A stretch of DNA of 64,000 nucleotides from an uncultured Tolumonas sp. (GTDB lineage Bacteria > Pseudomonadota > Gammaproteobacteria > Enterobacterales > Aeromonadaceae): contig NZ_OY781378.1 of NCBI RefSeq assembly GCF_963676665.1, positions 1,518,001-1,582,000 of the forward strand. The letters are read 5' to 3'. Under the pieces are notes generated by a model. That model was not told where the DNA came from and did no database searches. It was given only the letters and a program-made list of their open reading frames with translations. This document shows positions 1 to 64,000 of the stretch, in pieces (the first letter of the stretch is position 1; every line of letters starts with the position of its first letter). A program made the position numbers and the translations under genes.

Positions 1-1
1 G

Positions 2-46
2 CGGCTGGGTATGGTTATTGATTCTGAGCTGGATGACGGTTCGTAA
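2..46 (+). CDS. 3' end of an upstream phage gene (partial)
   Basis: An open frame enters from the left edge and ends at TAA 44-46, overlapping the ATG of the terminase gene by one base. Only about 14 residues are visible (ending ELDDGS). The overlap suggests translational coupling with terL. Its position fits a small terminase subunit or another DNA-packaging gene, but the visible part is too short to identify. Confidence 0.4.
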   Translation, partial: RLGMVIDSELDDGS

Positions 47-1566
47 TGGCAAAAAAAAGAGTCTTACTGCATGAAGACCCACGGTGGTTGCCATTTTGCG
101 AAGAATATTCCGGGGACGCTGGAAGATTTGCTGTTGAAGTGCAGGGCGTAGATCCAAGCCCCCAGCAGCTTGACTTGTATTGCAATGTATCGGTGTCGCG
201 CTCTCGCACCTCCGTGTCATCTGGTCACGGCACGGGCAAGACCACAGGGATAGCTAACATTGTATTGTGGCATATGCTCTGTTACCCGCAATCAATCACA
301 TTGCTTACTGCCAATGACATGGATCAGCTAAAGGCAACGCTCTGGAAAGAGATCGGGCTGGCTGTCGAGCGAATTCGCCGGGGCGATCATGGCTGGATTG
401 CTGAGCACATCGATCTACTTGCCAGCGCCACCATGCGTATTGTTGGTTTTGAGGACACCTGGTTTGTTGAGTCAAAAACAGCTAACGACAAAACGGCCAA
501 TAAAATGGCCGGTCGCCATGGTGAGTGGCTGCTTATCATTGGTGATGAAGCGTCAACATTGTCAGATACAGTGCTTACCACCCTGCGTGGCGCGCTGACT
601 GAACAACATAACCGCATGCTATTAACCAGCCAGCCAACAAGAAATGCCGGGTTCTTTTATCGCACCCATCATGATTTATCAAAAGCCAATGGCGGGGAAT
701 GGGTAAACCTGACCTTCAGCTCCCTTGAATCACCGTTTGTATCTGACGACTCTTTGCGTGAGTTGTGGGATAGCTACGATGAAGACGAGCGCCGTATTCG
801 CATACTTGGGCTGTTCCCACAGGACAGTTCAAAACACATGATGAGCCTAAAGGTTGCGGAGTCAATGTATCGGCGCGGGCGGATCATTAACAACGATGAA
901 CCCTTTGGCTGGCTGGCGCTGGGTGACGTCGCGAGCGGCGAGGGGTTGCGGGATAAGTCGGCAATCGTTCTTGCGCGCGTGATTGGTTATGGTGATCGCG
1001 GTCATGATGCAAGGCGTGTCGAAGTTGTTGAAATTCCGATCCACACCAACGGCATACGTTCTAATCGCATTGCCGCTGCCGCTGTTGAGGTTGGAGAGCA
1101 GAAGGATGGTATAACGTATGTCGTCGACTCTGGTGGCCTTGGTATTACTGTGTGTCAGGACATGGAAGACTTAAACCAGGTAACGCATCGAGTTAACTGG
1201 GGTAATCCGTGCTTTCAGAACAAAAATAAAGACCGGTACCTAAATTTGCGTGCGCAAGCCATGCACCAAGCGGCGAGAGCAGCCAAAGAAGGGCGGTTAA
1301 GCATTCTTACCGCTGAGCATCGCAATACAGTTCTTGGCCAATCCAGTCGGATACCGAAAACATTCACCGATAAGGGCCGTATCCGTGTTCCGCCAAAGCA
1401 TAGTGTGGAGTGGGAAGGAATGGGATCGCCTGACTTGTGGGATGCAATATGTTTCGCCTTTCTCGAAAACGTAGTCTACATACCGTCTGGAGACGGCGGA
1501 ACGTGCCAGCGCAACATGGCGGACGTAGTAGCAAGTGAGGCTGAGGATTTATTTGCTGACGTTTAG
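46..1566 (+). CDS. terL: Terminase large subunit (packaging ATPase/nuclease)
   Basis: This is the motor that cuts concatemeric phage DNA and pumps it through the portal. At 506 residues it has the usual TerL length. The N-terminal ATPase carries a Walker A motif G60-H-G-T-G-K-T66 and a Walker B ending in D167-E168, within LLIIGDEAS. The C-terminal half looks like the RNase H-fold nuclease, with an acidic residue in GDVASGEG (D294) and another in VVDSGGLG near residue 360. The start overlaps the stop of the preceding gene. The portal gene lies almost 29 kb downstream, whereas in many phages the two are adjacent. Identification is by motif and length; I cannot place it in a named headful or cos family. 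Confidence 0.9.
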   Translation: MAKKRVLLHEDPRWLPFCEEYSGDAGRFAVEVQGVDPSPQQLDLYCNVSVSRSRTSVSSGHGTGKTTGIANIVLWHMLCYPQSITLLTANDMDQLKATLWKEIGLAVERIRRGDHGWIAEHIDLLASATMRIVGFEDTWFVESKTANDKTANKMAGRHGEWLLIIGDEASTLSDTVLTTLRGALTEQHNRMLLTSQPTRNAGFFYRTHHDLSKANGGEWVNLTFSSLESPFVSDDSLRELWDSYDEDERRIRILGLFPQDSSKHMMSLKVAESMYRRGRIINNDEPFGWLALGDVASGEGLRDKSAIVLARVIGYGDRGHDARRVEVVEIPIHTNGIRSNRIAAAAVEVGEQKDGITYVVDSGGLGITVCQDMEDLNQVTHRVNWGNPCFQNKNKDRYLNLRAQAMHQAARAAKEGRLSILTAEHRNTVLGQSSRIPKTFTDKGRIRVPPKHSVEWEGMGSPDLWDAICFAFLENVVYIPSGDGGTCQRNMADVVASEAEDLFADV

Positions 1567-1743
1567 GTGAGTCTTATTCCGAATAGCCGTTTTAACGCTC
1601 ACCAAAACGGGGGAACGTTCAAATGTTATACAGAAGGACTACGTAATCTCATCAGCATGACGAGAGTTGTCGATGATTGAGCGTAACGAGCAAGGAAAGC
1701 TGGCTCGGCTGTATTTCTGGTTTGTATTCGGTGGTGAGTGGTC

Positions 1744-2127
1744 TCAGCGGTACTCATCATCGGGTTCTATTTCATCATCATCTACCGGAAATTTAGCATA
1801 ATATTCTTCGGCTATTTCTGCTTGAGCATCTTCTTCCAGTCTTTTTTGTTGCTCGATTTCATCTCGGTGCAACTCAAGATATTCCATTATTTCAACGAGT
1901 ATATTTGCAGCACCGGCTTGGCTTTCTGCTCGAAGCTTTCCTTCTATGATGCGAATAGGTTTTTCATCTGCCGGAAGTCCCGCGTCAAAACTTTGCTGTA
2001 GGCGATAGATGATCTCTGAGTTCATTGATCTTCCAGATAACTTCGCTGCTTCGGCTATTTTCTCTCTCATTCCATCTGGGAATCGAAGATTGAACTTATC
2101 CTGCATTTGACTTGGGTACTTTGTCAC
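1744..2127 (-). CDS. Arc-like ribbon-helix-helix repressor
   Basis: The 127-residue protein begins with an Arc/MetJ-type ribbon-helix-helix: a strand ([12 protein letters not shown]), then helices including [23 protein letters not shown]. The tail is long, charged and acidic ([21 protein letters not shown] and beyond). The GTG at 2127 is preceded by an AGGTG ribosome site; an in-frame ATG at 2106 is a second possible start. It is transcribed away from a second RHH gene and an antirepressor gene, as in the arc/mnt/ant (immI) region of phage P22. It probably binds the intergenic repeats and represses ant. Which of the two RHH proteins corresponds to Arc and which to Mnt cannot be settled by eye. 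Confidence 0.8.
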
Positions 2128-2243
2128 AACTGAACACCTAACTAACGATCACATAAAATAATTATGGTGGTAACTTGACACTTAGTGCATGGTGTTAAAT
2201 TAATATCAATGGTGGCAACTAAACACCATTGATAGGAGGAAGA
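2128..2243. promoter_or_regulatory. Divergent operator/promoter region between the two RHH repressors
   Basis: A 19-bp motif occurs twice as a direct repeat, at 2164-2182 and 2209-2227 (15 of 19 identical, both beginning ATGGTGG). The second copy overlaps a perfect 10-bp inverted repeat, ATCAATGGTG at 2205-2214 and CACCATTGAT at 2224-2233, with a 9-bp spacer. A TTGACA at 2175-2180 may be a -35 element for rightward transcription, with an AT-rich -10 candidate near 2198-2206. The arrangement suggests tandem RHH operators controlling both directions. Sites were found by reading; no binding data. Confidence 0.65.
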
Positions 2244-2423
2244 ATGGAAAATCAGCAAGATGTAAAGGTTACGCTTAGATATCCGAAGCGGATTGAGGAT
2301 GAATACAGAAAGTTGGCTGAAAAAGAAGGAATATCAAAAAACTCTGCAATCGTTCAGGCGCTTGCCTGGGCTTTGGAGTTTAGAGGGAAATTTATGAATG
2401 AAAGCAACAACAAAGCAGTGTAG
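2244..2423 (+). CDS. Mnt/Arc-like small ribbon-helix-helix repressor
   Basis: This 59-residue protein reads as a bare ribbon-helix-helix: strand DVKVTLRYPKRIED, helix EYRKLAEKEG, turn ISKN, helix SAIVQALAWALEF. The ATG at 2244 is preferred over the upstream in-frame start because AGGAGG lies directly before it (2234-2239). It is divergent from the other RHH gene and lies 86 bp upstream of ant. A pair of RHH repressors beside an antirepressor is the layout of P22 immI, where Arc limits ant expression and Mnt maintains repression in the lysogen. Similar roles are inferred here. Confidence 0.78.
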   Translation: MENQQDVKVTLRYPKRIEDEYRKLAEKEGISKNSAIVQALAWALEFRGKFMNESNNKAV

Positions 2424-2431
2424 AGATGAAA

Positions 2432-2461
2432 ACGCCCCAGCTGCGTCAACAGCTAAGGCGT
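2432..2461 (+). promoter_or_regulatory. RNA hairpin between the RHH gene and ant
   Basis: ACGCCCCAGCTG (2432-2443) pairs with CAGCTAAGGCGT (2450-2461) except for a two-base internal mismatch, leaving a 6-nt loop. No T-run follows, so it is not a standard terminator. It lies in the leader of ant, 48 bp before its start, and could affect message stability or translation. P22 ant is controlled post-transcriptionally by an antisense RNA; whether anything similar happens here is unknown. Confidence 0.45.
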
Positions 2462-2509
2462 CAATGAAGTTGTATTCCCGAACCACTCGAATGATTAAGG
2501 ATAAACATC

Positions 2510-3391
2510 ATGGTTAGTATAACCAAAGTAATAAATTGCGCCAGTGGGATAGACGCTTCTGGTGATTCAAACACCGATTCAATCTCTAACAACGCCATTG
2601 TTGTGCCATTTCACGGCGCAGACCTGATGTTAGTACCATTCAACAATGAGCCGTATGTTCCGATGAAGCCAGTTGTTGAAGGTATGGGGTTAGCTTGGCA
2701 GTCGCAACTAGAAAAAATAAAATCAAAATTCTCGAAGGGTATAACTGAAATAGTTATACCTTCAGCTGGAGGTGATCAACTGACAACTTGCTTATCCCTT
2801 AAAAAGCTTCCAGCATGGCTTTACTCAATCCAGTTGGGGAAAATAAAAGATCTGGCTGTTCGTGAGAGAGTGGAAACATACCAGAACGAAAGTGACGAAG
2901 TTCTCTGGCAATACTGGACTAAAGGATCAGCAACCAAAGAATCAGTTTCTGCTGAGTTAAACCTTCCAAACTTCTCCGATCTAGTTGCCGCAGCTCGGGC
3001 ATGGGCTGATGAGGTTGAACAGAAGAGAATTGCCAAACAAGAAGTCATTGCACTGCAAAACAAAGCTGAAGAAACAAAACCAGTAATTGAGGCATTCGAC
3101 AAGATCGCCATTGCTGATGGTTCGTTCAACATGACTGAATTAGCTAAGGTGCTGCAGGTTAAACCCATCACTTTGCGCAAACATCTGCATGCACACCGCT
3201 GGATCTACCGCCGCAATGGTTCAAAGAACTGGCTGGGTTATCAAGATCGCATTCAATCTGGATTGATTGAGCACAAGATCAACGTGTATGAAAAAGAAGA
3301 TGGTTCGCAGGGTGTATCTGAACAGGTGCGGATCACACCGAAAGGCATTACTCGGTTAGCAATGGAATTGTCTTCAGGCGGTGCAGTATGA
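2510..3391 (+). CDS. ant: Phage antirepressor (P22 Ant N-domain plus KilAC-like C-domain)
   Basis: The protein has 293 residues. About residues 28-140 (VPFHGADLMLVPFNNEPYV and onward, then LPAWLYSIQLGKIKD) match the P22_AR_N type of antirepressor domain. The C-terminal part (NMTELAKVLQVKPITLRKHL, then RITPKGITRLA) matches the KilAC/ANT DNA-binding type found in many prophage antirepressors. Such proteins inactivate the lysogenic repressor and promote induction. The ATG follows an AAGGA ribosome site. The gene lies downstream of the RHH repressor and overlaps the next small gene by 4 bp. The target could be the XRE repressor at the far end of the prophage (44140-44511), which is inference only. 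Confidence 0.88.
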   Translation: MVSITKVINCASGIDASGDSNTDSISNNAIVVPFHGADLMLVPFNNEPYVPMKPVVEGMGLAWQSQLEKIKSKFSKGITEIVIPSAGGDQLTTCLSLKKLPAWLYSIQLGKIKDLAVRERVETYQNESDEVLWQYWTKGSATKESVSAELNLPNFSDLVAAARAWADEVEQKRIAKQEVIALQNKAEETKPVIEAFDKIAIADGSFNMTELAKVLQVKPITLRKHLHAHRWIYRRNGSKNWLGYQDRIQSGLIEHKINVYEKEDGSQGVSEQVRITPKGITRLAMELSSGGAV

Positions 3392-3600
3392 GCGCACTGA
3401 AAGTTGTTAAAACTCAAATGATGGAAGTCAATGTCGATGACTTTAATCGGTTGCTTGCAATTGCTGAGTGGGTGTCTTTGTTGTCCACTTTTGCCGCTAT
3501 GTCAGTCAGTGGCAGGGCTAATTCAGCTCTGTTCGAGCGCGCACTATGCTCAATAAAAGATGATTGCGCTGCAATGGTATCCGTACTTGATAGTTTGTAG
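3388..3600 (+). CDS. Small phage protein of unknown function (paralogue of 44689-44891)
   Basis: This 70-residue protein is coupled to ant by an ATGA overlap. It has no signal peptide or obvious membrane segment and reads as a mostly helical protein. Its body (LLSTFAAMSVSG, then SALFERALCSIKDDC) resembles the small protein encoded at 44689-44891 beside the XRE repressor, which has LLAMFAGLSIAS and VMLDRAFAHINDTC at matching positions. I do not recognise the family. A regulatory role is suggested only by the neighbours. A terminator follows 18 bp later. Confidence 0.7.
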   Translation: MSALKVVKTQMMEVNVDDFNRLLAIAEWVSLLSTFAAMSVSGRANSALFERALCSIKDDCAAMVSVLDSL

Positions 3601-3618
3601 TCGCCTCTGGAGTTTCAA

Positions 3619-3641
3619 CCGCCACTTCGGCGGGGGTTTTT
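3619..3641 (+). terminator. Rho-independent terminator after the ant operon
   Basis: CCGCC (3619-3623), loop ACTTC, GGCGG (3629-3633), then GGG and five T. It ends the RHH-ant-small gene transcript. Confidence 0.75.
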
Positions 3642-3673
3642 AATAAATAATAAGCGCCATACGGGTAAGTTTG

Positions 3674-3724
3674 TATAATGCCCACAGTCGCCAACCTTTG
3701 CTCGCTATCAGTGGGCGTTTTTTT
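3674..3724 (+). promoter_or_regulatory. Second terminator and possible promoter directly before the LprI-like gene
   Basis: GCCCAC (3680-3685) pairs with GTGGGC (3711-3716) and is followed by seven T (3718-3724), only 7 bp before the AAGGAG of the next gene. A TATAAT sits at 3674-3679. If it is a real -10, transcripts would start within the 5' arm and escape the hairpin, while read-through from upstream would be stopped. The -35 match is poor, so the promoter is tentative. The terminator is more secure. Confidence 0.5.
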
Positions 3725-3741
3725 ACATACAAGGAGCATGT

Positions 3742-4482
3742 ATGAAGCGTGTATCGATGTTAATTATTTTCATCTTGTTTTCAGTAAAGGCATTTGCAGG
3801 GGTCGCATTGACAGGTGACATGGCCTATATCGACAGGAATTTTAGCGGCGTCTACAGCACTTTTTTAAGCAAGAGTGATGGGATAACCATGGTTGCGGTT
3901 AAAGACAATAATTTTTATACCTATATGCCAAAGAAAGATATTCTCATTAAATGGCAAGTTGATTCAATTGATTACAAAGAGACGCTTATTAACCTTATTG
4001 GAAAAGATGATTCAATAATAACAATGAAAAACTTACTTGGTGACATAAAGGTAAGCATGGATGATGGTGGATTCATTCTTAATAGAATAAGGGGTTTCAC
4101 AAAGCGCGATGCAGACGCGTTTCTCGATGTGGTGGCTAGATCTAATGGTTCTGCAGCGGCGATTGATAAGCGTGAAAAAACTACTGGGGTTGGCAACTTA
4201 AAAGCCAGCTTTGACTGCAAAAAAGCCAGCACAAAGACCGAGATAATGATTTGCAGTGATCCGGGGTTGGCACAAAAAGACATAGAAATGAGCGTGGTAT
4301 TTAAGCAGGCGGTCGCTGCGTCTGGGGATAATGGCGCCGGAATTAAAAAGGGCCAAAAGGCATGGATGAAAGAACGGAACAAGTGCGGTGACACGCAATG
4401 TCTACTCCAATCATACCAGGAACAGATAGATGAGCTGGTATCGCTCCGAACCTACATGTCAAAGCCAGCTGAATTCAGATAG
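3742..4482 (+). CDS. Secreted protein with C-terminal LprI-like (lysozyme-inhibitor) domain; probable moron
   Basis: The protein has 246 residues. Residues 1-19 form a signal peptide (MKRVSMLIIFILFSVKAFA), so it should reach the periplasm. Residues about 150-240 carry the LprI-type pattern: SFDCKKASTKTEIMICSDP, then GQKAWMKERNKC and CLLQSYQEQIDEL, with four conserved-looking cysteines. LprI from Mycobacterium inhibits lysozyme, and the domain is common in proteobacterial periplasmic proteins. The middle part (residues 20-150) is not recognised. The gene has a strong ribosome site, AAGGAG at 3731-3736. Terminators before it and a hairpin after it isolate it from the phage operons, as expected for a lysogenic-conversion gene. 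Confidence 0.75.
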   Translation: MKRVSMLIIFILFSVKAFAGVALTGDMAYIDRNFSGVYSTFLSKSDGITMVAVKDNNFYTYMPKKDILIKWQVDSIDYKETLINLIGKDDSIITMKNLLGDIKVSMDDGGFILNRIRGFTKRDADAFLDVVARSNGSAAAIDKREKTTGVGNLKASFDCKKASTKTEIMICSDPGLAQKDIEMSVVFKQAVAASGDNGAGIKKGQKAWMKERNKCGDTQCLLQSYQEQIDELVSLRTYMSKPAEFR

Positions 4483-4536
4483 CGAATGTATTAAACAGGA
4501 AATACCACCGCTTGGCTGAACAATAAAATACCTAAC

Positions 4537-4563
4537 ATACCCCTATGTCTACCGTAGGGGTAT
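4537..4563 (+). promoter_or_regulatory. Hairpin covering the ribosome site of the first head gene
   Basis: ATACCCCTA (4537-4545) and TAGGGGTAT (4555-4563) form a perfect 9-bp stem with a 9-nt loop. The 3' arm contains the only Shine-Dalgarno-like stretch (AGGGGT, 4556-4561) before ATG 4569. Folding would therefore hide the ribosome site. It could alternatively act as a weak terminator for the upstream gene, but the following TGTTT is short. Confidence 0.5.
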
Positions 4564-4568
4564 TGTTT

Positions 4569-5420
4569 ATGCAGCAACCACCAATCATTAAATACAACCT
4601 AAAAGACCGCGGGCGTAAGTTCAGTGGCAAAGAAAGAAACTTTAATATTCCAGCCATTGTCGCCGCCATCAACTCACCAAAGTGCCAGGAAAGAGTCAGC
4701 ACGCGCGGAATGCTCGGGTATTTCGGGCACTGGCCACGAATTCGGTTTGGGCTGGAGCCGCCAGAGGGTGGTATTGCTGATGGGAAGGCGCACTCCATTG
4801 AACCGGCGTTGGTAACCACCTACCTCAAGGCTTATCCTGACGGAACCATCGAGCACAAGACGGAATTTCTCGATAACGATTCAGGCCGCATGGCCTCCAG
4901 AATGTATGCCAATCGCGTTGGTGGATTTAGTACCGCCATCGATACAAATAAACCGGAGTTGTTCGGTTTCGACTGGGTAAACGATCCAAACTATTCAACC
5001 AATCGCGGTTATGAGTTGGTATTGGACAGTGTAAGCGGCGGTGAAATTGGCATTGGCGAGATCCTGATGGCCGAGCAATTGGAAATCATTGAGGCTCAGC
5101 GGCTTCTCATCTCGCAAATGGACAATAACGTCATTATGGCGCTGGATGCTGCTGGCAGGCTTGAGCAAGAAAATAATGAGCTACTGGATCTGCTAAGTAA
5201 AACAAACACGAAGAAGTCAGTTGTGCATGCCATTTTTGATAGCGCTGCTGCAGGCGTTGCAAGTGAGCACCTTGAACGAATTAATCGTGATGCGGCTATG
5301 TTTAAAAATACCGACTCACTACCAAGATTCAAGGAGGCTGACAACAAGCAAATGGCGTTAGATTCAGCCGCTGATAACGAATACTTGCGCCTTGTTAGTC
5401 GGGTGATCCCTTATGTTTGA
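4569..5420 (+). CDS. Phage head-region protein, function unknown
   Basis: ATG 4569 is preferred because AGGGGT lies 7 bp upstream. An earlier in-frame ATG (4545) lies inside a hairpin. The product is 283 residues. The N-terminal half is globular, and residues about 165-215 are predicted coiled coil (EQLEIIEAQRLLISQMDNN, then LEQENNELLDLL). It contains the short motif (F/L)DSAA twice (IFDSAAAG and ALDSAADN); the same motif recurs in the major capsid protein. As first gene of the head block it could be a scaffold, protease or internal head protein, but I see no protease signature. It overlaps the next gene by 8 bp. Confidence 0.7.
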   Translation: MQQPPIIKYNLKDRGRKFSGKERNFNIPAIVAAINSPKCQERVSTRGMLGYFGHWPRIRFGLEPPEGGIADGKAHSIEPALVTTYLKAYPDGTIEHKTEFLDNDSGRMASRMYANRVGGFSTAIDTNKPELFGFDWVNDPNYSTNRGYELVLDSVSGGEIGIGEILMAEQLEIIEAQRLLISQMDNNVIMALDAAGRLEQENNELLDLLSKTNTKKSVVHAIFDSAAAGVASEHLERINRDAAMFKNTDSLPRFKEADNKQMALDSAADNEYLRLVSRVIPYV

Positions 5421-6132
5421 GCCAGTGAAAGTCGCCGTTGGTGAGTTCATGCAGGGCTTCTATCGCGAGCTAGTGCCAACTACAAAGCCAATGATTGAGT
5501 TTGTCGATCGCGGGTTTGAGCGCTGCTTTGCGTTTGCCCCATCACGAATGATTGATCAGGCAGAGGATATGCTGGCGTCATGGCAACGCAACGACACCGA
5601 GCAAGCCGCGAGCAAGCCAGCCAAGCTGCCAGTAGTGATTGTGGCTATAAGCAAAGATTACACGCCAACGGCTCGCGATTTCTCAACCCAGATATCCGAT
5701 CCAATCCCAATCACTATTACCTCGGATGACAAAGAGCGGTACTTTGAGCTGAAGATGATTGTTGGTGACGTTCGCGCGCAGATCGCGGTTATTGCATCAG
5801 ACGAGCCAACAGCCAAGAGCATTGCCGCGCAATTCTTGCTTCACCTTGATTCACCAAGTCGCCGTAGCTTCGATGCAAACTATTCCTTTGCTGGGATAAA
5901 CCACCCATTTCCCGTGCACGTTGAATCACCAGATAACCCAGCAATGAATATTGATACCGGGAATAAAAATATAACCATTCTGGCGATTGATTTGACGTTG
6001 AAGTGCTCAATACCGTTATTCCGAGCACCCAAGGTTGGCGAGCCCAATGATGGCAAAGGAACGCCGGGTACCAGTGACCCAGCAGGCTATCCTCTGGTCA
6101 GTGAAGTTAACAACTATCCATCGGAGGTCTGA
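5413..6132 (+). CDS. Hypothetical phage structural-region protein
   Basis: 239 residues, unrecognised. The N-terminus contains an amphipathic segment (residues 1-40, MFEPVKVAVGEFMQGFYREL). The middle reads as mixed alpha/beta with a strand-rich part (PVVIVAISKDYTPTARD, then IPITITSDDKERYFELKMIV). It starts inside the stop of the preceding gene and ends overlapping the next ATG, so it belongs to a tightly coupled operon running to 8519. A head-completion or neck role is possible from position alone. Confidence 0.65.
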   Translation: MFEPVKVAVGEFMQGFYRELVPTTKPMIEFVDRGFERCFAFAPSRMIDQAEDMLASWQRNDTEQAASKPAKLPVVIVAISKDYTPTARDFSTQISDPIPITITSDDKERYFELKMIVGDVRAQIAVIASDEPTAKSIAAQFLLHLDSPSRRSFDANYSFAGINHPFPVHVESPDNPAMNIDTGNKNITILAIDLTLKCSIPLFRAPKVGEPNDGKGTPGTSDPAGYPLVSEVNNYPSEV

Positions 6133-6617
6133 TGCTTCAAATTCAAGCCAATATATCAGGCTATTTTGGCAAGCCCGCTTCGGTGTTTGCAGGTTTTGAT
6201 GAAGAAACTGGGATATTGGTAGTAGCAAAACTATCTGACCAAATAGCACGGCGCAAGGATTGCACACTGATTTCATCAGATGGCAGATCTGATCGTGATT
6301 CTCTGTTTTCTAATTCAGATCTTGAGGGCTCCATAACTGACTACTTCAAAATAAAGGGTCGCATAGCTTCCGATGGCGTTAGTGGTTGTTTACGCATTAC
6401 GGATGGCGCCATGCGCGCGGATCCGGTATCAGCTATAGAGAAAGACGGTATTGATGCAAGTGGGCCGCGATACCGCGTTGCATCAGAGGCGAGCAATTAC
6501 CAAGTCGGGGTTCTGGCAATATGCCGGTACGTTTCAAAGGTTGGCGCAATATCCGATAGTATTAGCATGGCTGATAAGTTGGCGGGTCTTCTATCTGGGC
6601 GAGCGATTACGATATGA
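6132..6617 (+). CDS. Hypothetical phage protein
   Basis: 161 residues, unrecognised. The start overlaps the previous stop by one base (TGATG), and GGAGG lies just upstream (6123-6127). The sequence reads as a small beta-rich domain (LQIQANISGYFGKPASVFAGFDEETGI) with no membrane segment. Its place in the head-neck operon is the only functional hint. Confidence 0.65.
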   Translation: MLQIQANISGYFGKPASVFAGFDEETGILVVAKLSDQIARRKDCTLISSDGRSDRDSLFSNSDLEGSITDYFKIKGRIASDGVSGCLRITDGAMRADPVSAIEKDGIDASGPRYRVASEASNYQVGVLAICRYVSKVGAISDSISMADKLAGLLSGRAITI

Positions 6618-6952
6618 ACATAGACCAAAACAGCCAATCGGCGCGTGTATTCTGGCGAATGGTGCGGGATTTCTCCCTTGCAATCAAGCCATGGGAAACC
6701 GCCATTTACTACGATATCAATCCAGATGAGATATGGGACGCCACGCTGGTATCTGAGCGGGTTTACGGTCGGCGTGATGAGTTTATGACAGTCATGGCTG
6801 TCGCTGGTATTGATTCCGCTGATGAGCCATTAGAGCAAAAGCAACTAATACTGCCGAATGAAACGCAGCTGCGGAAACTAAAGCAGTTGGCAGGCTTTGA
6901 ATCCAGATCTGAATACCGAGAAGATGGCAAGCCAACGTGGAGCACTGAGTAA
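6614..6952 (+). CDS. Hypothetical phage protein
   Basis: 112 residues, unrecognised. It starts in an ATGA overlap with the previous stop. It has an aromatic-rich N-terminal half (VFWRMVRDFSLAIKPWETAIYYD) and a helical C-terminal part. It runs into the next gene with a TAATG overlap. It may be a neck or connector accessory protein, which I infer only from its position. Confidence 0.6.
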   Translation: MNIDQNSQSARVFWRMVRDFSLAIKPWETAIYYDINPDEIWDATLVSERVYGRRDEFMTVMAVAGIDSADEPLEQKQLILPNETQLRKLKQLAGFESRSEYREDGKPTWSTE

Positions 6953-8004
6953 TGGCTATCAGGGCAACACCAATTGGCGTACTGAAAGGCGCCGTCTCTG
7001 AGTCACAAGCAAGGTCAAAGGCTGATGCAACAGAGCGAGCGAGTGCGGCCAACATACTCAACCCAAATGACATACAGGGTGACTATGATGTTCAGCGCAT
7101 GCTGGTTACTACGCTGGGCGGGATACAGCGTAGTATAACAAACAATGACCTCGCCGCTTTTCGACAGAACGCCCGAACGGCTGGAAGCCGTTTTAAAGGC
7201 GGGATAACCGCGCGACAGATCATTGATTTGTCGCTTAATGGTGATAGGGATAGGGCAAGACGGCAGATCACTGTCGCGGTGCCGTCCTCCGCCAAGGCCA
7301 TCAAGGGATCTGGCGGTAGTATTAATTCATTGGAAGTTCGCTTCATCACTAATGCCAGTCGTGATAGCAAAGAAACCAGGCATCATGTAGCAGTTCAATT
7401 TATGGGGTACCCATCTGCCGTAGCCTCTGGCGCCGTCACGCCAATGAGAGCAGCGGCCATGATCCGCAAACAGGCGGTCAGGTTTGACTGCGACTGTGGG
7501 CGTCACCGGTACTGGTTTCGCTACATATCAACCATCGGCAACTACCACGCCGGGAGAGCTGAGAATGGCTATCCTAAGATAAGAAACCCAGATCTATCCG
7601 GTGTCGCCTGCAAGCATGTGTTGCGTGTTATGGCTGAAATTGAAGGATCTGGTGTTGTTCAGTCCTTTCTTACTCGGGCGGTAGAGAAGGGGAGAGCCAG
7701 CGAAACTGGTTCTGCATCAGTAAGGGCAAGCCAGAAGGATGCAGATAAACTGGCAGAAAAGCAGGCGGCCAGACCGAAGGCCAAAGGCGATACTGGTGAT
7801 CGAAATTATGACCGGTCAAGAGCGGCACTAAGAAAATCATCCAAGACAGCGGTACCTGCACACAAGAAAAAGGCCGGTAGCGGGCGGCGATTGTCTGCAC
7901 TTGCTTCAAAGCCAGAGGCGCATGACGCATTAATGGGGATCATAACTAAGCTTGGTATTACAAAAGAGCAGGCGATAGCAATAATTAATGGAGCTGGTAA
8001 ATAA
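6952..8004 (+). CDS. Phage protein with a SWIM-like CxC...CxH zinc-binding signature
   Basis: 350 residues. The central region (about 100-230) has a C180-D-C182 pair and a C220-K-H222 pair separated by 37 residues, in the setting FDCDCGRHRYWFRY ... GVACKHVLRVM. This matches the CxC-xn-CxH pattern of SWIM zinc fingers, which bind DNA or proteins. The C-terminal third is rich in Lys, Ala and Ser (residues 245-330), resembling a nucleic-acid-binding tail, and ends in a short helical domain. It is translationally coupled on both sides inside the head operon. Role unknown; an internal head or DNA-associated virion protein would fit. Confidence 0.65.
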   Translation: MAIRATPIGVLKGAVSESQARSKADATERASAANILNPNDIQGDYDVQRMLVTTLGGIQRSITNNDLAAFRQNARTAGSRFKGGITARQIIDLSLNGDRDRARRQITVAVPSSAKAIKGSGGSINSLEVRFITNASRDSKETRHHVAVQFMGYPSAVASGAVTPMRAAAMIRKQAVRFDCDCGRHRYWFRYISTIGNYHAGRAENGYPKIRNPDLSGVACKHVLRVMAEIEGSGVVQSFLTRAVEKGRASETGSASVRASQKDADKLAEKQAARPKAKGDTGDRNYDRSRAALRKSSKTAVPAHKKKAGSGRRLSALASKPEAHDALMGIITKLGITKEQAIAIINGAGK

Positions 8005-8519
8005 TGCTGAATAACGTATCCACTGGGATCAATGCAATAGCGAGAAACGTGATCATTAATCATCCGAATACGTTCAATTGCGAATTGTATCGTCGTGAGG
8101 TGCTCCGCGTATCTGATGGTTCTACTGGCGGCGCACCAACGATGGGCGGCATGATGGTGCTGAGTGTCGAAGATGAAAGCGAAATCACGTGGTCTTTGGT
8201 TGGCGTCGGCTATGCACTGTCAGCCGAAACATTTCAGCCATCACAAATGATGGACCGCCGTGACGCCAACAACGGTTATGCGGATGAGATCAGGTTTCTG
8301 GTTGAGCCGGAGGCTATTATTGGCGACGCGGGCGGGTTTGAGGTCAAAAAGGATGATGTCATGTACCTGGTCATGGGGGTAGAAGATTCATCTCCACGAA
8401 TTGCGTATGAAATCATTGGCATTGAAACGGTGGTGAACGTGCCGCCTTACGTACCTCGCTACATAACAAATCGACGCGATGATCTGGATATCATGGATCC
8501 AACAAGCAGCGATGATTAA
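8004..8519 (+). CDS. Hypothetical phage head/neck protein
   Basis: 171 residues, unrecognised. The start overlaps the previous stop (TAATG). It is beta-rich with an acidic end (RRDDLDIMDPTSSDD). Last gene before the terminator that precedes the major capsid gene. A head-completion or stopper role is plausible from position but not shown by any motif. Confidence 0.6.
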   Translation: MLNNVSTGINAIARNVIINHPNTFNCELYRREVLRVSDGSTGGAPTMGGMMVLSVEDESEITWSLVGVGYALSAETFQPSQMMDRRDANNGYADEIRFLVEPEAIIGDAGGFEVKKDDVMYLVMGVEDSSPRIAYEIIGIETVVNVPPYVPRYITNRRDDLDIMDPTSSDD

Positions 8520-8539
8520 ATGGATCGCCATCAAAACAA

Positions 8540-8563
8540 AGCCTCACAGTCGTGGGGCTTTTT
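8540..8563 (+). terminator. Rho-independent terminator before the capsid gene
   Basis: AGCCTCAC (8540-8547), loop AGTC, GTGGGGCT (8552-8559) with one G-T wobble, then T to 8563. It separates the head operon from the major capsid transcript. Confidence 0.75.
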
Positions 8564-8684
8564 ATTTCCTCCGTAAACTGACATCAAAACCGGAAAATCA
8601 CGCAAAAACACACTCCCTGACGCAAGCAAACTGACGATACCCGGCCCCTTGGTCGGCCATTATCGTTGAACAGGGAGAAACCAA

Positions 8685-10370
8685 ATGACCCAAAAGAATA
8701 GTCACTACAATCGCCGGGCAACCAGCGCAGTGGCTCAGTTTGTTAGTGCGCTGAAAACTGAATCTGTAAAGGGTGGCGTATTTGACAGTGCAGCCGCAGC
8801 GGATTTCGTTCAAACCGCATTGGATCAGAACACATCAGTAAAAGTGCCGGTACAGCTGCAGGCCGTTTTTGATGAGGCCGATGATAAGCAAGTTAAAACA
8901 CTAACCCGCGCCATTTTGGATGGTGCGAACACTTATGAAAAAATGCATGGCATGCCAGCGCCTGCCGACTTGCTGGAGCAGGCCATCCATTTAGCTTATG
9001 GCACTACCAGTGAAGCCCGCAAGGCAATGGGTATTACACTGGACTCTGCATCCTCTGAGCATTCCGATCCGCTATCCTTGCAGTCAAATCGTGCGGTGGT
9101 GGCAATTCTGAGCACCATGTCAGAAGCTATTCCATTTGCGCATTATCTGCCTGCTGACATCGGTTCTAATGAAGCTAAGTTAGCCATTATGACCCATCAA
9201 GCAGGCTCTACTTATGGCAGTTATGAGCAAGGCGATCTGCTGGATGGCGCTTATTCTGGCGAAACATTCATCTCCAGTGGTCGCGAACACCTGTGCACCA
9301 TTGTAGCTGCTGCTGGCGTGCCAACCGGCGCCATCACCGGCAAGCTTACTTCTGTTCAAGCCACTGAGGACACGTGCGATCCGGCTGCCGCCGCAATCAA
9401 ACTGCTGCGTGGCCGCACCTTGGTGTACGTAAATGGTATCGTTGCCGCTATGGAAGTGAGCGGCTCCGGCACTGGCTTGTCGGCTGTAAGTGGTCAAATT
9501 ACCTTGGCTGGCACTGTTCACCAGATCGGCGGCACAGTAAACCCGGCTAATGGCGATATCGCGTTGACCGCTACCCCAGCGATCCCGGTTGGCAATCATG
9601 TGCTGGTTGAAGGCTTCATTGATTACGAAGGTAACGAAGCGCAAACACCAAGCATTATCACATCTGTTGATACGTTCTCTCTGTTTGCCAAGCCATGGCG
9701 TGTACTGACTCGCCAATCCATCGACTCTCGCACTCAGATGGCAAATGAATTGGGGTTGGATCCGTATTCTGAAGGTGTGATTGCCATCCAAGCTCAGTTT
9801 GCTAATGAGCGGCACTATGAGGTGTTGCGTAAAGCGCGTCGCCTGAGCGCACAAAACACAGAAACATTTGATTTCGCCTGGGCAACGCAAGGTGACTACA
9901 AAGTTCGTGCGGATGTGTGGCGTGATTTCGGTGCAACGCTGGGTGCTTCATCACAAAAGATGGCATTACTGACCATGAATCACGGCATTTCTCACCTTTA
10001 TGTTGGTGCAAATGTCGCGGCTCAAATGCACAGCCTGCCTAATGATATTTTTGAACCGTCTGGCGTGTTCGAGCGTCCTGGCATCTATCGCATTGGCCGC
10101 CTGTTTGGCCGCTACGACGTGTACTACACGCCGAAAGTAGTAGCGGAAGCCGGTTCAACAGCAGAGATCTTGTGTATCGGTCGCGCGACGGATGTAACTC
10201 GCAATCCATTTGTGCTGGGTGACGCGGTGGCGCCAACTATTATGCCGCTGGCAGTTAACTCGGACATGAAAACTGGCGCTGCATTCTACGCCCGTAACTT
10301 CACATCAGTTAACCCACATCAACCAAGCTCACTGGCTTGCGCGATGATCAATATCACCAACCTGTTCTAA
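8685..10370 (+). CDS. Major capsid protein
   Basis: The protein has 561 residues, close to the ~560 residues of P1 gp23, with a good ribosome site (CAGGGAGAAACC) before the ATG. The C-terminal half has the usual capsid-like stretches (SGVFERPGIYRIGRLFGRYDVYY and RATDVTRNPFVLGDAVAPTIM). The first ~120 residues are helical and could be removed during maturation. DSA-type motifs occur at VFDSAAAA (near residue 32) and TLDSASSE (near 122), which also appear in other virion-region genes and may be processing sites. It stands alone between a terminator and a short gene before the sheath, consistent with high expression. Identification rests on position, size and recognisable C-terminal sequence. 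Confidence 0.85.
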   Translation: MTQKNSHYNRRATSAVAQFVSALKTESVKGGVFDSAAAADFVQTALDQNTSVKVPVQLQAVFDEADDKQVKTLTRAILDGANTYEKMHGMPAPADLLEQAIHLAYGTTSEARKAMGITLDSASSEHSDPLSLQSNRAVVAILSTMSEAIPFAHYLPADIGSNEAKLAIMTHQAGSTYGSYEQGDLLDGAYSGETFISSGREHLCTIVAAAGVPTGAITGKLTSVQATEDTCDPAAAAIKLLRGRTLVYVNGIVAAMEVSGSGTGLSAVSGQITLAGTVHQIGGTVNPANGDIALTATPAIPVGNHVLVEGFIDYEGNEAQTPSIITSVDTFSLFAKPWRVLTRQSIDSRTQMANELGLDPYSEGVIAIQAQFANERHYEVLRKARRLSAQNTETFDFAWATQGDYKVRADVWRDFGATLGASSQKMALLTMNHGISHLYVGANVAAQMHSLPNDIFEPSGVFERPGIYRIGRLFGRYDVYYTPKVVAEAGSTAEILCIGRATDVTRNPFVLGDAVAPTIMPLAVNSDMKTGAAFYARNFTSVNPHQPSSLACAMINITNLF

Positions 10371-10384
10371 GGAATTAGGCGTCG

Positions 10385-10864
10385 ATGAATAAGGTATCAA
10401 TCATTGGCGCCCCTTCCTTGGGGGGCGGCGCTGCAAAAAACTTGTCAGAGCAGTTTGCGGATGCAGGCTATCCGCTTGAACTTGAGGTTAAAAACCTCGC
10501 ACACTTTCAGCTGAGCATTCCCGAAGCGGACTTGTTTATTAAACCGCTGGCTGTGTCTGTGACTAAATTCAAATCTTTCTCGGTTGTTCAGCGCGCAATC
10601 AGCAGCCTGTCTCAGATCGCTGAGCTGAAAAAACTAAGCGAACTAGCATCCATCTCCTTTCCGGAAATCTCCAGTGAAGTGGCGACCGGTGACGGCTCTG
10701 GCAATGCAGGAAATGAAGGAGTTGATTCCACTACAGTCAACACGGAGACGGTTTCTTCTGGCAATGGTGCTTCTGAATCCAGTGAAGTGGCGACCGGTGA
10801 CGGCGCAGTCGCTGATGCCGAAGCAAAATCCAATAAGCGGACAGCCAAGTCTAAATCGGCATAA
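10385..10864 (+). CDS. Small phage virion-region protein with repeated Ser/Gly-rich linker
   Basis: 159 residues between capsid and sheath genes. The N-terminal ~95 residues appear folded (helical, with FSVVQRAISSLSQIAELKKL). The rest is a low-complexity Ser/Gly/Thr/Glu linker containing a 9-residue repeat (SSEVATGDG) twice, ending in a basic tail (KSNKRTAKSKSA). A decoration, head-tail joining or scaffold-like role is possible. I do not recognise a family. Confidence 0.65.
   Translation: MNKVSIIGAPSLGGGAAKNLSEQFADAGYPLELEVKNLAHFQLSIPEADLFIKPLAVSVTKFKSFSVVQRAISSLSQIAELKKLSELASISFPEISSEVATGDGSGNAGNEGVDSTTVNTETVSSGNGASESSEVATGDGAVADAEAKSNKRTAKSKSA
10670..10804 (+). repeat. 27-bp exact direct repeat within a virion-region gene
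   Basis: Copies at 10670-10696 and 10778-10804 are identical and exactly 108 bp (36 codons) apart, so the frame is kept. They encode the repeated SSEVATGDG stretch. Recombination between them would delete 36 residues in frame. Confidence 0.85.
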
Positions 10865-10882
10865 AAATAGGGAGATGATGCG

Positions 10883-12535
10883 ATGACTGTATCTTTCGTA
10901 AGACAATTAGGTTCAGAGTCTGGCATTCAGCTTAACCCACTGCGTGACAACTCAGAAATTCCAGCAGGTACCAACTCCGATCAGATCTTTGCTATTGCCA
11001 TGCGCGCAACACGCGGTCGCATTGATAAGGCATTTATCGTTAACCGAGGGAATGCAAAGCTGAAGCTGGGAAAAGGCGAAGCTATGCGTGTGACCGAGCT
11101 CAATGAAGCGTGGGTTCAGGTCCAGGAGGCACTAATCAAAGGTGCATACAGTGCGGTGGTGTCCAGACTTATTACTGATGCCGCAGCGTTGAAATACATC
11201 GTGGTTGCAGAAGAACTGAATGAAGTAACCGATCTGCCTACTGGTAACTACACATTCACCGTAACCGCAGAAATTCCAACTGCAACACCATATCTGATGT
11301 GTATTAAACATCTGGATTGCTTTAATGATGGTATCAAAATCGCCCTGCATGCGGATGAAAACCGCGTTGATGGCGCTAATGCCGCTAACACCATCCTGAC
11401 GTTGCGACTGCTGGATAAGGATGACGACAAGATTGCCGAGTACACCGGATCGCTGATCCAAGGCGATACGGATGATTCCGGTAATTCTCGTTACCTGCCA
11501 GACATCATTGAAGCGCGCACAGATGCGCTGGAAGTGATTATCGGAAGCACCCAATCAATTCCAGTTAATTCTGCAATGTATGGCTATACCAGCGCCATTG
11601 CTGACTGGGTTGAGTCTGACGTGTTGATTTACTTCACTGAAGGCGGGACTGCATACACCACCGACGACTATCAACGTGCTACGGCACAACTGGCGGAAAC
11701 TCAGTTTGATTACGCCTATATAGCGTCTGGCGGCTCAAAATCACCCGCATTGATCACCGTACTGTCAAACCTAATGCACGATACCAACCGACAGTTACGA
11801 TTTGATGTGCCGGGAGATTTAACTCCGGACGAAGCAATTACCTTTGTTGAACAGCTGAATTTGGGGGCAAGCCCTTCAGCGCATCTTGCGCACGCGTTCT
11901 GGGCGCCATTTAAATCAACGGATCCTACTGGCATTAATGCTAAAGGGCACTTTGGTACAGCATCACTGAATATCGCTAAAGCGTGCGCACGTAATGCACA
12001 AACCAATGCGAAAGGGTTTGCACCGAAAAACTACCCAGTAGCAGGCCGTGAATTCCCCGTCGATCGTACTGGTATCGTGCAAACCTACACGCCGAATAAC
12101 TACGAGTTAAACGCGCTGGCAAAAGCCAAAATAAACCCGGTCATTTATGAAAACTACACTGGCGGCGGCCGCTACGTCTTCCGTGACTCGTTAACCAGCG
12201 CGCAGGTTGAGTCAAGCATGAAGAAGTTGATCGCTGTCGCTGACATGTCAACGTCGATTGACGATGCAGTCACGCGTTATGGCAAGGATGTACTGCAGAT
12301 GCCAATGGAAGTATCTGTTAAGCGCATGCGGGATTTCTTGACCACGCTTTTTGAAGGCGCAACGGCATCGAAATGGCTGGTTGCATCCAGTGACCCTGAA
12401 ATGAACGGCTCTGCGTGGCGTTTCAGCGTCAAGCCAAATGAAGTGCGTCCATACGATCTCATGGATGTTGAATATTGGCTACGTTATGACGGCACCAACC
12501 GTCAGACTCATGTAACACAGACTTTAAGCCGCTAA
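10883..12535 (+). CDS. Tail sheath protein
   Basis: The protein has 550 residues. It follows a GGGAGATG ribosome site and lies just behind the capsid block. The sequence has the Ser/Thr/Ala-rich character of contractile sheath proteins, with typical C-terminal features: ALAKAKINPVIYENYTGGGRYVFRD followed by a helical DDAVTRYGKDVLQMPMEVSVKRMRDFL region and a beta-rich end. The length is near that of P1 gp22 sheath. A sheath implies a myovirus-type contractile tail, in agreement with the spike, PAAR and gpJ/gpI genes downstream. Recognised by overall resemblance and context. Confidence 0.75.
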   Translation: MTVSFVRQLGSESGIQLNPLRDNSEIPAGTNSDQIFAIAMRATRGRIDKAFIVNRGNAKLKLGKGEAMRVTELNEAWVQVQEALIKGAYSAVVSRLITDAAALKYIVVAEELNEVTDLPTGNYTFTVTAEIPTATPYLMCIKHLDCFNDGIKIALHADENRVDGANAANTILTLRLLDKDDDKIAEYTGSLIQGDTDDSGNSRYLPDIIEARTDALEVIIGSTQSIPVNSAMYGYTSAIADWVESDVLIYFTEGGTAYTTDDYQRATAQLAETQFDYAYIASGGSKSPALITVLSNLMHDTNRQLRFDVPGDLTPDEAITFVEQLNLGASPSAHLAHAFWAPFKSTDPTGINAKGHFGTASLNIAKACARNAQTNAKGFAPKNYPVAGREFPVDRTGIVQTYTPNNYELNALAKAKINPVIYENYTGGGRYVFRDSLTSAQVESSMKKLIAVADMSTSIDDAVTRYGKDVLQMPMEVSVKRMRDFLTTLFEGATASKWLVASSDPEMNGSAWRFSVKPNEVRPYDLMDVEYWLRYDGTNRQTHVTQTLSR

Positions 12536-12545
12536 GGAGGCATAA

Positions 12546-13226
12546 ATGACAATGGTCGCCAACTCGCTGCGTGACTACCTTTATCGTGAAGGTGATGCGC
12601 AGCAGAAACGGAAGCCAGTTCTCGATTGCGCTGGTGATGACTGCGACATTATGGATTCAGCCTCTAATTTTGAGGCTGCATCAATCCGCATGGATGTAGC
12701 AGCTGCAATTAAACAATGGGCAGAAGACACCGACTTGGAAGATGGTGAAGGTGTTTCGGATCGCTTGCAGGCACTGATTGTTGGGATCGCTGACAGCAAT
12801 CAAGACGGCGAGCTGGATGATGATGAACAGGAGCTAATTGCCTTTGCGCTTGAGGCTGCATGGGATTATTTACTGTCCATTGGTGTGGATGAATCAGATC
12901 TTGATTTGCTGCTGAATGAATGGGATGCATCAGCCGCAGAGCGGATCCGAGATCTGGTTATCGCAAGCGAAGGTGATGACACTGATCTGGATAATTTCGC
13001 CTTTGCTGACGGCGATCAAGATACTGTTTTTGATGCAACCTACCGAAAGAAAATTGCAATTCGTGGTGGAAAAAAGGTGCGAATTAACAAGCGTATTTCC
13101 GGCACGGTTCATTTATCTGGCAAACAGAAATTGGCCATCCGAAAAATGGGCCTTAAATCACGCTCTGCATCGGCGAAAGTACATCGCCTGAAATCAATGC
13201 ACATGCGTAAAAAAATGGGCCTGTAA
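12546..13226 (+). CDS. EF-hand-containing acidic/basic virion-region protein
   Basis: 226 residues. Residues 83-94 (DSNQDGELDDDE) form a canonical EF-hand calcium loop with D83, N85, D87, G88 and E94. The first ~160 residues are strongly acidic. The last ~60 are strongly basic (RGGKKVRINKRISG, then KSMHMRKKMGL), suggesting that the tail binds nucleic acid or an acidic partner. It contains a DSAS motif near residue 36. The ribosome site AAGGAGG is excellent, and a terminator follows, so it is the last gene of the sheath transcript. Function not recognised; calcium-dependent virion assembly is a guess. Confidence 0.7.
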   Translation: MTMVANSLRDYLYREGDAQQKRKPVLDCAGDDCDIMDSASNFEAASIRMDVAAAIKQWAEDTDLEDGEGVSDRLQALIVGIADSNQDGELDDDEQELIAFALEAAWDYLLSIGVDESDLDLLLNEWDASAAERIRDLVIASEGDDTDLDNFAFADGDQDTVFDATYRKKIAIRGGKKVRINKRISGTVHLSGKQKLAIRKMGLKSRSASAKVHRLKSMHMRKKMGL

Positions 13227-13241
13227 CCAGCCCCCATACAG

Positions 13242-13267
13242 GGCGGTCTATTTGGGCCGCCTTTTTT
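13242..13267 (+). terminator. Rho-independent terminator after the sheath operon
   Basis: GGCGG (13242-13246) pairs with CCGCC (13257-13261), followed by six T (13262-13267). Confidence 0.75.
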
Positions 13268-13285
13268 CATGGAGAGGTAGTTAGG

Positions 13286-14083
13286 ATGATGTTAGATATC
13301 ACATCCATGGTTAGCAGTGGGTTAAGCGGCTTGCTATCAAGCGCTACTGGCGGGTCTCAGTGGGATGGCCTTAATCGTCACTTGCTTGCTACCTTTTATG
13401 AGGTCGATTCAACTGGAAAACGATTAAGTAACTACGTTGTGCAAGCGCCATTGGCTGATGATGCCCAACTTGAGATTGAGCTTAACTGGCAGTCACCCTT
13501 TGAAAGCGCCGGCACTGATAGCCAGGCGCCAGCATTAACAGCGCTGGCTCAGTCCGGTATGTTGCAGATGCTGGTAGAAAAGGTGTCTGAGAAGCTTGGC
13601 GTTGACTCTGGAAAGGTTGGTGATGTCGCATCTGGTGTTAAAGGCCGCTCCGGTATGACCAAATTAAACAGCACCCAGGTGTTCAATGGGATGCCGCCAA
13701 TAAAAATAACCTGTGAAGTTTTATTGCGCGCCTGGAGCAATCCGGAAATAGAAGTTGAAGCGCCACTTAATCAATTGGTGTCATGGTCTCTGCCAAAGAA
13801 AATAGCGGCAGAGGGAACGATGGCTACCGCCGCTCTTGACGTGACAAGCGGAGATAAGGGGTTGCTGGAGGCTGCATTTCCATCAGAAGTGCCATCAATG
13901 ATTGCCATGGTTTACAAAGGGCGAACATATTCACCCTTGGTCATTGAGCGCGTCGGCGTGCCTCTAAACTCACCAATAGATAGCAGTGGGCGCTTTGTTT
14001 CAATGAAGATCCCGCTGTCACTGGCTACATTAACCGCTAAAGACCGCGACGACTGGAAAGCAATGAGGAGTTCACTGCTGTGA
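13286..14083 (+). CDS. Tail/baseplate-region protein
   Basis: 265 residues. The ATG at 13286 or 13289 follows GGAGAGG. N-terminal Gly/Ser-rich segment, then a beta-rich region (LEIELNWQSPFESAG) and a C-terminal part (YSPLVIERVGVPLNSPIDSSGRFV) that resembles the proteins near the tail tip which anchor LysM- or gp53-type baseplate components. It ends in an ATGA-type overlap with the next gene. The family is not certain. Confidence 0.6.
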   Translation: MMLDITSMVSSGLSGLLSSATGGSQWDGLNRHLLATFYEVDSTGKRLSNYVVQAPLADDAQLEIELNWQSPFESAGTDSQAPALTALAQSGMLQMLVEKVSEKLGVDSGKVGDVASGVKGRSGMTKLNSTQVFNGMPPIKITCEVLLRAWSNPEIEVEAPLNQLVSWSLPKKIAAEGTMATAALDVTSGDKGLLEAAFPSEVPSMIAMVYKGRTYSPLVIERVGVPLNSPIDSSGRFVSMKIPLSLATLTAKDRDDWKAMRSSLL

Positions 14084-14847
14084 TCAATATTCCAACATTA
14101 AGAACCAAGCGGCTTACCGTGCAAATGAAAGAGCTATCCATCATGGATGCAATTGCACTGGCATCTATTCCGCCAGACATGAACGAAGAAGCAACATCAT
14201 TTTTTCTGCGTGCAACAGTCGGCGAAGTGAGTGGCGTGGTAGATGTCAGTCAGTGGACGGTACAAGAGAGAACTCTTGCTACTTGTCACTACATGGCGTC
14301 GACGTTCGATGACGGCCCAAACTTCGCTTTAATGAATGGTGAATGTCACTATTCGGATTACCTAATGGGCGATCAGGACTACCTGGGCGACCAAATTGAT
14401 ATCGGTGAGATTGAAGGCGATAAATGGGTTGTTCGTCAGCTAACCGGCGAGTTGTCATGTGCCATTGAGCGTCTTCGTGGAGAGATAGCTGGTTTTAGTA
14501 ATCATGCGCACTGGCAGTTCGGACTAATGGCCGCACAGCTGGTGCCTAATGGCGATGCTGGCGAAGGTTTGACTGCGGGGGCTCTGGATGAGTTTCTGCT
14601 GGCACGAATGAAGGTAATCGCAAGCTATCCAGAAAGCGTATTTACACTGCTGCTGGCGCGATATCAGGCTGCTTTGTCTGAGCTTGAACACCTACTAAGA
14701 CTCTCATTTGATGGTCATGGGATCTTGGTTATGCCAAATAAGCAGGAGGAAGGTGCGGCCATGCGGCCAGCCCGATTTCCAGTTAGCACCTGCGTTACCA
14801 GCCTCGCGAAGGAACTGGGTGGAAAATCTGAAGATGCTGGCACATAA
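14080..14847 (+). CDS. Hypothetical tail-region protein
   Basis: 255 residues, coupled to the preceding gene by a GTGA overlap (GTG start at 14080). The N-terminus (INIPTLRTKRLTVQMKELSIMDAIALASIPPDMNEEATSFFLRA) resembles tail assembly chaperones or baseplate hub assembly proteins of other myophages, but the match is loose. The C-terminal half is helical. The next small gene is in the +1 frame and its open frame overlaps this one for 140 bp, so frameshift expression is conceivable. A separate start is simpler. Confidence 0.6.
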   Translation: MINIPTLRTKRLTVQMKELSIMDAIALASIPPDMNEEATSFFLRATVGEVSGVVDVSQWTVQERTLATCHYMASTFDDGPNFALMNGECHYSDYLMGDQDYLGDQIDIGEIEGDKWVVRQLTGELSCAIERLRGEIAGFSNHAHWQFGLMAAQLVPNGDAGEGLTAGALDEFLLARMKVIASYPESVFTLLLARYQAALSELEHLLRLSFDGHGILVMPNKQEEGAAMRPARFPVSTCVTSLAKELGGKSEDAGT

Positions 14848-14848
14848 C

Positions 14849-15061
14849 ATGGCTTTATATTCAGCTACATCGCTGCCGGATGCTTTTCGGATGACGCAAA
14901 GTGACGCTAGTGATTTTTTTGATGGTAAAGCCTGGGCTGAGTGGCGCAAAGGGCGAGAACAGGAACTTAAGTTACAAGCTGGCATTGGTGATCGCCTTAA
15001 CAATGTGATCCGTGCGTGCGGGGTCATCGCCAAAGCAATAGCTGCATTGGGGCGACGGTAA
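14849..15061 (+). CDS. Small hypothetical phage protein
   Basis: 70 residues from ATG 14849, two bases after the preceding stop. The sequence has an N-terminal motif (ALYSATSLPDAFRM) and a charged helical middle, and ends with a short hydrophobic helix and RR. Not recognised. It sits just before the lysis cassette, so it belongs either to the tail-assembly genes or to lysis control. Confidence 0.5.
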   Translation: MALYSATSLPDAFRMTQSDASDFFDGKAWAEWRKGREQELKLQAGIGDRLNNVIRACGVIAKAIAALGRR

Positions 15062-15138
15062 CAACTCTCTGTTTGCGTGTTCAGCCTGCGATTTGCCGGT
15101 TATGCAGTAGCGCTCATGCGCAAACGGAGAAAAAGCTG

Positions 15139-15492
15139 ATGGCAGAACCAACAACCAGCGCAGTAGCAGCAACTGTTGCCACTGCCGGTGTCGGACTGGC
15201 CTCGTTAATGCCCTGGGTAGATGCAGGTGCGTTAATGGGGGCCGTTCTCGGCGCTGGACTGGTGGCATACACCAAAAAAGATATAAAACCATGGCAGCGG
15301 CTTGCTGCATTGGTATTTTCAGCGGCAATAGGATACTTGCTAAGCCCAGAAGTGGTTCACTTTGCCAGCCTTTCACAAACCAGCACTGGTGCTTTCATTG
15401 GTTCAATTGTCATCGTGCCGCTTGCTGTAAAGCTAATCGATTACGTGAACAAGCTAGACATTTCAACGCTGCTAAAACGGAATGGGGGTTGA
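15139..15492 (+). CDS. Putative holin (three-helix membrane protein)
   Basis: 117 residues with three hydrophobic segments (about residues 9-45, 55-70 and 78-100; for example GALMGAVLGAGLVAY and TGAFIGSIVIVPLAVKLI). The ATG at 15139 follows GGAG. Size, membrane segments and position directly before another small membrane protein and the endolysin indicate a holin, which would form the pores that release or trigger the lysin. The exact holin class is not assigned. Confidence 0.7.
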   Translation: MAEPTTSAVAATVATAGVGLASLMPWVDAGALMGAVLGAGLVAYTKKDIKPWQRLAALVFSAAIGYLLSPEVVHFASLSQTSTGAFIGSIVIVPLAVKLIDYVNKLDISTLLKRNGG

Positions 15493-15493
15493 A

Positions 15494-15778
15494 ATGGTGA
15501 ACCACTGGATTGATACCGCCCTAACTATGATTTGCATCATATCTTACTTTTCAGGTGCAATCCGACTGGTCTGCTTTCAGCGTGATGGACACCGCATTCG
15601 CCGCGGTGTCTCATTGATTGCAAGCATACTGATTGGAACCTTGTTTTGCGCTGGTCTGGATATCGTTTTACAGCACCCTCACGTTTCATTCTTTCAGGCT
15701 GTAACCTCTGGCTTAGTTTGCCTGTTCATATTCAGAACACGGGGAAATGTGGCCGCTCTCATGAGGATCACTGACTAA
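15494..15778 (+). CDS. Second small membrane protein of the lysis cassette (holin/antiholin-like)
   Basis: 94 residues with three hydrophobic helices (ALTMICIISYFSGAIRLVCF, then VSLIASILIGTLFCAGLDIVL and FFQAVTSGLVCLFIF). ATG 15494 is chosen over 15482 because GGGGG sits just before it. It is close to the holin stop and overlaps the endolysin start (TAATG). It resembles the phage holin superfamily that includes P1 LydA-type neighbours. Whether it is the holin, an antiholin or a partner of the first is unknown. Confidence 0.65.
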   Translation: MVNHWIDTALTMICIISYFSGAIRLVCFQRDGHRIRRGVSLIASILIGTLFCAGLDIVLQHPHVSFFQAVTSGLVCLFIFRTRGNVAALMRITD

Positions 15779-16578
15779 TGATTACATTACGGCAAGGTGA
15801 TCGCGGGGCTGATGTTATCAAGCTGCAAGCGATGCTGGTTGATAAGGGATTTATTCTTGTTAATGACGGTGACTACGGCGGAAAAACAACAGATGCGGTG
15901 CGAAGATTTCAGCAAGCTAATGGCTTAATTGATGACGGGGTGAGTGGTGTAAGCACCATGCGCTGCTTGCGAGGAGACGACATTTCCAAATCACTGAAAA
16001 AGTCTGACTTGATAGCTGCTGCATCTGCATTGAATGTTGATTTGGCAGCGATCTACGCGGTGACGCAGGTTGAATGCAACGGTTATGGTTTTCTTGATTC
16101 AGGTAAGCCTGCGATCTTGTATGAACGCCACATTATGCGGCGTCGCTTGTTGGCCAAAAAACTCAGCGCCATCGGATATCCAGCCTCATTAGTCAACACG
16201 CAGACGGGTGGGTATGTTGGTGGACTTGGCGAGTACGTTCGCCTTGATGAGGCGATAAAAATAGATCGCGAATGCGCATTGGAATCGTGCTCATGGGGAG
16301 CGTTCCAAGTAATGGGGTTTAACTGGGATTTAATGGGCTATGACAGTGTAGATCACTTCACTGGTGAGATGGCTATTAGCGAGGGGAAACACCTTGATGC
16401 ATTCGTCCGATTTGTTGGCTCTCGCATCAATTCAGCGATGCTGAAGGCGCTACAAAGAAAGGATTGGGCTGCATTTGCTAAGCTCTACAACGGCCTGAAC
16501 TATAAGTTGAATAACTACGATACCAAGCTGGCAGCGGCATTTGGTTGGTATGTGAGACTTTTAACGGGTGGGTTATGA
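15778..16578 (+). CDS. Endolysin: peptidoglycan-binding domain plus N-acetylmuramidase
   Basis: 266 residues. Residues 1-65 form a PG_binding_1 domain (LRQGDRGADVIKLQAMLVDKG, then DAVRRFQQANGL). Residues about 75-265 match the DUF3380-type N-acetylmuramidase: AIYAVTQVECNGYGF with probable catalytic E99, then ILYERHIMRR and SCSWGAFQVMGFNW. There is no signal peptide, so release depends on the holins upstream. The start overlaps the previous stop and the end overlaps the spanin gene. Cuts the glycan backbone of peptidoglycan during lysis. Confidence 0.9.
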   Translation: MITLRQGDRGADVIKLQAMLVDKGFILVNDGDYGGKTTDAVRRFQQANGLIDDGVSGVSTMRCLRGDDISKSLKKSDLIAAASALNVDLAAIYAVTQVECNGYGFLDSGKPAILYERHIMRRRLLAKKLSAIGYPASLVNTQTGGYVGGLGEYVRLDEAIKIDRECALESCSWGAFQVMGFNWDLMGYDSVDHFTGEMAISEGKHLDAFVRFVGSRINSAMLKALQRKDWAAFAKLYNGLNYKLNNYDTKLAAAFGWYVRLLTGGL

Positions 16579-16958
16579 ATATTTTCATTGTGATCATTTC
16601 CACTGCTGTTTTGCTTTTTGGTTCGACGTTTTCTGGATGGACGTTACGCGGCTGGTATGAGGATAGCAATCTTCTGGCCGCCAAGGAGGCTCAACAAAAA
16701 GTAGTTGAAGCCTCGATGAGTCGAGAATCAGACATTGCCAAAAATGTTGAACTAAAACTCTCAACACTCAAGGCGTCCGAGAAGATCATAGACAGGGGGG
16801 TTGTGCGTGAAATACAAAAGCCTATTTATCGCAATGTTTGCTTCGAGCCTGATCTTGTCAGGTTGCTCAACGACGCAGCCAACGGGATCGGAGTCGAAAA
16901 AGATAAAGCAACAAACATTACTAGTGAAGTGTCCGGAAGTGCTGCCACAGCTAAGTGA
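16575..16958 (+). CDS. i-spanin (Rz-like inner-membrane lysis protein)
   Basis: 127 residues. An N-terminal membrane anchor (MNIFIVIISTAVLLFGSTFSG) is followed by a periplasmic helical part with coiled-coil character (EAQQKVVEASMSRESDIAKNV), ending with a Cys-containing segment (YRNVCFEPDLVRLLNDA) typical of Rz proteins. The ATG overlaps the endolysin stop (ATGA). It should pair with the outer-membrane lipoprotein encoded inside and beyond its own frame to disrupt the outer membrane. Confidence 0.8.
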   Translation: MNIFIVIISTAVLLFGSTFSGWTLRGWYEDSNLLAAKEAQQKVVEASMSRESDIAKNVELKLSTLKASEKIIDRGVVREIQKPIYRNVCFEPDLVRLLNDAANGIGVEKDKATNITSEVSGSAATAK

Positions 16959-17064
16959 CGGCACTGGCGGCACGGTTGGTCTGGTTATGCAGGAGTGGGC
17001 TGTCATTTACCATGAGTGCGCCACCAGACACAGCGGACTGGTTGATGTGTATGAAGAACAATGA
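16807..17064 (+). CDS. o-spanin (Rz1-like lipoprotein), overlapping Rz
   Basis: The 85-residue protein starts at GTG 16807, preferred because GGGGGG lies just before it. The signal ends in a lipobox LILSGC with the lipidated Cys at position 20. The frame overlaps the Rz gene for about 150 bp and continues past its stop, the usual overlapping Rz/Rz1 layout. It is anchored in the outer membrane and contacts the i-spanin across the periplasm. The mature part has two more Cys residues (VKCPE, YHECA). Confidence 0.8.
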   Translation: MKYKSLFIAMFASSLILSGCSTTQPTGSESKKIKQQTLLVKCPEVLPQLSDGTGGTVGLVMQEWAVIYHECATRHSGLVDVYEEQ

Positions 17065-17194
17065 GAAACGCCCGGAACACCTGTAAGCGCTGAGCCGGAA
17101 AATCAGCCCGCTCAGCCTGGCTTCCTGAGGGTAGTTTGTATTCGTGGGTTTCACGTCCGAAATCCCCCGATAACCCAATACGGAAGCCAACATC

Positions 17195-17695
17195 ATGACT
17201 GTTTCGTTAAATAGCTACCTCAAGGGGTTTTACGACCAAACCAAGGCGCTTGGTAAAAAGGTTGTAAACTCTGACTTCACCTTCGAAATTGAAGGTTTCG
17301 AGGGCAATTACCTGCTATCCAAGCAATGCCCGTGGCCGGATGTATCCGTCGGTGGTGAAATTGAAGTGCCTAACCCATTGGGCGTTTCTTCTTTTGAGCC
17401 GCAACAGATAAAAATCGCCAAGCAAGGCCAGGTTTCATTCCTTGAAACTACGGCAGGCAATATTGACCAAATGCTGATCAATATCATCACCAACGGTGGC
17501 ACATTTAACGCCAAGATTTACGAAGGCACGCCTCAAAAATACCTGCGATATAAGCGCATCGTAGATTGCTTTGTGCAAATCGATGATCCGGATCGTGATT
17601 GGGAAAACCGCAGTCAAATCCTGACCTTTAGCGGCACTATGTTCTATCACTATTTTGGTGAAACAACCGAAGGTAACTCAACGGATTATCGCTAA
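17195..17695 (+). CDS. Tail tube protein
   Basis: 166 residues, beta-rich, with tube-type features (FTFEIEGFEGNYLLSKQCPWP, IEVPNPLG, then GTFNAKIYEGTPQKYLRYKRIVDCFVQ and TFSGTMFYHYFGE). This is the size of contractile-tail tube proteins and of P1 Tub. It lies after the lysis genes, about 4.7 kb from the sheath, instead of next to it. The stop overlaps the next start. Identification from size, fold character and context. Confidence 0.65.
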   Translation: MTVSLNSYLKGFYDQTKALGKKVVNSDFTFEIEGFEGNYLLSKQCPWPDVSVGGEIEVPNPLGVSSFEPQQIKIAKQGQVSFLETTAGNIDQMLINIITNGGTFNAKIYEGTPQKYLRYKRIVDCFVQIDDPDRDWENRSQILTFSGTMFYHYFGETTEGNSTDYR

Positions 17696-18072
17696 TGGCA
17701 TCTATCTCAGCTTTGGTTGAAGCGTTCATGGTGTCAGAACGTGGAGTGGCCAATATTCTACCGAGTGAGTCAGTAACAGCACAGGCTGTTGCGGCCACTC
17801 GCTTTTACGCTGGGTTCGCCTCGCTGGAATCACCACCTACTGATGGAGCTGAGATAGCTGGCTTGGTAGAACTTTCCGTGTCCGAGTGGGCTGAAATCAG
17901 ACCGCTATTTGTGCTGTACGTTGAACGAGAAACGGCCCTGCAAATAGAGGCCACAAGAGGCATGGGGGCTGATGTATTTGGCCGCTCAACCTCGGAGGTC
18001 GGTGCTGAAATTTCGCAATTAGAAGCCGATTTTCCGCGGCGTGTTTTTTTTCAGCCAATCATAACGGTGTGA
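17695..18072 (+). CDS. Hypothetical tail-region protein
   Basis: 125 residues starting in a TAATG overlap with the tube gene. Helical; contains SVSEWAEIRPLFVLYVERETALQIEATRGMG, reminiscent of small tail-assembly or baseplate partners encoded next to tube genes. No specific family recognised. Confidence 0.6.
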   Translation: MASISALVEAFMVSERGVANILPSESVTAQAVAATRFYAGFASLESPPTDGAEIAGLVELSVSEWAEIRPLFVLYVERETALQIEATRGMGADVFGRSTSEVGAEISQLEADFPRRVFFQPIITV

Positions 18073-18078
18073 TCAGCG

Positions 18079-18972
18079 ATGGAGCTCTATTACAACAAGG
18101 ACAAACTAATTCGTGGCGACTGGATAAAAAAAGCAATCCTGCGCTCCGATCTTGTCCCTGTACCACTAACACTGGAGGCTGAAATAAGGGCTGATCGTGA
18201 ATCAGCTCTGCACTTTCAGGTTGGTAATAGCATTGCTACTTACGCAGGCGATGAGTTGGAAATCATCTATTCGGAGTATAAGCCCTCAGGGAAGGTGCAG
18301 GGCAGCACGGAAGCAGCCTATGTTCATCTAATTGCCATCCTTAAGCCTGTAAAGGGCGTTTCGTTCATTAAGCAGAACGCCATCATTAAATACAATGCGA
18401 CACTGGCTGAGGTTTATCGTGCGTGTGGAGCCACGTTACGGAGTATTGAGGGTGACTTTGCCCTGCCAAGGTTTGCATGCCTTGCTGGCGAGGTGCCAAC
18501 ATTTCATATTTCACGGGCGCTTCAGGAGGCTGGCGGAGTTGTTCGCTGGCGGCATGGGAAGTTGGCCTTTATTCCGCTCTCATCACTGCTTAATCAAAAA
18601 GCCACCCAAACCATTACATCACTAACCGATGATGTGGATAGCGGGTTTCTTGAGAGGCATGACGTGCCAAGCTTTTACAGTACAGATGCTGATGGAGTGG
18701 TCATTTCTGGCAACAAGGCAAAACTGCGAGCGTTGAGATATCAGCCGGGAACCAGCGAGATTGCGCTGAGGAATATGACGTCCTGTTTGGTGCACGCTCG
18801 AACTGCAAAGATTAAATACAACATCAACACCGCCGCGGGTGACCTTGTTAATATCCAGGGGGCTCAAACTCCACTAGCCGTCATTACGTCGGCAACAGTC
18901 TTCTCTGCTGGAACAGATGGTGATCCGCAGCAACAATTTACGAAGGTGTGGCTTGGGAGGTTAGAGCGATGA
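18079..18972 (+). CDS. Baseplate hub protein (gpD-like)
   Basis: 297 residues. The N-terminal part (YYNKDKLIRGDWIKKAILRSDLVPVPLTLEAEIR) and the later beta-rich region around GVVISGNKAKLRALRYQPG resemble hub proteins that cap the tail tube and hold the spike. The next two genes encode a gpV-like spike and, a little later, a PAAR tip, which supports the hub assignment. Ends in ATGA overlap with the spike gene. Confidence 0.6.
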   Translation: MELYYNKDKLIRGDWIKKAILRSDLVPVPLTLEAEIRADRESALHFQVGNSIATYAGDELEIIYSEYKPSGKVQGSTEAAYVHLIAILKPVKGVSFIKQNAIIKYNATLAEVYRACGATLRSIEGDFALPRFACLAGEVPTFHISRALQEAGGVVRWRHGKLAFIPLSSLLNQKATQTITSLTDDVDSGFLERHDVPSFYSTDADGVVISGNKAKLRALRYQPGTSEIALRNMTSCLVHARTAKIKYNINTAAGDLVNIQGAQTPLAVITSATVFSAGTDGDPQQQFTKVWLGRLER

Positions 18973-19439
18973 GCGCTATCGGTAGCGGGCTGTTGGCTGG
19001 AAAGTTCCCTGCGGTTGTCTCTTCTTATAGCTCCGTAACCAGGACGTGTGAAATCACTATTGCCGGACAAACAGATGGGGCTGAATCAAAGCTGATAGCT
19101 GAAATTGAATACCCGATAGGCGACAAGTCACGGCATGCCACAAAAACAGAAATAGAAATACTTCCCGGTGATTTGGTGTGGATTGAATTTATTCAGGGAG
19201 ATCCGCGTTACCCGCTTATCACTGGATGGCGAAATCCAACTAAAGGCAATTCGAGCGGCTGGCGCCGCTGGCATCATGCCAATATCGAACTACTGGCCGA
19301 TGGGCAGGTACGAATAGAGTCTGGCGGGTCTATACACATCGGCGCGGCCGAAAAGATAACCCTGGAAGTTGGCGGGACAACACTGACGCTAACAGCAGAT
19401 CAAATAAAAACAATTGCCAGTGCAATCTACATTAATTAA
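18969..19439 (+). CDS. Baseplate spike protein (gpV-like, OB-fold)
   Basis: 156 residues from ATG 18969. Residues about 12-90 read as the OB-fold of baseplate V/gp5-type spikes: FPAVVSSYSSVTRTCEITIAG, then LPGDLVWIEFIQGDPRYPLITGW. The rest is a short beta-helix-like repeat (SGGSIHIGAAEKITLEVGG). It trimerises under the tube to form the membrane-piercing spike; the PAAR protein encoded at 20431 probably caps its tip. Confidence 0.75.
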   Translation: MSAIGSGLLAGKFPAVVSSYSSVTRTCEITIAGQTDGAESKLIAEIEYPIGDKSRHATKTEIEILPGDLVWIEFIQGDPRYPLITGWRNPTKGNSSGWRRWHHANIELLADGQVRIESGGSIHIGAAEKITLEVGGTTLTLTADQIKTIASAIYIN

Positions 19440-19453
19440 ACGAAGGGGTGATA

Positions 19454-19930
19454 ATGCCAAACTTACAGTTCTCTTTTGAAGACTTGAGCGCAAAAGATAA
19501 AGCAGCTCAAAAGGTGATCAAGTTATTTAAAAAGTCAGATGCCAATGTGGCTCAGATTGATATTAATCCAACCATCAAAAAGACCAGCGGGATCGCTTAT
19601 CGCGAAATGAGCCTGACATTTGTTGATAGTCAGGTTGTAGTTATGCGGATCAAGGAGACGGGCGATATCTACCAAGTGCTGATTAACCGCAAGGAGATCC
19701 CCATTAAAAACCAAAGCGATCAGGATAAGGCAGTTACTGAGATTGCACAGGCGATGAACCGAGGTCGTGCTGCATTTCAAAAGAAAATGGCCCAAACCAA
19801 AGCGATGCTCCCATCCAGCATGAAGACGGCTGCGCCAAAGATTGAATCAGCGCTGACAGAATACCGGGATTCATTGAAAGCAGAAATTGAATTAGTAAAA
19901 GCTGATCTGAGCGAGCTTGGTGTCGAGTAA
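19454..19930 (+). CDS. Hypothetical phage protein
   Basis: 158 residues from ATG 19454, placed after GAAGGGG. A compact N-terminal domain (VAQIDINPTIKKTSGIAYREMSLTF, then GDIYQVLINRKEIPIKNQ) is followed by a long charged helix (residues 100-155). The N-terminal part recalls small domains in P1 Dar/Ddr-type and polyvalent proteins, but I cannot name it. It lies between spike and PAAR genes. Confidence 0.55.
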   Translation: MPNLQFSFEDLSAKDKAAQKVIKLFKKSDANVAQIDINPTIKKTSGIAYREMSLTFVDSQVVVMRIKETGDIYQVLINRKEIPIKNQSDQDKAVTEIAQAMNRGRAAFQKKMAQTKAMLPSSMKTAAPKIESALTEYRDSLKAEIELVKADLSELGVE

Positions 19931-20459
19931 GAGCTACACCATCACGTGGTTGCCACTGGCTGGCCCGCTGTTTTCAAAACCAGAAACAGCTACTGGAATA
20001 GATTACATCATTCTATGCCAGATAGTGGCGTTACCACCCGATCCATTGTCGCTAACACCAGCCGAACCGGTACCAGTGGTGGAATCGTATTCCATAGCCA
20101 CATCACCCGAGCCTCCATCGGGGATATTAACGATAATGGCCAGTGCCGCTACTGGCGTGCATGTTTCAGCGGAAAAGCTGTCGGGATTGTTTGGTATTGA
20201 GTTTATAGACTATCTGCAGAATAAGGTGATAGCGCGAATAGCTGACTGGAATGATCTTCCTGCTGAAGCAGAAGAAATTGTTGAGTTTAGACCTAGCAGC
20301 GAGCAATCCAAGCAGTACACCATGACTATAACAGCCGAGCTTTCCAATAAAACGACGGAGAGTGCAGGTTACACCATGACCATCACCCAGGAATGGACAG
20401 CCGGGAGAGACCGGTTAAGGAAGGAGATTAATGCCCGCAGCAGCAAGATTGGGGGATAG
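19920..20459 (+). CDS. Hypothetical tail-region protein
   Basis: About 179 residues from GTG 19920 (TTG 19917 is an alternative), overlapping the end of the previous gene. Strand-rich with a proline-rich N-terminal third (ALPPDPLSLTPAEPVPVV) and a repeated pattern YTMTIT (YTMTITAEL and YTMTITQEW). It overlaps the PAAR gene by 29 bp. Possibly a spike- or baseplate-associated protein; not recognised. Confidence 0.55.
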   Translation: MSSKSYTITWLPLAGPLFSKPETATGIDYIILCQIVALPPDPLSLTPAEPVPVVESYSIATSPEPPSGILTIMASAATGVHVSAEKLSGLFGIEFIDYLQNKVIARIADWNDLPAEAEEIVEFRPSSEQSKQYTMTITAELSNKTTESAGYTMTITQEWTAGRDRLRKEINARSSKIGG

Positions 20460-20721
20460 CTGTACTGGTCACGGCTCATGGCCGCCACGCAGTAACACGT
20501 CAGGATCTGGCGATGTGTTTATTAATAACAAGCCAGCGCATAGACAAGGAGATGGCTGGGCTGTGCACTGCAATGATACTCCGGTTTGTCACGCTGGAAC
20601 GCTTGCCTCTGGATCTGGAACGGTATTCATAAATGGCAAGCAGGCAGGCCGCGTTGGTGATCCGGTTGATTGTGGTTCAGCGGTAGCCTCGGGATCTCCA
20701 AACGTGTTTATTGGCGGATAA
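20431..20721 (+). CDS. PAAR-domain spike-tip protein
   Basis: 96 residues, wholly a PAAR-type repeat protein: ARLGDSCTGHGSWPP, then GDVFINNKPAHRQGDGW, HAGTLASGSGTVFINGKQAGRVGDPVDCG and SPNVFIGG. PAAR proteins form the metal-binding cone that sharpens the tip of contractile-tail spikes. Cys and His residues suited to metal binding are present (C12, H15, H46, C48, C54, H55). Placement after the gpV-like spike supports this. Confidence 0.9.
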   Translation: MPAAARLGDSCTGHGSWPPRSNTSGSGDVFINNKPAHRQGDGWAVHCNDTPVCHAGTLASGSGTVFINGKQAGRVGDPVDCGSAVASGSPNVFIGG

Positions 20722-20722
20722 A

Positions 20723-20983
20723 ATGCGATTTTCCGTTGGCTTATGCGGCGATAAGCAGATCGGATTTATTATTCCAGCACTGTGCATGGGTAGCTACCTT
20801 TGCGCCGAGAAATCAATGGCTGCCGGACTTGCTGGCCGTATTGAGTTTGAGATCGGTCAAGCCATGCTATCTATGGCAGAACTTGAGATCGCCAGCCTGG
20901 TTGATTTTGGTATTAATACCTATCAAGGCAGCGAGGATTATCTTGGCTACAAAAAATGGATATCAGTAGAAATCGACATATAA
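20723..20983 (+). CDS. Small hypothetical phage protein
   Basis: 86 residues from ATG 20723, just after the PAAR stop. GGCGGA precedes it. Contains a hydrophobic middle (SVGLCGDKQIGFIIPALCMGSYLCAEKSM) but not a convincing membrane helix. Unrecognised. About 100 bp of non-coding DNA follows before the large polyvalent gene. Confidence 0.5.
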   Translation: MRFSVGLCGDKQIGFIIPALCMGSYLCAEKSMAAGLAGRIEFEIGQAMLSMAELEIASLVDFGINTYQGSEDYLGYKKWISVEIDI

Positions 20984-21082
20984 AGTCATTAATTCAAAAG
21001 GAAAACCACGCGAATTAACCTTTGTTTTGGACCGTAAGATGACTGCTACAGCGGTGTTTTACCCCAAATAAAGGATGTTTAC

Positions 21083-23365
21083 ATGAACAAGCCCGTATCC
21101 TGGACAAAACAGGACACACCTGTCGGGTTAAGCCTAGACCAGTTGCTATACCGAATTCGTCAGCGAGACGGGGCGGAAGGCTTAATTTTTGATAGCGTCA
21201 CCATGGATGACTTATTGAATGAAGACGGCGTTCAGCTGTTTGCTTTTGATGCATTAGTCACCCCATTCTCATCTCTTGGGCGAAAAATATCCGCCATGCA
21301 GCGAGTTATGGATATTGCCACCGGCGGCTTAAATGTCATTAGCTCTCAAATATCCGATCCATTCAAGCGCAATGGTGTGGCACAGGTAGTGGCCTTATTT
21401 GAGATTAGTGATGGTCAAACTGTATCTGTTTATTTTCATAACCCCGATTCAAGCCCAGAGCGACTAGCTCCAACAGATGAGATGATCAGTTGGAAATGGC
21501 TGCTCAATAAAAAAGATATCACGATTGTTGTGGCGCCCGAACGCGGCAGTGACCTTGCTATCCGAGAGGTGGCACGCCGAATCATGAAGTTGGCCGAAAG
21601 AAATAGCGCCGCATTCTCCAGAGCCAATGCTAAGCGCGCAGAGCGAATGAGTGGAATTAGCAACCTAAAGGCGGAAATAGCAACGCTTGAGTATGATCTT
21701 GGGGCGCTAAAGGATAAGCGAGATATCGCAAAAATGGAGGCAGAAAGTCGCGCGCTCCAGAAGGCCAATGAATTAACGCCAGAGCAGGGGCTGATTGAGC
21801 TGGCAAAAATAAGAAAATTCCTAAGTCGAAGCCAGTATCGAGCAATGTCTCTAGCCATGAAAGGTGAAGAAGGTTCATTTTTTATTGATAAAGCCAAGGC
21901 GCTAGCAGCGCTTATCAATGGTATGGCTGTTACCTACGAGCAAGATGGCAAGGGTGATGATGCTGTTGCCTATCTTCATTACTTTCAAGGCGCTGGTGAC
22001 TGGTTTATTACCGAAAAAGATATTGATGGAGGTACCACTCAAGCATTTGGCTTTGCCAATCTTGGTCATGGTGGTGAGCTTGGCTATATCAGTATCGATG
22101 AACTTGTGAAAAACAATGTCGAGCTTGATCTGCATTTTATGCCAACGAGGCTTGGTGATGTTTCCGGTAGTGATCAGGGCGAGGTCGCAACAGAAGAAAA
22201 ATCCGATGTAAGCAATGACACCAATCAGGGGCCGGCAACCCAGTCAGAACTTGAGCAGGCGAGAGAGCTCACTGATATCAACCCAACAGAGCAGCAAAAG
22301 TCAGATGGTAATTACCAGACTGGTGAAATCAGTATGTTTGGTCTTAATTTGGCGATTGAAAACCCTAAAGGCTCAGTGAGATCAGGGAAGGATAATCTTG
22401 GCGAAGAATGGTCAATCACCATGTTGAATGACTACGGACACATCAAAGGAACAACCGGCGCTGACGGCGATGAAGTGGACATCTTTATTGGCCAAAACCT
22501 GAGTAGCGAGCGGGTGTTCGTTATCAACCAAATGTCAGTCGATGGCTCGTTTGATGAGCACAAGGTAATGCTTGGTTTCGATGACGCTGAGTCAGCAAAG
22601 ATTGGTTATCTATCTAATTATAAAGCGGGCTGGAGTGGGATGGGCGATGTTCAGGAGATGAGCGTGGATGAATTCAAGCTCTTTCTTGATAAGCAAGCGT
22701 CACAATCGATAGCGGGGCCGGAGGTGTCTAATGGCGAAACCGACATCATTGGCGCTGAATTTGACCCAACAACTGAATCCGGCTACGCCCAGGTCGGTGA
22801 TGATGAAGAAATGCAGCTGAAATATCAGGATCGCTTGGATTCTTTTTTTCAGTCTCGCGTTATTTCTGTCAGGAATGCTTTGCGTGATCTCGGGTGGGAT
22901 GGCGATCAGCATGGCGAGTTATCGAAGAATGGCCATGCGCTGATCGTTAAGCCAAAGATGGTTGGGGCTGGCGCAAATATGGTTGGCGCCTCATATGAAG
23001 TTAAGGGGGAGAAATATTTGTTTATGTCGGACAGATTAACAATGACTCCAGAAGCGCTGGCTCAGCGGATCGACTCGTCACTACCAGAGAAAACTACGGA
23101 AGAATTACCAGCTGACAGCGGTGCGGCATTGATGCCGACAAGCCAAACTGATCAGCCTGATCAAAATAATTCACGCAAATCTGATCTCGCATTTCTTGGT
23201 GAAATCATCGCTGGAACTGTTGATGACATTCTGTCGCCGGAGCTGGGCGACGAGATGGCGGCAATTTTTGAGCGCAATGTCGATGACGCAGAGATTGAGT
23301 CATTGCTTGAGCAGGCAATTGCCGCTTATCAGAAAGCAATGGAACAAGCCACCGCAGCGCTGTAA
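21083..23365 (+). CDS. Large polyvalent-type protein with inorganic-pyrophosphatase-like domain
   Basis: 760 residues. The N-terminal 200 residues include a coiled-coil stretch (ISNLKAEIATLEYDLGALKDK). Residues about 410-535 contain NPKGSVRSGKDNLGEEWSI, then YGHIKGTTGADGDEVDIFIG, the pattern of the pyrophosphatase-like domain common in phage and plasmid polyvalent proteins. A separate compact domain (NALRDLGWDGDQHGELSK, then MVGASYEVKGEKYLF) lies at about 590-650. Such proteins are thought to be packaged and injected with the DNA to protect it or prime infection. It overlaps the next, even larger gene by TAATG if that gene starts at 23365, so the pair resembles P1 DarA/DarB as a set. The function of the pyrophosphatase-like domain is unproven. 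Confidence 0.7.
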   Translation: MNKPVSWTKQDTPVGLSLDQLLYRIRQRDGAEGLIFDSVTMDDLLNEDGVQLFAFDALVTPFSSLGRKISAMQRVMDIATGGLNVISSQISDPFKRNGVAQVVALFEISDGQTVSVYFHNPDSSPERLAPTDEMISWKWLLNKKDITIVVAPERGSDLAIREVARRIMKLAERNSAAFSRANAKRAERMSGISNLKAEIATLEYDLGALKDKRDIAKMEAESRALQKANELTPEQGLIELAKIRKFLSRSQYRAMSLAMKGEEGSFFIDKAKALAALINGMAVTYEQDGKGDDAVAYLHYFQGAGDWFITEKDIDGGTTQAFGFANLGHGGELGYISIDELVKNNVELDLHFMPTRLGDVSGSDQGEVATEEKSDVSNDTNQGPATQSELEQARELTDINPTEQQKSDGNYQTGEISMFGLNLAIENPKGSVRSGKDNLGEEWSITMLNDYGHIKGTTGADGDEVDIFIGQNLSSERVFVINQMSVDGSFDEHKVMLGFDDAESAKIGYLSNYKAGWSGMGDVQEMSVDEFKLFLDKQASQSIAGPEVSNGETDIIGAEFDPTTESGYAQVGDDEEMQLKYQDRLDSFFQSRVISVRNALRDLGWDGDQHGELSKNGHALIVKPKMVGAGANMVGASYEVKGEKYLFMSDRLTMTPEALAQRIDSSLPEKTTEELPADSGAALMPTSQTDQPDQNNSRKSDLAFLGEIIAGTVDDILSPELGDEMAAIFERNVDDAEIESLLEQAIAAYQKAMEQATAAL

Positions 23366-23379
23366 TGGGGATAAATGTA

Positions 23380-26300
23380 ATGAAAATTTTGTTTGATGAC
23401 GCAACCAGCGCTAGCGCAAAAGGTATGTTGGCAAAGTTAAGGCTTGTCAGTTCATTGGCTCGGGTAAGAAAAGAATTGATATCGTTGCCGGGCGGCCCGG
23501 CATCAATGATGCTGCGACTCACTCTTGTAAAAAGAGCTAACCAGATCCGCATTGAACTTAGAGCGTCCGAGATAGCGGCGCAGGTTATGTCGCCACTGCA
23601 GATCAATGATACACCCAGCGAGCCCATTATTGGCGCAAGAGCCAATACGGCTAAACACTATCAATTCCATGAAACACGCACCAAGGGGCAGCGCAAGAAA
23701 GCCAATGATGCTGCCGTGTCCTTACTTAACCAGGTTAAATTAGGTCAGCTATCACGCAATCAGCTGTCTGAGGAAGATCTAGCTGTTCTGGCAGGGTATA
23801 GCGGGAATGGTGGTTCGTTGGTTGGGGCTGATGGAAAGAAAGGCTCTGCATACGAGTATTACACGCCAAAACCAATTGCCGAAGGTGTGTGGGTTGCCTT
23901 GGCGGAGATGGGATTTTCTGGCGGAAAAGTATTAGATCCTTGCTCTGGTACCGGTATTTTTAGCGCCACAGCACCAAAGAACTCAGTTATTGATGCTGTT
24001 GAACTGGACGAGACATCTGGCTCAATAAACTCATTGATCAATGATGGTGATTGTTACTCCACAACCATTTCACCATTCGAGGCGGTAGCGGCATCGACGC
24101 CGGATGAGGTGTTTGATGCGGTAGTGACTAACGTCCCGTTCGGCAGTGTAGCGGATCGTGGTGGGAATCAGCTACTCGATGGTAAGTACCAGAAGGAAAC
24201 ACTGGAAAGCTACTTCATTCTTCGCTCACTGGATAAGCTAAAGCCAGGTGGATTGGCAGCGTTTGTTGTCCCTCCTCGCTGCACCTCCGGTCGCGGTGCT
24301 GCAGAGGTAAAATTAAGACAGCGGGCCAGCCTTAAAGCTGATTTTATCGGAGCGTACAGACTGCCGAATTCCGTTTTTGGCGCGGCAGATGCAGATACCA
24401 TTACTGATGTTATTTTCTTCAGGAAATACTCTCATGATGCAGCTGAAAAAATAGCTGAATTGAAAGAGCAGTCACCGGAGACACTAAGTGATGCTTTAGT
24501 GTTATGGGATACATTTATTGATGGTCGCTACTTCAGCGAGGATGGAAAGCGCTTTGTTCTTGGTGAGTTTGTACCTAAAGATCCGGACAAATTTCGCGAT
24601 GTAGATCGGGTAAAAAACCCAGCCAGCATTCAAGATGTTGCCAAGTTGCTGCGTAAGCTGCCAGATAGTCGTGTTAACTGGGAATTACTTGATGCAAAAG
24701 AGACGGGCATCATTTTATATGGCGAAGGCGATACGATAACAAAGGACGGTCAGACACTGCAAATGCAGAGCGGAAGCTGGGTTGTTATGGCTAAGAATGA
24801 TAATGATCGCAGCGCCATGCAGTTGCTTGCCAAATGCAAGGATGCCTACACAGCTTTTTATTCTGACGTGCCGTATGAGGAAGCTAAGTCCCTTGTCGAT
24901 TATATGCGCGGCACATCTCAATCAATGGATATCCCAGCTTGGCTGTCATCGGCAATGGCTGAACTCAACAAGTTAAAGGCTAATGAGGATCGTCTAAAGG
25001 CATGGCGTGCCGGCATTGTTGGCTTGGCGATGATTCAGGTTCTTGATGAGAGTGGACGCTCCAGTGGGACCAACTTCTTGAGTGAGTATGGATCGCTGAG
25101 CGACGCGATAAAGAAAGTATCGCCATCAGCTAAGCGATTGCCTGGTGGGATTGGATCTGAATTCAAGCGCGGGCTGGGTGAAATGGCATCTCACTACGAC
25201 AGAAAGCGTGGATTTAGTGCGGTGTGGCGTGGTGACGTGCAGGCGAGCCCTACTGTCGATATATCAGTAACAGGGGGATTTGAAGGCTTAATTTACCAAG
25301 AAAAATCAAATTGGATTGCCACGCCCAAGGCCAAGGAGGTGCTTGGCGTCGAATTTGATCCAATCGGCTCAGATGAGTGGTGCATTTCCGCTGATGGCTC
25401 AATGGTCTCCCGCGCAGATGATTACTACGTTGGCAGCTACGGTGCCTATCTACTGACGATTGACAGTCAGATCGCTAGTGCAACCAACGGCCAGATCAAG
25501 CAAAAGCTGATGCGGCAGCGCATGGTTGCAAGTCAGCGAGTGGATAAAGTTGATGTGTCTAAAATTAGCTTCAACTTGTTCAGCCCATACGTCACCATCG
25601 AGCAGAAGGCTGAATTCCTACGCCGATTTGTTCACCCTGGTGCCGTCGTGGCCTTCGATGAAAAGACCAGCGATCCACAAATTGAATTTGATATTCCTGG
25701 TAGCAAGTTGACTGACAGAGAAAAGCTGATCAAGCGAGTCGGTGTTTACCTAAAAAATGGCGCTATCACTTTGGGCGGCGCAAAGCTATCTACCACCGAT
25801 GAAGCGGCAATAAAAGAGCTTCGAAATATTATCAACCAAGCGAACGAGCAATTTAATGGCTGGGCTCGTGGCAATAAGACTGTCACTGATCTTCTTGAGG
25901 CAAAAACGAGCGATCCGGCACGACTTCGCTTTACGCAGACAGAAGATGAGAGCCCGCTACCAATACCTGGCATGAATCCAGCGCTGACACTACATGGATA
26001 TCAAAACTCCTATGTTCGCCAGAAAGGGCGGGATTTCTCGGGCATCAACGGGTTCGATGTTGGTCTCGGTAAGACGTTCACGGCCCTTGCCTGTGTGCAA
26101 TACGTTCAATCTATCGGCGTTAAGAAAAAGACGCTATTTGTGGTGCCAAACTCCGTACTGTCAAATTGGCTAAATGAATGTAAAAAAGCATACCAATCAA
26201 TAGATGATTGCTTGTTTGTTGGGTTGCGCGAGGATGGCAATGGCGGTTACAGCGTAAGTTCATCAAACTACGATGAAGATCTTGCCCGCTCCATGGAGAA

Positions 26301-29300
26301 TAGACACGCTAAAATATTCGTCACCATGGAGGCATTTGAGCGTATCAGACTAAAGGGCGATACAATTTCATCCTATGAGTCATTTATGCGAAGTGTCGAT
26401 GCGTCATTTGCCGAAAGTGAAGATAAAAAGGCAGATGAACGCAAAAAAGGAAAGGCAAGGACCTTGCTGTCAGTTCTGGGGGATAAGACAGGATCAGCGC
26501 CATATCTGGAGGACATGGGGATTGATTCAATCGTGATCGATGAGGGCCATTGCTTTAAAAACTCAGCTGAGACGGTAGATTTTAGCGGCGGAAAATACCT
26601 GTCTCTTAGCCAGTCTTCACGACGTGGTGTCGATGCTCAGGCAAAATCATGGTATGTGCGTGGGAAGTCAGCGCTATCCGATGGCGTTCTGCTGCTGACT
26701 GCAACGCCAATAACGAATAGCCCGCTAGAAATTTACGCAATGATGTCTTTGGCTTCCGGACATGATCGCGTAAACGACATGTTTGCTGGTACATCCGGTT
26801 CAGACGGCTTCATGAATGCAATCTGCCAGATTGAGAATGAAGATGACGAAACCATTGATGGAGAATTACGCTCAATCAATGTGTTTAAAGGTCTGAATAA
26901 CGTTGAAATGCTCCGCAGCTCATTGCGCTCTGTAGCGACAATCAAGAGTGCAAAGGATGTCGGCGGGCAAATAAGAATCCCTGAGTCACCAGAGGTGTCA
27001 TCGCCGGTTGCGCTGCCGAGCGATACACGGCAACAACTGGAAGATTACAAGCAGGCATATCGCTTTGCCGCTGATACCGTAGCGGGAAGATCACAGATAC
27101 GGGGTGATGCGGAAGCCTACGAGCGGGTAATGACAAAATTTGGCGAACCCATGCAGCTGATAGCGCACCCATTTAACCTGATCAACAAAATGACAATGCT
27201 CATTGCGGATCCAGATCTTGATAATCGAGTGTCACGCTATCGCGTAAGTGACATGGGAAAATACAGCGAGTTAGTTTCCCTGTGGAATGAAAAAAAATAC
27301 AGCGAAGAGAGAACAAGGCCGGGGCCAAACTGCACTGAGTCTCAAGCCATCAGCAAAAGAACGCGGCACGATGCGTCTGGTGAAGTGATTGGTTATACCT
27401 ACAAAATGCCGGTAAAGGCTTGGATAGAAGGTGAGTTTATAACCATTGACTCAGTATCTCCGGACATTCAGGATAAATTTGAAGCGCTGGCAGAAAAGAC
27501 AGGCCTCGATTTAGATGTTGATGTACCACCGAAGCTGGCCGCAATGCTGGAAAACTTTCAGACAGAAGCGGCAACACCAAGGGGCGTTGATGACAAGGGA
27601 AATAAGATATCTTATGCCAAGCAGATCATATTCTGTGACCTGATTAGCTCTCATAACAAAATCAAGCGGCTGCTTGCTAAGCGAGCCGGCGTTCCATCGT
27701 CATCAATTGCCATTATTACTGGTCAGCGCAACAGTGCGCCGGATGAGATACAAGGGATTCAGGATGGATTTAATGCCTTTGGTGAAGACAATAAATACCG
27801 CGTGATCATTGCCAACGAAAAAGGTGAAGTTGGTCTTAACCTGCAAAAAGGGACGCAGGCAATACATCACCTTACCATTGGGTGGACCCCGGATAGCCTT
27901 ACCCAGCGAAATGGCCGCAGTGTCAGGCAGGGCAATAAGACGGGATCAGTTACCGTTTATCACTATGATGCCGACGGCACGTTTGACTCAGCAAAGCGAT
28001 CACTGGTTAACAGTAAGGCTGACTGGATCGGCTCACTAATGAGTAATGATGTGGGTAGCACGCTGGCTATCACCGGCGGGATGAGCCGCGAACAAATGGA
28101 GGCGCTTATTGACGCAATTGGTGACTCTGACGCCATTTCTAAGTTACAGGAGTCAATGGCAAACAAAGAAGCTTCGCGTCGAGCCGCCAGTAATCGTGAA
28201 CGTCAGCTTATCAACCTGAATACCATTGAGCGACAGAATGCATTTCTGTCTGAGAATGATTCATCGGTTGCATGGATAGCCTCAAAATTTGGCCCATTAA
28301 TGGCTGTTATGGGGCAGGTGCAGCAGCTAAGAAGTCGACTAGCAAATCCAAAGATATCAGAAACGGCAAGAGTTAGAAATGAGGCTGTGCTTTCTGAGCT
28401 TGAGGCAAAGCTTCGTGGTATTGAAAGTCAAATCAATGAGGCGGCCACGATAAAGTTAGCGAATGGAGATGCGATTGATCCGCAATCTGTCGTGCGGAGC
28501 TTTATTGAAAAGGCAAAGCGCGGCGAAAACAGAGCGACAGATCTAATCAAGTCGCTCCGTAGCAATCGTCTCGGGTGGAGCAATATCGTCATTGATGTCA
28601 ACGAGGGATCTGAGCTTGTCATTGAATGGCAGTCTGAAACTGGGATGGCCGAATCAATGCGTAAGCAGGCAGTGGATAATTACCAGAAACAATCGGTGGT
28701 TGGTGGCGCCATGCCAGAACCAATTGCTGCGGCATTTGCATCTGGAGATGGAGCCATGATCGGCGAGGTGGCCATCATGAAGGGGTGCTTCATTAACGGA
28801 AGGAATGATCTTTACGTTGTATCTGGCACATCAACAGCGAGATGCCTATCTGGTTTTGTAGAAAAAGAGGCCGTGCTGTCACGAATAGTCCCACTGCAGA
28901 GCGAGGTAGTGTATCCAGGTACGGCAGAGTATGAGGTGGCACTTACACAAGCCGCCGCTGCGGAGGACGCCTGCGAACGAAATGGTCAAGCCACGAAATG
29001 GTATAGCGAGGTTTGCCCTGATGTTGCTACGCGACGAGAAACGGAAGTAATGGTCTCATATCATGCACACAGCCATGAATTGCCATCCCCATATTTCCCT
29101 GTAGCCATCATTCCGTCATCCGTTTCCGATGATACCCCTGTTTTGTCCCGAATCCTGACTGAGCAGTCTTCAGCTATCGCTCGATGGGAGGGAAATAAGT
29201 TTGTTGTTTCTTCTCATCTTGATGTTGCACCCGGCAAGCAAGATCGCTATCAAGCCATCAAGGATTATACAGTTGCACATAAAATGAAGGCGACACTTGC

Positions 29301-29781
29301 TGATTTTGGCGGCCTGAAGTTTTATGCTGAGAAGCTGATACAGGCAGATATGCCATCAGGAGTGCTATTTAGTGCCGCACTAATCGGTAATTCGGCGGAT
29401 GAGATCAATAATTCTGTAGTCGATTTAATACAAAAGTCAGTTCCATGGTTTGATTTTGGTGGGGCCGAGGTTAGTTATATTGATTTCGGGAAGCGCCGAG
29501 AAATGAACCTGGCCATTGAGAAATCCACGCCAAAGACGGAAGAGCTGGATATTGAAACCGAGGTAATGGTAAGCAAATCAATAGAGAGCAATGCTATTGT
29601 TTATGTTGGCGGCGAAACATATCAGTGGAAGGATCGCATCAAGGATTATGGCAAAAAATATGGTGATTATGCCAAATGGGATGGCGACAACAAAGCCTGG
29701 AAAATTCAGCACCAGGCGTGGGTGCAATTAATTACAGACTTTCCAAAATTAGCTGAATCACTGCACCTGAAGGATGCATAA
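23380..29781 (+). CDS. DarB-type giant antirestriction protein: DNA methyltransferase plus SNF2-like helicase
   Basis: About 2,133 residues from ATG 23380, which has GGGGAT upstream; ATG 23365, overlapping the previous stop, is an alternative. An N6-adenine methyltransferase region has motif I LDPCSGTGIF near residue 185 and a catalytic-type NVPFG near 250. The helicase has GLGKT (Walker A, near 895), DEGH (motif II, near 1053), LLTATP (motif III, near 1106) and QRNGRSVRQG (motif VI, near 1507). P1 DarB has about the same size and the same domain pair. It is packaged into virions and protects injected DNA in cis from type I restriction. The same role is likely here. The C-terminal ~500 residues are not recognised. 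Confidence 0.88.
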   Translation: MKILFDDATSASAKGMLAKLRLVSSLARVRKELISLPGGPASMMLRLTLVKRANQIRIELRASEIAAQVMSPLQINDTPSEPIIGARANTAKHYQFHETRTKGQRKKANDAAVSLLNQVKLGQLSRNQLSEEDLAVLAGYSGNGGSLVGADGKKGSAYEYYTPKPIAEGVWVALAEMGFSGGKVLDPCSGTGIFSATAPKNSVIDAVELDETSGSINSLINDGDCYSTTISPFEAVAASTPDEVFDAVVTNVPFGSVADRGGNQLLDGKYQKETLESYFILRSLDKLKPGGLAAFVVPPRCTSGRGAAEVKLRQRASLKADFIGAYRLPNSVFGAADADTITDVIFFRKYSHDAAEKIAELKEQSPETLSDALVLWDTFIDGRYFSEDGKRFVLGEFVPKDPDKFRDVDRVKNPASIQDVAKLLRKLPDSRVNWELLDAKETGIILYGEGDTITKDGQTLQMQSGSWVVMAKNDNDRSAMQLLAKCKDAYTAFYSDVPYEEAKSLVDYMRGTSQSMDIPAWLSSAMAELNKLKANEDRLKAWRAGIVGLAMIQVLDESGRSSGTNFLSEYGSLSDAIKKVSPSAKRLPGGIGSEFKRGLGEMASHYDRKRGFSAVWRGDVQASPTVDISVTGGFEGLIYQEKSNWIATPKAKEVLGVEFDPIGSDEWCISADGSMVSRADDYYVGSYGAYLLTIDSQIASATNGQIKQKLMRQRMVASQRVDKVDVSKISFNLFSPYVTIEQKAEFLRRFVHPGAVVAFDEKTSDPQIEFDIPGSKLTDREKLIKRVGVYLKNGAITLGGAKLSTTDEAAIKELRNIINQANEQFNGWARGNKTVTDLLEAKTSDPARLRFTQTEDESPLPIPGMNPALTLHGYQNSYVRQKGRDFSGINGFDVGLGKTFTALACVQYVQSIGVKKKTLFVVPNSVLSNWLNECKKAYQSIDDCLFVGLREDGNGGYSVSSSNYDEDLARSMENRHAKIFVTMEAFERIRLKGDTISSYESFMRSVDASFAESEDKKADERKKGKARTLLSVLGDKTGSAPYLEDMGIDSIVIDEGHCFKNSAETVDFSGGKYLSLSQSSRRGVDAQAKSWYVRGKSALSDGVLLLTATPITNSPLEIYAMMSLASGHDRVNDMFAGTSGSDGFMNAICQIENEDDETIDGELRSINVFKGLNNVEMLRSSLRSVATIKSAKDVGGQIRIPESPEVSSPVALPSDTRQQLEDYKQAYRFAADTVAGRSQIRGDAEAYERVMTKFGEPMQLIAHPFNLINKMTMLIADPDLDNRVSRYRVSDMGKYSELVSLWNEKKYSEERTRPGPNCTESQAISKRTRHDASGEVIGYTYKMPVKAWIEGEFITIDSVSPDIQDKFEALAEKTGLDLDVDVPPKLAAMLENFQTEAATPRGVDDKGNKISYAKQIIFCDLISSHNKIKRLLAKRAGVPSSSIAIITGQRNSAPDEIQGIQDGFNAFGEDNKYRVIIANEKGEVGLNLQKGTQAIHHLTIGWTPDSLTQRNGRSVRQGNKTGSVTVYHYDADGTFDSAKRSLVNSKADWIGSLMSNDVGSTLAITGGMSREQMEALIDAIGDSDAISKLQESMANKEASRRAASNRERQLINLNTIERQNAFLSENDSSVAWIASKFGPLMAVMGQVQQLRSRLANPKISETARVRNEAVLSELEAKLRGIESQINEAATIKLANGDAIDPQSVVRSFIEKAKRGENRATDLIKSLRSNRLGWSNIVIDVNEGSELVIEWQSETGMAESMRKQAVDNYQKQSVVGGAMPEPIAAAFASGDGAMIGEVAIMKGCFINGRNDLYVVSGTSTARCLSGFVEKEAVLSRIVPLQSEVVYPGTAEYEVALTQAAAAEDACERNGQATKWYSEVCPDVATRRETEVMVSYHAHSHELPSPYFPVAIIPSSVSDDTPVLSRILTEQSSAIARWEGNKFVVSSHLDVAPGKQDRYQAIKDYTVAHKMKATLADFGGLKFYAEKLIQADMPSGVLFSAALIGNSADEINNSVVDLIQKSVPWFDFGGAEVSYIDFGKRREMNLAIEKSTPKTEELDIETEVMVSKSIESNAIVYVGGETYQWKDRIKDYGKKYGDYAKWDGDNKAWKIQHQAWVQLITDFPKLAESLHLKDA

Positions 29782-30192
29782 ATGTTTACTGAATTTAAGT
29801 TTGATAAAGAGATGATCAAGGAGGTGGTCTTGGCAAAGGCCACCACCCTGAAGGCCAACAAAGGGTTCTCTGATTTTGCTGGATACGCTGTCGGCGTTAT
29901 TGCGCGAAGAATTGAAAAAGATCCGCTTCGATATCGCGATTATGGGCCTTACTGGTGGGCGGTTAAGTTGGTGCTTAAAGGTTATGGAAAAGACGATTAC
30001 GGCGATAGCTCTGACCCAGTAATTGCTGCTGAGTATATGGGGGATGACACTGCCGAGACGCTGGTTATGGCTGATCTGTTCCGGGATTGGCATTTAAAAA
30101 CACACGCAGTTGGTAATAATCATTTTATGTTGGATTCAGATAGCGGAGATACCTATACGCTTGATGATCCTGACATGGAAGCGCTCGCTTAA
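29782..30192 (+). CDS. Small protein coupled to the DarB-type gene
   Basis: 136 residues; its ATG directly abuts the DarB-type stop codon. Features include an N-terminal helical region with repeated Lys and an aromatic motif (DPLRYRDYGPYWWAVKLVL), then an acidic C-terminal half. Not recognised. Tight linkage suggests an accessory or internal head protein co-packaged with the giant protein. Confidence 0.6.
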   Translation: MFTEFKFDKEMIKEVVLAKATTLKANKGFSDFAGYAVGVIARRIEKDPLRYRDYGPYWWAVKLVLKGYGKDDYGDSSDPVIAAEYMGDDTAETLVMADLFRDWHLKTHAVGNNHFMLDSDSGDTYTLDDPDMEALA

Positions 30193-30242
30193 ATAGGAAA
30201 ACAGCAACACATCAATACCATGCCGTGACATAAAGTCATGGC

Positions 30243-31790
30243 ATGAGTACCAATACCCCCAAAAAGCAGCGTCGCGGGTTCCTTTCTCGCTTTGGCTTAT
30301 CAGCTAAAAAGTGGGAGAGTGAAAACACCCCGGCAGCGAGCGAGATAACGCAATCTGACTCCATCATGTATGGGGCCGGAACAACCACTGTCGCCAGTTT
30401 GATGTCATCGGGAAGCCGAAAAGCGCGGACGCGACAATCCATTTATGATCAATGGTCAATGATGGAGGCTGACCCCATTGTATCCTCATCGGTGTCGCTA
30501 CTTGTTACTGCCGCTCTTGGTGGTCACGAAACAAGCGGCGAGCTGGTATTTATCGAAAAAAGCCCAAGCATTATTGATGACAAGCAGCTGTCTGACTTGG
30601 TTGATGAGATCAAGGCGGATTTATCGGGGATATTTAACCGGATAGCCTTTCCTACTGCATACCTTGGCGCCACGTTTGGTGATGCCTATGCCAGGATTTA
30701 TTCTGACGGTAATGGAGTGATTGACGTTTATAACGGCGAGTTGATTCGCCCGCCACTCGTACAGCCATTTGAGCGAGGAAGTCGAACGGTTGGTTATGCC
30801 ATTTACACCGGGGAAAAAAACTTTCAACGCCTTGATGTAAAGCAAATGGCGAGAATGAAAATGCCGAGAACACAATGGGTTCCTCAGCATGGCGTATTTG
30901 AAAAATCACTTAAGTTCGCTCTTGAAGCGGACGATATCGATACATTGCCATTAATGCCATCAATGGCAGGCGGATCGCTAATTTACTCCGCTGAAGAACC
31001 GTATAACAACTTGGTTTCAAGTCTGCTTGGCTTGGTTGGCCAGCGCTGGATGGATTCTATTGATGAGCAGATGCTCACAGTCAACCTGAGTGACATGTCA
31101 ACGAACCATCAGGAAAAATTCCTAGATTCTGTTGTTGCCATGTTAAAGAGATCGAAAGAGGTGGCAGAAAAGGCGGTAACGGAAGGTAAGCCAGTGATGG
31201 AGCGTATCCGCCATATTGTACCGGTCTTCAATGAAAAACAGCTGGCCACAGTGCAATCTTCCAATGGTGGACAACCGGGGCGCAGCGGCAGCATTGGTAT
31301 TGAAGATGTAATGTTACACGCGCGCCTATTGGCCGGTGCGATTGGCGTTGATCTGTCAATGATTGGATTTTCTGATCAAATGGCTGGCGGTCTTGGTGAT
31401 GGTGGGTGGTTTCGCACATCAGCTCAAGTTGCCGAACGTGCTCGTATTATTCGCGTTGCATTGGCTGACTTCTACAGCCAAATCATTGATATCCACACTC
31501 TCCAGCGCTATGGCGTGGTATTTCCGCCATCGATGAGACCATGGAATATCAATTTTTATGGCTCTATATCAGCACTTGAATCGGAACGGCAACGCACCAG
31601 AAGTGAATCGATGAGCGTTGGATTGATGCTTGTGCAAGCCATTCAGCAAATGAAAGATCTTGGCGCAACTAAACCAGTGCTGATTAATTTCCTAACGGAA
31701 ATCATGACGCTGGATGAGAAACAAGCCGAGCTTTACGCCGAGATACTGACCGCCTCGCCACCAAATGGAGGTGTCGATGAGCCTGTATAA
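30243..31790 (+). CDS. Portal protein
   Basis: The protein has 515 residues. It contains a portal-type N-terminal core (SIYDQWSMMEADPIVSSSVSLLV), a strand-rich wing (AYARIYSDGNGVIDVYNGELIRPP) and a long C-terminal helical crown or stem region (MLHARLLAGAIGVDLSMIGFSDQMAGG, then GGWFRTSAQVAERARIIRVAL). The length is in the range of P1 Prt. It forms the dodecameric ring through which TerL pumps DNA. The gene lies 28.7 kb from terL and 20 kb from the major capsid gene, an unusual scatter. Confidence 0.85.
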   Translation: MSTNTPKKQRRGFLSRFGLSAKKWESENTPAASEITQSDSIMYGAGTTTVASLMSSGSRKARTRQSIYDQWSMMEADPIVSSSVSLLVTAALGGHETSGELVFIEKSPSIIDDKQLSDLVDEIKADLSGIFNRIAFPTAYLGATFGDAYARIYSDGNGVIDVYNGELIRPPLVQPFERGSRTVGYAIYTGEKNFQRLDVKQMARMKMPRTQWVPQHGVFEKSLKFALEADDIDTLPLMPSMAGGSLIYSAEEPYNNLVSSLLGLVGQRWMDSIDEQMLTVNLSDMSTNHQEKFLDSVVAMLKRSKEVAEKAVTEGKPVMERIRHIVPVFNEKQLATVQSSNGGQPGRSGSIGIEDVMLHARLLAGAIGVDLSMIGFSDQMAGGLGDGGWFRTSAQVAERARIIRVALADFYSQIIDIHTLQRYGVVFPPSMRPWNINFYGSISALESERQRTRSESMSVGLMLVQAIQQMKDLGATKPVLINFLTEIMTLDEKQAELYAEILTASPPNGGVDEPV

Positions 31791-32676
31791 CAACATTGCA
31801 AATAGCGGATTGGCGAGCAGCTTTCTTGGTATGGTTGATTCAACCTTGAAGGGTGGTTTAGCCAGTGTCGGCAGTGAAGCGGCAAAGGCATTTGGTGGTG
31901 GTGAACTGTCCAATCGCATAGCGGATCGTGTAACTACTATAGGCGGAGCCATCGCCAGTAATGCCGTTAATAGCCATATCCCATCAAGCATGAGAAATGT
32001 AATCAATGGCGGGGCTGATGCGCTTGGCCATGTTCTCGATGGTGATATTGAAGGTGCGGCAGTTAGTTTATTTGATTCCGGATTGGCGGATGAGTTGATC
32101 GGCGGAATCATGCAATGGGCTGGCTCTCAGACCCGATATTGGTCGAAATCATCACCGTTGTATGGGGGGATTACGCCAACTGAGGCTAAAAACATCTATA
32201 GCGAGGTGATCAACACAAAGCGATCAAAGAAGAACCTGTTTCTTGTTGAGGTGAGTAGCCCATTAATGGGCGACTTTTCCAGTACGTTCAATTTGTTTTG
32301 TACCGATATTGAGCATAGCCCAATTTCGATATCAGGCGAAAAAGCCAAAGTTGGCTCTGCATTTGTGGACATCGTAAACGGTAGTGATCCTGATGAACTT
32401 AGAATTACTACTCTGGATGATAAAAAGGGCACGCTGAAGAAATGGTTTGAGCAACACGCTGCTGCTGCCGCCGCAAGGGATGGCACGGTAGGTGTTCCTG
32501 GTACATATGCAATTACCTTTACGATCAAGCATGCCTTTGTTGGTACTGCCAGTGGATTTAAGAGTAAAGGGCTATTCCGCGCTGCCAGTTATGACGTATC
32601 CCTATCCCGCCGAGAGGATGCACTCGAAGAGGTGCAGATGACTTTCACCCAGATCGACACCTTCATGAGGCCGTAA
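31777..32676 (+). CDS. Baseplate/tail protein upstream of the tape measure
   Basis: 299 residues from ATG 31777 (GGAGG lies just before; the frame also opens at 31765). The first ~120 residues are Gly/Ala-rich and look amphipathic (GMVDSTLKGGLASVGSEAAKAFGGG). The C-terminal ~170 residues form a beta-rich domain (NLFLVEVSSPLMGDFSSTFNLFC, then RAASYDVSLSRREDALEEVQM), resembling baseplate proteins related to the tube fold. Overlaps the portal gene by 14 bp. Confidence 0.6.
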   Translation: MSLYNNIANSGLASSFLGMVDSTLKGGLASVGSEAAKAFGGGELSNRIADRVTTIGGAIASNAVNSHIPSSMRNVINGGADALGHVLDGDIEGAAVSLFDSGLADELIGGIMQWAGSQTRYWSKSSPLYGGITPTEAKNIYSEVINTKRSKKNLFLVEVSSPLMGDFSSTFNLFCTDIEHSPISISGEKAKVGSAFVDIVNGSDPDELRITTLDDKKGTLKKWFEQHAAAAAARDGTVGVPGTYAITFTIKHAFVGTASGFKSKGLFRAASYDVSLSRREDALEEVQMTFTQIDTFMRP

Positions 32677-32677
32677 T

Positions 32678-35600
32678 ATGGCATTGCAACATGACAGCCA
32701 AGGTTTTTTGGTTGGTGACCGCATTGAAGCAGACAAAATCACTGACCAAATCAATGAAATAATTAACGAATTAAAAGAGATAAAGGCGACCTTGCGCGGT
32801 GATGCTGTGCCGGGTTCTTCCTCCTCGGTAATATCGGCAGCGGAAAGTGTTAAAGCGCCGACAGCACCAGCGCTAACTTCAGTTGCATCACCGAAAGCGC
32901 GCGATGCAGGCGGGAGATTTACGGCTAATATTTATCAGCTGCCAAACACATCTGGCGTTGCAATGCCGGTAGCTAGAGGTCATCGCCAGCCAACCGTTAA
33001 ATCACCTACTCATGAAAAATCAGGCGATGACAACAAAAGAGATTCATCAGAGATAAAGGCGACCTTGCGCGGTGATGCTGTGCCGGGTTCTTCCTCCTCG
33101 GTAATATCGGCAGCGGAAAGTGTTAAAGCGCCGACAGCACCAGCGCTAACTTCAGTTGCATCACCGAAAGCGCGCGATGCAGGCGGGAGATTTACGGCTA
33201 ATAGTCAGGGTGGTCGTGTTAATGATGACAATAGGGATGCTGGTTCGGCATCTGCTATTTCTGACATGAGCGATCGTGTTGCTGGCGCTATTCGTGAAAT
33301 CGCTATCAGTGAAGAGTCAGATCCATCCGTAAAGGCATTTAATGAGGTTGCGCAACCGCTATCCCGCGGGTTTGGAAAGATATTCAGCAGTAATGGCAAT
33401 AAATCTCAAGATCGCTGGTTTCGCCGGATCTGGCGGGAGATGCTTGACAAGCGCCTACAAGAAGCCATTTCAAACAAGAAAGTACAGCGAACACTCGATG
33501 ACATAGAGAAGAATGGGCAGGATAAAGGAGAGTCAGGCTCGCGGTTTGGTGCCGCCATATTACTCCCACTTTTAGCCATACTTGGGAAAATATTAAGCGC
33601 ATTGCTGCCAGTTAAAGCGTTGAATGCGCTGAAACGACTTCTGCCGTCATCATTTAGGCCAACCGGCAGGACCACTACTGCAGGAACGAAAAGAGGAGAT
33701 CGTAGTGGCGGGAAGTCGACAGGCAAGAGTGGAAAATCAACCACTACAGCCGGAACTCGCCAGGAGCGCACCGGGAAAACAAATTCCAGAACAAGAACTG
33801 CTGGCGGTTCATCGCCAGAGGTCGCAAAAAAGCCGGGCATTTTTAGCAAAACCACAAAAGGTATAGGTAAGGGTCTTCGTGCTGGTCGTGGCGCAATCAG
33901 CAAGATCCCATTGCTTGGCGCTATTCTTGGCCTTGGGTTTATGGCTAGCGACGTCATGGACTCGGAGTCGAGTGATGGAACTCGCAAAGAGAAGGATATC
34001 GGTACTGGGGCGGCGGTCGGCCGTGGCGTTGGTGGTATGGGGGGCATAGCGGCTGGTGCAGCAGCTGGCGCCACCATAGGGTCGATTGTGCCGGTCATCG
34101 GCACTGCAGTAGGTGGCGTTGTTGGGGGATTGATTGGCGGTTGGCTTGGCGATTCTGCAGGCGACATCATTGGCGCTAAGTTCGGCGAATGGGTTAACGA
34201 TTTACGCAGCGCGAATATTACCCAATCTATTGTTGATAAATGGAATTTTACTGCTGATTTTGTAGGGAGTTTATGGGGTCAGGCGTCTGATGGCGTCAAG
34301 GCCCAATGGGCGACGATAAGCGAATCAGTAAGTCAGAAATGGACTGAGTTAACCAGTGTTGTCAGTGCGGCATGGGGCGATGTTGCAACTAAGGCAGGCG
34401 AGAAATGGGATGCAGCCGTCTCATTCATGCAGTCAAGCTGGACGTCTGTTGTCGATAAAGCCACCGGACTATGGGATGGGTTGACTGATTTCGCGTCAAA
34501 GGCCAATGATTACATTAAAGATAAAACCGGAATTGATGTCGCTGATGCCGCTGGCGAGCTGGTCGGCAAAGCCAAGGATGCTTACAACGGAGCTAAAGAG
34601 TCGGTATCCAAAACTATCGATTCAGCAAAAGATACCGCAACGCAGGCGCTTACTTCATTTAGTGATGCGCTTAGCCAAGCCGCAAAAAAAGTGGCAGATG
34701 CAACTGGCGTAACAACGGTTGTTGATGCAGTTAAGCGCAGCTACAGTCACGCCGAAAATAAAGCTGAATTGAAGCGCGCAATGGCTGAGGCGGGCATTAC
34801 CGATCCAAAAGAGCAGGCTTCATTTATGGGGCAGTTGGATCACGAGTCGGCTGGATTTACTCAACTCGAAGAAAGCATGAATTACAAGTCACCAGAACGG
34901 CTAATGGAGGTGAGTGCAACGGCGCGAAGCAAGGGTATCAATGCGGTAAATGAGGCTATTGCTGGCGGCCCAGAATCAGTTGCAGAATTGATGTATGGCG
35001 GACGCATGGGCAACACCGAGAAGGGCGATGCTTATAAGTATCGAGGGCGAGGGTTCATTCACCTAACCGGCAAGGATCAGTATGATTCAATCGGCAAATC
35101 CATGGGTATTGATCTTGTCAATAATCCAGAGTTAGCCGCTGATCCGCAAATTGCAGCCCGCATTGCTACGGAATATTGGAAAAAGACACCTGGATTACGA
35201 AAAGCAGCACAATCCGGCGATGTTGAAGCGGTCACCAAAAAGATAAATGGTGGTACGAATGGCCTCGATGATCGCATGGCTAAAACACAGCAATACCTTG
35301 ATGATGCCAACAGCGGTGAATTGACGGTTTCCTTATCCAAAGATGAGATTGAGGCTCGCAGACATCGAGATGCCGAGGTTGTCGTCAGTGCTAAAGAGGT
35401 TAAATCATCAAAAGATAAGGCTGCAGCCAAGAAGATGGCGGAAGAGGCGGCGGAGAAGTACCAAGTTCCAAATGTTCCGTTGATTTACCGTGATCAGGCT
35501 GGGGTTAAGCAGCCGGTATCATCGTTTGCTACCGACTTATCAACCAATACTACCGACTTATCAACCAGTATTGCGACAGCGCCAGTGTCGCCATCAATTA

Positions 35601-35824
35601 CCATTCCTAAAGCTGTGGCCAGCGCAGCAAGTCCTTCGCCAGTAATGGCGTCAACAGTAAAAGCTGCATCCATTCCGTCTGTTCCTGAAATGCCAACTGT
35701 CACCGTTCCAATGGGGGATGGAGTCAAGACAAAACAAGCCAATAACAATGCACCTGATGTATCGAGGGATGTATCAGATCGGCGAATTGCTCACGTTGTT
35801 ACTGGTGCGTATAGCGGATTTTAG
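32678..35824 (+). CDS. Tape-measure-like protein with GH19 lysozyme/chitinase-type domain
   Basis: 1,048 residues. An N-terminal region with a perfect 51-residue duplication is followed by a basic Ser/Thr linker (about 330-390) and a glycine-zipper hydrophobic stretch (about 440-500, AAGAAAGATIGSIVPVIGTAV). Next come alpha-helical repeats rich in Trp and Ala (SVSQKWTELTSVVSAAWGDVA), and a GH19-type glycoside hydrolase at about 693-875 with LDHESAGFTQLEE (probable catalytic E723) and YRGRGFIHLTGKDQY. A tail-length protein with a muralytic domain recalls P1 Sit. It would be released to open the cell wall during DNA entry. The GH19 assignment is firm; the tape-measure role comes from length, helices and position. 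Confidence 0.8.
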   Translation: MALQHDSQGFLVGDRIEADKITDQINEIINELKEIKATLRGDAVPGSSSSVISAAESVKAPTAPALTSVASPKARDAGGRFTANIYQLPNTSGVAMPVARGHRQPTVKSPTHEKSGDDNKRDSSEIKATLRGDAVPGSSSSVISAAESVKAPTAPALTSVASPKARDAGGRFTANSQGGRVNDDNRDAGSASAISDMSDRVAGAIREIAISEESDPSVKAFNEVAQPLSRGFGKIFSSNGNKSQDRWFRRIWREMLDKRLQEAISNKKVQRTLDDIEKNGQDKGESGSRFGAAILLPLLAILGKILSALLPVKALNALKRLLPSSFRPTGRTTTAGTKRGDRSGGKSTGKSGKSTTTAGTRQERTGKTNSRTRTAGGSSPEVAKKPGIFSKTTKGIGKGLRAGRGAISKIPLLGAILGLGFMASDVMDSESSDGTRKEKDIGTGAAVGRGVGGMGGIAAGAAAGATIGSIVPVIGTAVGGVVGGLIGGWLGDSAGDIIGAKFGEWVNDLRSANITQSIVDKWNFTADFVGSLWGQASDGVKAQWATISESVSQKWTELTSVVSAAWGDVATKAGEKWDAAVSFMQSSWTSVVDKATGLWDGLTDFASKANDYIKDKTGIDVADAAGELVGKAKDAYNGAKESVSKTIDSAKDTATQALTSFSDALSQAAKKVADATGVTTVVDAVKRSYSHAENKAELKRAMAEAGITDPKEQASFMGQLDHESAGFTQLEESMNYKSPERLMEVSATARSKGINAVNEAIAGGPESVAELMYGGRMGNTEKGDAYKYRGRGFIHLTGKDQYDSIGKSMGIDLVNNPELAADPQIAARIATEYWKKTPGLRKAAQSGDVEAVTKKINGGTNGLDDRMAKTQQYLDDANSGELTVSLSKDEIEARRHRDAEVVVSAKEVKSSKDKAAAKKMAEEAAEKYQVPNVPLIYRDQAGVKQPVSSFATDLSTNTTDLSTSIATAPVSPSITIPKAVASAASPSPVMASTVKAASIPSVPEMPTVTVPMGDGVKTKQANNNAPDVSRDVSDRRIAHVVTGAYSGF
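32776..33203 (+). repeat. Perfect 155-bp direct duplication in the tape-measure gene
   Basis: 32776-32930 and 33049-33203 are identical over 155 bp and 273 bp (91 codons) apart, so the frame is preserved. They encode the same 51 residues ending in KARDAGGRFTAN. No difference in 155 bp points to a very recent duplication or ongoing recombination. Confidence 0.95.
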
Positions 35825-35927
35825 AGTTGGCGGCTTAAAAACTCCATGCAATAGGAAAAACGCCATAAATTCGCTGCAGTAATGCGGCGAAAATGGCGCA
35901 TATCAACAAATTCGGTGCTAGCCACAA

Positions 35928-36224
35928 ATGAAAAAAATAACCGGTGAAGAGCTGGAGGGTATGGTTGAGCACTGGCTTAGCACCCCGGTAAACGGCTACC
36001 TCGGATCCGGCTATGGACAGGACGCTAAGTCACTACTACAACGCCCGCACTCAGACAGTTCCGCTGATGAATTCATGAAGAAAATGCGCGAGGACATCAT
36101 CATAACCACTGCGTTGCCGTCAGATGCTGTATCTCTTTATGGTAAACCAAGTGGCGTTGACAGACTTGATATCATCCTTGAGGTGGCTGGCCGGGCATTT
36201 GAATTACCAGGGAGTAATAGCTAA
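35928..36224 (+). CDS. Baseplate wedge protein (gp25/W-like)
   Basis: 98 residues. The sequence TALPSDAVSLYGKPSGVDRLDIILEVAGRAFELPG and its position immediately before a gpJ-like gene fit the small gp25/W-type baseplate wedge proteins. The stop overlaps the gpJ start (TAATG). The 103 bp before it contain no gene and no clear terminator. Confidence 0.6.
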   Translation: MKKITGEELEGMVEHWLSTPVNGYLGSGYGQDAKSLLQRPHSDSSADEFMKKMREDIIITTALPSDAVSLYGKPSGVDRLDIILEVAGRAFELPGSNS

Positions 36225-37717
36225 TGCTTACGCGTGAAGAGTTTGTCAAAAAAGCTATTGAGATCAGCACAGCAAAATATCCAGCCGTTGCTGCACTGGT
36301 TAAAGCCAGCGATCCGAGAATACTGCAGCAAATTGAAGCGATGGCGACCATGCTTGCAATGTACTCATCGCAACTTGAGGTGGCACAATCGGAGCCATTT
36401 GAAAAAACGCGAGATAGCACAGTGCTGGCTGATGCCGCCATGCGCGGGATCGTGCCAAAATCAACACCGTCTTGTGTGAGCATTTCAGCGACCAACTCAT
36501 CAACATCGACAATCAGTATTGAGCAGGGCCGCTCCATCATGGATGCATCTGGCCGACTTCATAGATCGGAGATATCCGTGGATATTGGCGCTGGAGAAAC
36601 AGCGCTCATAACTGCGTCTCAGTTGTACTCAAAAGAAGAAGTTCATACCGTTTCTAATGGCCGGCCATTTTATGAGATACAGGTCGCTACCGCTGACGAT
36701 GATTCGTACCTTTGCGGGCTCAGTGTAATTGATTCTAGTGGCAGCTATGAATACCGTGAACGGTATGTAAACACACTAGATGGTGAGCGTGTATATCATA
36801 TTGAAACGGATGAGCGCCGCAGAGTATATGTTCGATTCGGGCAAGATGGCGTCGTAGGTACTCAGCCGGTAGATGGTGCTGAGATCACCATCACCAGCTA
36901 CTACTCGATGGGCGACATCGAATACAAGTCTGGTTCACCGATGGTATTTGAGTCAATGCTTGATCCATCGGAAGCGTACTTAGATATGAAACTAAGTGAG
37001 GTGATGTCATCAGGGAAAAACCCGCCGACCATCCAAACATTGCGTGAGCTGGCAAAATATCCATCAATCTACAACCATAACGCCGTTTTTTTAGGCGAAT
37101 TTGACTTCTTAGTGCGAAGGAATTTTCCATCACTGCAGTTTCTTTCGGTGTGGAACGAGGCAATCGAGGAGTCTATCAGGGGGGTTAGTTTCGATAATAT
37201 TAACGCCCTGTTCGTGGCTGTCCTGTCTGATGATGGATCTGAGAGTGTATTGACACAGGCAAGCGGAGAAACCGTTGCGCCACAAAAAATAACAGCTCTT
37301 ACGCAGTCTCAATTGCAGATAAAGGCAAAGATACTGGCAGCTGACGACAGTTACCGCATTGTATTTTACACGCCAGTTAGATCTGAGATCAGCGTTCAAA
37401 TTCAGGCTGTCATTGCTTCATCATATGATGAGACTACGGTTAACGCACAGATCACTAAAGTTATTCTCGATAATTTCGGCGTGTCGGCACAGCAATCCAA
37501 GCGCGGGCACGCATCTCCGCTATATCAGCAAATTTACCAGCTACTAAAAGCAAATGTTCCAGCCCTTAGTGTCGGTCGCGCTGATTTAAAGGTTTATATC
37601 GATGAGACGGATAGCACATTAAAGCCTGAGTTATGGCGTTACATATCTGCAGCATCGTTAACGGTATCTGTAACGGCTGGTAATGTTGTTACCCCATATT
37701 GGGGGTCTGGATTTTGA
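36224..37717 (+). CDS. Baseplate assembly protein J-like
   Basis: The protein has 497 residues. Its N-terminal REEFVKKAIEISTAKYPAVAALV, then MATMLAMYSSQLEVAQSEPFEKTRDSTVLADAAMRGIVP, and a middle beta-rich domain match the layout of gpJ/gp6-like baseplate wedge proteins. It forms the ring that joins the central hub to the fibres. The end overlaps the next gene (TTGA). Confidence 0.75.
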   Translation: MLTREEFVKKAIEISTAKYPAVAALVKASDPRILQQIEAMATMLAMYSSQLEVAQSEPFEKTRDSTVLADAAMRGIVPKSTPSCVSISATNSSTSTISIEQGRSIMDASGRLHRSEISVDIGAGETALITASQLYSKEEVHTVSNGRPFYEIQVATADDDSYLCGLSVIDSSGSYEYRERYVNTLDGERVYHIETDERRRVYVRFGQDGVVGTQPVDGAEITITSYYSMGDIEYKSGSPMVFESMLDPSEAYLDMKLSEVMSSGKNPPTIQTLRELAKYPSIYNHNAVFLGEFDFLVRRNFPSLQFLSVWNEAIEESIRGVSFDNINALFVAVLSDDGSESVLTQASGETVAPQKITALTQSQLQIKAKILAADDSYRIVFYTPVRSEISVQIQAVIASSYDETTVNAQITKVILDNFGVSAQQSKRGHASPLYQQIYQLLKANVPALSVGRADLKVYIDETDSTLKPELWRYISAASLTVSVTAGNVVTPYWGSGF

Positions 37718-39336
37718 GTGATTTTGATTTTCTCTCTGCAGAGGCTCCATCCGCCACCCCGCTCCAGTATAGCCATGATGCCAGTCAGATCGAGGCAGAA
37801 CTAAAAGGGGTATTTACCGATCTCTTTAGTTTAGTTGGTGCCGATAGTTTTGATGCCAATGTACTTGGTGCTCCACACCTCGGGTCATTCGATCTTGTTC
37901 GAAAAATGGTTAACCATGATGGCCTTGTTCTTCTTCGTGGTGAGCGAGAAGAAGCTGCTACCCGTTACTTGTACCGGGCATGGAAGTCTGGTGATGTTCA
38001 AAAGCGGGGGCTTCATTTTGTTCGAACCTATCTGCAGCTGTTATTTCCAGGTGAATCAGAGGTAAAACAACTCTGGCACAGCAAAGCTCAGCCATACGGA
38101 CAGGCATTCATAAAAAATGAGCCGAGAGATCCATATTGGTTTCACTTTCTTGGCGAGGATAATCTGTCAGTTAATGGCAGTTGGAAGGTCGGGCGTTCAT
38201 TGGTGCTGGACAACATACAAACCATAGAACACACACCAGATGAGGCCGATTTATTTCTTACATCGCGCATTGAAATACTACTTGGCCTTGAGTCAATTGC
38301 TAGCGGTGAAAACTCACTAATATCTACGCAAAAATCAGCAACTAGCGGGCTTATCAATATAATTCGGGCTGTAATACCAGCGCGACTGGTACCTGTATTC
38401 CGTTTCTGGTTGCGCTTTCTTCTCGCTGTTCAGATTAAGAGTAGCAGCGCTCTTGGCCTGGTTAAATCAACACGCCTTCGCTACCCATGGGGCGGGCGTG
38501 TCATTAGCAATGAAACGGATGTTAAGTGGACGCTTGGATCTGATGGCGAAATTGTTTCTCTGCCACAGCCATTTGGATCATTCAGGCTTGGCGAGTCACG
38601 CGGCGGCAATAGCTATTGGGCATTAAAAACACACCGCATTGAAAGTTCTACATCACTCGCCAGCAAGTCATCTATTGACGCTATTCCGATACCCGTGGTT
38701 GGTGGCGGCCGCAGACTTAATGGTGATTGGTCGCTTGGCGCACGCCAGATCTCTGCTGTGACGGCGTCTCTGGTCACCAAGAAGGCAGAAATACAGAAAT
38801 CAAGTATCACTACAGAAACCACATTCCATGATTTCTTTACGATGGCGTTCCCATCAACCCCGGCACGCATTGGTAAAACCTGGTCACTTGGTTATGGGTC
38901 AAAGCTGAATGGTGAGGTAAAGATTAGCGGCATGATCCGAGGTGGTCACTTGGGTGATCTTGATATTCACCAAGAAGGGATTATTACGGAGCGAACTGCT
39001 ATCTACAGCATTGATTCCTCGATAGATATGCGGCCTTTTGTTGGTAAGAAGCTAGCCGCTGATTTTGTAACAAAATTGAGAACTTGGGATAGGCAATTAG
39101 ATGGTAGTTGGCCGCTAGGGGCTGAATCACGCCTAAAACACTTCAAACTTGATGGAACAAGGCTGCGAAGTCGGAAAATGCGAGCAGCCAGACGAATTAA
39201 CTCCTTCAAACTTAGCACTGAAGAACACGCTGGGCTGGACGACATTATTCAGGATTTTAGCCTGCCACTCGATGGCAGCTGGAAGGTTGGGTTTTTTGCG
39301 AAGCCTGAGTTCGACATGAAGATTAGCAGACTTTGA
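37714..39336 (+). CDS. Tail protein I-like baseplate protein with repeated beta motifs
   Basis: 540 residues; TTG 37714 (overlapping the gpJ stop) gives a typical start MSDFDFLSAEAP. The N-terminal ~110 residues resemble gpI-type proteins (KRGLHFVRTYLQLLFPGESEVKQLW). The remainder contains at least five imperfect copies of a short unit of the form LNG(S/D)W.(L/V)G (VNGSWKVGR, LNGDWSLGA, IGKTWSLGY, LDGSWPLGA and LDGSWKVGF). The extension could be an added beta-repeat platform for the fibres. A longer reading from TTG 37699 is possible but lacks support. Confidence 0.65.
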   Translation: MSDFDFLSAEAPSATPLQYSHDASQIEAELKGVFTDLFSLVGADSFDANVLGAPHLGSFDLVRKMVNHDGLVLLRGEREEAATRYLYRAWKSGDVQKRGLHFVRTYLQLLFPGESEVKQLWHSKAQPYGQAFIKNEPRDPYWFHFLGEDNLSVNGSWKVGRSLVLDNIQTIEHTPDEADLFLTSRIEILLGLESIASGENSLISTQKSATSGLINIIRAVIPARLVPVFRFWLRFLLAVQIKSSSALGLVKSTRLRYPWGGRVISNETDVKWTLGSDGEIVSLPQPFGSFRLGESRGGNSYWALKTHRIESSTSLASKSSIDAIPIPVVGGGRRLNGDWSLGARQISAVTASLVTKKAEIQKSSITTETTFHDFFTMAFPSTPARIGKTWSLGYGSKLNGEVKISGMIRGGHLGDLDIHQEGIITERTAIYSIDSSIDMRPFVGKKLAADFVTKLRTWDRQLDGSWPLGAESRLKHFKLDGTRLRSRKMRAARRINSFKLSTEEHAGLDDIIQDFSLPLDGSWKVGFFAKPEFDMKISRL

Positions 39337-39346
39337 GGGACTGTTC

Positions 39347-39730
39347 ATGGCTGAGGCCGTAACTCTTAAATCACATCGTCGTCGCATCGCTGCACAAATG
39401 GCTGGAGGAACCCCTGTTGCCAAAGTTGCGTATATGGCGTTCGGTGATGGTGGTCATGATTCGACCACATTAAAGGCGATACAGCCATCGGATGATCAGA
39501 CAGCGCTAAAGCATGAGGTGCTTAGAAAAGCACTTAGTGCCATTGAGCAAGAAGATCTCTATTCGGTAACTGGCCGAGGGCTTATTGAGGCCGCCGAGTT
39601 GGTTGGCGTAAAGGTGTCAGAGGCCGCGTTGGTTGATGCTAATGGCAACCTAATTGGCATAAAAAACTTTGCGCCAAAGGTCAAGGAGTCCGATGAGCGC
39701 TACGAAATTAGCATTAAGCTGAGGTACTAA
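39347..39730 (+). CDS. Tail-fibre attachment/collar protein
   Basis: 127 residues after a GAGGG ribosome site. It resembles the N-terminal collar domain of phage tail fibres (GTPVAKVAYMAFGDGGHD, then LVDANGNLIGIKNFAPKVKESDERYEISIKLRY), here as a separate short protein. It would link later fibre proteins to the gpI-like baseplate protein. Confidence 0.65.
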   Translation: MAEAVTLKSHRRRIAAQMAGGTPVAKVAYMAFGDGGHDSTTLKAIQPSDDQTALKHEVLRKALSAIEQEDLYSVTGRGLIEAAELVGVKVSEAALVDANGNLIGIKNFAPKVKESDERYEISIKLRY

Positions 39731-39731
39731 T

Positions 39732-40652
39732 ATGTCATTACCACATCAAAGTATTACGCCAATTCCAAACAATGAACCGGATGCCATCCCTTCTCTGTGG
39801 AATGTGCGATACGTTGAAATTGATGAAAACTTTTCAAACCATGAGTCGAGACTTTTCGCTCGCGAGCAGGAATTAGCTGCTGCACGAGGCGCATACCCTT
39901 CTCTTGGTGAACGAATGACAGACATCGCATCGGAGCTAGATCAGTTATCACCTGAGTTTCAGGACGAACTAGCTGCAACACTGATGTTCGCAATGACTCA
40001 GGGCAGTGTAGCGAATCAATCTGTTAAGGCGCTAAAAGAGCAAATTCAGCAGGAAGGCGAAATTACGCTAACCAATCGCGGGATCATCACTGGCTGCACG
40101 ATCACTAAATCGACAACGGCGGCGCGAAATCTAAATTTGGTCGGTGGCTCTGCATTTATGTCTGGTCGTCGTTATCTTGCTCCATCAAAAGATAATACTG
40201 CCAGCGTACCGCCAAATACCACTGCCGCTAACGTGACAGTAAAAGCATATCTGTATTTCAATGCAGCAAGCCAAGTCATGCGGCTGGCCGTGACAAATAT
40301 CGGTGATGAGCTGCCAGTTGATGCTATTCATTTGTATAACATCACTATTCCGCCTGCTTCCACTGATGCGACAGACCCATACCTGGATAACGTTACGCTA
40401 ACTAGCGTGCGTCGTGTTGAGTCGTCATTTCCTCGTTTATTGGATAACCCCGTGATCACAACTATTGGCATTAATACGCTGAGAGCGGCTGATTATCGAT
40501 TGGATTTTGATGTTGTTTCGTTTTCTGGTGGTCAATGTGACCCGGATAATATCGCCATTCAAAGTCGCGCTACCAATGGCTTCACGCTGGCGCTTGCCAG
40601 TGATGCAGACAATGTTGTTGTTCGCTGGAAAGCCAGCAAGCTGAATAACTAA
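39732..40652 (+). CDS. Tail-fibre protein
   Basis: 306 residues, starting 1 bp after the previous stop with GAGGT upstream. N-terminal region helical with an adhesin-like layout (LWNVRYVEIDENFSNHESRLFAREQELAAARGAYPSLGERMTD), then a beta-rich part (GIITGCTITKSTTAARNLNLVGGSAF) and a C-terminal globular domain. Structural tail fibre or spacer between the collar protein and the DGR-diversified tip is the likely role. Confidence 0.6.
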   Translation: MSLPHQSITPIPNNEPDAIPSLWNVRYVEIDENFSNHESRLFAREQELAAARGAYPSLGERMTDIASELDQLSPEFQDELAATLMFAMTQGSVANQSVKALKEQIQQEGEITLTNRGIITGCTITKSTTAARNLNLVGGSAFMSGRRYLAPSKDNTASVPPNTTAANVTVKAYLYFNAASQVMRLAVTNIGDELPVDAIHLYNITIPPASTDATDPYLDNVTLTSVRRVESSFPRLLDNPVITTIGINTLRAADYRLDFDVVSFSGGQCDPDNIAIQSRATNGFTLALASDADNVVVRWKASKLNN

Positions 40653-40664
40653 GGAGAATAGTTA

Positions 40665-41000
40665 ATGCCTCAAATTAATCTTATTCAGTCCGGCCAGCCG
40701 GTAGCTGATTTTTCTGTTTCTGGATCATTGATTACCGTGGCTGGCGTTACCGTCGATTGTGGCTCTCGTCAGTTAGATGTCGCATCGGTAATCGAAATCC
40801 GGTCTTTTGGTGGTGTGGCACAAGAAGGTGGTGATGAAGGGGCTTATCTCGCTCACATTCACATCCCGGCAAAAGTCTACTTGGAAACCGAAGTCCCCGC
40901 CGAGTCTAGTAATGACGAGACTGCCGTCACGATTCAGCGAACACCAGTTGCGATTGATCCTAACGCAGTGTCAGTAACGCTTTGGCCCGTAACTAACTAA
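40665..41000 (+). CDS. Small beta-rich tail-fibre-associated protein
   Basis: 111 residues with an AAGGAG ribosome site. Beta-rich (ADFSVSGSLITVAGVTVDCGSRQLD). It lies between a tail-fibre gene and the DGR target gene, so it may fold or attach the variable protein. No family recognised. Confidence 0.5.
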   Translation: MPQINLIQSGQPVADFSVSGSLITVAGVTVDCGSRQLDVASVIEIRSFGGVAQEGGDEGAYLAHIHIPAKVYLETEVPAESSNDETAVTIQRTPVAIDPNAVSVTLWPVTN

Positions 41001-41050
41001 CAGTGTAGTTGCTCAATTACAGAATTAATTACTAAATAATGGAGTAATCA

Positions 41051-42103
41051 ATGCCAACCATTTTTACTAAAGATCACCTGCGAGCATCGGTAGAAGCTGC
41101 AACAGGCGGTAAAATCACCGTGCTCTATACGGCTAAAGGCCAGCCTTCCTACATGTTCGTGAACCCACATTTTTATATTGAAGATGTTGACGCAACGCTG
41201 GGTGCTGGCAGTCATCCAATGTTTATTGTTGATGGCGTTGTGCGAACAGAGCGCTTTATTGGTGCATATCCTGGTGTGGTGAAAAACGGCGAGCTGTTGT
41301 CACTACCTGGAATGGATCCGTCAGCAAGTGCAAGTTTTGACACCTTCCTTGCTTACGCGCGTGCCTGCGGCGCCGGTTGGGGTCTGGCTACTCACATGGA
41401 TTACAACGGATTGGCCTTGTGGTGTAAGAAAAATGGCTTTATTCCTCGTGGCAACACTAACTATGGTCGCAGTTCTGATGCAACCTATGAGACTGGCGTG
41501 CGCGGTGATGGCGCCTTGCCGGGCGTTACTTCCGGTACGGCTCGAACACTGACTGGCTCTGGCCCTGCAGCGTGGCGCCATAACAACTCCCATGCCGGCA
41601 TCTCTGATTTAGTCGGCAATGTATGGGAATGGGCTCCGGGATTCCGATTGGTTGCTGGTGAGCTGCAGGTTATCGCGAATAACGATGCAGCTATGAGCAC
41701 CATTGATTTGACTGCGACCTCTGCATCATGGAAGGCGATTGATGGTGCGACAGGCTTGCTGGTTGCGCCGGGATCAGCAAATACAGTGAAGATTGCCGCG
41801 TCAGGTACTGCTAATTATACGTTAGTGTTGGCAAGTGGTGGCCAGTTGCAAGCGATGACCAACCCTGGTGCTGTCCCTGTTTCTGCTGCCGCACTCGTCA
41901 CCCTGAAACTGTATGGTGCCTACCCTGTGGCCACTGATCTTGGTGGTGACGGTTTCTGGTACAACGTGGCCGATGAGCGAGTAGCGATCCGCGGCGGCCG
42001 TTGGGACGACGGCGCCTTGGCCGGTCTGTTCGCGGTGAATGTGTACAACCTGCGTTCGCGCGCCGACACGGCCTTCGGGGCTCGTCCCGCTTTTTCAAAC
42101 TGA
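41051..42103 (+). CDS. DGR target: FGE/C-type-lectin-fold variable receptor-binding protein
   Basis: 350 residues with a GGAG ribosome site. The centre has the formylglycine-generating-enzyme/sulfatase-modifying signature (HAGISDLVGNVWEW, near residue 180-195), and the last ~40 residues are the C-type-lectin type DGR variable segment: VAIRGGRWDDGALAGLFAVNV, then GARPAFSN. Residues about 310-347 are encoded by the VR. The N-terminal ~100 residues are unrelated and probably attach it to the tail fibre. In Bordetella phage BPP-1 the corresponding protein (Mtd) is the receptor-binding tip, and the same is inferred here. A 42-bp stretch of the coding end differs from the TR only at its adenines. 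Followed by a hairpin and the avd gene. Confidence 0.9.
   Translation: MPTIFTKDHLRASVEAATGGKITVLYTAKGQPSYMFVNPHFYIEDVDATLGAGSHPMFIVDGVVRTERFIGAYPGVVKNGELLSLPGMDPSASASFDTFLAYARACGAGWGLATHMDYNGLALWCKKNGFIPRGNTNYGRSSDATYETGVRGDGALPGVTSGTARTLTGSGPAAWRHNNSHAGISDLVGNVWEWAPGFRLVAGELQVIANNDAAMSTIDLTATSASWKAIDGATGLLVAPGSANTVKIAASGTANYTLVLASGGQLQAMTNPGAVPVSAAALVTLKLYGAYPVATDLGGDGFWYNVADERVAIRGGRWDDGALAGLFAVNVYNLRSRADTAFGARPAFSN
41978..42091 (+). repeat. DGR variable repeat (VR)
   Basis: 114-bp copy of the TR (42754-42867). Hand alignment finds 13 differences: 12 fall on the 24 adenines of the TR, and one is T in TR to C in VR (41995), silent in a Gly codon. The last 17 bp (42075-42091) are identical in both copies and form the GC-rich initiation-of-mutagenic-homing end. 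Changed codons are mainly AAY in the template: Asn to Arg, Asp, Asp, Tyr, Arg, Asp and Ala, with Thr to Ala and Ile to Phe. Confidence 0.95.
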
Positions 42104-42126
42104 TCTTCGTACTTTGTTGTTTGTTG

Positions 42127-42146
42127 GGGTGGGCGAGAGCTCACCC
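42127..42146 (+). promoter_or_regulatory. Hairpin with GAGA tetraloop downstream of the VR (DGR target-recognition or terminator)
   Basis: GGGTGGGC (42127-42134) and GCTCACCC (42139-42146) pair as an 8-bp stem with one G-T mismatch and a GAGA loop. BPP-1-type DGRs have an 8-bp stem with a GRNA-type loop close behind the VR that is needed for efficient homing. Here it starts 35 bp after the VR. The following TTTCTTTT also allows it to act as a Rho-independent terminator, and the two roles are not exclusive. Confidence 0.65.
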
Positions 42147-42173
42147 TTTCTTTTGCGCCTTATGGGATAAGTG

Positions 42174-42656
42174 ATGAGAAGGACCAGAAACAACAATACG
42201 CATCAGCCTGTGTTTGATGCGAGTTTTCATGATCATGAAATTGAAAAGAGCTCTGATCATATGCCTGCACTCACAACGCCTCATGATGGTCACTTCCTTG
42301 AAATTGGGCAGAAGTGCGAAGAGATGATAAAGGACGCTTACATTATTCTTAAGCAGTTCCCTCGGGTGGAACGCCATGTTCTTGCTGCAGAAATACGGCA
42401 ATCAATGTGGTCTTTATTGCGATTGATCACGCGAGCGGGGCGCCGATTTCACAAAAAGACAACGCTCGAAGATATGGCTATAGAGATAGACATGCTTCGT
42501 AGTCAGGTTCGCGTGGCTAGGCAGCTTGGTTATATTGCAACAGACAAATACCGCAATTGGGCCATAAAGAATGATGAAATTGGTAGAAAGATTGGCGCAT
42601 GGTTGAGGCATGAGTCAGGTAATAAGCCATCCATTCACAAACAAGATGCACAATAA
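42174..42656 (+). CDS. avd: Avd-like DGR accessory protein
   Basis: 160 residues from ATG 42174. The first ~35 residues are a variable extension. The rest is the four-helix-bundle Avd pattern: ILKQFPRVERHVLAAEIRQSMWSLLRLITRAGRR, then IEIDMLRSQVRVARQLGYI and YRNWAIKNDEIGRKIGAWLRH. Avd forms a pentameric barrel that binds the reverse transcriptase and TR RNA and is required for mutagenic homing. The gene order target-avd-TR-RT is the same as in BPP-1. Confidence 0.9.
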   Translation: MRRTRNNNTHQPVFDASFHDHEIEKSSDHMPALTTPHDGHFLEIGQKCEEMIKDAYIILKQFPRVERHVLAAEIRQSMWSLLRLITRAGRRFHKKTTLEDMAIEIDMLRSQVRVARQLGYIATDKYRNWAIKNDEIGRKIGAWLRHESGNKPSIHKQDAQ

Positions 42657-43051
42657 GATCTAAAGTAAATACCATATATCAGGAAAATTACAATAATTAT
42701 CAATTAGTAAGCTGTTAGCCTTTCACTCGAAGATGGGTTGTGCGGCAAATAGACGAGTAGCGATCCGCGGTGGCAATTGGAACAACGGCGCCTTGGCCGG
42801 TCTGTTCGCGGTGAATGTGAACAACCTGCGTTCGAACACCAACACGAACATCGGGGCTCGTCCCGCTCTTGATTTGTATTCATAGGCCAGAAGCTGAAAG
42901 CTCAAGGGCTTTCTGACAGTGCTAAATCAAAAGGACGCACGATCCACGGCTCACGCCGGAAAACTAAATAGGTGGGTCATTCCAGTAGCAGCGAGCGTTG
43001 CGGAAGTTTGACCTGCCGCCCTATAAACCGTAATTAAAAGGCTGTTGGTTT
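42657..43051 (+). ncRNA. Non-coding region holding the DGR template RNA and its spacer
   Basis: 395 bp without a gene. It contains an AT-rich lead (42657-42740), the TR (42754-42867) and a 184-bp spacer up to the RT start (42868-43051). In BPP-1 the RNA spanning the end of avd, TR and the first part of the spacer is the substrate for cDNA priming with Avd and RT. A small hairpin (GAAAGC 42896-42901 with GCTTTC 42908-42913) lies early in the spacer. Transcript boundaries are not visible. Confidence 0.7.
42754..42867 (+). repeat. DGR template repeat (TR)
   Basis: Invariant template for the VR at 41978-42091, offset 776 bp. It holds 24 adenines in 114 bp, with AAY codons placed at the positions that vary (in the VR frame it reads RGGNWNNGALAGLFAVNVNN, then SNTNTNIGARPAL). 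Partial similarity extends upstream to about 42742. After 42867 the copies diverge almost immediately. Confidence 0.95.
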
Positions 43052-44110
43052 ATGGCAAAAACATTCAATAATATTTATCCAAAAATTTACGACTTTGACA
43101 ATTTAATGGATGCCTATGGCAAGGCCAGCAAAGGAAAGCGCTCAAGAAAAGAGGTGATGCGGTTTTCTTATAACCTTGAAGGCAATCTTATCGACATACA
43201 AAACCACCTAATGTGGGGCTCGTGGAAAACCGGAGAGTATCGACATTTCACTCTTTATGAACCAGTTTATCGTATAGGCGCTGCACTTCCATTCCGCGAT
43301 CGAGTTCTACACCATTCCCTTGTCGATACTATATATCCTTGTTTCGGCCCTCGCTTTATATCTGACACATACGCCTGCATACAGGGAAAAGGAACTCATC
43401 TTGGTGCAGATAAAGCGCAGGAAATGATGAGAAAGGTAAAGAGAGATCATGGTGAGGTGTATGTATTCAAGGGGGATATTTCTGGGTATTTTTACAATAT
43501 TAACCACATGATACTTAAGAAAATAATTCGGAAACGCATATCATGCCAAAGAACACTGGATCTGATTGATGAAATCATCGATTCATCAGCGGATCATGGC
43601 GATATTAACCCGAAGGGAATACCGCTTGGAAATTTGACATCCCAGTTGTTCGCAAACATATATCTTGGCGAGCTGGATTTATTTGTAAAACATCAGCTAA
43701 GAGAAGAGCACTATATTAGATATATGGACGACTTCTGCATTATCCATCACGACAAAAACCACTTGCAGCAGATCCGCGTGATTATTGAAGATTTTCTACT
43801 AAATAAACTGTGTCTTCTGACTAATAAAAAAACGCAGATATTCCCGGTCGCCATCAAGTATGGCAGGGCATTAGATTTCCTCGGTTATCGCATCTGGCCA
43901 ACGCATCGCAGATTGAGGAAAAGCTCAATTAGCCGTATTTGTCGCAGCCTTAAGCGACTGCAGAGATCTTACGCTCGCGGTGATGTTGGCATGGAAGAGA
44001 TCAGGTCAGTTGTTCATAGCTGGCTTGCTCATGCCAGCCACGCAGATACATTTGGGCTGCGAAATAAAATACTGTCGTCATTTTCATTCACCAAAAGCGA
44101 AGCGTTTTAG
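43052..44110 (+). CDS. DGR reverse transcriptase
   Basis: The enzyme has 352 residues, a usual DGR-RT size with no maturase or endonuclease domain. Catalytic motifs: GDISGYFYNI with D142 (motif A), the DGR-typical GIPLGNLTSQ at 189-198, and Y224-M-D-D227 (motif C). A C-terminal thumb-like segment (DFLGYRIWPTHRRLRKSSI) follows, typical of the retron/DGR/group II intron clade. It copies TR RNA into cDNA with errors at adenines, which replaces the VR. The Avd gene and TR lie directly upstream. The stop is followed by a GC-rich stretch (44121-44145) that may weakly terminate transcription. Confidence 0.95.
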   Translation: MAKTFNNIYPKIYDFDNLMDAYGKASKGKRSRKEVMRFSYNLEGNLIDIQNHLMWGSWKTGEYRHFTLYEPVYRIGAALPFRDRVLHHSLVDTIYPCFGPRFISDTYACIQGKGTHLGADKAQEMMRKVKRDHGEVYVFKGDISGYFYNINHMILKKIIRKRISCQRTLDLIDEIIDSSADHGDINPKGIPLGNLTSQLFANIYLGELDLFVKHQLREEHYIRYMDDFCIIHHDKNHLQQIRVIIEDFLLNKLCLLTNKKTQIFPVAIKYGRALDFLGYRIWPTHRRLRKSSISRICRSLKRLQRSYARGDVGMEEIRSVVHSWLAHASHADTFGLRNKILSSFSFTKSEAF

Positions 44111-44139
44111 GCACAGCGGAAGTCCGGGTGCACCTCGGG

Positions 44140-44511
44140 CTACCCAGTCTTTTTGATAAGCTCTTTCAGGTTGAAATAAAATTTAGTCACCAGCTCAACA
44201 ATCTCAATATCTTCTTCCATCCACGGCCTGACAAACAGGTATCTATTTTTATCGATACTGATCCACATGGGATCTGCCAAAACTTCGTGCACGGAAATTT
44301 TCAATGCTCGGCATACGACGCTCGCCGCGGCAAACGTCATGAACTCAGTTCGCTCTATGTCTAGCCAGCTGTAAATTGTACTGACTGGTATCCCTGTTTT
44401 TGCAGAAAGTGCATCCACAGTCCATCCTCTGCTTTTTATTATTCCAGCCAACTTCAACTTGCAGTTAACGATGTAGTCCCTATCTATTTGCTGTATATAC
44501 GGTTTTTTCAT
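44140..44511 (-). CDS. XRE-type helix-turn-helix repressor
   Basis: 123 residues. An HTH_XRE domain spans about residues 20-75: LKLAGIIKSRGWTVDALSAKTGIPVSTIYSWLD, then RALKISVHEVLADP. The C-terminal part (VRPWMEEDIEIVELVTKFYFNLKELIKKTG) is short, without a LexA/CI peptidase signature, so it is probably not RecA-cleaved; inactivation by the antirepressor is an alternative. It is the only minus-strand gene at this end and diverges from the small gene at 44689, with a palindrome between them. It could be the lysogeny repressor or a DGR-region regulator. Confidence 0.8.
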   Translation of the reverse strand: MKKPYIQQIDRDYIVNCKLKLAGIIKSRGWTVDALSAKTGIPVSTIYSWLDIERTEFMTFAAASVVCRALKISVHEVLADPMWISIDKNRYLFVRPWMEEDIEIVELVTKFYFNLKELIKKTG

Positions 44512-44577
44512 AGTGGGTCATGTCTCTTCTCGGCATGGCCCGTGCTTTTATTATGCGAAACCAATTATTTGCGTTAA

Positions 44578-44595
44578 TTTCTAATTAATTAGAAA
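44578..44595. promoter_or_regulatory. 18-bp perfect palindrome, candidate operator
   Basis: TTTCTAATTAATTAGAAA is a perfect palindrome in the 177-bp AT-rich gap between the divergent repressor gene and the small plus-strand gene. Its place and symmetry suit a dimeric HTH repressor. Confidence 0.5.
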
Positions 44596-44688
44596 AATTT
44601 GTATATTTGCTGTTTTTACTAGAATCATATAGGTCTAACTTATTCAGCGGAGATATAACAAACTGGTTTATAAGGAAATATTTAATAA

Positions 44689-44891
44689 TGAAAAACGATT
44701 CAAACGAGCATTTATCTGTACATGATCTTTCGGCAATAAAGTCATCAATAGAAACCATCAAGTTGCTAGCCATGTTTGCGGGGCTATCCATTGCCAGCAA
44801 GCCAAGCAAGGTTATGCTTGATCGCGCATTCGCACATATCAACGATACCTGTTGCGAGGTGGATGAAATATTATCTAAATTCGATGCATAA
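44689..44891 (+). CDS. Small protein related to the ant-operon protein (3388-3600)
   Basis: 67 residues from ATG 44689 (AAGGAA upstream). An earlier in-frame start at 44607 would add a Leu/Phe-rich segment without a ribosome site. It is helical, and IKLLAMFAGLSIASK, then VMLDRAFAHINDTC match the 70-residue protein next to ant. Function unknown. It is divergent from the XRE repressor and is the last phage gene on this side. Confidence 0.6.
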
Positions 44892-45014
44892 CGCTCAGCT
44901 ATCAGTCTAGTTTTACTTTTGAATAGGTACGTTCCTCGCTGATAAATAGATCTAGCTTTAACTCTGTTATGTTGATGGTGGAAATAACATTGCAACCACA
45001 CCGTGTGATATCAG

Positions 45015-45039
45015 CCCGCCCAGTGCGGGTTTCTTTTTT
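45015..45039 (+). terminator. Rho-independent terminator at the prophage right end
   Basis: CCCGC (45015-45019), loop CCAGT, GCGGG (45025-45029), then TTTCTTTTTT. Confidence 0.8.
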
Positions 45040-45217
45040 ATGCAGATTAGTTTAATCAATAGGAATAGGGAATAGTTGCCAGTCGAGGCAGGGTATTGTT
45101 TTGGTCGAAAAAATGAATGGATTTAAACAAAAAGTAATGGGGAGATATTGAGTAAAATATGGATTTTTTTGCGGATGGTTTATAACTATCGTTCCCTAAG
45201 CTTATTCCCCGCCGGTT

Positions 45218-45233
45218 CCCCAGCAGGGGTTTT
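45218..45233 (+). terminator. Possible terminator near the tRNA genes
   Basis: CCCC (45218-45221), AGCA loop, GGGG (45226-45229) and TTTT. A short stem; a larger alternative uses CCCC at 45207-45210. Confidence 0.45.
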
Positions 45234-45268
45234 GCTTTGAACGTTTCAAGCTAAGTGCTTGATATTAA

Positions 45269-45356
45269 TGGTGCCGATGGCCGGAGTCGAACCGGCACGC
45301 TGTAACCAGCGAGGGATTTTAAATCCCTTGTGTCTACCAATTTCACCACATCGGCA
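45269..45356 (-). tRNA. tRNA-Leu (anticodon TAA)
   Basis: 88 nt including encoded CCA. On the minus strand it folds with acceptor TGCCGAT/ATCGGCA, anticodon stem AGGGATTTAAAATCCCT containing TAA, a long variable arm (class II, CGCTGGTTACAGCG) and T-arm GCCGGTTCGACTCCGGC. The 3' end faces the prophage, so its 3' half is the likely integration site. Confidence 0.95.
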
Positions 45357-45360
45357 AATC

Positions 45361-45434
45361 TGGAGGCGCGTCCCGGAGTCGAACCGGGCTAGACGGATTT
45401 GCAATCCGCTACATAACCGCTTTGTTAACACGCC
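45361..45434 (-). tRNA. tRNA-Cys (anticodon GCA)
   Basis: 74 nt with CCA. Acceptor GGCGTGT/ACGCGCC (one mismatch-type pair), anticodon GCA within GCGGATTGCAAATCCGT, T-arm CCCGGTTCGACTCCGGG. Middle gene of a Gly-Cys-Leu cluster as in many gammaproteobacteria. Confidence 0.95.
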
Positions 45435-45440
45435 GTATTT

Positions 45441-45516
<76 letters not shown>

Positions 45517-45608
45517 TCGGAATATGCGGTGAATTCTATAGATATCTGACTGATAGTCAACACTATTTAGAATTGTTACGTTTGTTCGGCGATTTTTTAT
45601 TCAAAACA

Positions 45609-46160
45609 TTATAGGGCGTTTTTTAATAGCTCAGGTTTAGCTGCTTTCAGGTATTGCATCATGGAATAAAAGGTCAAAATAACAGCAATGTACAACAAAA
45701 CATAAGCAAGCCAGATCATCCAAATATTGTATTGCCAGATCAGCCCTGTTAACGACATCATCTGAATGGTTGTTTTCCATTTGCCTGCCATACCAACGGC
45801 AACAGAAGCGCGTTTACCTAACTCCGCCATCCATTCCCGTAATGCAGAAATTAATATTTCCCGGCCAATCATAATAATGGCAGGGATAGTGACGAAAATA
45901 GAACTGTAATGCTCAACGATAAGCACTAACGCGGTTGCAACCATGACTTTATCGGCTACCGGATCAAGGAAGGCACCAAAAGGCGTTGTTTGATTTAATT
46001 TTCTGGCTAAATAACCATCAAACCAGTCTGTAACTGCGGCAAGAACAAAAAAAATGGCAGCGGCAAAGTAACTCCACTCTACAGGAAAATAAAAAACGAT
46101 AACAAAAACAGGAATTAGAACGAGACGAAATAGAGTTAACAGGTTTGGTATATTCAGCAT
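45609..46160 (-). CDS. pgsA: CDP-diacylglycerol--glycerol-3-phosphate 3-phosphatidyltransferase
   Basis: 183 residues. An integral membrane enzyme that makes phosphatidylglycerophosphate for PG and cardiolipin. The CDP-alcohol phosphotransferase motif D-G-x2-A-R-x8-G-x3-D-x3-D is visible ([24 protein letters not shown]). There are several hydrophobic helices, beginning with [16 protein letters not shown]. It is 21 bp downstream of uvrC in the conserved uvrY-uvrC-pgsA operon, with the tRNA cluster behind it. Confidence 0.95.
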
Positions 46161-46181
46161 GATCCGCTATCCAGATGATTT

Positions 46182-48029
46182 TTAATGTAAGGTATCATAA
46201 ATGACACGGGCTAAGGCAGGGCTAATGCCGGGTACTTTTGTCAGTTCGTCAGGGGTTGCTTTAATAATCTCCTGCATGCCACCTAAATATTTTAGTAGCA
46301 TCTGCCGGCGTTTACTTCCAACACCAGGAATTCCTTCCAGTAAACTTTCGGTTCTTTTCTTATTTCTGCGTTGTCGGTGACCTGTGATCGCGAAGCGGTG
46401 TGATTCATCACGAATATGCTGTATCAGGTGCAACGCCGGCATATCAGCCGGTAAGTTAATCTCTTCGTGAGTCTGGCCAAAAATGAGAGTTTCTAACCCT
46501 GGCTTTCTTGATTCACCTTTAGCAATACCGATAAGTCGTGGCTGTTTTTGATTTGCTAACGATGACAATTCGCTCAATACCGATTCAGCCTGGCGTAATT
46601 GCCCTAAACCGCCGTCAATAAATAAGATGTCTGGAATTTTGTCAGCATCTTGTTGTTTATTAAAACGCCGGTAAATGACTTGCTTCATCGCCGCATAATC
46701 ATCGCCGGGAGTAATGCCTTCAATATTATAAAGACGATATTCGCTATTTTTAGGGCCTTCACGGTCAAACACGACACAAGAAGCCACTGTTGCCTCACCC
46801 TGTGTATGAGAGATATCAAAACATTCCATACGCTGAATGGGTGTCGTGATATTCAGCACATCTTGCAACTGCCTGAAACGTTGCTCAACCGTCGTTTTGT
46901 GCGATAGCTTACTATTCAGTGCCGCCTCAGCATTTGTCGTTGCTAACTGGCAATAACGTGCTCGTTCACTTCTAGTTTTGCTTGTGATTCTTACTTTGAC
47001 TCCAGCAATTTGGCTGAGCATTTCTGATAAACCATCTTCATCTTCTAATTCATTATCCAGCAGGATTTCTTTTGGTAATGATTTACCGGAGATATCAGAA
47101 AGATAAAATTGCTGAACAAAAGCATAAAGCAATTCGGATATATCGCTATCGATGGGCAGGGAGGGGAAATAGTTTCGACTGCCAAGTACTTTTCCTTGCC
47201 TGATGAACAGTACATGCACACTGGCAATACCATTGCGAACGGCAGTACCAATAATGTCGAGATCATCAAGAATGTTGCCACTGACCGATTGTTGTTCTTG
47301 GATCTTACGCATATTCAATATTTGATCGCGTAATTTGGCGGCATCTTCAAAGCGTAATTCGAGGCTCGCTTTTTCCATTTTATCGACCAACAAGGCAATC
47401 ACTTGCTGATCTTTACCTTGTAAAAACAGTCGGGCGAGATTCACTTGTTCCATATACTGTTCGTCAGTGATCAGCCCCGCTACACAAGGGCCACTGCATC
47501 GTTTCAGTTGATATAACAAGCAAGGTCGTGAACGGTTAGCGTAAAAAGAGTCTTCACATTGCCGTATTGGAAAGATTTTTTGCATTGCATGCAAACTTTC
47601 CCTGACGGCATAACCACTAGGGTAGGGGCCAAAATATTCCCCTTTTTGCTTTCTCGCGCCTCTGTGTGAGCTCAGGCGGGGGTGCTGATGCGACGATAGA
47701 AATATATAGGGATAGGATTTGTCATCGCGCAGCAAAATATTATATTTCGGACGATGCTGTTTGATTAGATTATGTTCTAATATTAATGCTTCTGTTTCCG
47801 TCAATGTAACGGTGACTTGTATGTCTGCAATGTTGCTGACTAATGCTCGGGTCTTTGTGCTGTCTACATTTGTACGGAAATAAGAAGATAATCTCTTTTT
47901 GAGATTTTTGGCTTTTCCCACGTAAATGATACAGCCCGTTCTATCCATCATTCGGTAGACACCGGGCTGTTCTGTCACTACTTTAAGAAATCGACGCGAA
48001 TCAAATTCAGATGTATTAATCTCTTTCAA
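46182..48029 (-). CDS. uvrC: Excinuclease ABC subunit C
   Basis: The protein has 615 residues, near the usual 610. It makes the dual incisions of nucleotide-excision repair with UvrB. An N-terminal GIY-YIG nuclease ([20 protein letters not shown]) comes first, a UVR UvrB-binding domain near residue 215 ([15 protein letters not shown]) in the middle, then the C-terminal RNase H-like nuclease ([19 protein letters not shown]) and helix-hairpin-helix repeats at the end ([19 protein letters not shown]). It follows uvrY by 18 bp. Confidence 0.97.
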
Positions 48030-48047
48030 TGCCGATCCTTTGGATGC

Positions 48048-48695
48048 CTATAAAGTTTCTGCGTCCAAAATTCCATAACGAATAGCCATGCGAGTTAACT
48101 CAACATCACCATTGATATTAAGTTTTTCAAATAAACGATAACGATAACTATTTACTGTTTTTGGACTTAGGTTAAGACTTTCGGCGATATCTTGAACTTT
48201 ATTACCTTTAGTGATCATCATGGTGATCTGCATTTCTCGATCAGAAAGTGCTTTAAAAGGGTTTTCAGTTGTTGAGGTTGTTACTTGACTTAATGCTATT
48301 TGCTGCGCTATTTCCGGAGAAATATAGCGTTGACCGGCATTAACCGCTCGGATTGCCTGAATCATCTCGTCTGGGGCTGAACATTTAGTCAGATAACCGG
48401 ATGCGCCCGCTTGCATAACTTTTAGGGGAAATGGGGTCTCAGTCTGGACAGTTAAAACAATTATTTTTGTATCAGGATTAAATCGCAGAATTTTTTTGGT
48501 TGCTTCTAGTCCGCCAATGCCTGGCATATTCATATCCATTAAAATGACATCAGACTGGTTGTCTCTACACCACTGAACTGCTTGCTCGCCACTCACTGCT
48601 TCACCAACCACACGAAGACCACGAACATCTTCTAAGATACGGCGAATGCCTGTACGTACCAGCTCATGATCATCCACTAGAAATACACTAATCAA
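48048..48695 (-). CDS. uvrY: Response regulator of the BarA/UvrY (GacA) type
   Basis: 215 residues. Receiver domain (MISVFLVDDHELVRTGIRRI, with VILMDMNMPG holding the phospho-acceptor Asp near position 54) and a LuxR-type HTH at the C-terminus (LSDREMQITMMITKGNKVQDIAESL). It controls carbon storage small RNAs in gammaproteobacteria. First gene of the uvrY-uvrC-pgsA unit; the 200 bp before it, shared with pepN, must hold both promoters. Confidence 0.93.
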   Translation of the reverse strand: MISVFLVDDHELVRTGIRRILEDVRGLRVVGEAVSGEQAVQWCRDNQSDVILMDMNMPGIGGLEATKKILRFNPDTKIIVLTVQTETPFPLKVMQAGASGYLTKCSAPDEMIQAIRAVNAGQRYISPEIAQQIALSQVTTSTTENPFKALSDREMQITMMITKGNKVQDIAESLNLSPKTVNSYRYRLFEKLNINGDVELTRMAIRYGILDAETL

Positions 48696-48897
48696 TCGAG
48701 TTGCTCCGCCTATGACTAAGAAGGATGTTTAACAAAAATAGTAAACACCGCATACACACTTACATATGTATATAAAACATGCTTCCTGCCGTCTTCAGTA
48801 TGCTGGCTGAGAGTAAAAAAGTGAAGAGGAATTACTTTGCTAATGGTGTAAATAATGATTTCATGACATGGAATAGATTTCTTTCGGAGGAAACGCT

Positions 48898-51498
48898 ATG
48901 AACGCCATAGCGAAGGAAAAACACCGTTTAGCTTATACAGCTCCTGATTTCACGATTGATCAAATTGATCTCGACATCCTGTTGGATGAAAGCCGTACAA
49001 CCGTGATCGCCACCAGCTTGGTTAAACGTCAAGGCAACCATGTTAATAATTTATTGCTGAATGGTGAAAACCTAATTCTCCATTCCGTATTAGTAGACAA
49101 AAAACAAGCCACATACCGCATAGAAAACAACCAGCTATGTATTGAAAATATCCCTGATTTATTTGAATTGCAGATTGTGACTGAAATTAATCCTGAGGCG
49201 AATAGCGCTTTGGAAGGGTTATATAAATCGGGTAGTGCATTTTGCACGCAATGTGAAGCAGAAGGGTTTAGACGGATCACTTATTATTTAGATCGCCCGG
49301 ATGTTTTGGCCCGATTTACCACTAAAATTACTGCCAATAAAACAAATTATCCAATTTTACTGTCGAATGGTAATCGTATTGCCAGTGGTGATAACGACGA
49401 TGGTACTCATTGGGTTCAATGGCAAGATCCTTATCCAAAACCGTGCTATCTATTTGCGTTGGTTGCTGGTGATTTTGATGTTCTAAAAGATACTTTTGAG
49501 ACTAAAAGTGGCCGGAGTGTCGCTCTAGAATTATTTGTAGACAAGGGCAATTTAAATCGCAGCCATCATGCAATGGCCAGCCTGAAAAAATCGATGGCAT
49601 GGGACGAACAGCGCTTTGGATTAGAATACGATCTCGATATTTACATGATCGTTGCCGTCGATTTCTTCAATATGGGAGCAATGGAAAATAAAGGCTTAAA
49701 TGTCTTTAATTCCAAATTTGTGCTCGCGAATTCTGAATCAGCCACTGATACCGATTATTTTGATATTGAACGGGTGATCGGTCATGAATATTTCCATAAC
49801 TGGACTGGAAATCGTATTACCTGCCGTGACTGGTTCCAACTTAGCCTAAAAGAAGGGTTAACTGTATTTCGTGATCAGGAATTTTCCTCCGATCTGGGTT
49901 CCAGAGCGATTAACCGTATCAGAAATGTGAAGATTATTCGTGGGCCACAGTTTGCCGAAGATGCAGGGCCTATGTCGCACCCGATCCGTCCGGATGTCGT
50001 GATGGAAATGAACAATTTCTACACCCTAACGGTGTATGAAAAAGGTTCGGAAGTGATCCGCATGTTACACACCATTTTAGGCGAGGATAAATTCCAGGCA
50101 GGGATGAAGTTATATGTCGCTCGTCATGATGGACAGGCTGTAACTTGTGATGATTTTGTGCAAGCAATGCAAGATGCCTCCGGCATTGACTTGACGCTTT
50201 TCCGACGCTGGTATGCTCAGTCTGGCACACCAATATTAACGGTCAGTGATGAGTTTGATGCCTCAACTTGCACTTATCGGTTGCATGTAAAGCAGCACAC
50301 GCCAGCAACGGCAGATCAAAAAGAGAAGTTAGCACTGCATATCCCGCTTAGCATTGCCTTGTATGATCAGGATGGTGTTTATTTGGGTGATCAATATGAT
50401 CAGGTGCTGAGCGTTTGTTCCGAACAACAATCTTTTGAGTTTACAGGTATAACTGAAAAACCAGTCATTGCGTTATTGCAGGACTTTTCAGCACCAGTGA
50501 AACTGGAGTATGCCTATGATGATCAGGATTTATTAATTTTATTACGGCACTCCCGTAGTGCGTTCACGCGCTGGGATGCTGCACAAATGCTGATCAATAA
50601 ATATATTAAATTGAATGTAAAGAATTTTATTGAACAGAAGCCGCTCGAAGTATCACCTGCATTATTAGATTCCTTTGCTGAAATTCTGAGTGATCAGGAT
50701 TTGGATAAATCGTTGATCGCCGAGATCATGCGGCTCCCATCGGAAAGTAGCATTGCTGAGTTGTTTGATGAAATTGATGTTGATGCTATTCACACAGTAA
50801 GACGCTTTATGGAACAAGCAATAGCCAAGCGTTTGCATAGTGTTTTTGCAATCACTTATCAGCAAAATAAGGCTACAGGGCATTATCAACTGTCTCAGGA
50901 AGAGATAGCGAAACGAGATTTGGTGGCCGTGTGCTTGAATTATCTGGCAATAAATGGCGATGAATCTGATGTGTCTATTATCACTGCACACTATGCCGCT
51001 GCAGATAATATGACCGACATCCTCGCGGCTATGCAGGCAGCGAAGCAGGGAGAATTACCTGTGCTGCAAAAAATGATGACTGAATTTGAAACAAAATGGC
51101 ATCACGATGGTTTGGTTATGGATAACTGGTTCCGTATCCAAGCTACATCACCAGCCGATGATTGTTTATCTATAGTTAAATCACTATTAAGCCATCGCTC
51201 TTTTAGTATGCAAAACCCAAATCGCTTGCGAGCATTAATTGGAACATTCAGTGCGGCTAATCCACATCGTTTTCATGCGATTGATGGATCAGGTTATCGT
51301 TTTCTTAGAGAAATATTGGAAGAATTGAACACGACTAACCCGCAAGTTGCTGCAAGGTTGATTACGCCATTATTGCAATACAAACGTTTTGACACTGTTA
51401 GGCAGTCATTGATGAAACAAGAGTTACAGCAATTAGCCGAACGAACAGATTTATCTAATGATCTGTTTGAAAAGGTATCCAGAGCATTAGCTCAATAA
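48898..51498 (+). CDS. pepN: Aminopeptidase N
   Basis: The enzyme has 866 residues (E. coli 870). This M1 zinc metallopeptidase removes N-terminal residues from peptides in the cytoplasm. The substrate motif GAMENKGLNVFNSKF and zinc site HEYFHNWTGNRITC (H near 296) with the downstream LKEGLTVFRDQEF glutamate are all present. A good ribosome site (GGAGGAAA) precedes the ATG. Single-gene unit with a hairpin after it. Confidence 0.97.
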   Translation: MNAIAKEKHRLAYTAPDFTIDQIDLDILLDESRTTVIATSLVKRQGNHVNNLLLNGENLILHSVLVDKKQATYRIENNQLCIENIPDLFELQIVTEINPEANSALEGLYKSGSAFCTQCEAEGFRRITYYLDRPDVLARFTTKITANKTNYPILLSNGNRIASGDNDDGTHWVQWQDPYPKPCYLFALVAGDFDVLKDTFETKSGRSVALELFVDKGNLNRSHHAMASLKKSMAWDEQRFGLEYDLDIYMIVAVDFFNMGAMENKGLNVFNSKFVLANSESATDTDYFDIERVIGHEYFHNWTGNRITCRDWFQLSLKEGLTVFRDQEFSSDLGSRAINRIRNVKIIRGPQFAEDAGPMSHPIRPDVVMEMNNFYTLTVYEKGSEVIRMLHTILGEDKFQAGMKLYVARHDGQAVTCDDFVQAMQDASGIDLTLFRRWYAQSGTPILTVSDEFDASTCTYRLHVKQHTPATADQKEKLALHIPLSIALYDQDGVYLGDQYDQVLSVCSEQQSFEFTGITEKPVIALLQDFSAPVKLEYAYDDQDLLILLRHSRSAFTRWDAAQMLINKYIKLNVKNFIEQKPLEVSPALLDSFAEILSDQDLDKSLIAEIMRLPSESSIAELFDEIDVDAIHTVRRFMEQAIAKRLHSVFAITYQQNKATGHYQLSQEEIAKRDLVAVCLNYLAINGDESDVSIITAHYAAADNMTDILAAMQAAKQGELPVLQKMMTEFETKWHHDGLVMDNWFRIQATSPADDCLSIVKSLLSHRSFSMQNPNRLRALIGTFSAANPHRFHAIDGSGYRFLREILEELNTTNPQVAARLITPLLQYKRFDTVRQSLMKQELQQLAERTDLSNDLFEKVSRALAQ

Positions 51499-51507
51499 CA
51501 TTAATAA

Positions 51508-51529
51508 CAGGCGTGAGTAATCACGCCTG
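51508..51529. terminator. Perfect hairpin after pepN
   Basis: CAGGCGTGA (51508-51516), GTAA loop, TCACGCCTG (51521-51529). There is no T-run, so it is either an inefficient terminator or an RNA-end stabiliser. The next gene starts 9 bp later. Confidence 0.5.
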
Positions 51530-51537
51530 ATTAACAC

Positions 51538-51756
51538 ATGATGTATATATTTCGTTTAGCAATATCACCAACTGATGTTTTGAGGTTTTATGAGGGGAGA
51601 GTAGATGCGGTTTCTGTAGTTACTGAGCAGGGACAACGTCTACAATTTCCTTTTCATCATTTGAAACCATTTGTATCTCAAATTGGGATACGAGGGCGGT
51701 TTCGGGTAACGATCGATTCTTCAAATAAGATCTCCAGAATAGAACGCATCAGTTAA
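51538..51756 (+). CDS. DUF2835-type small protein
   Basis: 72 residues (ATG 51538 or 51541). The pattern MYIFRLAISPTDVLRFYEGRVDAVSVVTEQGQRLQFPFHHLKPFVSQIGIRGRF belongs to a small conserved gammaproteobacterial family seen next to pepN and pyrD. Function unknown. No membrane segment. Confidence 0.8.
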   Translation: MMYIFRLAISPTDVLRFYEGRVDAVSVVTEQGQRLQFPFHHLKPFVSQIGIRGRFRVTIDSSNKISRIERIS

Positions 51757-51881
51757 AAATCGATTACTTAATTTTTAACATCCTTCTCACAAATTGCATA
51801 AAGATGCAAGAAAGCGTATTTCGGGCTAAAATGCTGGCGAGAAGTACATAAGCTGAACTCCACCGCATTCGAGAGAGGACC

Positions 51882-52898
51882 TTGATGTTTTATTACCCGT
51901 TAGTCCGTCATTTCCTATTTAAACTTGACCCTGAAGTTGTTCATGAATTAACGATTCATCAGTTGGCATGGATGGGAGGGACTCCGTTTGAGGTGTTTTT
52001 CCGTAATAAACTCCCTTCTCGTCCAGTTGAAGTGATGGGTTTGAAGTTCGATAACCCTGTCGGATTGGCTGCTGGCTTGGATAAAGATGGCGATGCGATC
52101 GACGCCTTTGGCGCGATGGGTTTTGGTTTTATCGAAGTTGGAACCGTAACGCCTCGCCCTCAACCAGGCAATGATAAACCGCGTATTTTCCGTGTGATTC
52201 CTGCTCAGGGGATTATTAATCGGATGGGGTTCAACAATAAAGGCGTAGATAATCTGATCGAAAATGTCAAAAAGAGCCATTACAAAGGGATCTTAGGCAT
52301 TAACATTGGTAAGAATAAAGATACACCGATAGAAAATGGCAAAGACGATTACCTGATTTGTATGGATAAGGTATATGACTATGCTGGATATATTGCGGTG
52401 AATATTTCATCACCCAACACCCCGAATTTACGCCAATTACAATATGGCGAGGCATTTGATGATTTATTAAATAGCCTAAAAGAGCGCCAAAAAGAACTGG
52501 CTGAGCAACATGAGAAATATGTTCCTTTAGCAGTAAAAATTGCGCCGGATTTATCGCCAGATGAATTAAAACAAGTTGCAGAAGCACTATTACGTCATAA
52601 GATTGATGGTGTTATTGCGACAAATACCACTCTGGATCGTGAGATGATCCACGATATGCCGCACGCAGCTGAAACTGGTGGTTTAAGTGGCCGACCATTA
52701 CAAAATAAGAGTACAGAAATCATTCGATCGTTACATCAATATCTGAAAGGGCAAATTCCAATTATTGGCGTTGGCGGTATTGATTCGGCAATGGCGGCGA
52801 GAGAAAAAATACAGGCTGGTGCTGAATTAGTTCAGATTTATTCCGGTTTTATTTATAACGGCCCTGATTTAGTAAAAAATATCGTTAATAACATCTGA
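51882..52898 (+). CDS. pyrD: Dihydroorotate dehydrogenase, class 2 (quinone)
   Basis: 338 residues (E. coli 336). Fourth step of pyrimidine synthesis, passing electrons to the quinone pool at the inner membrane. FMN barrel features: [40 protein letters not shown], catalytic-serine region [14 protein letters not shown], and TGGLSGRPL with GVGGI near the C-terminus. The hydrophobic N-terminal helices for membrane binding are present. Confidence 0.97.
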
Positions 52899-52981
52899 TA
52901 TTTGCATATTTTTGCAATGTCCGTTTGAAAAATATCCTAGATTGTTTTATAACATCGGAAAACGGGATAGAGAGCAAACGG

Positions 52982-53521
52982 ATGATATTGGTCCCTGATG
53001 AAAATTGGCGCTGGATATTTGATGAACAGCGCCAAAACATTCTTCTGGATTTAACGGATGATATGCAGTTCACTGCAGCCATACCTGCGAAGCAGCTAGA
53101 AAAAAAATCAGCATTTACAGAGTCATTTACTGTAGATGATTCCTCGCATTATTTTCATTTCCTTGAATGCCTCGGCGAGTTTCCGTTTACTGATCCTGAA
53201 CGAGTACAGATTGTTCTGAATGCTATTGCTGCTATCAAATATGTTCGGCCATTAGTCAGCCAGAGCTGGTTTTATCAGGATGTAAACATGCTTTCTGATA
53301 TGCCGGAATTGGGTGAGGTTTTTTCGGTTGTGACAGAATGCATGTACGGTGATGTGATGGTTATATCACCAGGTAGTACCGCATCGCTTTGTATTGTGAT
53401 CAGCCAGTCTATTCAATTAGATTCAGATAAGTCATTAAAACAATCTGCAATATGCAAATTGATGAATAGTAAGCTGTTGCCTTATCAGGCGGCGACCAAA
53501 TACTTGGCTAAAATGGCTTAA
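52982..53521 (+). CDS. zapC: Cell division protein ZapC
   Basis: The protein has 179 residues from ATG 52982 (E. coli 180). The frame also opens upstream at 52925, but the start at 52982 gives the family-like N-terminus MILVPDENWRWIFDEQRQNILLD. ZapC stabilises FtsZ protofilaments at the division ring. The PyrD-ZapC order is the one known from enterobacteria. Confidence 0.9.
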   Translation: MILVPDENWRWIFDEQRQNILLDLTDDMQFTAAIPAKQLEKKSAFTESFTVDDSSHYFHFLECLGEFPFTDPERVQIVLNAIAAIKYVRPLVSQSWFYQDVNMLSDMPELGEVFSVVTECMYGDVMVISPGSTASLCIVISQSIQLDSDKSLKQSAICKLMNSKLLPYQAATKYLAKMA

Positions 53522-53543
53522 GCCATAAATGCTAATATAAAAA

Positions 53544-53564
53544 AGCCCCTTTCGGGGCTTTTTT
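53544..53564. terminator. Bidirectional terminator between zapC and pheA
   Basis: AGCCCC (53544-53549), TTTC loop, GGGGCT (53554-53559), with A-run before and T-run after, serving both convergent genes. Confidence 0.9.
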
Positions 53565-54726
53565 ATTCTGCCGTAGGACTGCTGACCGGATGAACGTCTT
53601 CACTCGGATAGCAGCCTAATATCTTCACATAGCGAGTTGATGATTGTAGATCCTGAATCGCGGCCTGCATTTCATCACTTTCCAGATTAGCGGCAACATC
53701 AACGTAAAACATTTCTTCCCAAGGGTTTCCAGGAATTGGACGTGATTCCAATTTAGTCATGTTGATGTTGTGGTTGCGCAATACTAATAATGCTTCGACC
53801 AGTGAACCTGTTTTTTGTGTTGTGGACATAATGAATGTCGTTTTTGCCGGAACCAGTGGCGATACTTTAATTGGTTCACGGGCAACAATCAGAAAACGAG
53901 TACAGTTATCCGGCTGGTTAGCTAATCCACTGGCAATTTTAATTAAACCGTAGATATCACCACCTTCCGCACTGCCAATAGCGGCTGCATTAGGAGAAGC
54001 CAGTTCTTTGACCTTCAACATTGCGGCTGATGATGAATCGCAAAAAACTTTGCGAATATGCGGGTTGCTATCAAGATAATGCGATGACTGCATGATGGGT
54101 TGCGGATGCCCATAGATAACTTCAATATCGTTTATATTGGTATCCACTGCTGTCAGCAGGCAATGATCAATTGGGTAGGTTAGTTCAGCGACAATCGAGA
54201 GGCTGGTCTGTTGCATCAAATCATAAACTTCATTGATAGAACCGGATGTCATATTCTCGATGGGCAATACCCCATACTGACAAGCGCCGCTTTCTACTTC
54301 ATGAAAAACCTGATTAAAGCTGCTGCAACTTATTTCGCGAATATCAGATAACTGGCGGCCAAGGAATTTACGGGCTGCAAGGCTGGAATATGATCCTAAT
54401 GGCCCTAAATAAGCAACGCTGTTGCCTGCATCTGTGTGCTCAGGGTTTTTCTGTTGTTGCACAAAATCCTGCTGAATTAATACAGAATCTTCGATAATTA
54501 ATTGGAATACCTGTTGAATAAAATGAGCAGAAAGGCCCATTGGGTGACCAACCTGAGTCAGATATGCCAGTAGCTCTTGTTCTCGCCGTTGATCCCGAAT
54601 CGGACGTTGGCTAAATAATTTATTTTTAGCCACTTCGATACTGATTGCACGACGTTTGGCAAAAAGAGCGAGCAACTGGGTGTCAATCTCGTTAATGGAA
54701 TTGCGGATCTCATCCAGTGTAGCCAT
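53563..54726 (-). CDS. pheA: Chorismate mutase/prephenate dehydratase (P-protein)
   Basis: 387 residues (E. coli 386). Bifunctional first branch of phenylalanine synthesis. N-terminal chorismate mutase (LDEIRNSINEIDTQLLALFAKRRAISIEVAKNK), central prephenate dehydratase (VAYLGPLGSYSSLAARKFLG), and C-terminal ACT domain with the Phe-binding ESRPIPGNPWEEMFYVD. The ATG follows AAGGAGAG. I did not find a phe leader peptide with attenuator in the 168 bp before it. Confidence 0.97.
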   Translation of the reverse strand: MATLDEIRNSINEIDTQLLALFAKRRAISIEVAKNKLFSQRPIRDQRREQELLAYLTQVGHPMGLSAHFIQQVFQLIIEDSVLIQQDFVQQQKNPEHTDAGNSVAYLGPLGSYSSLAARKFLGRQLSDIREISCSSFNQVFHEVESGACQYGVLPIENMTSGSINEVYDLMQQTSLSIVAELTYPIDHCLLTAVDTNINDIEVIYGHPQPIMQSSHYLDSNPHIRKVFCDSSSAAMLKVKELASPNAAAIGSAEGGDIYGLIKIASGLANQPDNCTRFLIVAREPIKVSPLVPAKTTFIMSTTQKTGSLVEALLVLRNHNINMTKLESRPIPGNPWEEMFYVDVAANLESDEMQAAIQDLQSSTRYVKILGCYPSEDVHPVSSPTAE

Positions 54727-54894
54727 GGCTTACTCTCCTTGTATAAATATCGAAACACATTACGCAGATGCAAATTAAAGAAAACATAATCGGATACAAA
54801 TAATCCTGATATACACAAATGGTAACACTTCCTGCCTCCCTATATATAGAATAGTAGTTAAGAAATCATTCCTTTAATCATAGGCGACAACTTA

Positions 54895-55899
54895 ATGGGT
54901 CCTTTGATGTTAGATGTTCAGGGCTGTGAACTGGACGCTGAAGAACGTGAAATGCTGGCACACCCAACAGTGGGTGGTTTGATCTTATTTACCCGCAATT
55001 ATCATGATCGGGCACAATTATCGGCATTGGTAGCCGCAATACGACAAGCGGCCGCTAAACCCTTGCTGATTGCTGTTGACCATGAAGGCGGTCGGGTTCA
55101 ACGGTTTCGAGATGGCTTTTCCCGCATTCCACCAATGGGGCTTTTGCATAATGCCAGTAATCAGGCCACAAGTTTAGCAACAGATTGTGGTTGGTTAATG
55201 GCGGCTGAACTGCTGGCCCATGATATCGATTTAAGTTTTGCCCCAGTGCTGGATTTAGAACGTGGTAGCAATGTTATTGGAAACCGTAGTTTTAGCAGCG
55301 ACCCACAGCAAGTGATTGAGCTGGCTTCTGCATTTATTGATGGCATGCACCAGGCTGGAATGAAAGCAACAGGTAAACATTTCCCCGGGCATGGTAGCGT
55401 TAGAGCCGATTCTCATGTCGAAAGCCCGCGAGACCATCGTTCGTGGGAGGAAATAGATGCAACGGATATGGTGCCATTTAAACAGTTAATTCCGACGGGA
55501 AAATTAGATGCGCTCATGCCAGCACATGTGATTTATACCGAGATTGATGAACATCCAGCTGGTTTTTCCCGTTTTTGGTTGCAGGAAATATTACGCAAAA
55601 AGCTTGGTTTCAAGGGAGTTATTTTCAGCGATGATCTGACGATGGAAGGCGCAGCGGTCGCTGGCGGATATCCAGAACGAGCACAAGCAGCCTTAGATGC
55701 CGGTTGTGACATGTTACTGGCCTGCAATAACCGGGCTGGTGCAGTTGCTATTCTTGATGGATTAAAAAATCCACCTTCTAGCAGTGCAGAGTCATTATTA
55801 AGTAAAAACCAAGGTGATTGGTCCCGACTCATATCGTCATCTCGCTGGCAAAACACGCAAAACAGAATCCGCCGCTTTGTTGAAGAGTATGTTAATTAA
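54895..55899 (+). CDS. nagZ: Beta-N-acetylhexosaminidase of cell-wall recycling
   Basis: 334 residues. GH3 enzyme that removes GlcNAc from anhydro-muropeptides in the cytoplasm. Visible are [38 protein letters not shown], the [12 protein letters not shown] loop and the [14 protein letters not shown] motif with the catalytic His-Asp dyad. Followed by ycfP, the same neighbour as in E. coli. Confidence 0.95.
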
Positions 55900-55946
55900 T
55901 ATCATATTTTTGATCTTAAGCAGCCTTTCGGGGCTTTGAACTGACC

Positions 55947-55969
55947 CCATAGCAGGAGACCTGCTATGG
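55947..55969. repeat. Perfect inverted repeat before ycfP
   Basis: CCATAGCAGG (55947-55956), AGA, CCTGCTATGG (55960-55969). A 10-bp perfect stem without T-run, 39 bp before the ycfP start. It may be a binding site, RNA structure or REP-like piece; nothing else in the window repeats it. Confidence 0.5.
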
Positions 55970-56008
55970 TGAATTCCTGACAAGGTTGTTGATTGAGAGG
56001 GATCCAAC

Positions 56009-56551
56009 ATGATTATTTATCTGCACGGTTTTGATGCTACCAGTCCTGGCAATTATGAAAAAGTATTGCAATTACAATTTATTGACCCGGATGTACGTAT
56101 GGTTAGCTACAGTACAGTTTATCCTCGTCAGGATATGAGCCATCTGTTAAAGGAAGTGCATCGTCAAATTACAACGTCCGATGATCCTGCACCGTTGATC
56201 TGTGGTGTGGGTCTGGGCGGTTATTGGAGTGAGCGCATTGGTTATCTCTGCGGTATTCGCCAAGTCATGTTTAATCCGAATCTTTTTCCTGAAGAAACAA
56301 TGCAAGGAAAGATCGCTCGTCCGGAAGAATATGTTGATATCGCTTCTAAATGTGTAACTGAATTTCGTAAAAAAAATGCAAGAAAGTGCATTTGTATCCT
56401 TTCTGTTAACGATGAAGTCATGGATAATAGCCGCACAGCAAGTGAGCTGAAAGAATATTACGACATTGTATGGGATGAGCAACAATCCCATAAGTTCAAG
56501 GATCTGTCGTCACATCTACAGCTTATAAAAGCATTCAAGAATGCTGGATGA
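56009..56551 (+). CDS. ycfP: YcfP-type alpha/beta-hydrolase-like protein
   Basis: 180 residues, the same length as E. coli Ycf[29 protein letters not shown] and the nucleophile-type elbow CGVGLGGYW match the UPF0227 family. Substrate unknown. Located between nagZ and ndh as in E. coli. Confidence 0.93.
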
Positions 56552-56617
56552 TGTCAGATGATTTTTGAGGAAGCGTAACTATTCCTTAACATATGTAATA
56601 AAAAAGGTGCTTCTGGT

Positions 56618-57931
56618 ATGACCAAAATTGTCATTGTTGGTGGTGGTGCAGGTGGTCTTGAATTGGCCACACGTCTGGGACGTAAATTGGGTAAAAAAGG
56701 TAAGGCTCAGATCACGTTAGTTGATCGCAACCGTACCCATTTATGGAAACCGTTGCTACATGAAGTTGCAGCTGGTTCGCTGGATGCTGGTGTTGATGCA
56801 TTAAGCTATCAGTCTCAGGCCCGCCACAATGCGTTTGAATTCCAATTAGGCACATTGACTGATATTAAACGTCAGGAAAAACGTATCGTACTGGCACCAA
56901 TTTTTGGTGAAAAAGGCGAAGAAGTATTAGGTGAACGCGAAATTGAATATGACTACCTGGTAATGGCGCTGGGATCAGTTTCTAACGATTTCAATACACC
57001 AGGTGTGCGTGACCATTGTATTTTTCTGGATAGTGCTGATCAGGCATTCCGTTTCCATAATATTTTGATGGATAAATTCCTGCGTTTCGCTGGCTCACGA
57101 ACTACTAGCAACACTGATATTCCGCAAGATGGCAATATCAAGATCGCTATCGTGGGTGCTGGTGCCACCGGTATTGAGCTTTCTGCTGAATTGTATAATG
57201 CAGTTGAAGAATTGACGGCATATGGTTATAAAAACCTGTCTCGTCGCAGCTTGAAAGTAACTGTAGTTGAAGCTGGCCCACGTATTCTGCCTGCGCTGCC
57301 AGAGCGTATTTCTGGTGCCGCGCATCATGAACTGACCGAGTTGGGTGTTGATATCCGCACTGCGACGTTTGTGAGTGAAGCGACCGATAAAGGCTTAATG
57401 ACCAAAGATGGCGAGCTGATCGAAGCAGATTTGATGGTTTGGGCTGCCGGTGTTAAAGCACCTGATTTCCTGAAAGAAATTGGCGGGCTGGAAACTAACC
57501 GTGCCAACCAATTGGTCGTAAAAGGCACGCTGCAAACCACCATTGACGATCATGTTTATGCGATTGGTGACTGTGCTGCCTGTGCCATGGAAGATGGAAA
57601 ACTGGTTCCGCCACGCGCACAATCTGCTCATCAGATGGCAACTCAGGCCATGAAAAATATTCTGGCACAGATCAATGGTGGCGAATTAAAAGCATATCAG
57701 TATGTCGATTACGGCTCATTGGTGTCGCTGAGTAACTTCTCAACGGTTGGTAGCTTGATGGGTAACCTGATGCGTGGGTCTATGATGATTGAGGGTCGCA
57801 TCGCTCGTATGATGTATATCTCTTTATATCGTATGCACCAAGTTGCACTTTACGGGTATGTCAAAACTGGTTTGATTATGTTGGTTGGCCAGTTGAACCG
57901 AATTCTGCGTCCACGCCTGAAATTGCATTGA
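56618..57931 (+). CDS. ndh: NADH dehydrogenase II
   Basis: 437 residues. Non-proton-pumping NADH:quinone oxidoreductase of the membrane surface. FAD site ([20 protein letters not shown]), NAD site ([17 protein letters not shown]) and the FAD-binding [12 protein letters not shown] motif are seen; the C-terminus is an amphipathic membrane-binding helix. Terminators follow on both strands. Confidence 0.96.
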
Positions 57932-57950
57932 TTTCTTGCTGATAGTAAAA

Positions 57951-57977
57951 AGCCGACTAATTTCAGTCGGCTTTTTT
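57951..57977 (+). terminator. Rho-independent terminator after ndh
   Basis: AGCCGACT (57951-57958), 6-nt loop, AGTCGGCT (57965-57972), T to 57977; the A-run before it makes it partly bidirectional. Confidence 0.9.
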
Positions 57978-58007
57978 ATAGGTGAAATTTACGCGAATCA
58001 TAAAAAA

Positions 58008-58032
58008 ACGCCGCAATATGCGGCGTTTTTTT
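58008..58032. terminator. Terminator between ndh and satP (serves satP)
   Basis: ACGCCGC (58008-58014), AATAT loop, GCGGCGT (58020-58026), flanked by A7 and T7, so it works in both directions; it lies directly after the satP stop. Confidence 0.9.
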
Positions 58033-58047
58033 AGATGCTTTATAAGC

Positions 58048-58656
58048 TTAGTGAGCTTGAGCTTCACCGATTGGCAGAATGGTGCGGCCGAATTTTTCGT
58101 TCAACACTTCAGCCATAGCCAGATAAATTGCAGATGCACCACAGAAAATACCTTCGAAACCAGCAAATGTACCTAATGCTGCGTTACCGGTGAAATCTTT
58201 AGCGGCCAACAAGAAGAACAATACAACCAGAGTACCGAATACCACCTGCAGTGCTTTCGGGCCTTTCAGCGTGCCAAAGAACATGAACAGAGTGAAGATA
58301 CCCCACATCAGTAGGTAACAACCCATAGAGGTTTCGTTTGCTGCATCAGCCCAACCCCATTTTGGCATCAGGATCAGGAATACCAGACTGATCCAGAAGA
58401 AACCGTAAGAGGTAAAAGCAGTCAGACCGAAAGTATTACCTTTTTTGAATTCAAGAATACCTGCAATCACTTGCGCCATACCGCCATATGCCAGACCCAT
58501 TGCCAGAATCATGGCGCTGATTGGGAAGAAGCCTGCATTATGGATGTTCAGCAGCACAGTGGTCATACCAAAACCCATCAGACCCAATGGTGCTGGATTT
58601 GCCAATTTTTCGCTCACGAGAAGTTCTCCAGTAATAACGCTTAAAGGGTTCATCAT
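58048..58656 (-). CDS. satP: Acetate/succinate transporter (GPR1/FUN34/YaaH family)
   Basis: 202 residues with six hydrophobic segments. The family signature [21 protein letters not shown] is at the N-terminus. It is a channel-like carrier for acetate and succinate in the inner membrane. E. coli SatP has 188 residues. The residual uncertainty concerns the exact substrate. Confidence 0.88.
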
Positions 58657-58783
58657 CCTGATGAACGTTAGGTTTATGTAAAAATCCGCGCGATTCTAGA
58701 GGGCTGATCAGCTGTGTGCAAGTTAATTTGCGAGTCAGATCAAAGAAGTTTTTATGCAGGAAATGTATGTATTTATTTAAGAT

Positions 58784-58807
58784 AAAAAAGGGAAGCATGT
58801 GCTTCCC
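58784..58807 (-). terminator. Terminator after ldhA
   Basis: Stem GGGAAGCA (58790-58797) with TGCTTCCC (58800-58807); the A-run at 58784-58789 is the T-run of the minus-strand transcript from ldhA. Confidence 0.85.
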
Positions 58808-58833
58808 GATATAAATGTTAAAATGTTGTAAAT

Positions 58834-59823
58834 TTACTCCACTTCATTACCGCTTTTTTCATTGGCAGCAAAGATTTTGGCGTTATTTAATGTCGTTCCG
58901 GCAATAGACAGCAGCGCTTCGCGCGTCAGAAATGCCTGATGACCAGTGAACAACACATTATGGCAGGCAGAAAGACGGCGGAAGGTATCATCGGTGATCA
59001 CTTCGTTCGATTTATCTTCAAAAAAGAGTTCGCTTTCTTCTTCATAGACATCTAAACCAAGAGCTCCGATTTTACCTTGTTTCAATGCTTCGATGGCATC
59101 TTGAGAATTCAGTAACGCACCACGACTGGTATTAATAATCATCACACCTTTTTTCATTTTGGCGAATGATTGTGAATTTAACAGGTGGTAATTTTCCTGA
59201 AATAGCGGGCAATGCAAACTGATCACATCTGACTCGCGGAATAGAGTGTCCAGATCGACATATTCAGCGCCTAATTCAATAGCTGCTTGATTTTGGAATG
59301 GATCATTTACCAGCAAACGCATACCAAAACCTTTTAAAATTCTTAATGTTGCGATACCGATCTTACCTGTACCGATAATGCCAGCAGTCTTGCCGAACAT
59401 GTTAAAACCCACTAAACCATCGAGGGCAAAATTAGCATCGCGGGTGCGTTGATAGGCTTTATGGATGCGACGATTCAACGTCATCATCAGGCCGACACTG
59501 TGTTCTGCAACGGCTTCCGGCGAATAGGCAGGAACGCGCACAACAGTCAGACCTAACTCTTTGGCCGCGACTAAATCAACATTGTTATAACCAGCGCAAC
59601 GCATTGCTAACAGGCGAGTGCCGTTGTTTACCAGATCAGTTAATACCGGACGTGAGAGATCATCATTAACAAATGCACAAACAACCGGATAACCGTGGGC
59701 TAATCGTGCAGTTTTTGCATCCAAACGAACATCAAAATAATCGATAACATAACCAAATTGTTGGTTGGCTTGCTCAAAATAATCACGATCGTATGCTTTA
59801 GCACTAAATAATGCGATTTTCAT
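58834..59823 (-). CDS. ldhA: D-lactate dehydrogenase (fermentative)
   Basis: 329 residues from ATG 59823, which gives MKIALFSAKAYDRDYFEQAN as in E. coli LdhA (329 residues). The frame extends five codons upstream. NAD site GKTAGIIGTGKIGIATLRILKGF; catalytic Arg, Glu and His environments CPLFQENYHLL, TSRGALLNSQDAIEAL and NVLFTGHQAF are present. Reduces pyruvate to D-lactate during fermentation. Confidence 0.95.
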   Translation of the reverse strand: MKIALFSAKAYDRDYFEQANQQFGYVIDYFDVRLDAKTARLAHGYPVVCAFVNDDLSRPVLTDLVNNGTRLLAMRCAGYNNVDLVAAKELGLTVVRVPAYSPEAVAEHSVGLMMTLNRRIHKAYQRTRDANFALDGLVGFNMFGKTAGIIGTGKIGIATLRILKGFGMRLLVNDPFQNQAAIELGAEYVDLDTLFRESDVISLHCPLFQENYHLLNSQSFAKMKKGVMIINTSRGALLNSQDAIEALKQGKIGALGLDVYEEESELFFEDKSNEVITDDTFRRLSACHNVLFTGHQAFLTREALLSIAGTTLNNAKIFAANEKSGNEVE

Positions 59824-59943
59824 AGGTACAGTCTCCACCTGAAAAGATGTAGTAAAATTACATCATTTTTGAATCGGCCGTCAACTTAATATGATGTATG
59901 TCAAAAAAATACGGATTGGTGAGTGGTTTTGATCTGAAAAATC

Positions 59944-59970
59944 AAAAAAAGAAAGGAGCATTAAGCTCCT
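59944..59970 (-). terminator. Terminator downstream of eutC
   Basis: On the minus strand AGGAGC (59965-59970 read in reverse), 5-nt loop, GCTCCT, then TTT C T7. It lies 52 bp after the eutC stop. Confidence 0.8.
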
Positions 59971-60021
59971 TAAATACATCGAACAACGAGGATTCAAAAC
60001 ACCAACACCACAACAAGGGGT

Positions 60022-60828
60022 TCAATCAATGACGGTTACAATATTTAGTGTAGCTGATGTTTGAGAAGTCAAAAGAATATCTGCTGCATCATCACTTTCA
60101 TCTTTTAACGCAACCCCACTTAATTGACGACGAAACATTTCCGCTAATAACCAACTGAGCTTGTGCGCAGCTTCGGGATAGTTAAGCCCTTCCGGGCGAA
60201 CATTAGAGATGCAGTTACGTTCGGAGTCGAGTAATCCGACTTTCGGTGCCCATGTCAGGTAAACGCCTAAACTGTCAGGGGAAGATAAGCCGGGGCGTTC
60301 GCCAATCAGTACGACAACTGCTTTTGCCTGCAGTGCTTCTGCTATGTCATCGCCGATAGCGACACGGGCCTGTTTAGTTAAGACAACTGGCCCAATGGTA
60401 ATACCCAACGCTTCAAGACGTGGGCGTAACTCCAGTAAAAATGGCACTGTATTACGGTGTATTGCGGTCGACGATAATCCATCGCCAACGACGATCACCA
60501 ACTCGATCGGCTGGGCATGCTGTTTCAGCCATTCCCGCGATTCTGTAGAAAGCTGACGCCCCAAATCGGGTCTGCGCAGATATGTCTCGCGATCGGGAAC
60601 AGCGCTGTGCGCTTGTAACGTGGTAAAACCTTGTTCATACAACTCAGCGGCCAGCGAATCAGCAGCAAAAGGCAAATGCACGGCATCACGCGCTTGCGCA
60701 TGCGCGAGACCAAATTTCAGTAATTCTTTGGTGGGCAGACTATTGCCTGTACGCCCAAGCGCGATACGTGCCGCCGTAAATTGACGCAATTCATCCCACG
60801 AGTTTTGATGGATCACATTTTTACTCAT
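60022..60828 (-). CDS. eutC: Ethanolamine ammonia-lyase small subunit
   Basis: 268 residues (E. coli 295). The sequence TAARIALGRTGNSLPTKELLKFGLAHAQARDAV and LVIVVGDGLSSTAIHRNT is typical of EutC. With EutB it converts ethanolamine to acetaldehyde and ammonia using adenosylcobalamin. Overlaps eutB by 4 bp (ATGA). The N-terminus is shorter than the enterobacterial protein, as in many eat-eutBC-type clusters. Confidence 0.95.
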   Translation of the reverse strand: MSKNVIHQNSWDELRQFTAARIALGRTGNSLPTKELLKFGLAHAQARDAVHLPFAADSLAAELYEQGFTTLQAHSAVPDRETYLRRPDLGRQLSTESREWLKQHAQPIELVIVVGDGLSSTAIHRNTVPFLLELRPRLEALGITIGPVVLTKQARVAIGDDIAEALQAKAVVVLIGERPGLSSPDSLGVYLTWAPKVGLLDSERNCISNVRPEGLNYPEAAHKLSWLLAEMFRRQLSGVALKDESDDAADILLTSQTSATLNIVTVID

Positions 60829-62216
60829 GCTGCGCTCCCGAGAGAAGGTAACTGCGTCAGCAGTGGATGCTGTTTGGATGGATCTAACAAATGGCCGTGC
60901 GTATCGATCAAGCGCATTTTTTCCAGCCAGCTATCGAATTCTGGTGCACGTTTCAAACCGAGTAATTCGCGAATATAGAGCGCATCATGGAACGAGGTGC
61001 TTTGGTAATTCAGCATAATATCGTCCGCGCCCGGCACGCCAATCAGGAAGGTTAAACCTGCCGCGGCTAAGAGTGTCAGCAATGTATCCATATCATCCTG
61101 ATCGGCTTCTGCGTGATTGGTATAACAAACATCACAGCCTAATGGCACGCCCAATAATTTACCGCAGAAATGGTCTTCCAATCCGGCACGAATGATCTGT
61201 TTACCATCATAAAGATATTCCGGGCCGATAAAACCAACCACGGTGTTGGTCAGTAGAGGGTTGAATTTTCTGGCTACGGCATAGGCTCGTGCTTCACACG
61301 TTTGTTGGTCGACACCAAAATGCGCATTTGCCGACAGACAACTGCCTTGTCCGGTTTCAAAATACATCACGTTTTTGCCAATCGTGCCGCGATTCAGGCT
61401 TTGTGCGGCAGCTTCTGCTTCCGCCAAAATTGATAGGTTAACACCAAAGCCAGAATTGGCTTTTTCAGTACCCGCGATGGATTGAAATACCAAATCGACG
61501 GGAACACCACGATTGATCAACTCAATGGTGTTAGTGACATGAGTCAGCACACACGATTGAGTGGGGATCTCAAAGCGTTGGATCACGTCATCCAGCATAT
61601 AGTTGAGTTTGGCTAAACCTGGCAAGCTGTCTGTCGCTGGGTTGATGCCAACCACTGCATCACCACTGCCATACAACAAACCATCTAACATAGCGGCTGC
61701 AATACCTGATAAAGCATCGGTCGGGTGATTTGGTTGCAGACGCACGCTCAAACGGCCGGGTAAACCGATCGTGTTGCGGAATTTTGTGATGACTCGACAT
61801 TTTTTAGCGACCAGGATCAGATCTTGATTGCGCATTAATTTACTGACTGCCGCAACCATTTCTGGCGTTAATCCCGGTGCTAATCGCGCTAAAGTGAGGC
61901 TATCAGCCTGCTCACTTAACAACCAGTCACGAAAATCACCCACAGTAAGATGGCTAATCAAAGAAAATGCGGCTAGATCATGCTCATCGAAAATGAGTCG
62001 AGTGATCTCATCTTCTTCATAAGGAATTAAGGCTGTTTGTAAAAATGCTTTCAACGGCAGATCGGCTAGGCAGATCTTGGCAGCCATACGTTCTTCGGCG
62101 GTTGCGGCAGCTACACCAGCCAGATAATCGCCAGAACGTGCCGGGCTGGCTTTTGCCATCAAAATTTTCAGATCAGGAAACTGATAAGTACGTTGGCCAA
62201 TGGTCGTCCGATACAT
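60825..62216 (-). CDS. eutB: Ethanolamine ammonia-lyase large subunit
   Basis: 463 residues (E. coli 453). Catalytic subunit with TIM-barrel features (LPGRLSVRLQPNHPTDALSGIAAAMLDGLLYGSGDAVVGINPATD) and QGSCLSANAHFGVDQQTCEARAYAVARKF. Binds adenosylcobalamin together with EutC. It follows the permease gene eat, from which it is separated by a terminator-like hairpin. Confidence 0.97.
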   Translation of the reverse strand: MYRTTIGQRTYQFPDLKILMAKASPARSGDYLAGVAAATAEERMAAKICLADLPLKAFLQTALIPYEEDEITRLIFDEHDLAAFSLISHLTVGDFRDWLLSEQADSLTLARLAPGLTPEMVAAVSKLMRNQDLILVAKKCRVITKFRNTIGLPGRLSVRLQPNHPTDALSGIAAAMLDGLLYGSGDAVVGINPATDSLPGLAKLNYMLDDVIQRFEIPTQSCVLTHVTNTIELINRGVPVDLVFQSIAGTEKANSGFGVNLSILAEAEAAAQSLNRGTIGKNVMYFETGQGSCLSANAHFGVDQQTCEARAYAVARKFNPLLTNTVVGFIGPEYLYDGKQIIRAGLEDHFCGKLLGVPLGCDVCYTNHAEADQDDMDTLLTLLAAAGLTFLIGVPGADDIMLNYQSTSFHDALYIRELLGLKRAPEFDSWLEKMRLIDTHGHLLDPSKQHPLLTQLPSLGSAA

Positions 62217-62239
62217 ACTGATTCCTTTTTATGGGCTTT

Positions 62240-62263
62240 AAAAAAGCCACCGCAAGCGGTGGC
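62240..62263 (-). terminator. Terminator/attenuator between eat and eutB
   Basis: GCCACCGC (62246-62253) and GCGGTGGC (62256-62263) form a perfect 8-bp stem, followed on the minus strand by T6. It lies inside what otherwise looks like one operon, so it probably lowers transcription into eutBC or eutBC has its own start. Confidence 0.8.
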
Positions 62264-62284
62264 AAAGTCTATGGGGTGGAAATC

Positions 62285-63673
62285 TTATGAATTTTGAGCT
62301 TGCAGTAATTCGTTACCTGCCTGCATCGTATCTGTGCTGTGAGTTGCTTTGAAATAGATGAACCCAGCGATAAACAGGCCAGCAAAAATCATTGCCAACA
62401 GCGTGTTGTAATAGGTCATGGCTACCAGACATACCACAGCTAACACGAGCGCCAATGCGGGTGCAAAAGGATAGAGTGGTGCAGAGAACGGACGTTCCAG
62501 TTTTGGTTCAGTAACACGCAGTTTGAACAGCGCAGCCATAGAGATGATGTACATCACGATAGCGCCAAATACCGACATGGTTACGATATTCGCGGTTAAT
62601 GGCTGGCCACCAATCACGATCAGGTTGTCAGAAAAAATTGCAGCAATACCGATCACGCCACCAGCTAAAATAGCCCAGTGAGGAGTCTGATAACGGCTGT
62701 TAATGGCTGCCAATGGTTTAGGCAGGAAACCAGCACGCGCTAAAGCGAAGATTTGACGGGAATATCCCATGATGATGCCGTGGAAAGAGGCAATCAGACC
62801 AAACAGACCTAACCAGACCAGCATGTGTAACCAGCCACTGGAGTTACCAACAATCATTTTCATGGCTTGAGGTAATGGATCGTTGATGTTAGCTAATTTG
62901 CTCCAGTCACCTGCACCACCGGCAAAGACCATGACACCAATTGCCAGAACGACCAAGGTCAGAATGCCGGCAATAAATGCAACAGGAATGGTTTTTTTCG
63001 GGTCTTTTGCTTCTTCGGCTGCCATGGCAGCGCCTTCAATAGCCAGGAAGAACCAGATAGCAAAGGGAATGGCTGCGAAAATACCAGAAATAGCAGAGCC
63101 AGAGAATTCGTTGCTGCCAGCCCAACCATTCGCAACAAAGTTAGCGACAGAGAAACCCGGTGATACCACACCCATGAAGACCAGTAATTCAATAATGGCC
63201 AGAATGGTGACGCATAATTCAAAGGTTGCAGCGATGCTGACGCCGACCACGTTGAGCGCCATAAAGACCAGATAAGAACCTACGGCGATCATTTTTGGAT
63301 CAATCGTAGGAAATTGAACATTCAGATAAGCACCAATCGCCATGGCAATAGCTGGCGGCGCAAAGACAAATTCTACCAGTGTTGCAAAGCCGGCAACATA
63401 ACCACCGACAGGGCCAAACGCGCGATATGCGTAAGCAAACGGACCGCCGGCATGCGGAATTGATGTGGTTAATTCAGTAAAGCTGAAGATGAATGCGGTA
63501 TACATAGCAGCAATTAGCAGCGCCGTTACCATGAAGCCTAACGTGCCAGCTTGTGCCCAACCATAACTCCAACCAAAGTATTCCCCTGAGATAACTAAAC
63601 CAACAGCAATTCCCCAAAGATGAAATTTGCCCAGTGTCCGTTTTAAGCTCGGAGCAGCAATGTCCTTTTGCAT
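62285..63673 (-). CDS. eat: Ethanolamine permease (APC superfamily)
   Basis: 462 residues from ATG 63673 (AGAGGT before it); the frame also opens further upstream without a ribosome site. About 12 membrane helices; GLVISGEYFGWSYGWAQAGTLGFM and TSIPHAGGPFAYAYRAFGPVGGYVAGF are typical of Eat-type ethanolamine permeases. It supplies substrate to EutBC encoded downstream. No bacterial microcompartment genes are present in the window. Confidence 0.92.
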   Translation of the reverse strand: MQKDIAAPSLKRTLGKFHLWGIAVGLVISGEYFGWSYGWAQAGTLGFMVTALLIAAMYTAFIFSFTELTTSIPHAGGPFAYAYRAFGPVGGYVAGFATLVEFVFAPPAIAMAIGAYLNVQFPTIDPKMIAVGSYLVFMALNVVGVSIAATFELCVTILAIIELLVFMGVVSPGFSVANFVANGWAGSNEFSGSAISGIFAAIPFAIWFFLAIEGAAMAAEEAKDPKKTIPVAFIAGILTLVVLAIGVMVFAGGAGDWSKLANINDPLPQAMKMIVGNSSGWLHMLVWLGLFGLIASFHGIIMGYSRQIFALARAGFLPKPLAAINSRYQTPHWAILAGGVIGIAAIFSDNLIVIGGQPLTANIVTMSVFGAIVMYIISMAALFKLRVTEPKLERPFSAPLYPFAPALALVLAVVCLVAMTYYNTLLAMIFAGLFIAGFIYFKATHSTDTMQAGNELLQAQNS

Positions 63674-64000
63674 AGATGTGTACCTCTGTTTAATTGATCC
63701 ATCTGTCTTTCTGCGACAGAGTTGGGAGTCGTAATCACTAAAGCAAAAGGTATACCCCTTTGCGTAGTGTGATCTTGCTCCCAGCAAAATCAGAAAACTT
63801 GACGTGAGGATGGTGATTTTTGTTCTCTAAAGTCAACTTTATGTATTTCAGAGGCAAATATCCGAGACAAAGAGAAGAGGTTGGGTATCTGGAACAAACG
63901 CGATATTCGTGTTTTGAAACAAATATGGGCATTACGCACCAAATTGAATCGCATCAGCAATAATTTTTATTTAACCGATTGATATTTAAAAGCTTAATAA
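63674..64000. other. Upstream region of eat, no gene recognised
   Basis: 327 bp to the window end with no convincing coding sequence. It should hold the eat promoter (minus strand). I see AT-rich stretches (63961-64000) but no confident promoter or operator. Confidence 0.4.

What the first reader, a model, noticed from the sequence alone, without database searches (positions are those of the whole stretch)
41051..44110. Complete diversity-generating retroelement in a P1-like contractile-tailed prophage
Seen: target gene with VR, avd, non-coding TR and RT in one 3-kb cassette on one strand. The RT has D142, GIPLGNLTSQ and YMDD. Avd has the four-helix-bundle signature. The VR and TR differ nearly only at template adenines. 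Known: BPP-1 uses the same gene order to diversify its receptor-binding protein. Inferred: the cassette is active or was recently, and makes tail-tip variants. A DGR at the end of tail-fibre genes of a phage with DarB-type and P22-immI-type modules is an unusual combination.
Basis: partly seen in the sequence, partly recalled or inferred. Interest (0 to 1): 0.93.

Follow-up and report, generated by a model that had tools for sequence, protein, structure and literature searches.

The report
Self-mutating adhesin cassette in P1-like prophage
A 76-kb prophage whose tail-sheath and portal genes are P1-like carries a complete diversity-generating retroelement, a cassette predicted to copy an RNA template with errors and so rewrite about 13 residues of a likely tail-tip binding protein; relatives of that protein differ mostly in just this region, and the cassette was found in all nine of the closest P1-like prophages examined but in none of nine more distant ones, P1 included.

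Summary
Target gene with VR, avd, TR and reverse transcriptase lie on one strand in 3.06 kb; 12 of 14 TR/VR mismatches are at TR adenines. The RT falls with DGR RTs (99/99), Avd passes NCBI's curated Avd model, and the target is a TaqVP-type C-type-lectin protein. Additions: a GRNA-loop hairpin after VR; a covarying spacer RNA between TR and RT that resembles Rfam's RT-14; and a 60-bp att repeat in tRNA-Leu bounding a 75,964-bp prophage in a Tolumonas-like host. Natural diversification is visible in homologues: in 24 of 24 near-identical target pairs VR differs far more than the rest. 'P1-like' is right for sheath and portal. The cassette is regular in one P1-like clade (nine of nine records that I examined; some were found through the RT) and absent from nine of nine chosen records outside it. 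The same cell holds a second complete DGR in a prophage with P2-type tail genes. New member of a known kind; activity of this copy and its effect on host range are inferred.

The parts
41051..42103 (+). DGR target gene: 350-aa TaqVP-type C-type-lectin variable protein, predicted tail adhesin
41978..42094 (+). Variable repeat (VR), codons 310-348 of the target
42076..42094 (+). IMH-like 3' end of VR: 19 bp, one difference from TR (42092)
   Evidence: function inferred from BPP-1
42127..42146 (+). Hairpin after VR: 8-bp stem with one G-T pair, loop GAGA (GRNA type)
   Evidence: GRNA consensus from passages of PMC3240598
42171..42656 (+). avd, accessory variability determinant (start uncertain)
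   Evidence: NF033474 97.7 bits, cut-off 80; phrog_3206 3e-35
42754..42870 (+). Template repeat (TR), 24 adenines; 9 AAC/AAT codons
42866..43018 (+). Structured spacer RNA, including the last bases of TR; Rfam RT-14 matches 42874-43018 over its whole length, below threshold
43052..44110 (+). DGR reverse transcriptase, 352 aa
39347..39730 (+). Tail-collar fibre N-terminal type protein, 127 aa
   Evidence: Pfam Phage_tail_fib 4.7e-8; phrog_1780
39732..40652 (+). 306-aa protein of the fibre module; distant homologue stands before the second DGR of the genome
   Evidence: 27% over 252 columns, E 3e-17
40665..41000 (+). 111-aa protein of the fibre module
   Evidence: phrog_8734 8.8e-11; (29%, E 1e-7)
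10883..12535 (+). P1-like tail sheath
   Evidence: phrog_1036 2.5e-134; 59.5% to Xanthomonas phage Rb1, about 25% over part of its length to P1 and P7
30243..31790 (+). P1-like portal
   Evidence: phrog_1497 5.2e-155; 64.8% to Rb1, 27.3% to D6, 25.8% to P1 and P7
21083..29781 (+). DarA_N-domain protein (21083-23365) and DarB-like methylase/helicase (23365-29781)
44140..44511 (-). HTH repressor-like gene behind the RT
   Evidence: phrog_18342 1.5e-19; Pfam HTH_26
45266..45325 (.). Right att site: 60-bp exact repeat of the 3' part of tRNA-Leu; left copy 30.7 kb upstream of the window (G000:C11:1487302-1487361), beside a Phage_integrase gene

Best explanation
This is a complete diversity-generating retroelement that likely diversifies the predicted receptor-binding tip of an integrated P1-like prophage by error-prone copying of an RNA template. 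(1) avd-TR-spacer-RT is likely transcribed as one RNA (inferred). (2) The spacer folds into a conserved structure (supported by covariation) that likely recruits RT-Avd and primes cDNA synthesis at the 3' end of TR, as described for BPP-1 (inferred). (3) The RT likely misreads template adenines; the TR/VR mismatch pattern, its footprint, is shown. (4) The cDNA likely replaces VR, guided by the IMH-like end and the hairpin after VR (elements shown, use inferred). (5) The rewritten codons lie in the ligand face of a TaqVP-type C-type-lectin fold (fold predicted; exposure taken from TaqVP). TR offers nine NNC/NNT codons and four codons free at their first base: about 9.8e12 proteins, none with a stop. 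(6) The product likely sits on the tail fibre and changes which surface the phage binds (inferred from neighbours and BPP-1).
For: Parts complete and in BPP-1 order. 12 of 14 mismatches at TR adenines. RT and Avd families. Target fold. Hairpin after 13 of 19 VRs, 1 of 19 TRs, 4 of 748 background windows. Spacer covariation and recovery of the spacer in 12 of 16 loci not used for the model. VR-focused variation in 24 of 24 near-identical homologue pairs and 12 of 13 VR changes of P0001 at TR-adenine codons.
Against: No measurement on this prophage: no reads, no second isolate. Two mismatches are not at adenines, and 12 of 24 TR adenines are unchanged in VR. RT-14 scores below its threshold here and the single-sequence fold of the spacer is not better than shuffles (z -0.87). 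The hairpin scan had to allow one G-T pair. Tail location rests on neighbours only. The fold of residues 135-189 of the target is mostly low confidence.
Confidence: 0.92

Rival explanations
1. The cassette is a DGR but is now silent in this lysogen: VR was last rewritten before integration, and the prophage or its DGR no longer works.
For: One copy only; no reads or second isolate; the right end of VR carries a C>T difference that homing has not removed.
Against: RT, Avd and target are open with intact motifs; all mapped DGR parts are present; that C/T difference recurs in 9 of 11 loci of the lineage, as expected of an IMH/IMH* boundary rather than decay; homologues diversify in nature.
Confidence: 0.25
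2. The target is not the phage's receptor-binding protein but a protein shown or released by the lysogen, so the DGR would diversify something other than host attachment.
For: TaqVP-type targets are single-domain proteins without a tail-anchoring domain of their own (PMC6328139 Results part 1); FGE-like folds also occur in enzymes.
Against: It lies directly behind tail-collar and fibre-module genes in both DGRs of this genome; phrog_5302 and phrog_11262, which it also matches, are called tail proteins; homologues in P2-like ACA1 and VHML lie behind tail genes and one is annotated antireceptor.
Confidence: 0.08
3. The RT belongs to a group II intron or retron and the repeats are incidental.
For: NCBIfam's best model for it is group II RT/maturase, 106.5 bits.
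Against: That is far below the model's cut-off of 300; tree and PDB comparison place it with DGR RTs; avd, TR, VR and hairpin are present.
Confidence: 0.01

Closest known systems
Bordetella phage BPP-1 tropism-switching DGR (mtd-avd-TR-brt)
   Same: Gene order target-VR, avd, TR, RT on one strand; RT 36% identical; att in a tRNA gene; GRNA hairpin class described there; C-type-lectin target fold.
Thermus aquaticus prophage DGR target TaqVP (PDB 5vf4)
   Same: Closest solved structure of the target, about 40% identical, whole-length alignment; VR at the C-terminus.
   Different: 13 codons can change their residue here against nine variable residues reported for TaqVP (PMC6328139).
DGRs of Vibrio phages VHML and VP585, Aeromonas phage phiARM81mr, Pseudoalteromonas phage ACA1
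   Same: RT 42-50% identical, same cassette order, target of the same type; the spacer model finds VHML, phiARM81mr and ACA1 (VP585 was not searched).
   Different: Other tail types: VHML and ACA1 have P2-type tail genes; targets only 34-36% identical.
Phage P1 and P1-like phage-plasmids
   Same: Sheath and portal homology, DarA/DarB-like genes here.
   Different: No DGR RT in 9 of 9 such records searched outside this clade. P1 varies its fibre by Cin DNA inversion (recalled); no PF00239 recombinase was found in this genome. This prophage is integrated in tRNA-Leu.
Large surveys of DGRs (Roux et al. 2021, PMC8144416)
   Same: Viral DGRs with C-terminal VR in attachment proteins and at least 75% of mismatches at TR adenines are the usual pattern (abstract, Results parts 1 and 2).
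   Different: I saw no P1-like assignment in the parts read; whether this locus's relatives are in its data set was not checked.

Membership tests
Diversity-generating retroelement | RT of the DGR clade | tested here: met
   99/99 branch parts 22 DGR RTs from 10 group II and 4 retron RTs; 8ub7 best solved relative
Diversity-generating retroelement | TR/VR pair with mismatches at TR adenines | tested here: met
   12 of 14, p = 2.6e-8
Diversity-generating retroelement | VR in the 3' end of an open gene with a C-type-lectin fold | tested here: met
Diversity-generating retroelement | Accessory protein (Avd) | tested here: met
   NF033474 above its cut-off
Diversity-generating retroelement | IMH-type end and hairpin after VR | tested here: met
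Diversity-generating retroelement | RT-dependent rewriting of VR | not testable with these tools
   needs culture; natural variation of homologues fits
Rfam RT-14 (RF02921) | Score at or above the family's gathering threshold | tested here: not met
   38.9 against 48.1 in the window; met only in L036, 54.7
Rfam RT-14 (RF02921) | Whole-length match with the family's structure, at the same place in relatives | tested here: inconclusive
   whole-length matches at the spacer in window, L032, L036, L022 and VHML; none in L027, L031, L033, L034, L035, Bise; BPP-1 matches Phage_DGR
P1-like phages | Homologous sheath and portal | tested here: met
P1-like phages | Lysogeny as a plasmid (P1's own habit, recalled) | tested here: not met
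   integrated at tRNA-Leu with 60-bp att repeats and a Phage_integrase gene; hence 'P1-like structural genes', not 'a P1 phage'
P1-like phages | Cin-type serine invertase for the tail fibre (recalled) | tested here: not met
   no PF00239 match in this genome, control genomes positive; other recombinases not excluded

The most novel reading that the evidence does not exclude
One clade of P1-like phages has given up P1's DNA-inversion switch and diversifies its adhesin with DGRs instead, swapping whole DGR cassettes at a fixed place behind the fibre genes; some members keep two avd-RT cassettes in tandem (Ideonella prophage, UViG G080), one with a template whose target is not nearby. The Rfam RNA 'RT-14' is the priming RNA of this and many other phage DGRs, the counterpart of BPP-1's Phage_DGR RNA.
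Probability: 0.5. Interest if true: 0.62.

Novelty: new member of a known kind. Interest (0 to 1): 0.5.

Why it matters
P1 is a textbook case of tail-fibre switching by DNA inversion (recalled). A sister clade that carries error-prone reverse transcription instead lets two diversification strategies be compared on one virion type. The spacer alignment and model give a likely priming structure outside BPP-1, so the priming model can be tested in another lineage. One cell with two complete DGRs and homologous targets makes cross-talk between templates testable.

Tried and rejected
Group II intron or retron RT: rejected. The first two RT trees were faulty: my script read outgroup loci whose match is on the minus strand in the wrong strand, so several rows were short, missing or antisense (L051 with a branch of 8-10), and the DGR branch had 20% and 71% support. 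One search repeats the tree with both strands read: 10 of the 12 group II loci (L052 and L054, with stops inside, left out) and 4 of the 10 retron loci (those over the model's cut-off).

Perfect-stem hairpin scan missed the window; one G-T pair was then allowed, with background and TR controls. A TR/VR pattern in viral contigs gave 0 matches. Single-sequence folding of the spacer was not significant. Cross-homing between the two DGRs of the cell is not claimed: TR1 and VR2 share 64 of 99 aligned positions and their 3' ends differ. A sheath search in 295 genomes of the order matched only this genome: too sparse for a survey. No VR for the second template of the Ideonella locus was found within that 9-kb locus; a remote one is not excluded. 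PF00239 absence does not exclude inversion by other recombinases; Rb1 has a large serine recombinase annotated behind its fibre genes. Second RT match of G083 (1661-2536, 35%) not examined. The nine outside records were my choice: 5 of 193 plasmid records with a sheath match and 4 of 24 phage records with a portal match.

Papers: ten searches. 'diversity-generating retroelement' + 'P1-like' + 'prophage' gave 0 papers; with 'phage P1' + 'tail fiber' one paper, seen only in the listing. That is the whole basis for saying that I saw no report of DGRs in P1-like phages in this library. Seen: PMC8144416 abstract and Results parts 1-2 of 3; PMC6328139 abstract and Results part 1 of 2; PMC3240598 and PMC12875486 passages; all others listings only. 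I took the RT-14 source paper and a BPP-1 RT structure paper from recalled DOIs; neither is held, so whether RT-14 has already been tied to DGRs in print is unknown to me.
Full report
Observation. Target 41051-42103, avd 42171-42656, TR 42754-42870 and RT 43052-44110 are on the + strand. VR (41978-42094) and TR are 117-bp repeats with 14 mismatches, 12 at TR adenines, p = 2.6e-8. The RT has D142, GIPLGNLTSQ and YMDD. The order is that of BPP-1.

A hairpin at 42127-42146, 8-bp stem with one G-T pair and loop GAGA, follows VR; PMC3240598 describes 7-10 bp GC-rich stems with GRNA loops at this place (passages). By one criterion (at least 7 bp, at most one G-T pair, GRNA loop, within 120 nt) it follows 13 of 19 VRs, among them all 11 of the window's lineage, 1 of 19 TRs, and occurs in 4 of 748 background windows; a stricter first scan had missed the window. 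The 19-bp 3' ends of VR and TR differ at one base, 42092. A C in TR against T in VR at this place (one base later in L033) recurs in 9 of the 11 loci of the lineage and is absent in L034 and L035.

Spacer RNA. Between TR and RT, Rfam's RT-14 matches over its whole length at 42874-43018, 38.9 bits against a threshold of 48.1. Among relatives it passes in L036 (54.7), just misses in L022 (48.0) and scores 44.7 in L032 and 37.6 in VHML. L027, L031, L033, L034, L035 and Bise gave no RT-14 match at E up to 5; BPP-1 matches Phage_DGR instead; L044 and L046 were tested at the threshold only, without a match. An alignment of 11 spacers supports a structure of 31 pairs in six helices: 92.0% of cells paired, 16 of 31 pairs with two-sided changes, score 0.386 against 0.155 in shuffles and at most 0.091 for slid versions. 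The structure was predicted from that same alignment, and some of the 11 are close relatives. The model built from it found 13 places in 12 of 16 sources not used to build it; all 13 lie between avd and RT, 12 directly behind an identified TR or TR-like sequence (in L072 I did not look for the TR); it missed BPP-1, Bise, L023 and L024 (E-values are rough). PMC12875486 states that in BPP-1 the spacer folds, recruits bRT-Avd and primes cDNA from an internal adenine (passages); that role is inferred here.

Natural diversity. Over 19 DGR loci, 215 of 239 TR/VR mismatches are at TR adenines; the weakest are L022 (14 of 25) and the partial repeat of L044 (5 of 7); some loci are close relatives. The closest homologue, P0001, differs at 17 residues: 13 in residues 310-350, 12 of these at codons with a TR adenine, and 4 in the other 309; its own TR was not seen. 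Among 105 aligned rows (the window and 104 of the 120 listed homologues, chosen by length) 24 pairs differ by at most 5% outside VR; in 24 of 24 VR differs far more (8-17 of 41 against 0-15 of 307-323), the extreme being 12 of 41 against 0 of 323. The pairs share members and are not independent.

Prophage. A 60-bp exact repeat of the 3' part of tRNA-Leu lies at window 45266-45325 and 30.7 kb upstream of the window, beside a Phage_integrase gene: 75,964 bp. The first named hit for the host's UvrC that carries a genus is Tolumonas lignilytica, 88%. Sheath and portal are 59.5% and 64.8% identical to Xanthomonas phage Rb1; to P1 and P7 they are about 25-26% over 59-75% of their length, and the portal is 27.3% to D6.

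The DGR marks one clade of P1-like phages. Six of 11 virus or genome records tested have this sheath, 63-72% identical, and all six have a DGR RT: five long ones (40-71%) and G075. Of the five long ones two were found through the RT and three through a tail protein. All 6 contigs found through that tail protein have an RT. An Ideonella plasmid with a 64.9% sheath has two RTs. With the window's prophage and the Oceanimonas one that makes nine records. Nine of 9 chosen P1-like records outside the clade, P1, D6 and Rb1 among them, have no RT match at E up to 1e-3. Rb1, with the nearest sheath of these, shows that the boundary is narrow. No PF00239 recombinase was found in this genome or in 6 virus records; Oceanimonas has one, about 220 kb from its DGR.

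Cassette turnover. Two DGR types occur behind the fibre genes of this clade: the window type and the L042 type (RT 39-42% to the window in L042, L045, L046; target about 25%; VR-TR distance 1438-1474). UViG G080 and the Ideonella prophage carry the window type followed by a second avd-RT of the L042 type (73-75% identity among the G080 second RT, Ideonella RT2 and L042). In G080 the second RT is short at its N-terminus; in Ideonella the second cassette has its own TR-like sequence and spacer but no VR within the 9-kb locus. I read this as gain and loss of cassettes at one place; the order of events is inferred.

Second DGR in the same cell. At C11:523-526 kb lies a complete DGR with 14 of 14 mismatches at TR adenines, target 54% and RT 36% identical to the window's, Avd below NCBI's cut-off (63.6 against 80), in a prophage with P2-type tail genes. 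The two genes before its target are distant homologues of those in the window, so fibre module and DGR may travel together (inferred).

Verdict. A confirmed, complete DGR; ordinary in mechanism, notable for its phage clade, its spacer RNA and the second DGR in the same cell.

Noticed in passing
L017:6877-9727, minus strand (G000:C11:522876-525726): Second complete DGR of the same genome, in a prophage with P2-type tail genes; 14 of 14 TR/VR mismatches at TR adenines; its RT groups with that of Pseudomonas phage Bise.
   Followed up: yes
L077:1571-6787 and L036:4264-8180: Tandem DGR cassettes: a window-type avd-TR-RT followed by a second avd-RT of another DGR lineage; in Ideonella with its own TR-like sequence and spacer but no VR nearby, in UViG G080 with a short RT.
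   Followed up: partly
P0002 (510-aa metagenome protein): Looks like a mosaic target: its middle part resembles the target of the second DGR, its C-terminal part that of the window (by eye).
   Followed up: no
L073:4998-6092 (Klebsiella phage KPN N98): A homologue of the target (43%) with no RT or Avd annotated within 5 kb: possibly an adhesin of this type kept without its DGR.
   Followed up: no
L020:1404-3212, minus strand (G000:C11:1501403-1503211): Open frame of 602 aa made of near-identical repeats of about 20 residues (...NLTVNGSFDISGCTGITSIPD...), inside the prophage.
   Followed up: no
window 32678-35824: 1048-aa tape-measure-like protein with an endolysin-type domain at residues 697-922 and a repeated stretch near its N-terminus.
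   Followed up: no
window 1744-3391: Arc-like repressor next to a P22-type antirepressor gene: an immI-like switch.
   Followed up: partly
G083:1661-2536: A second RT match (35%) at the other end of a P1-like virus contig that already carries a window-type DGR RT.
   Followed up: no
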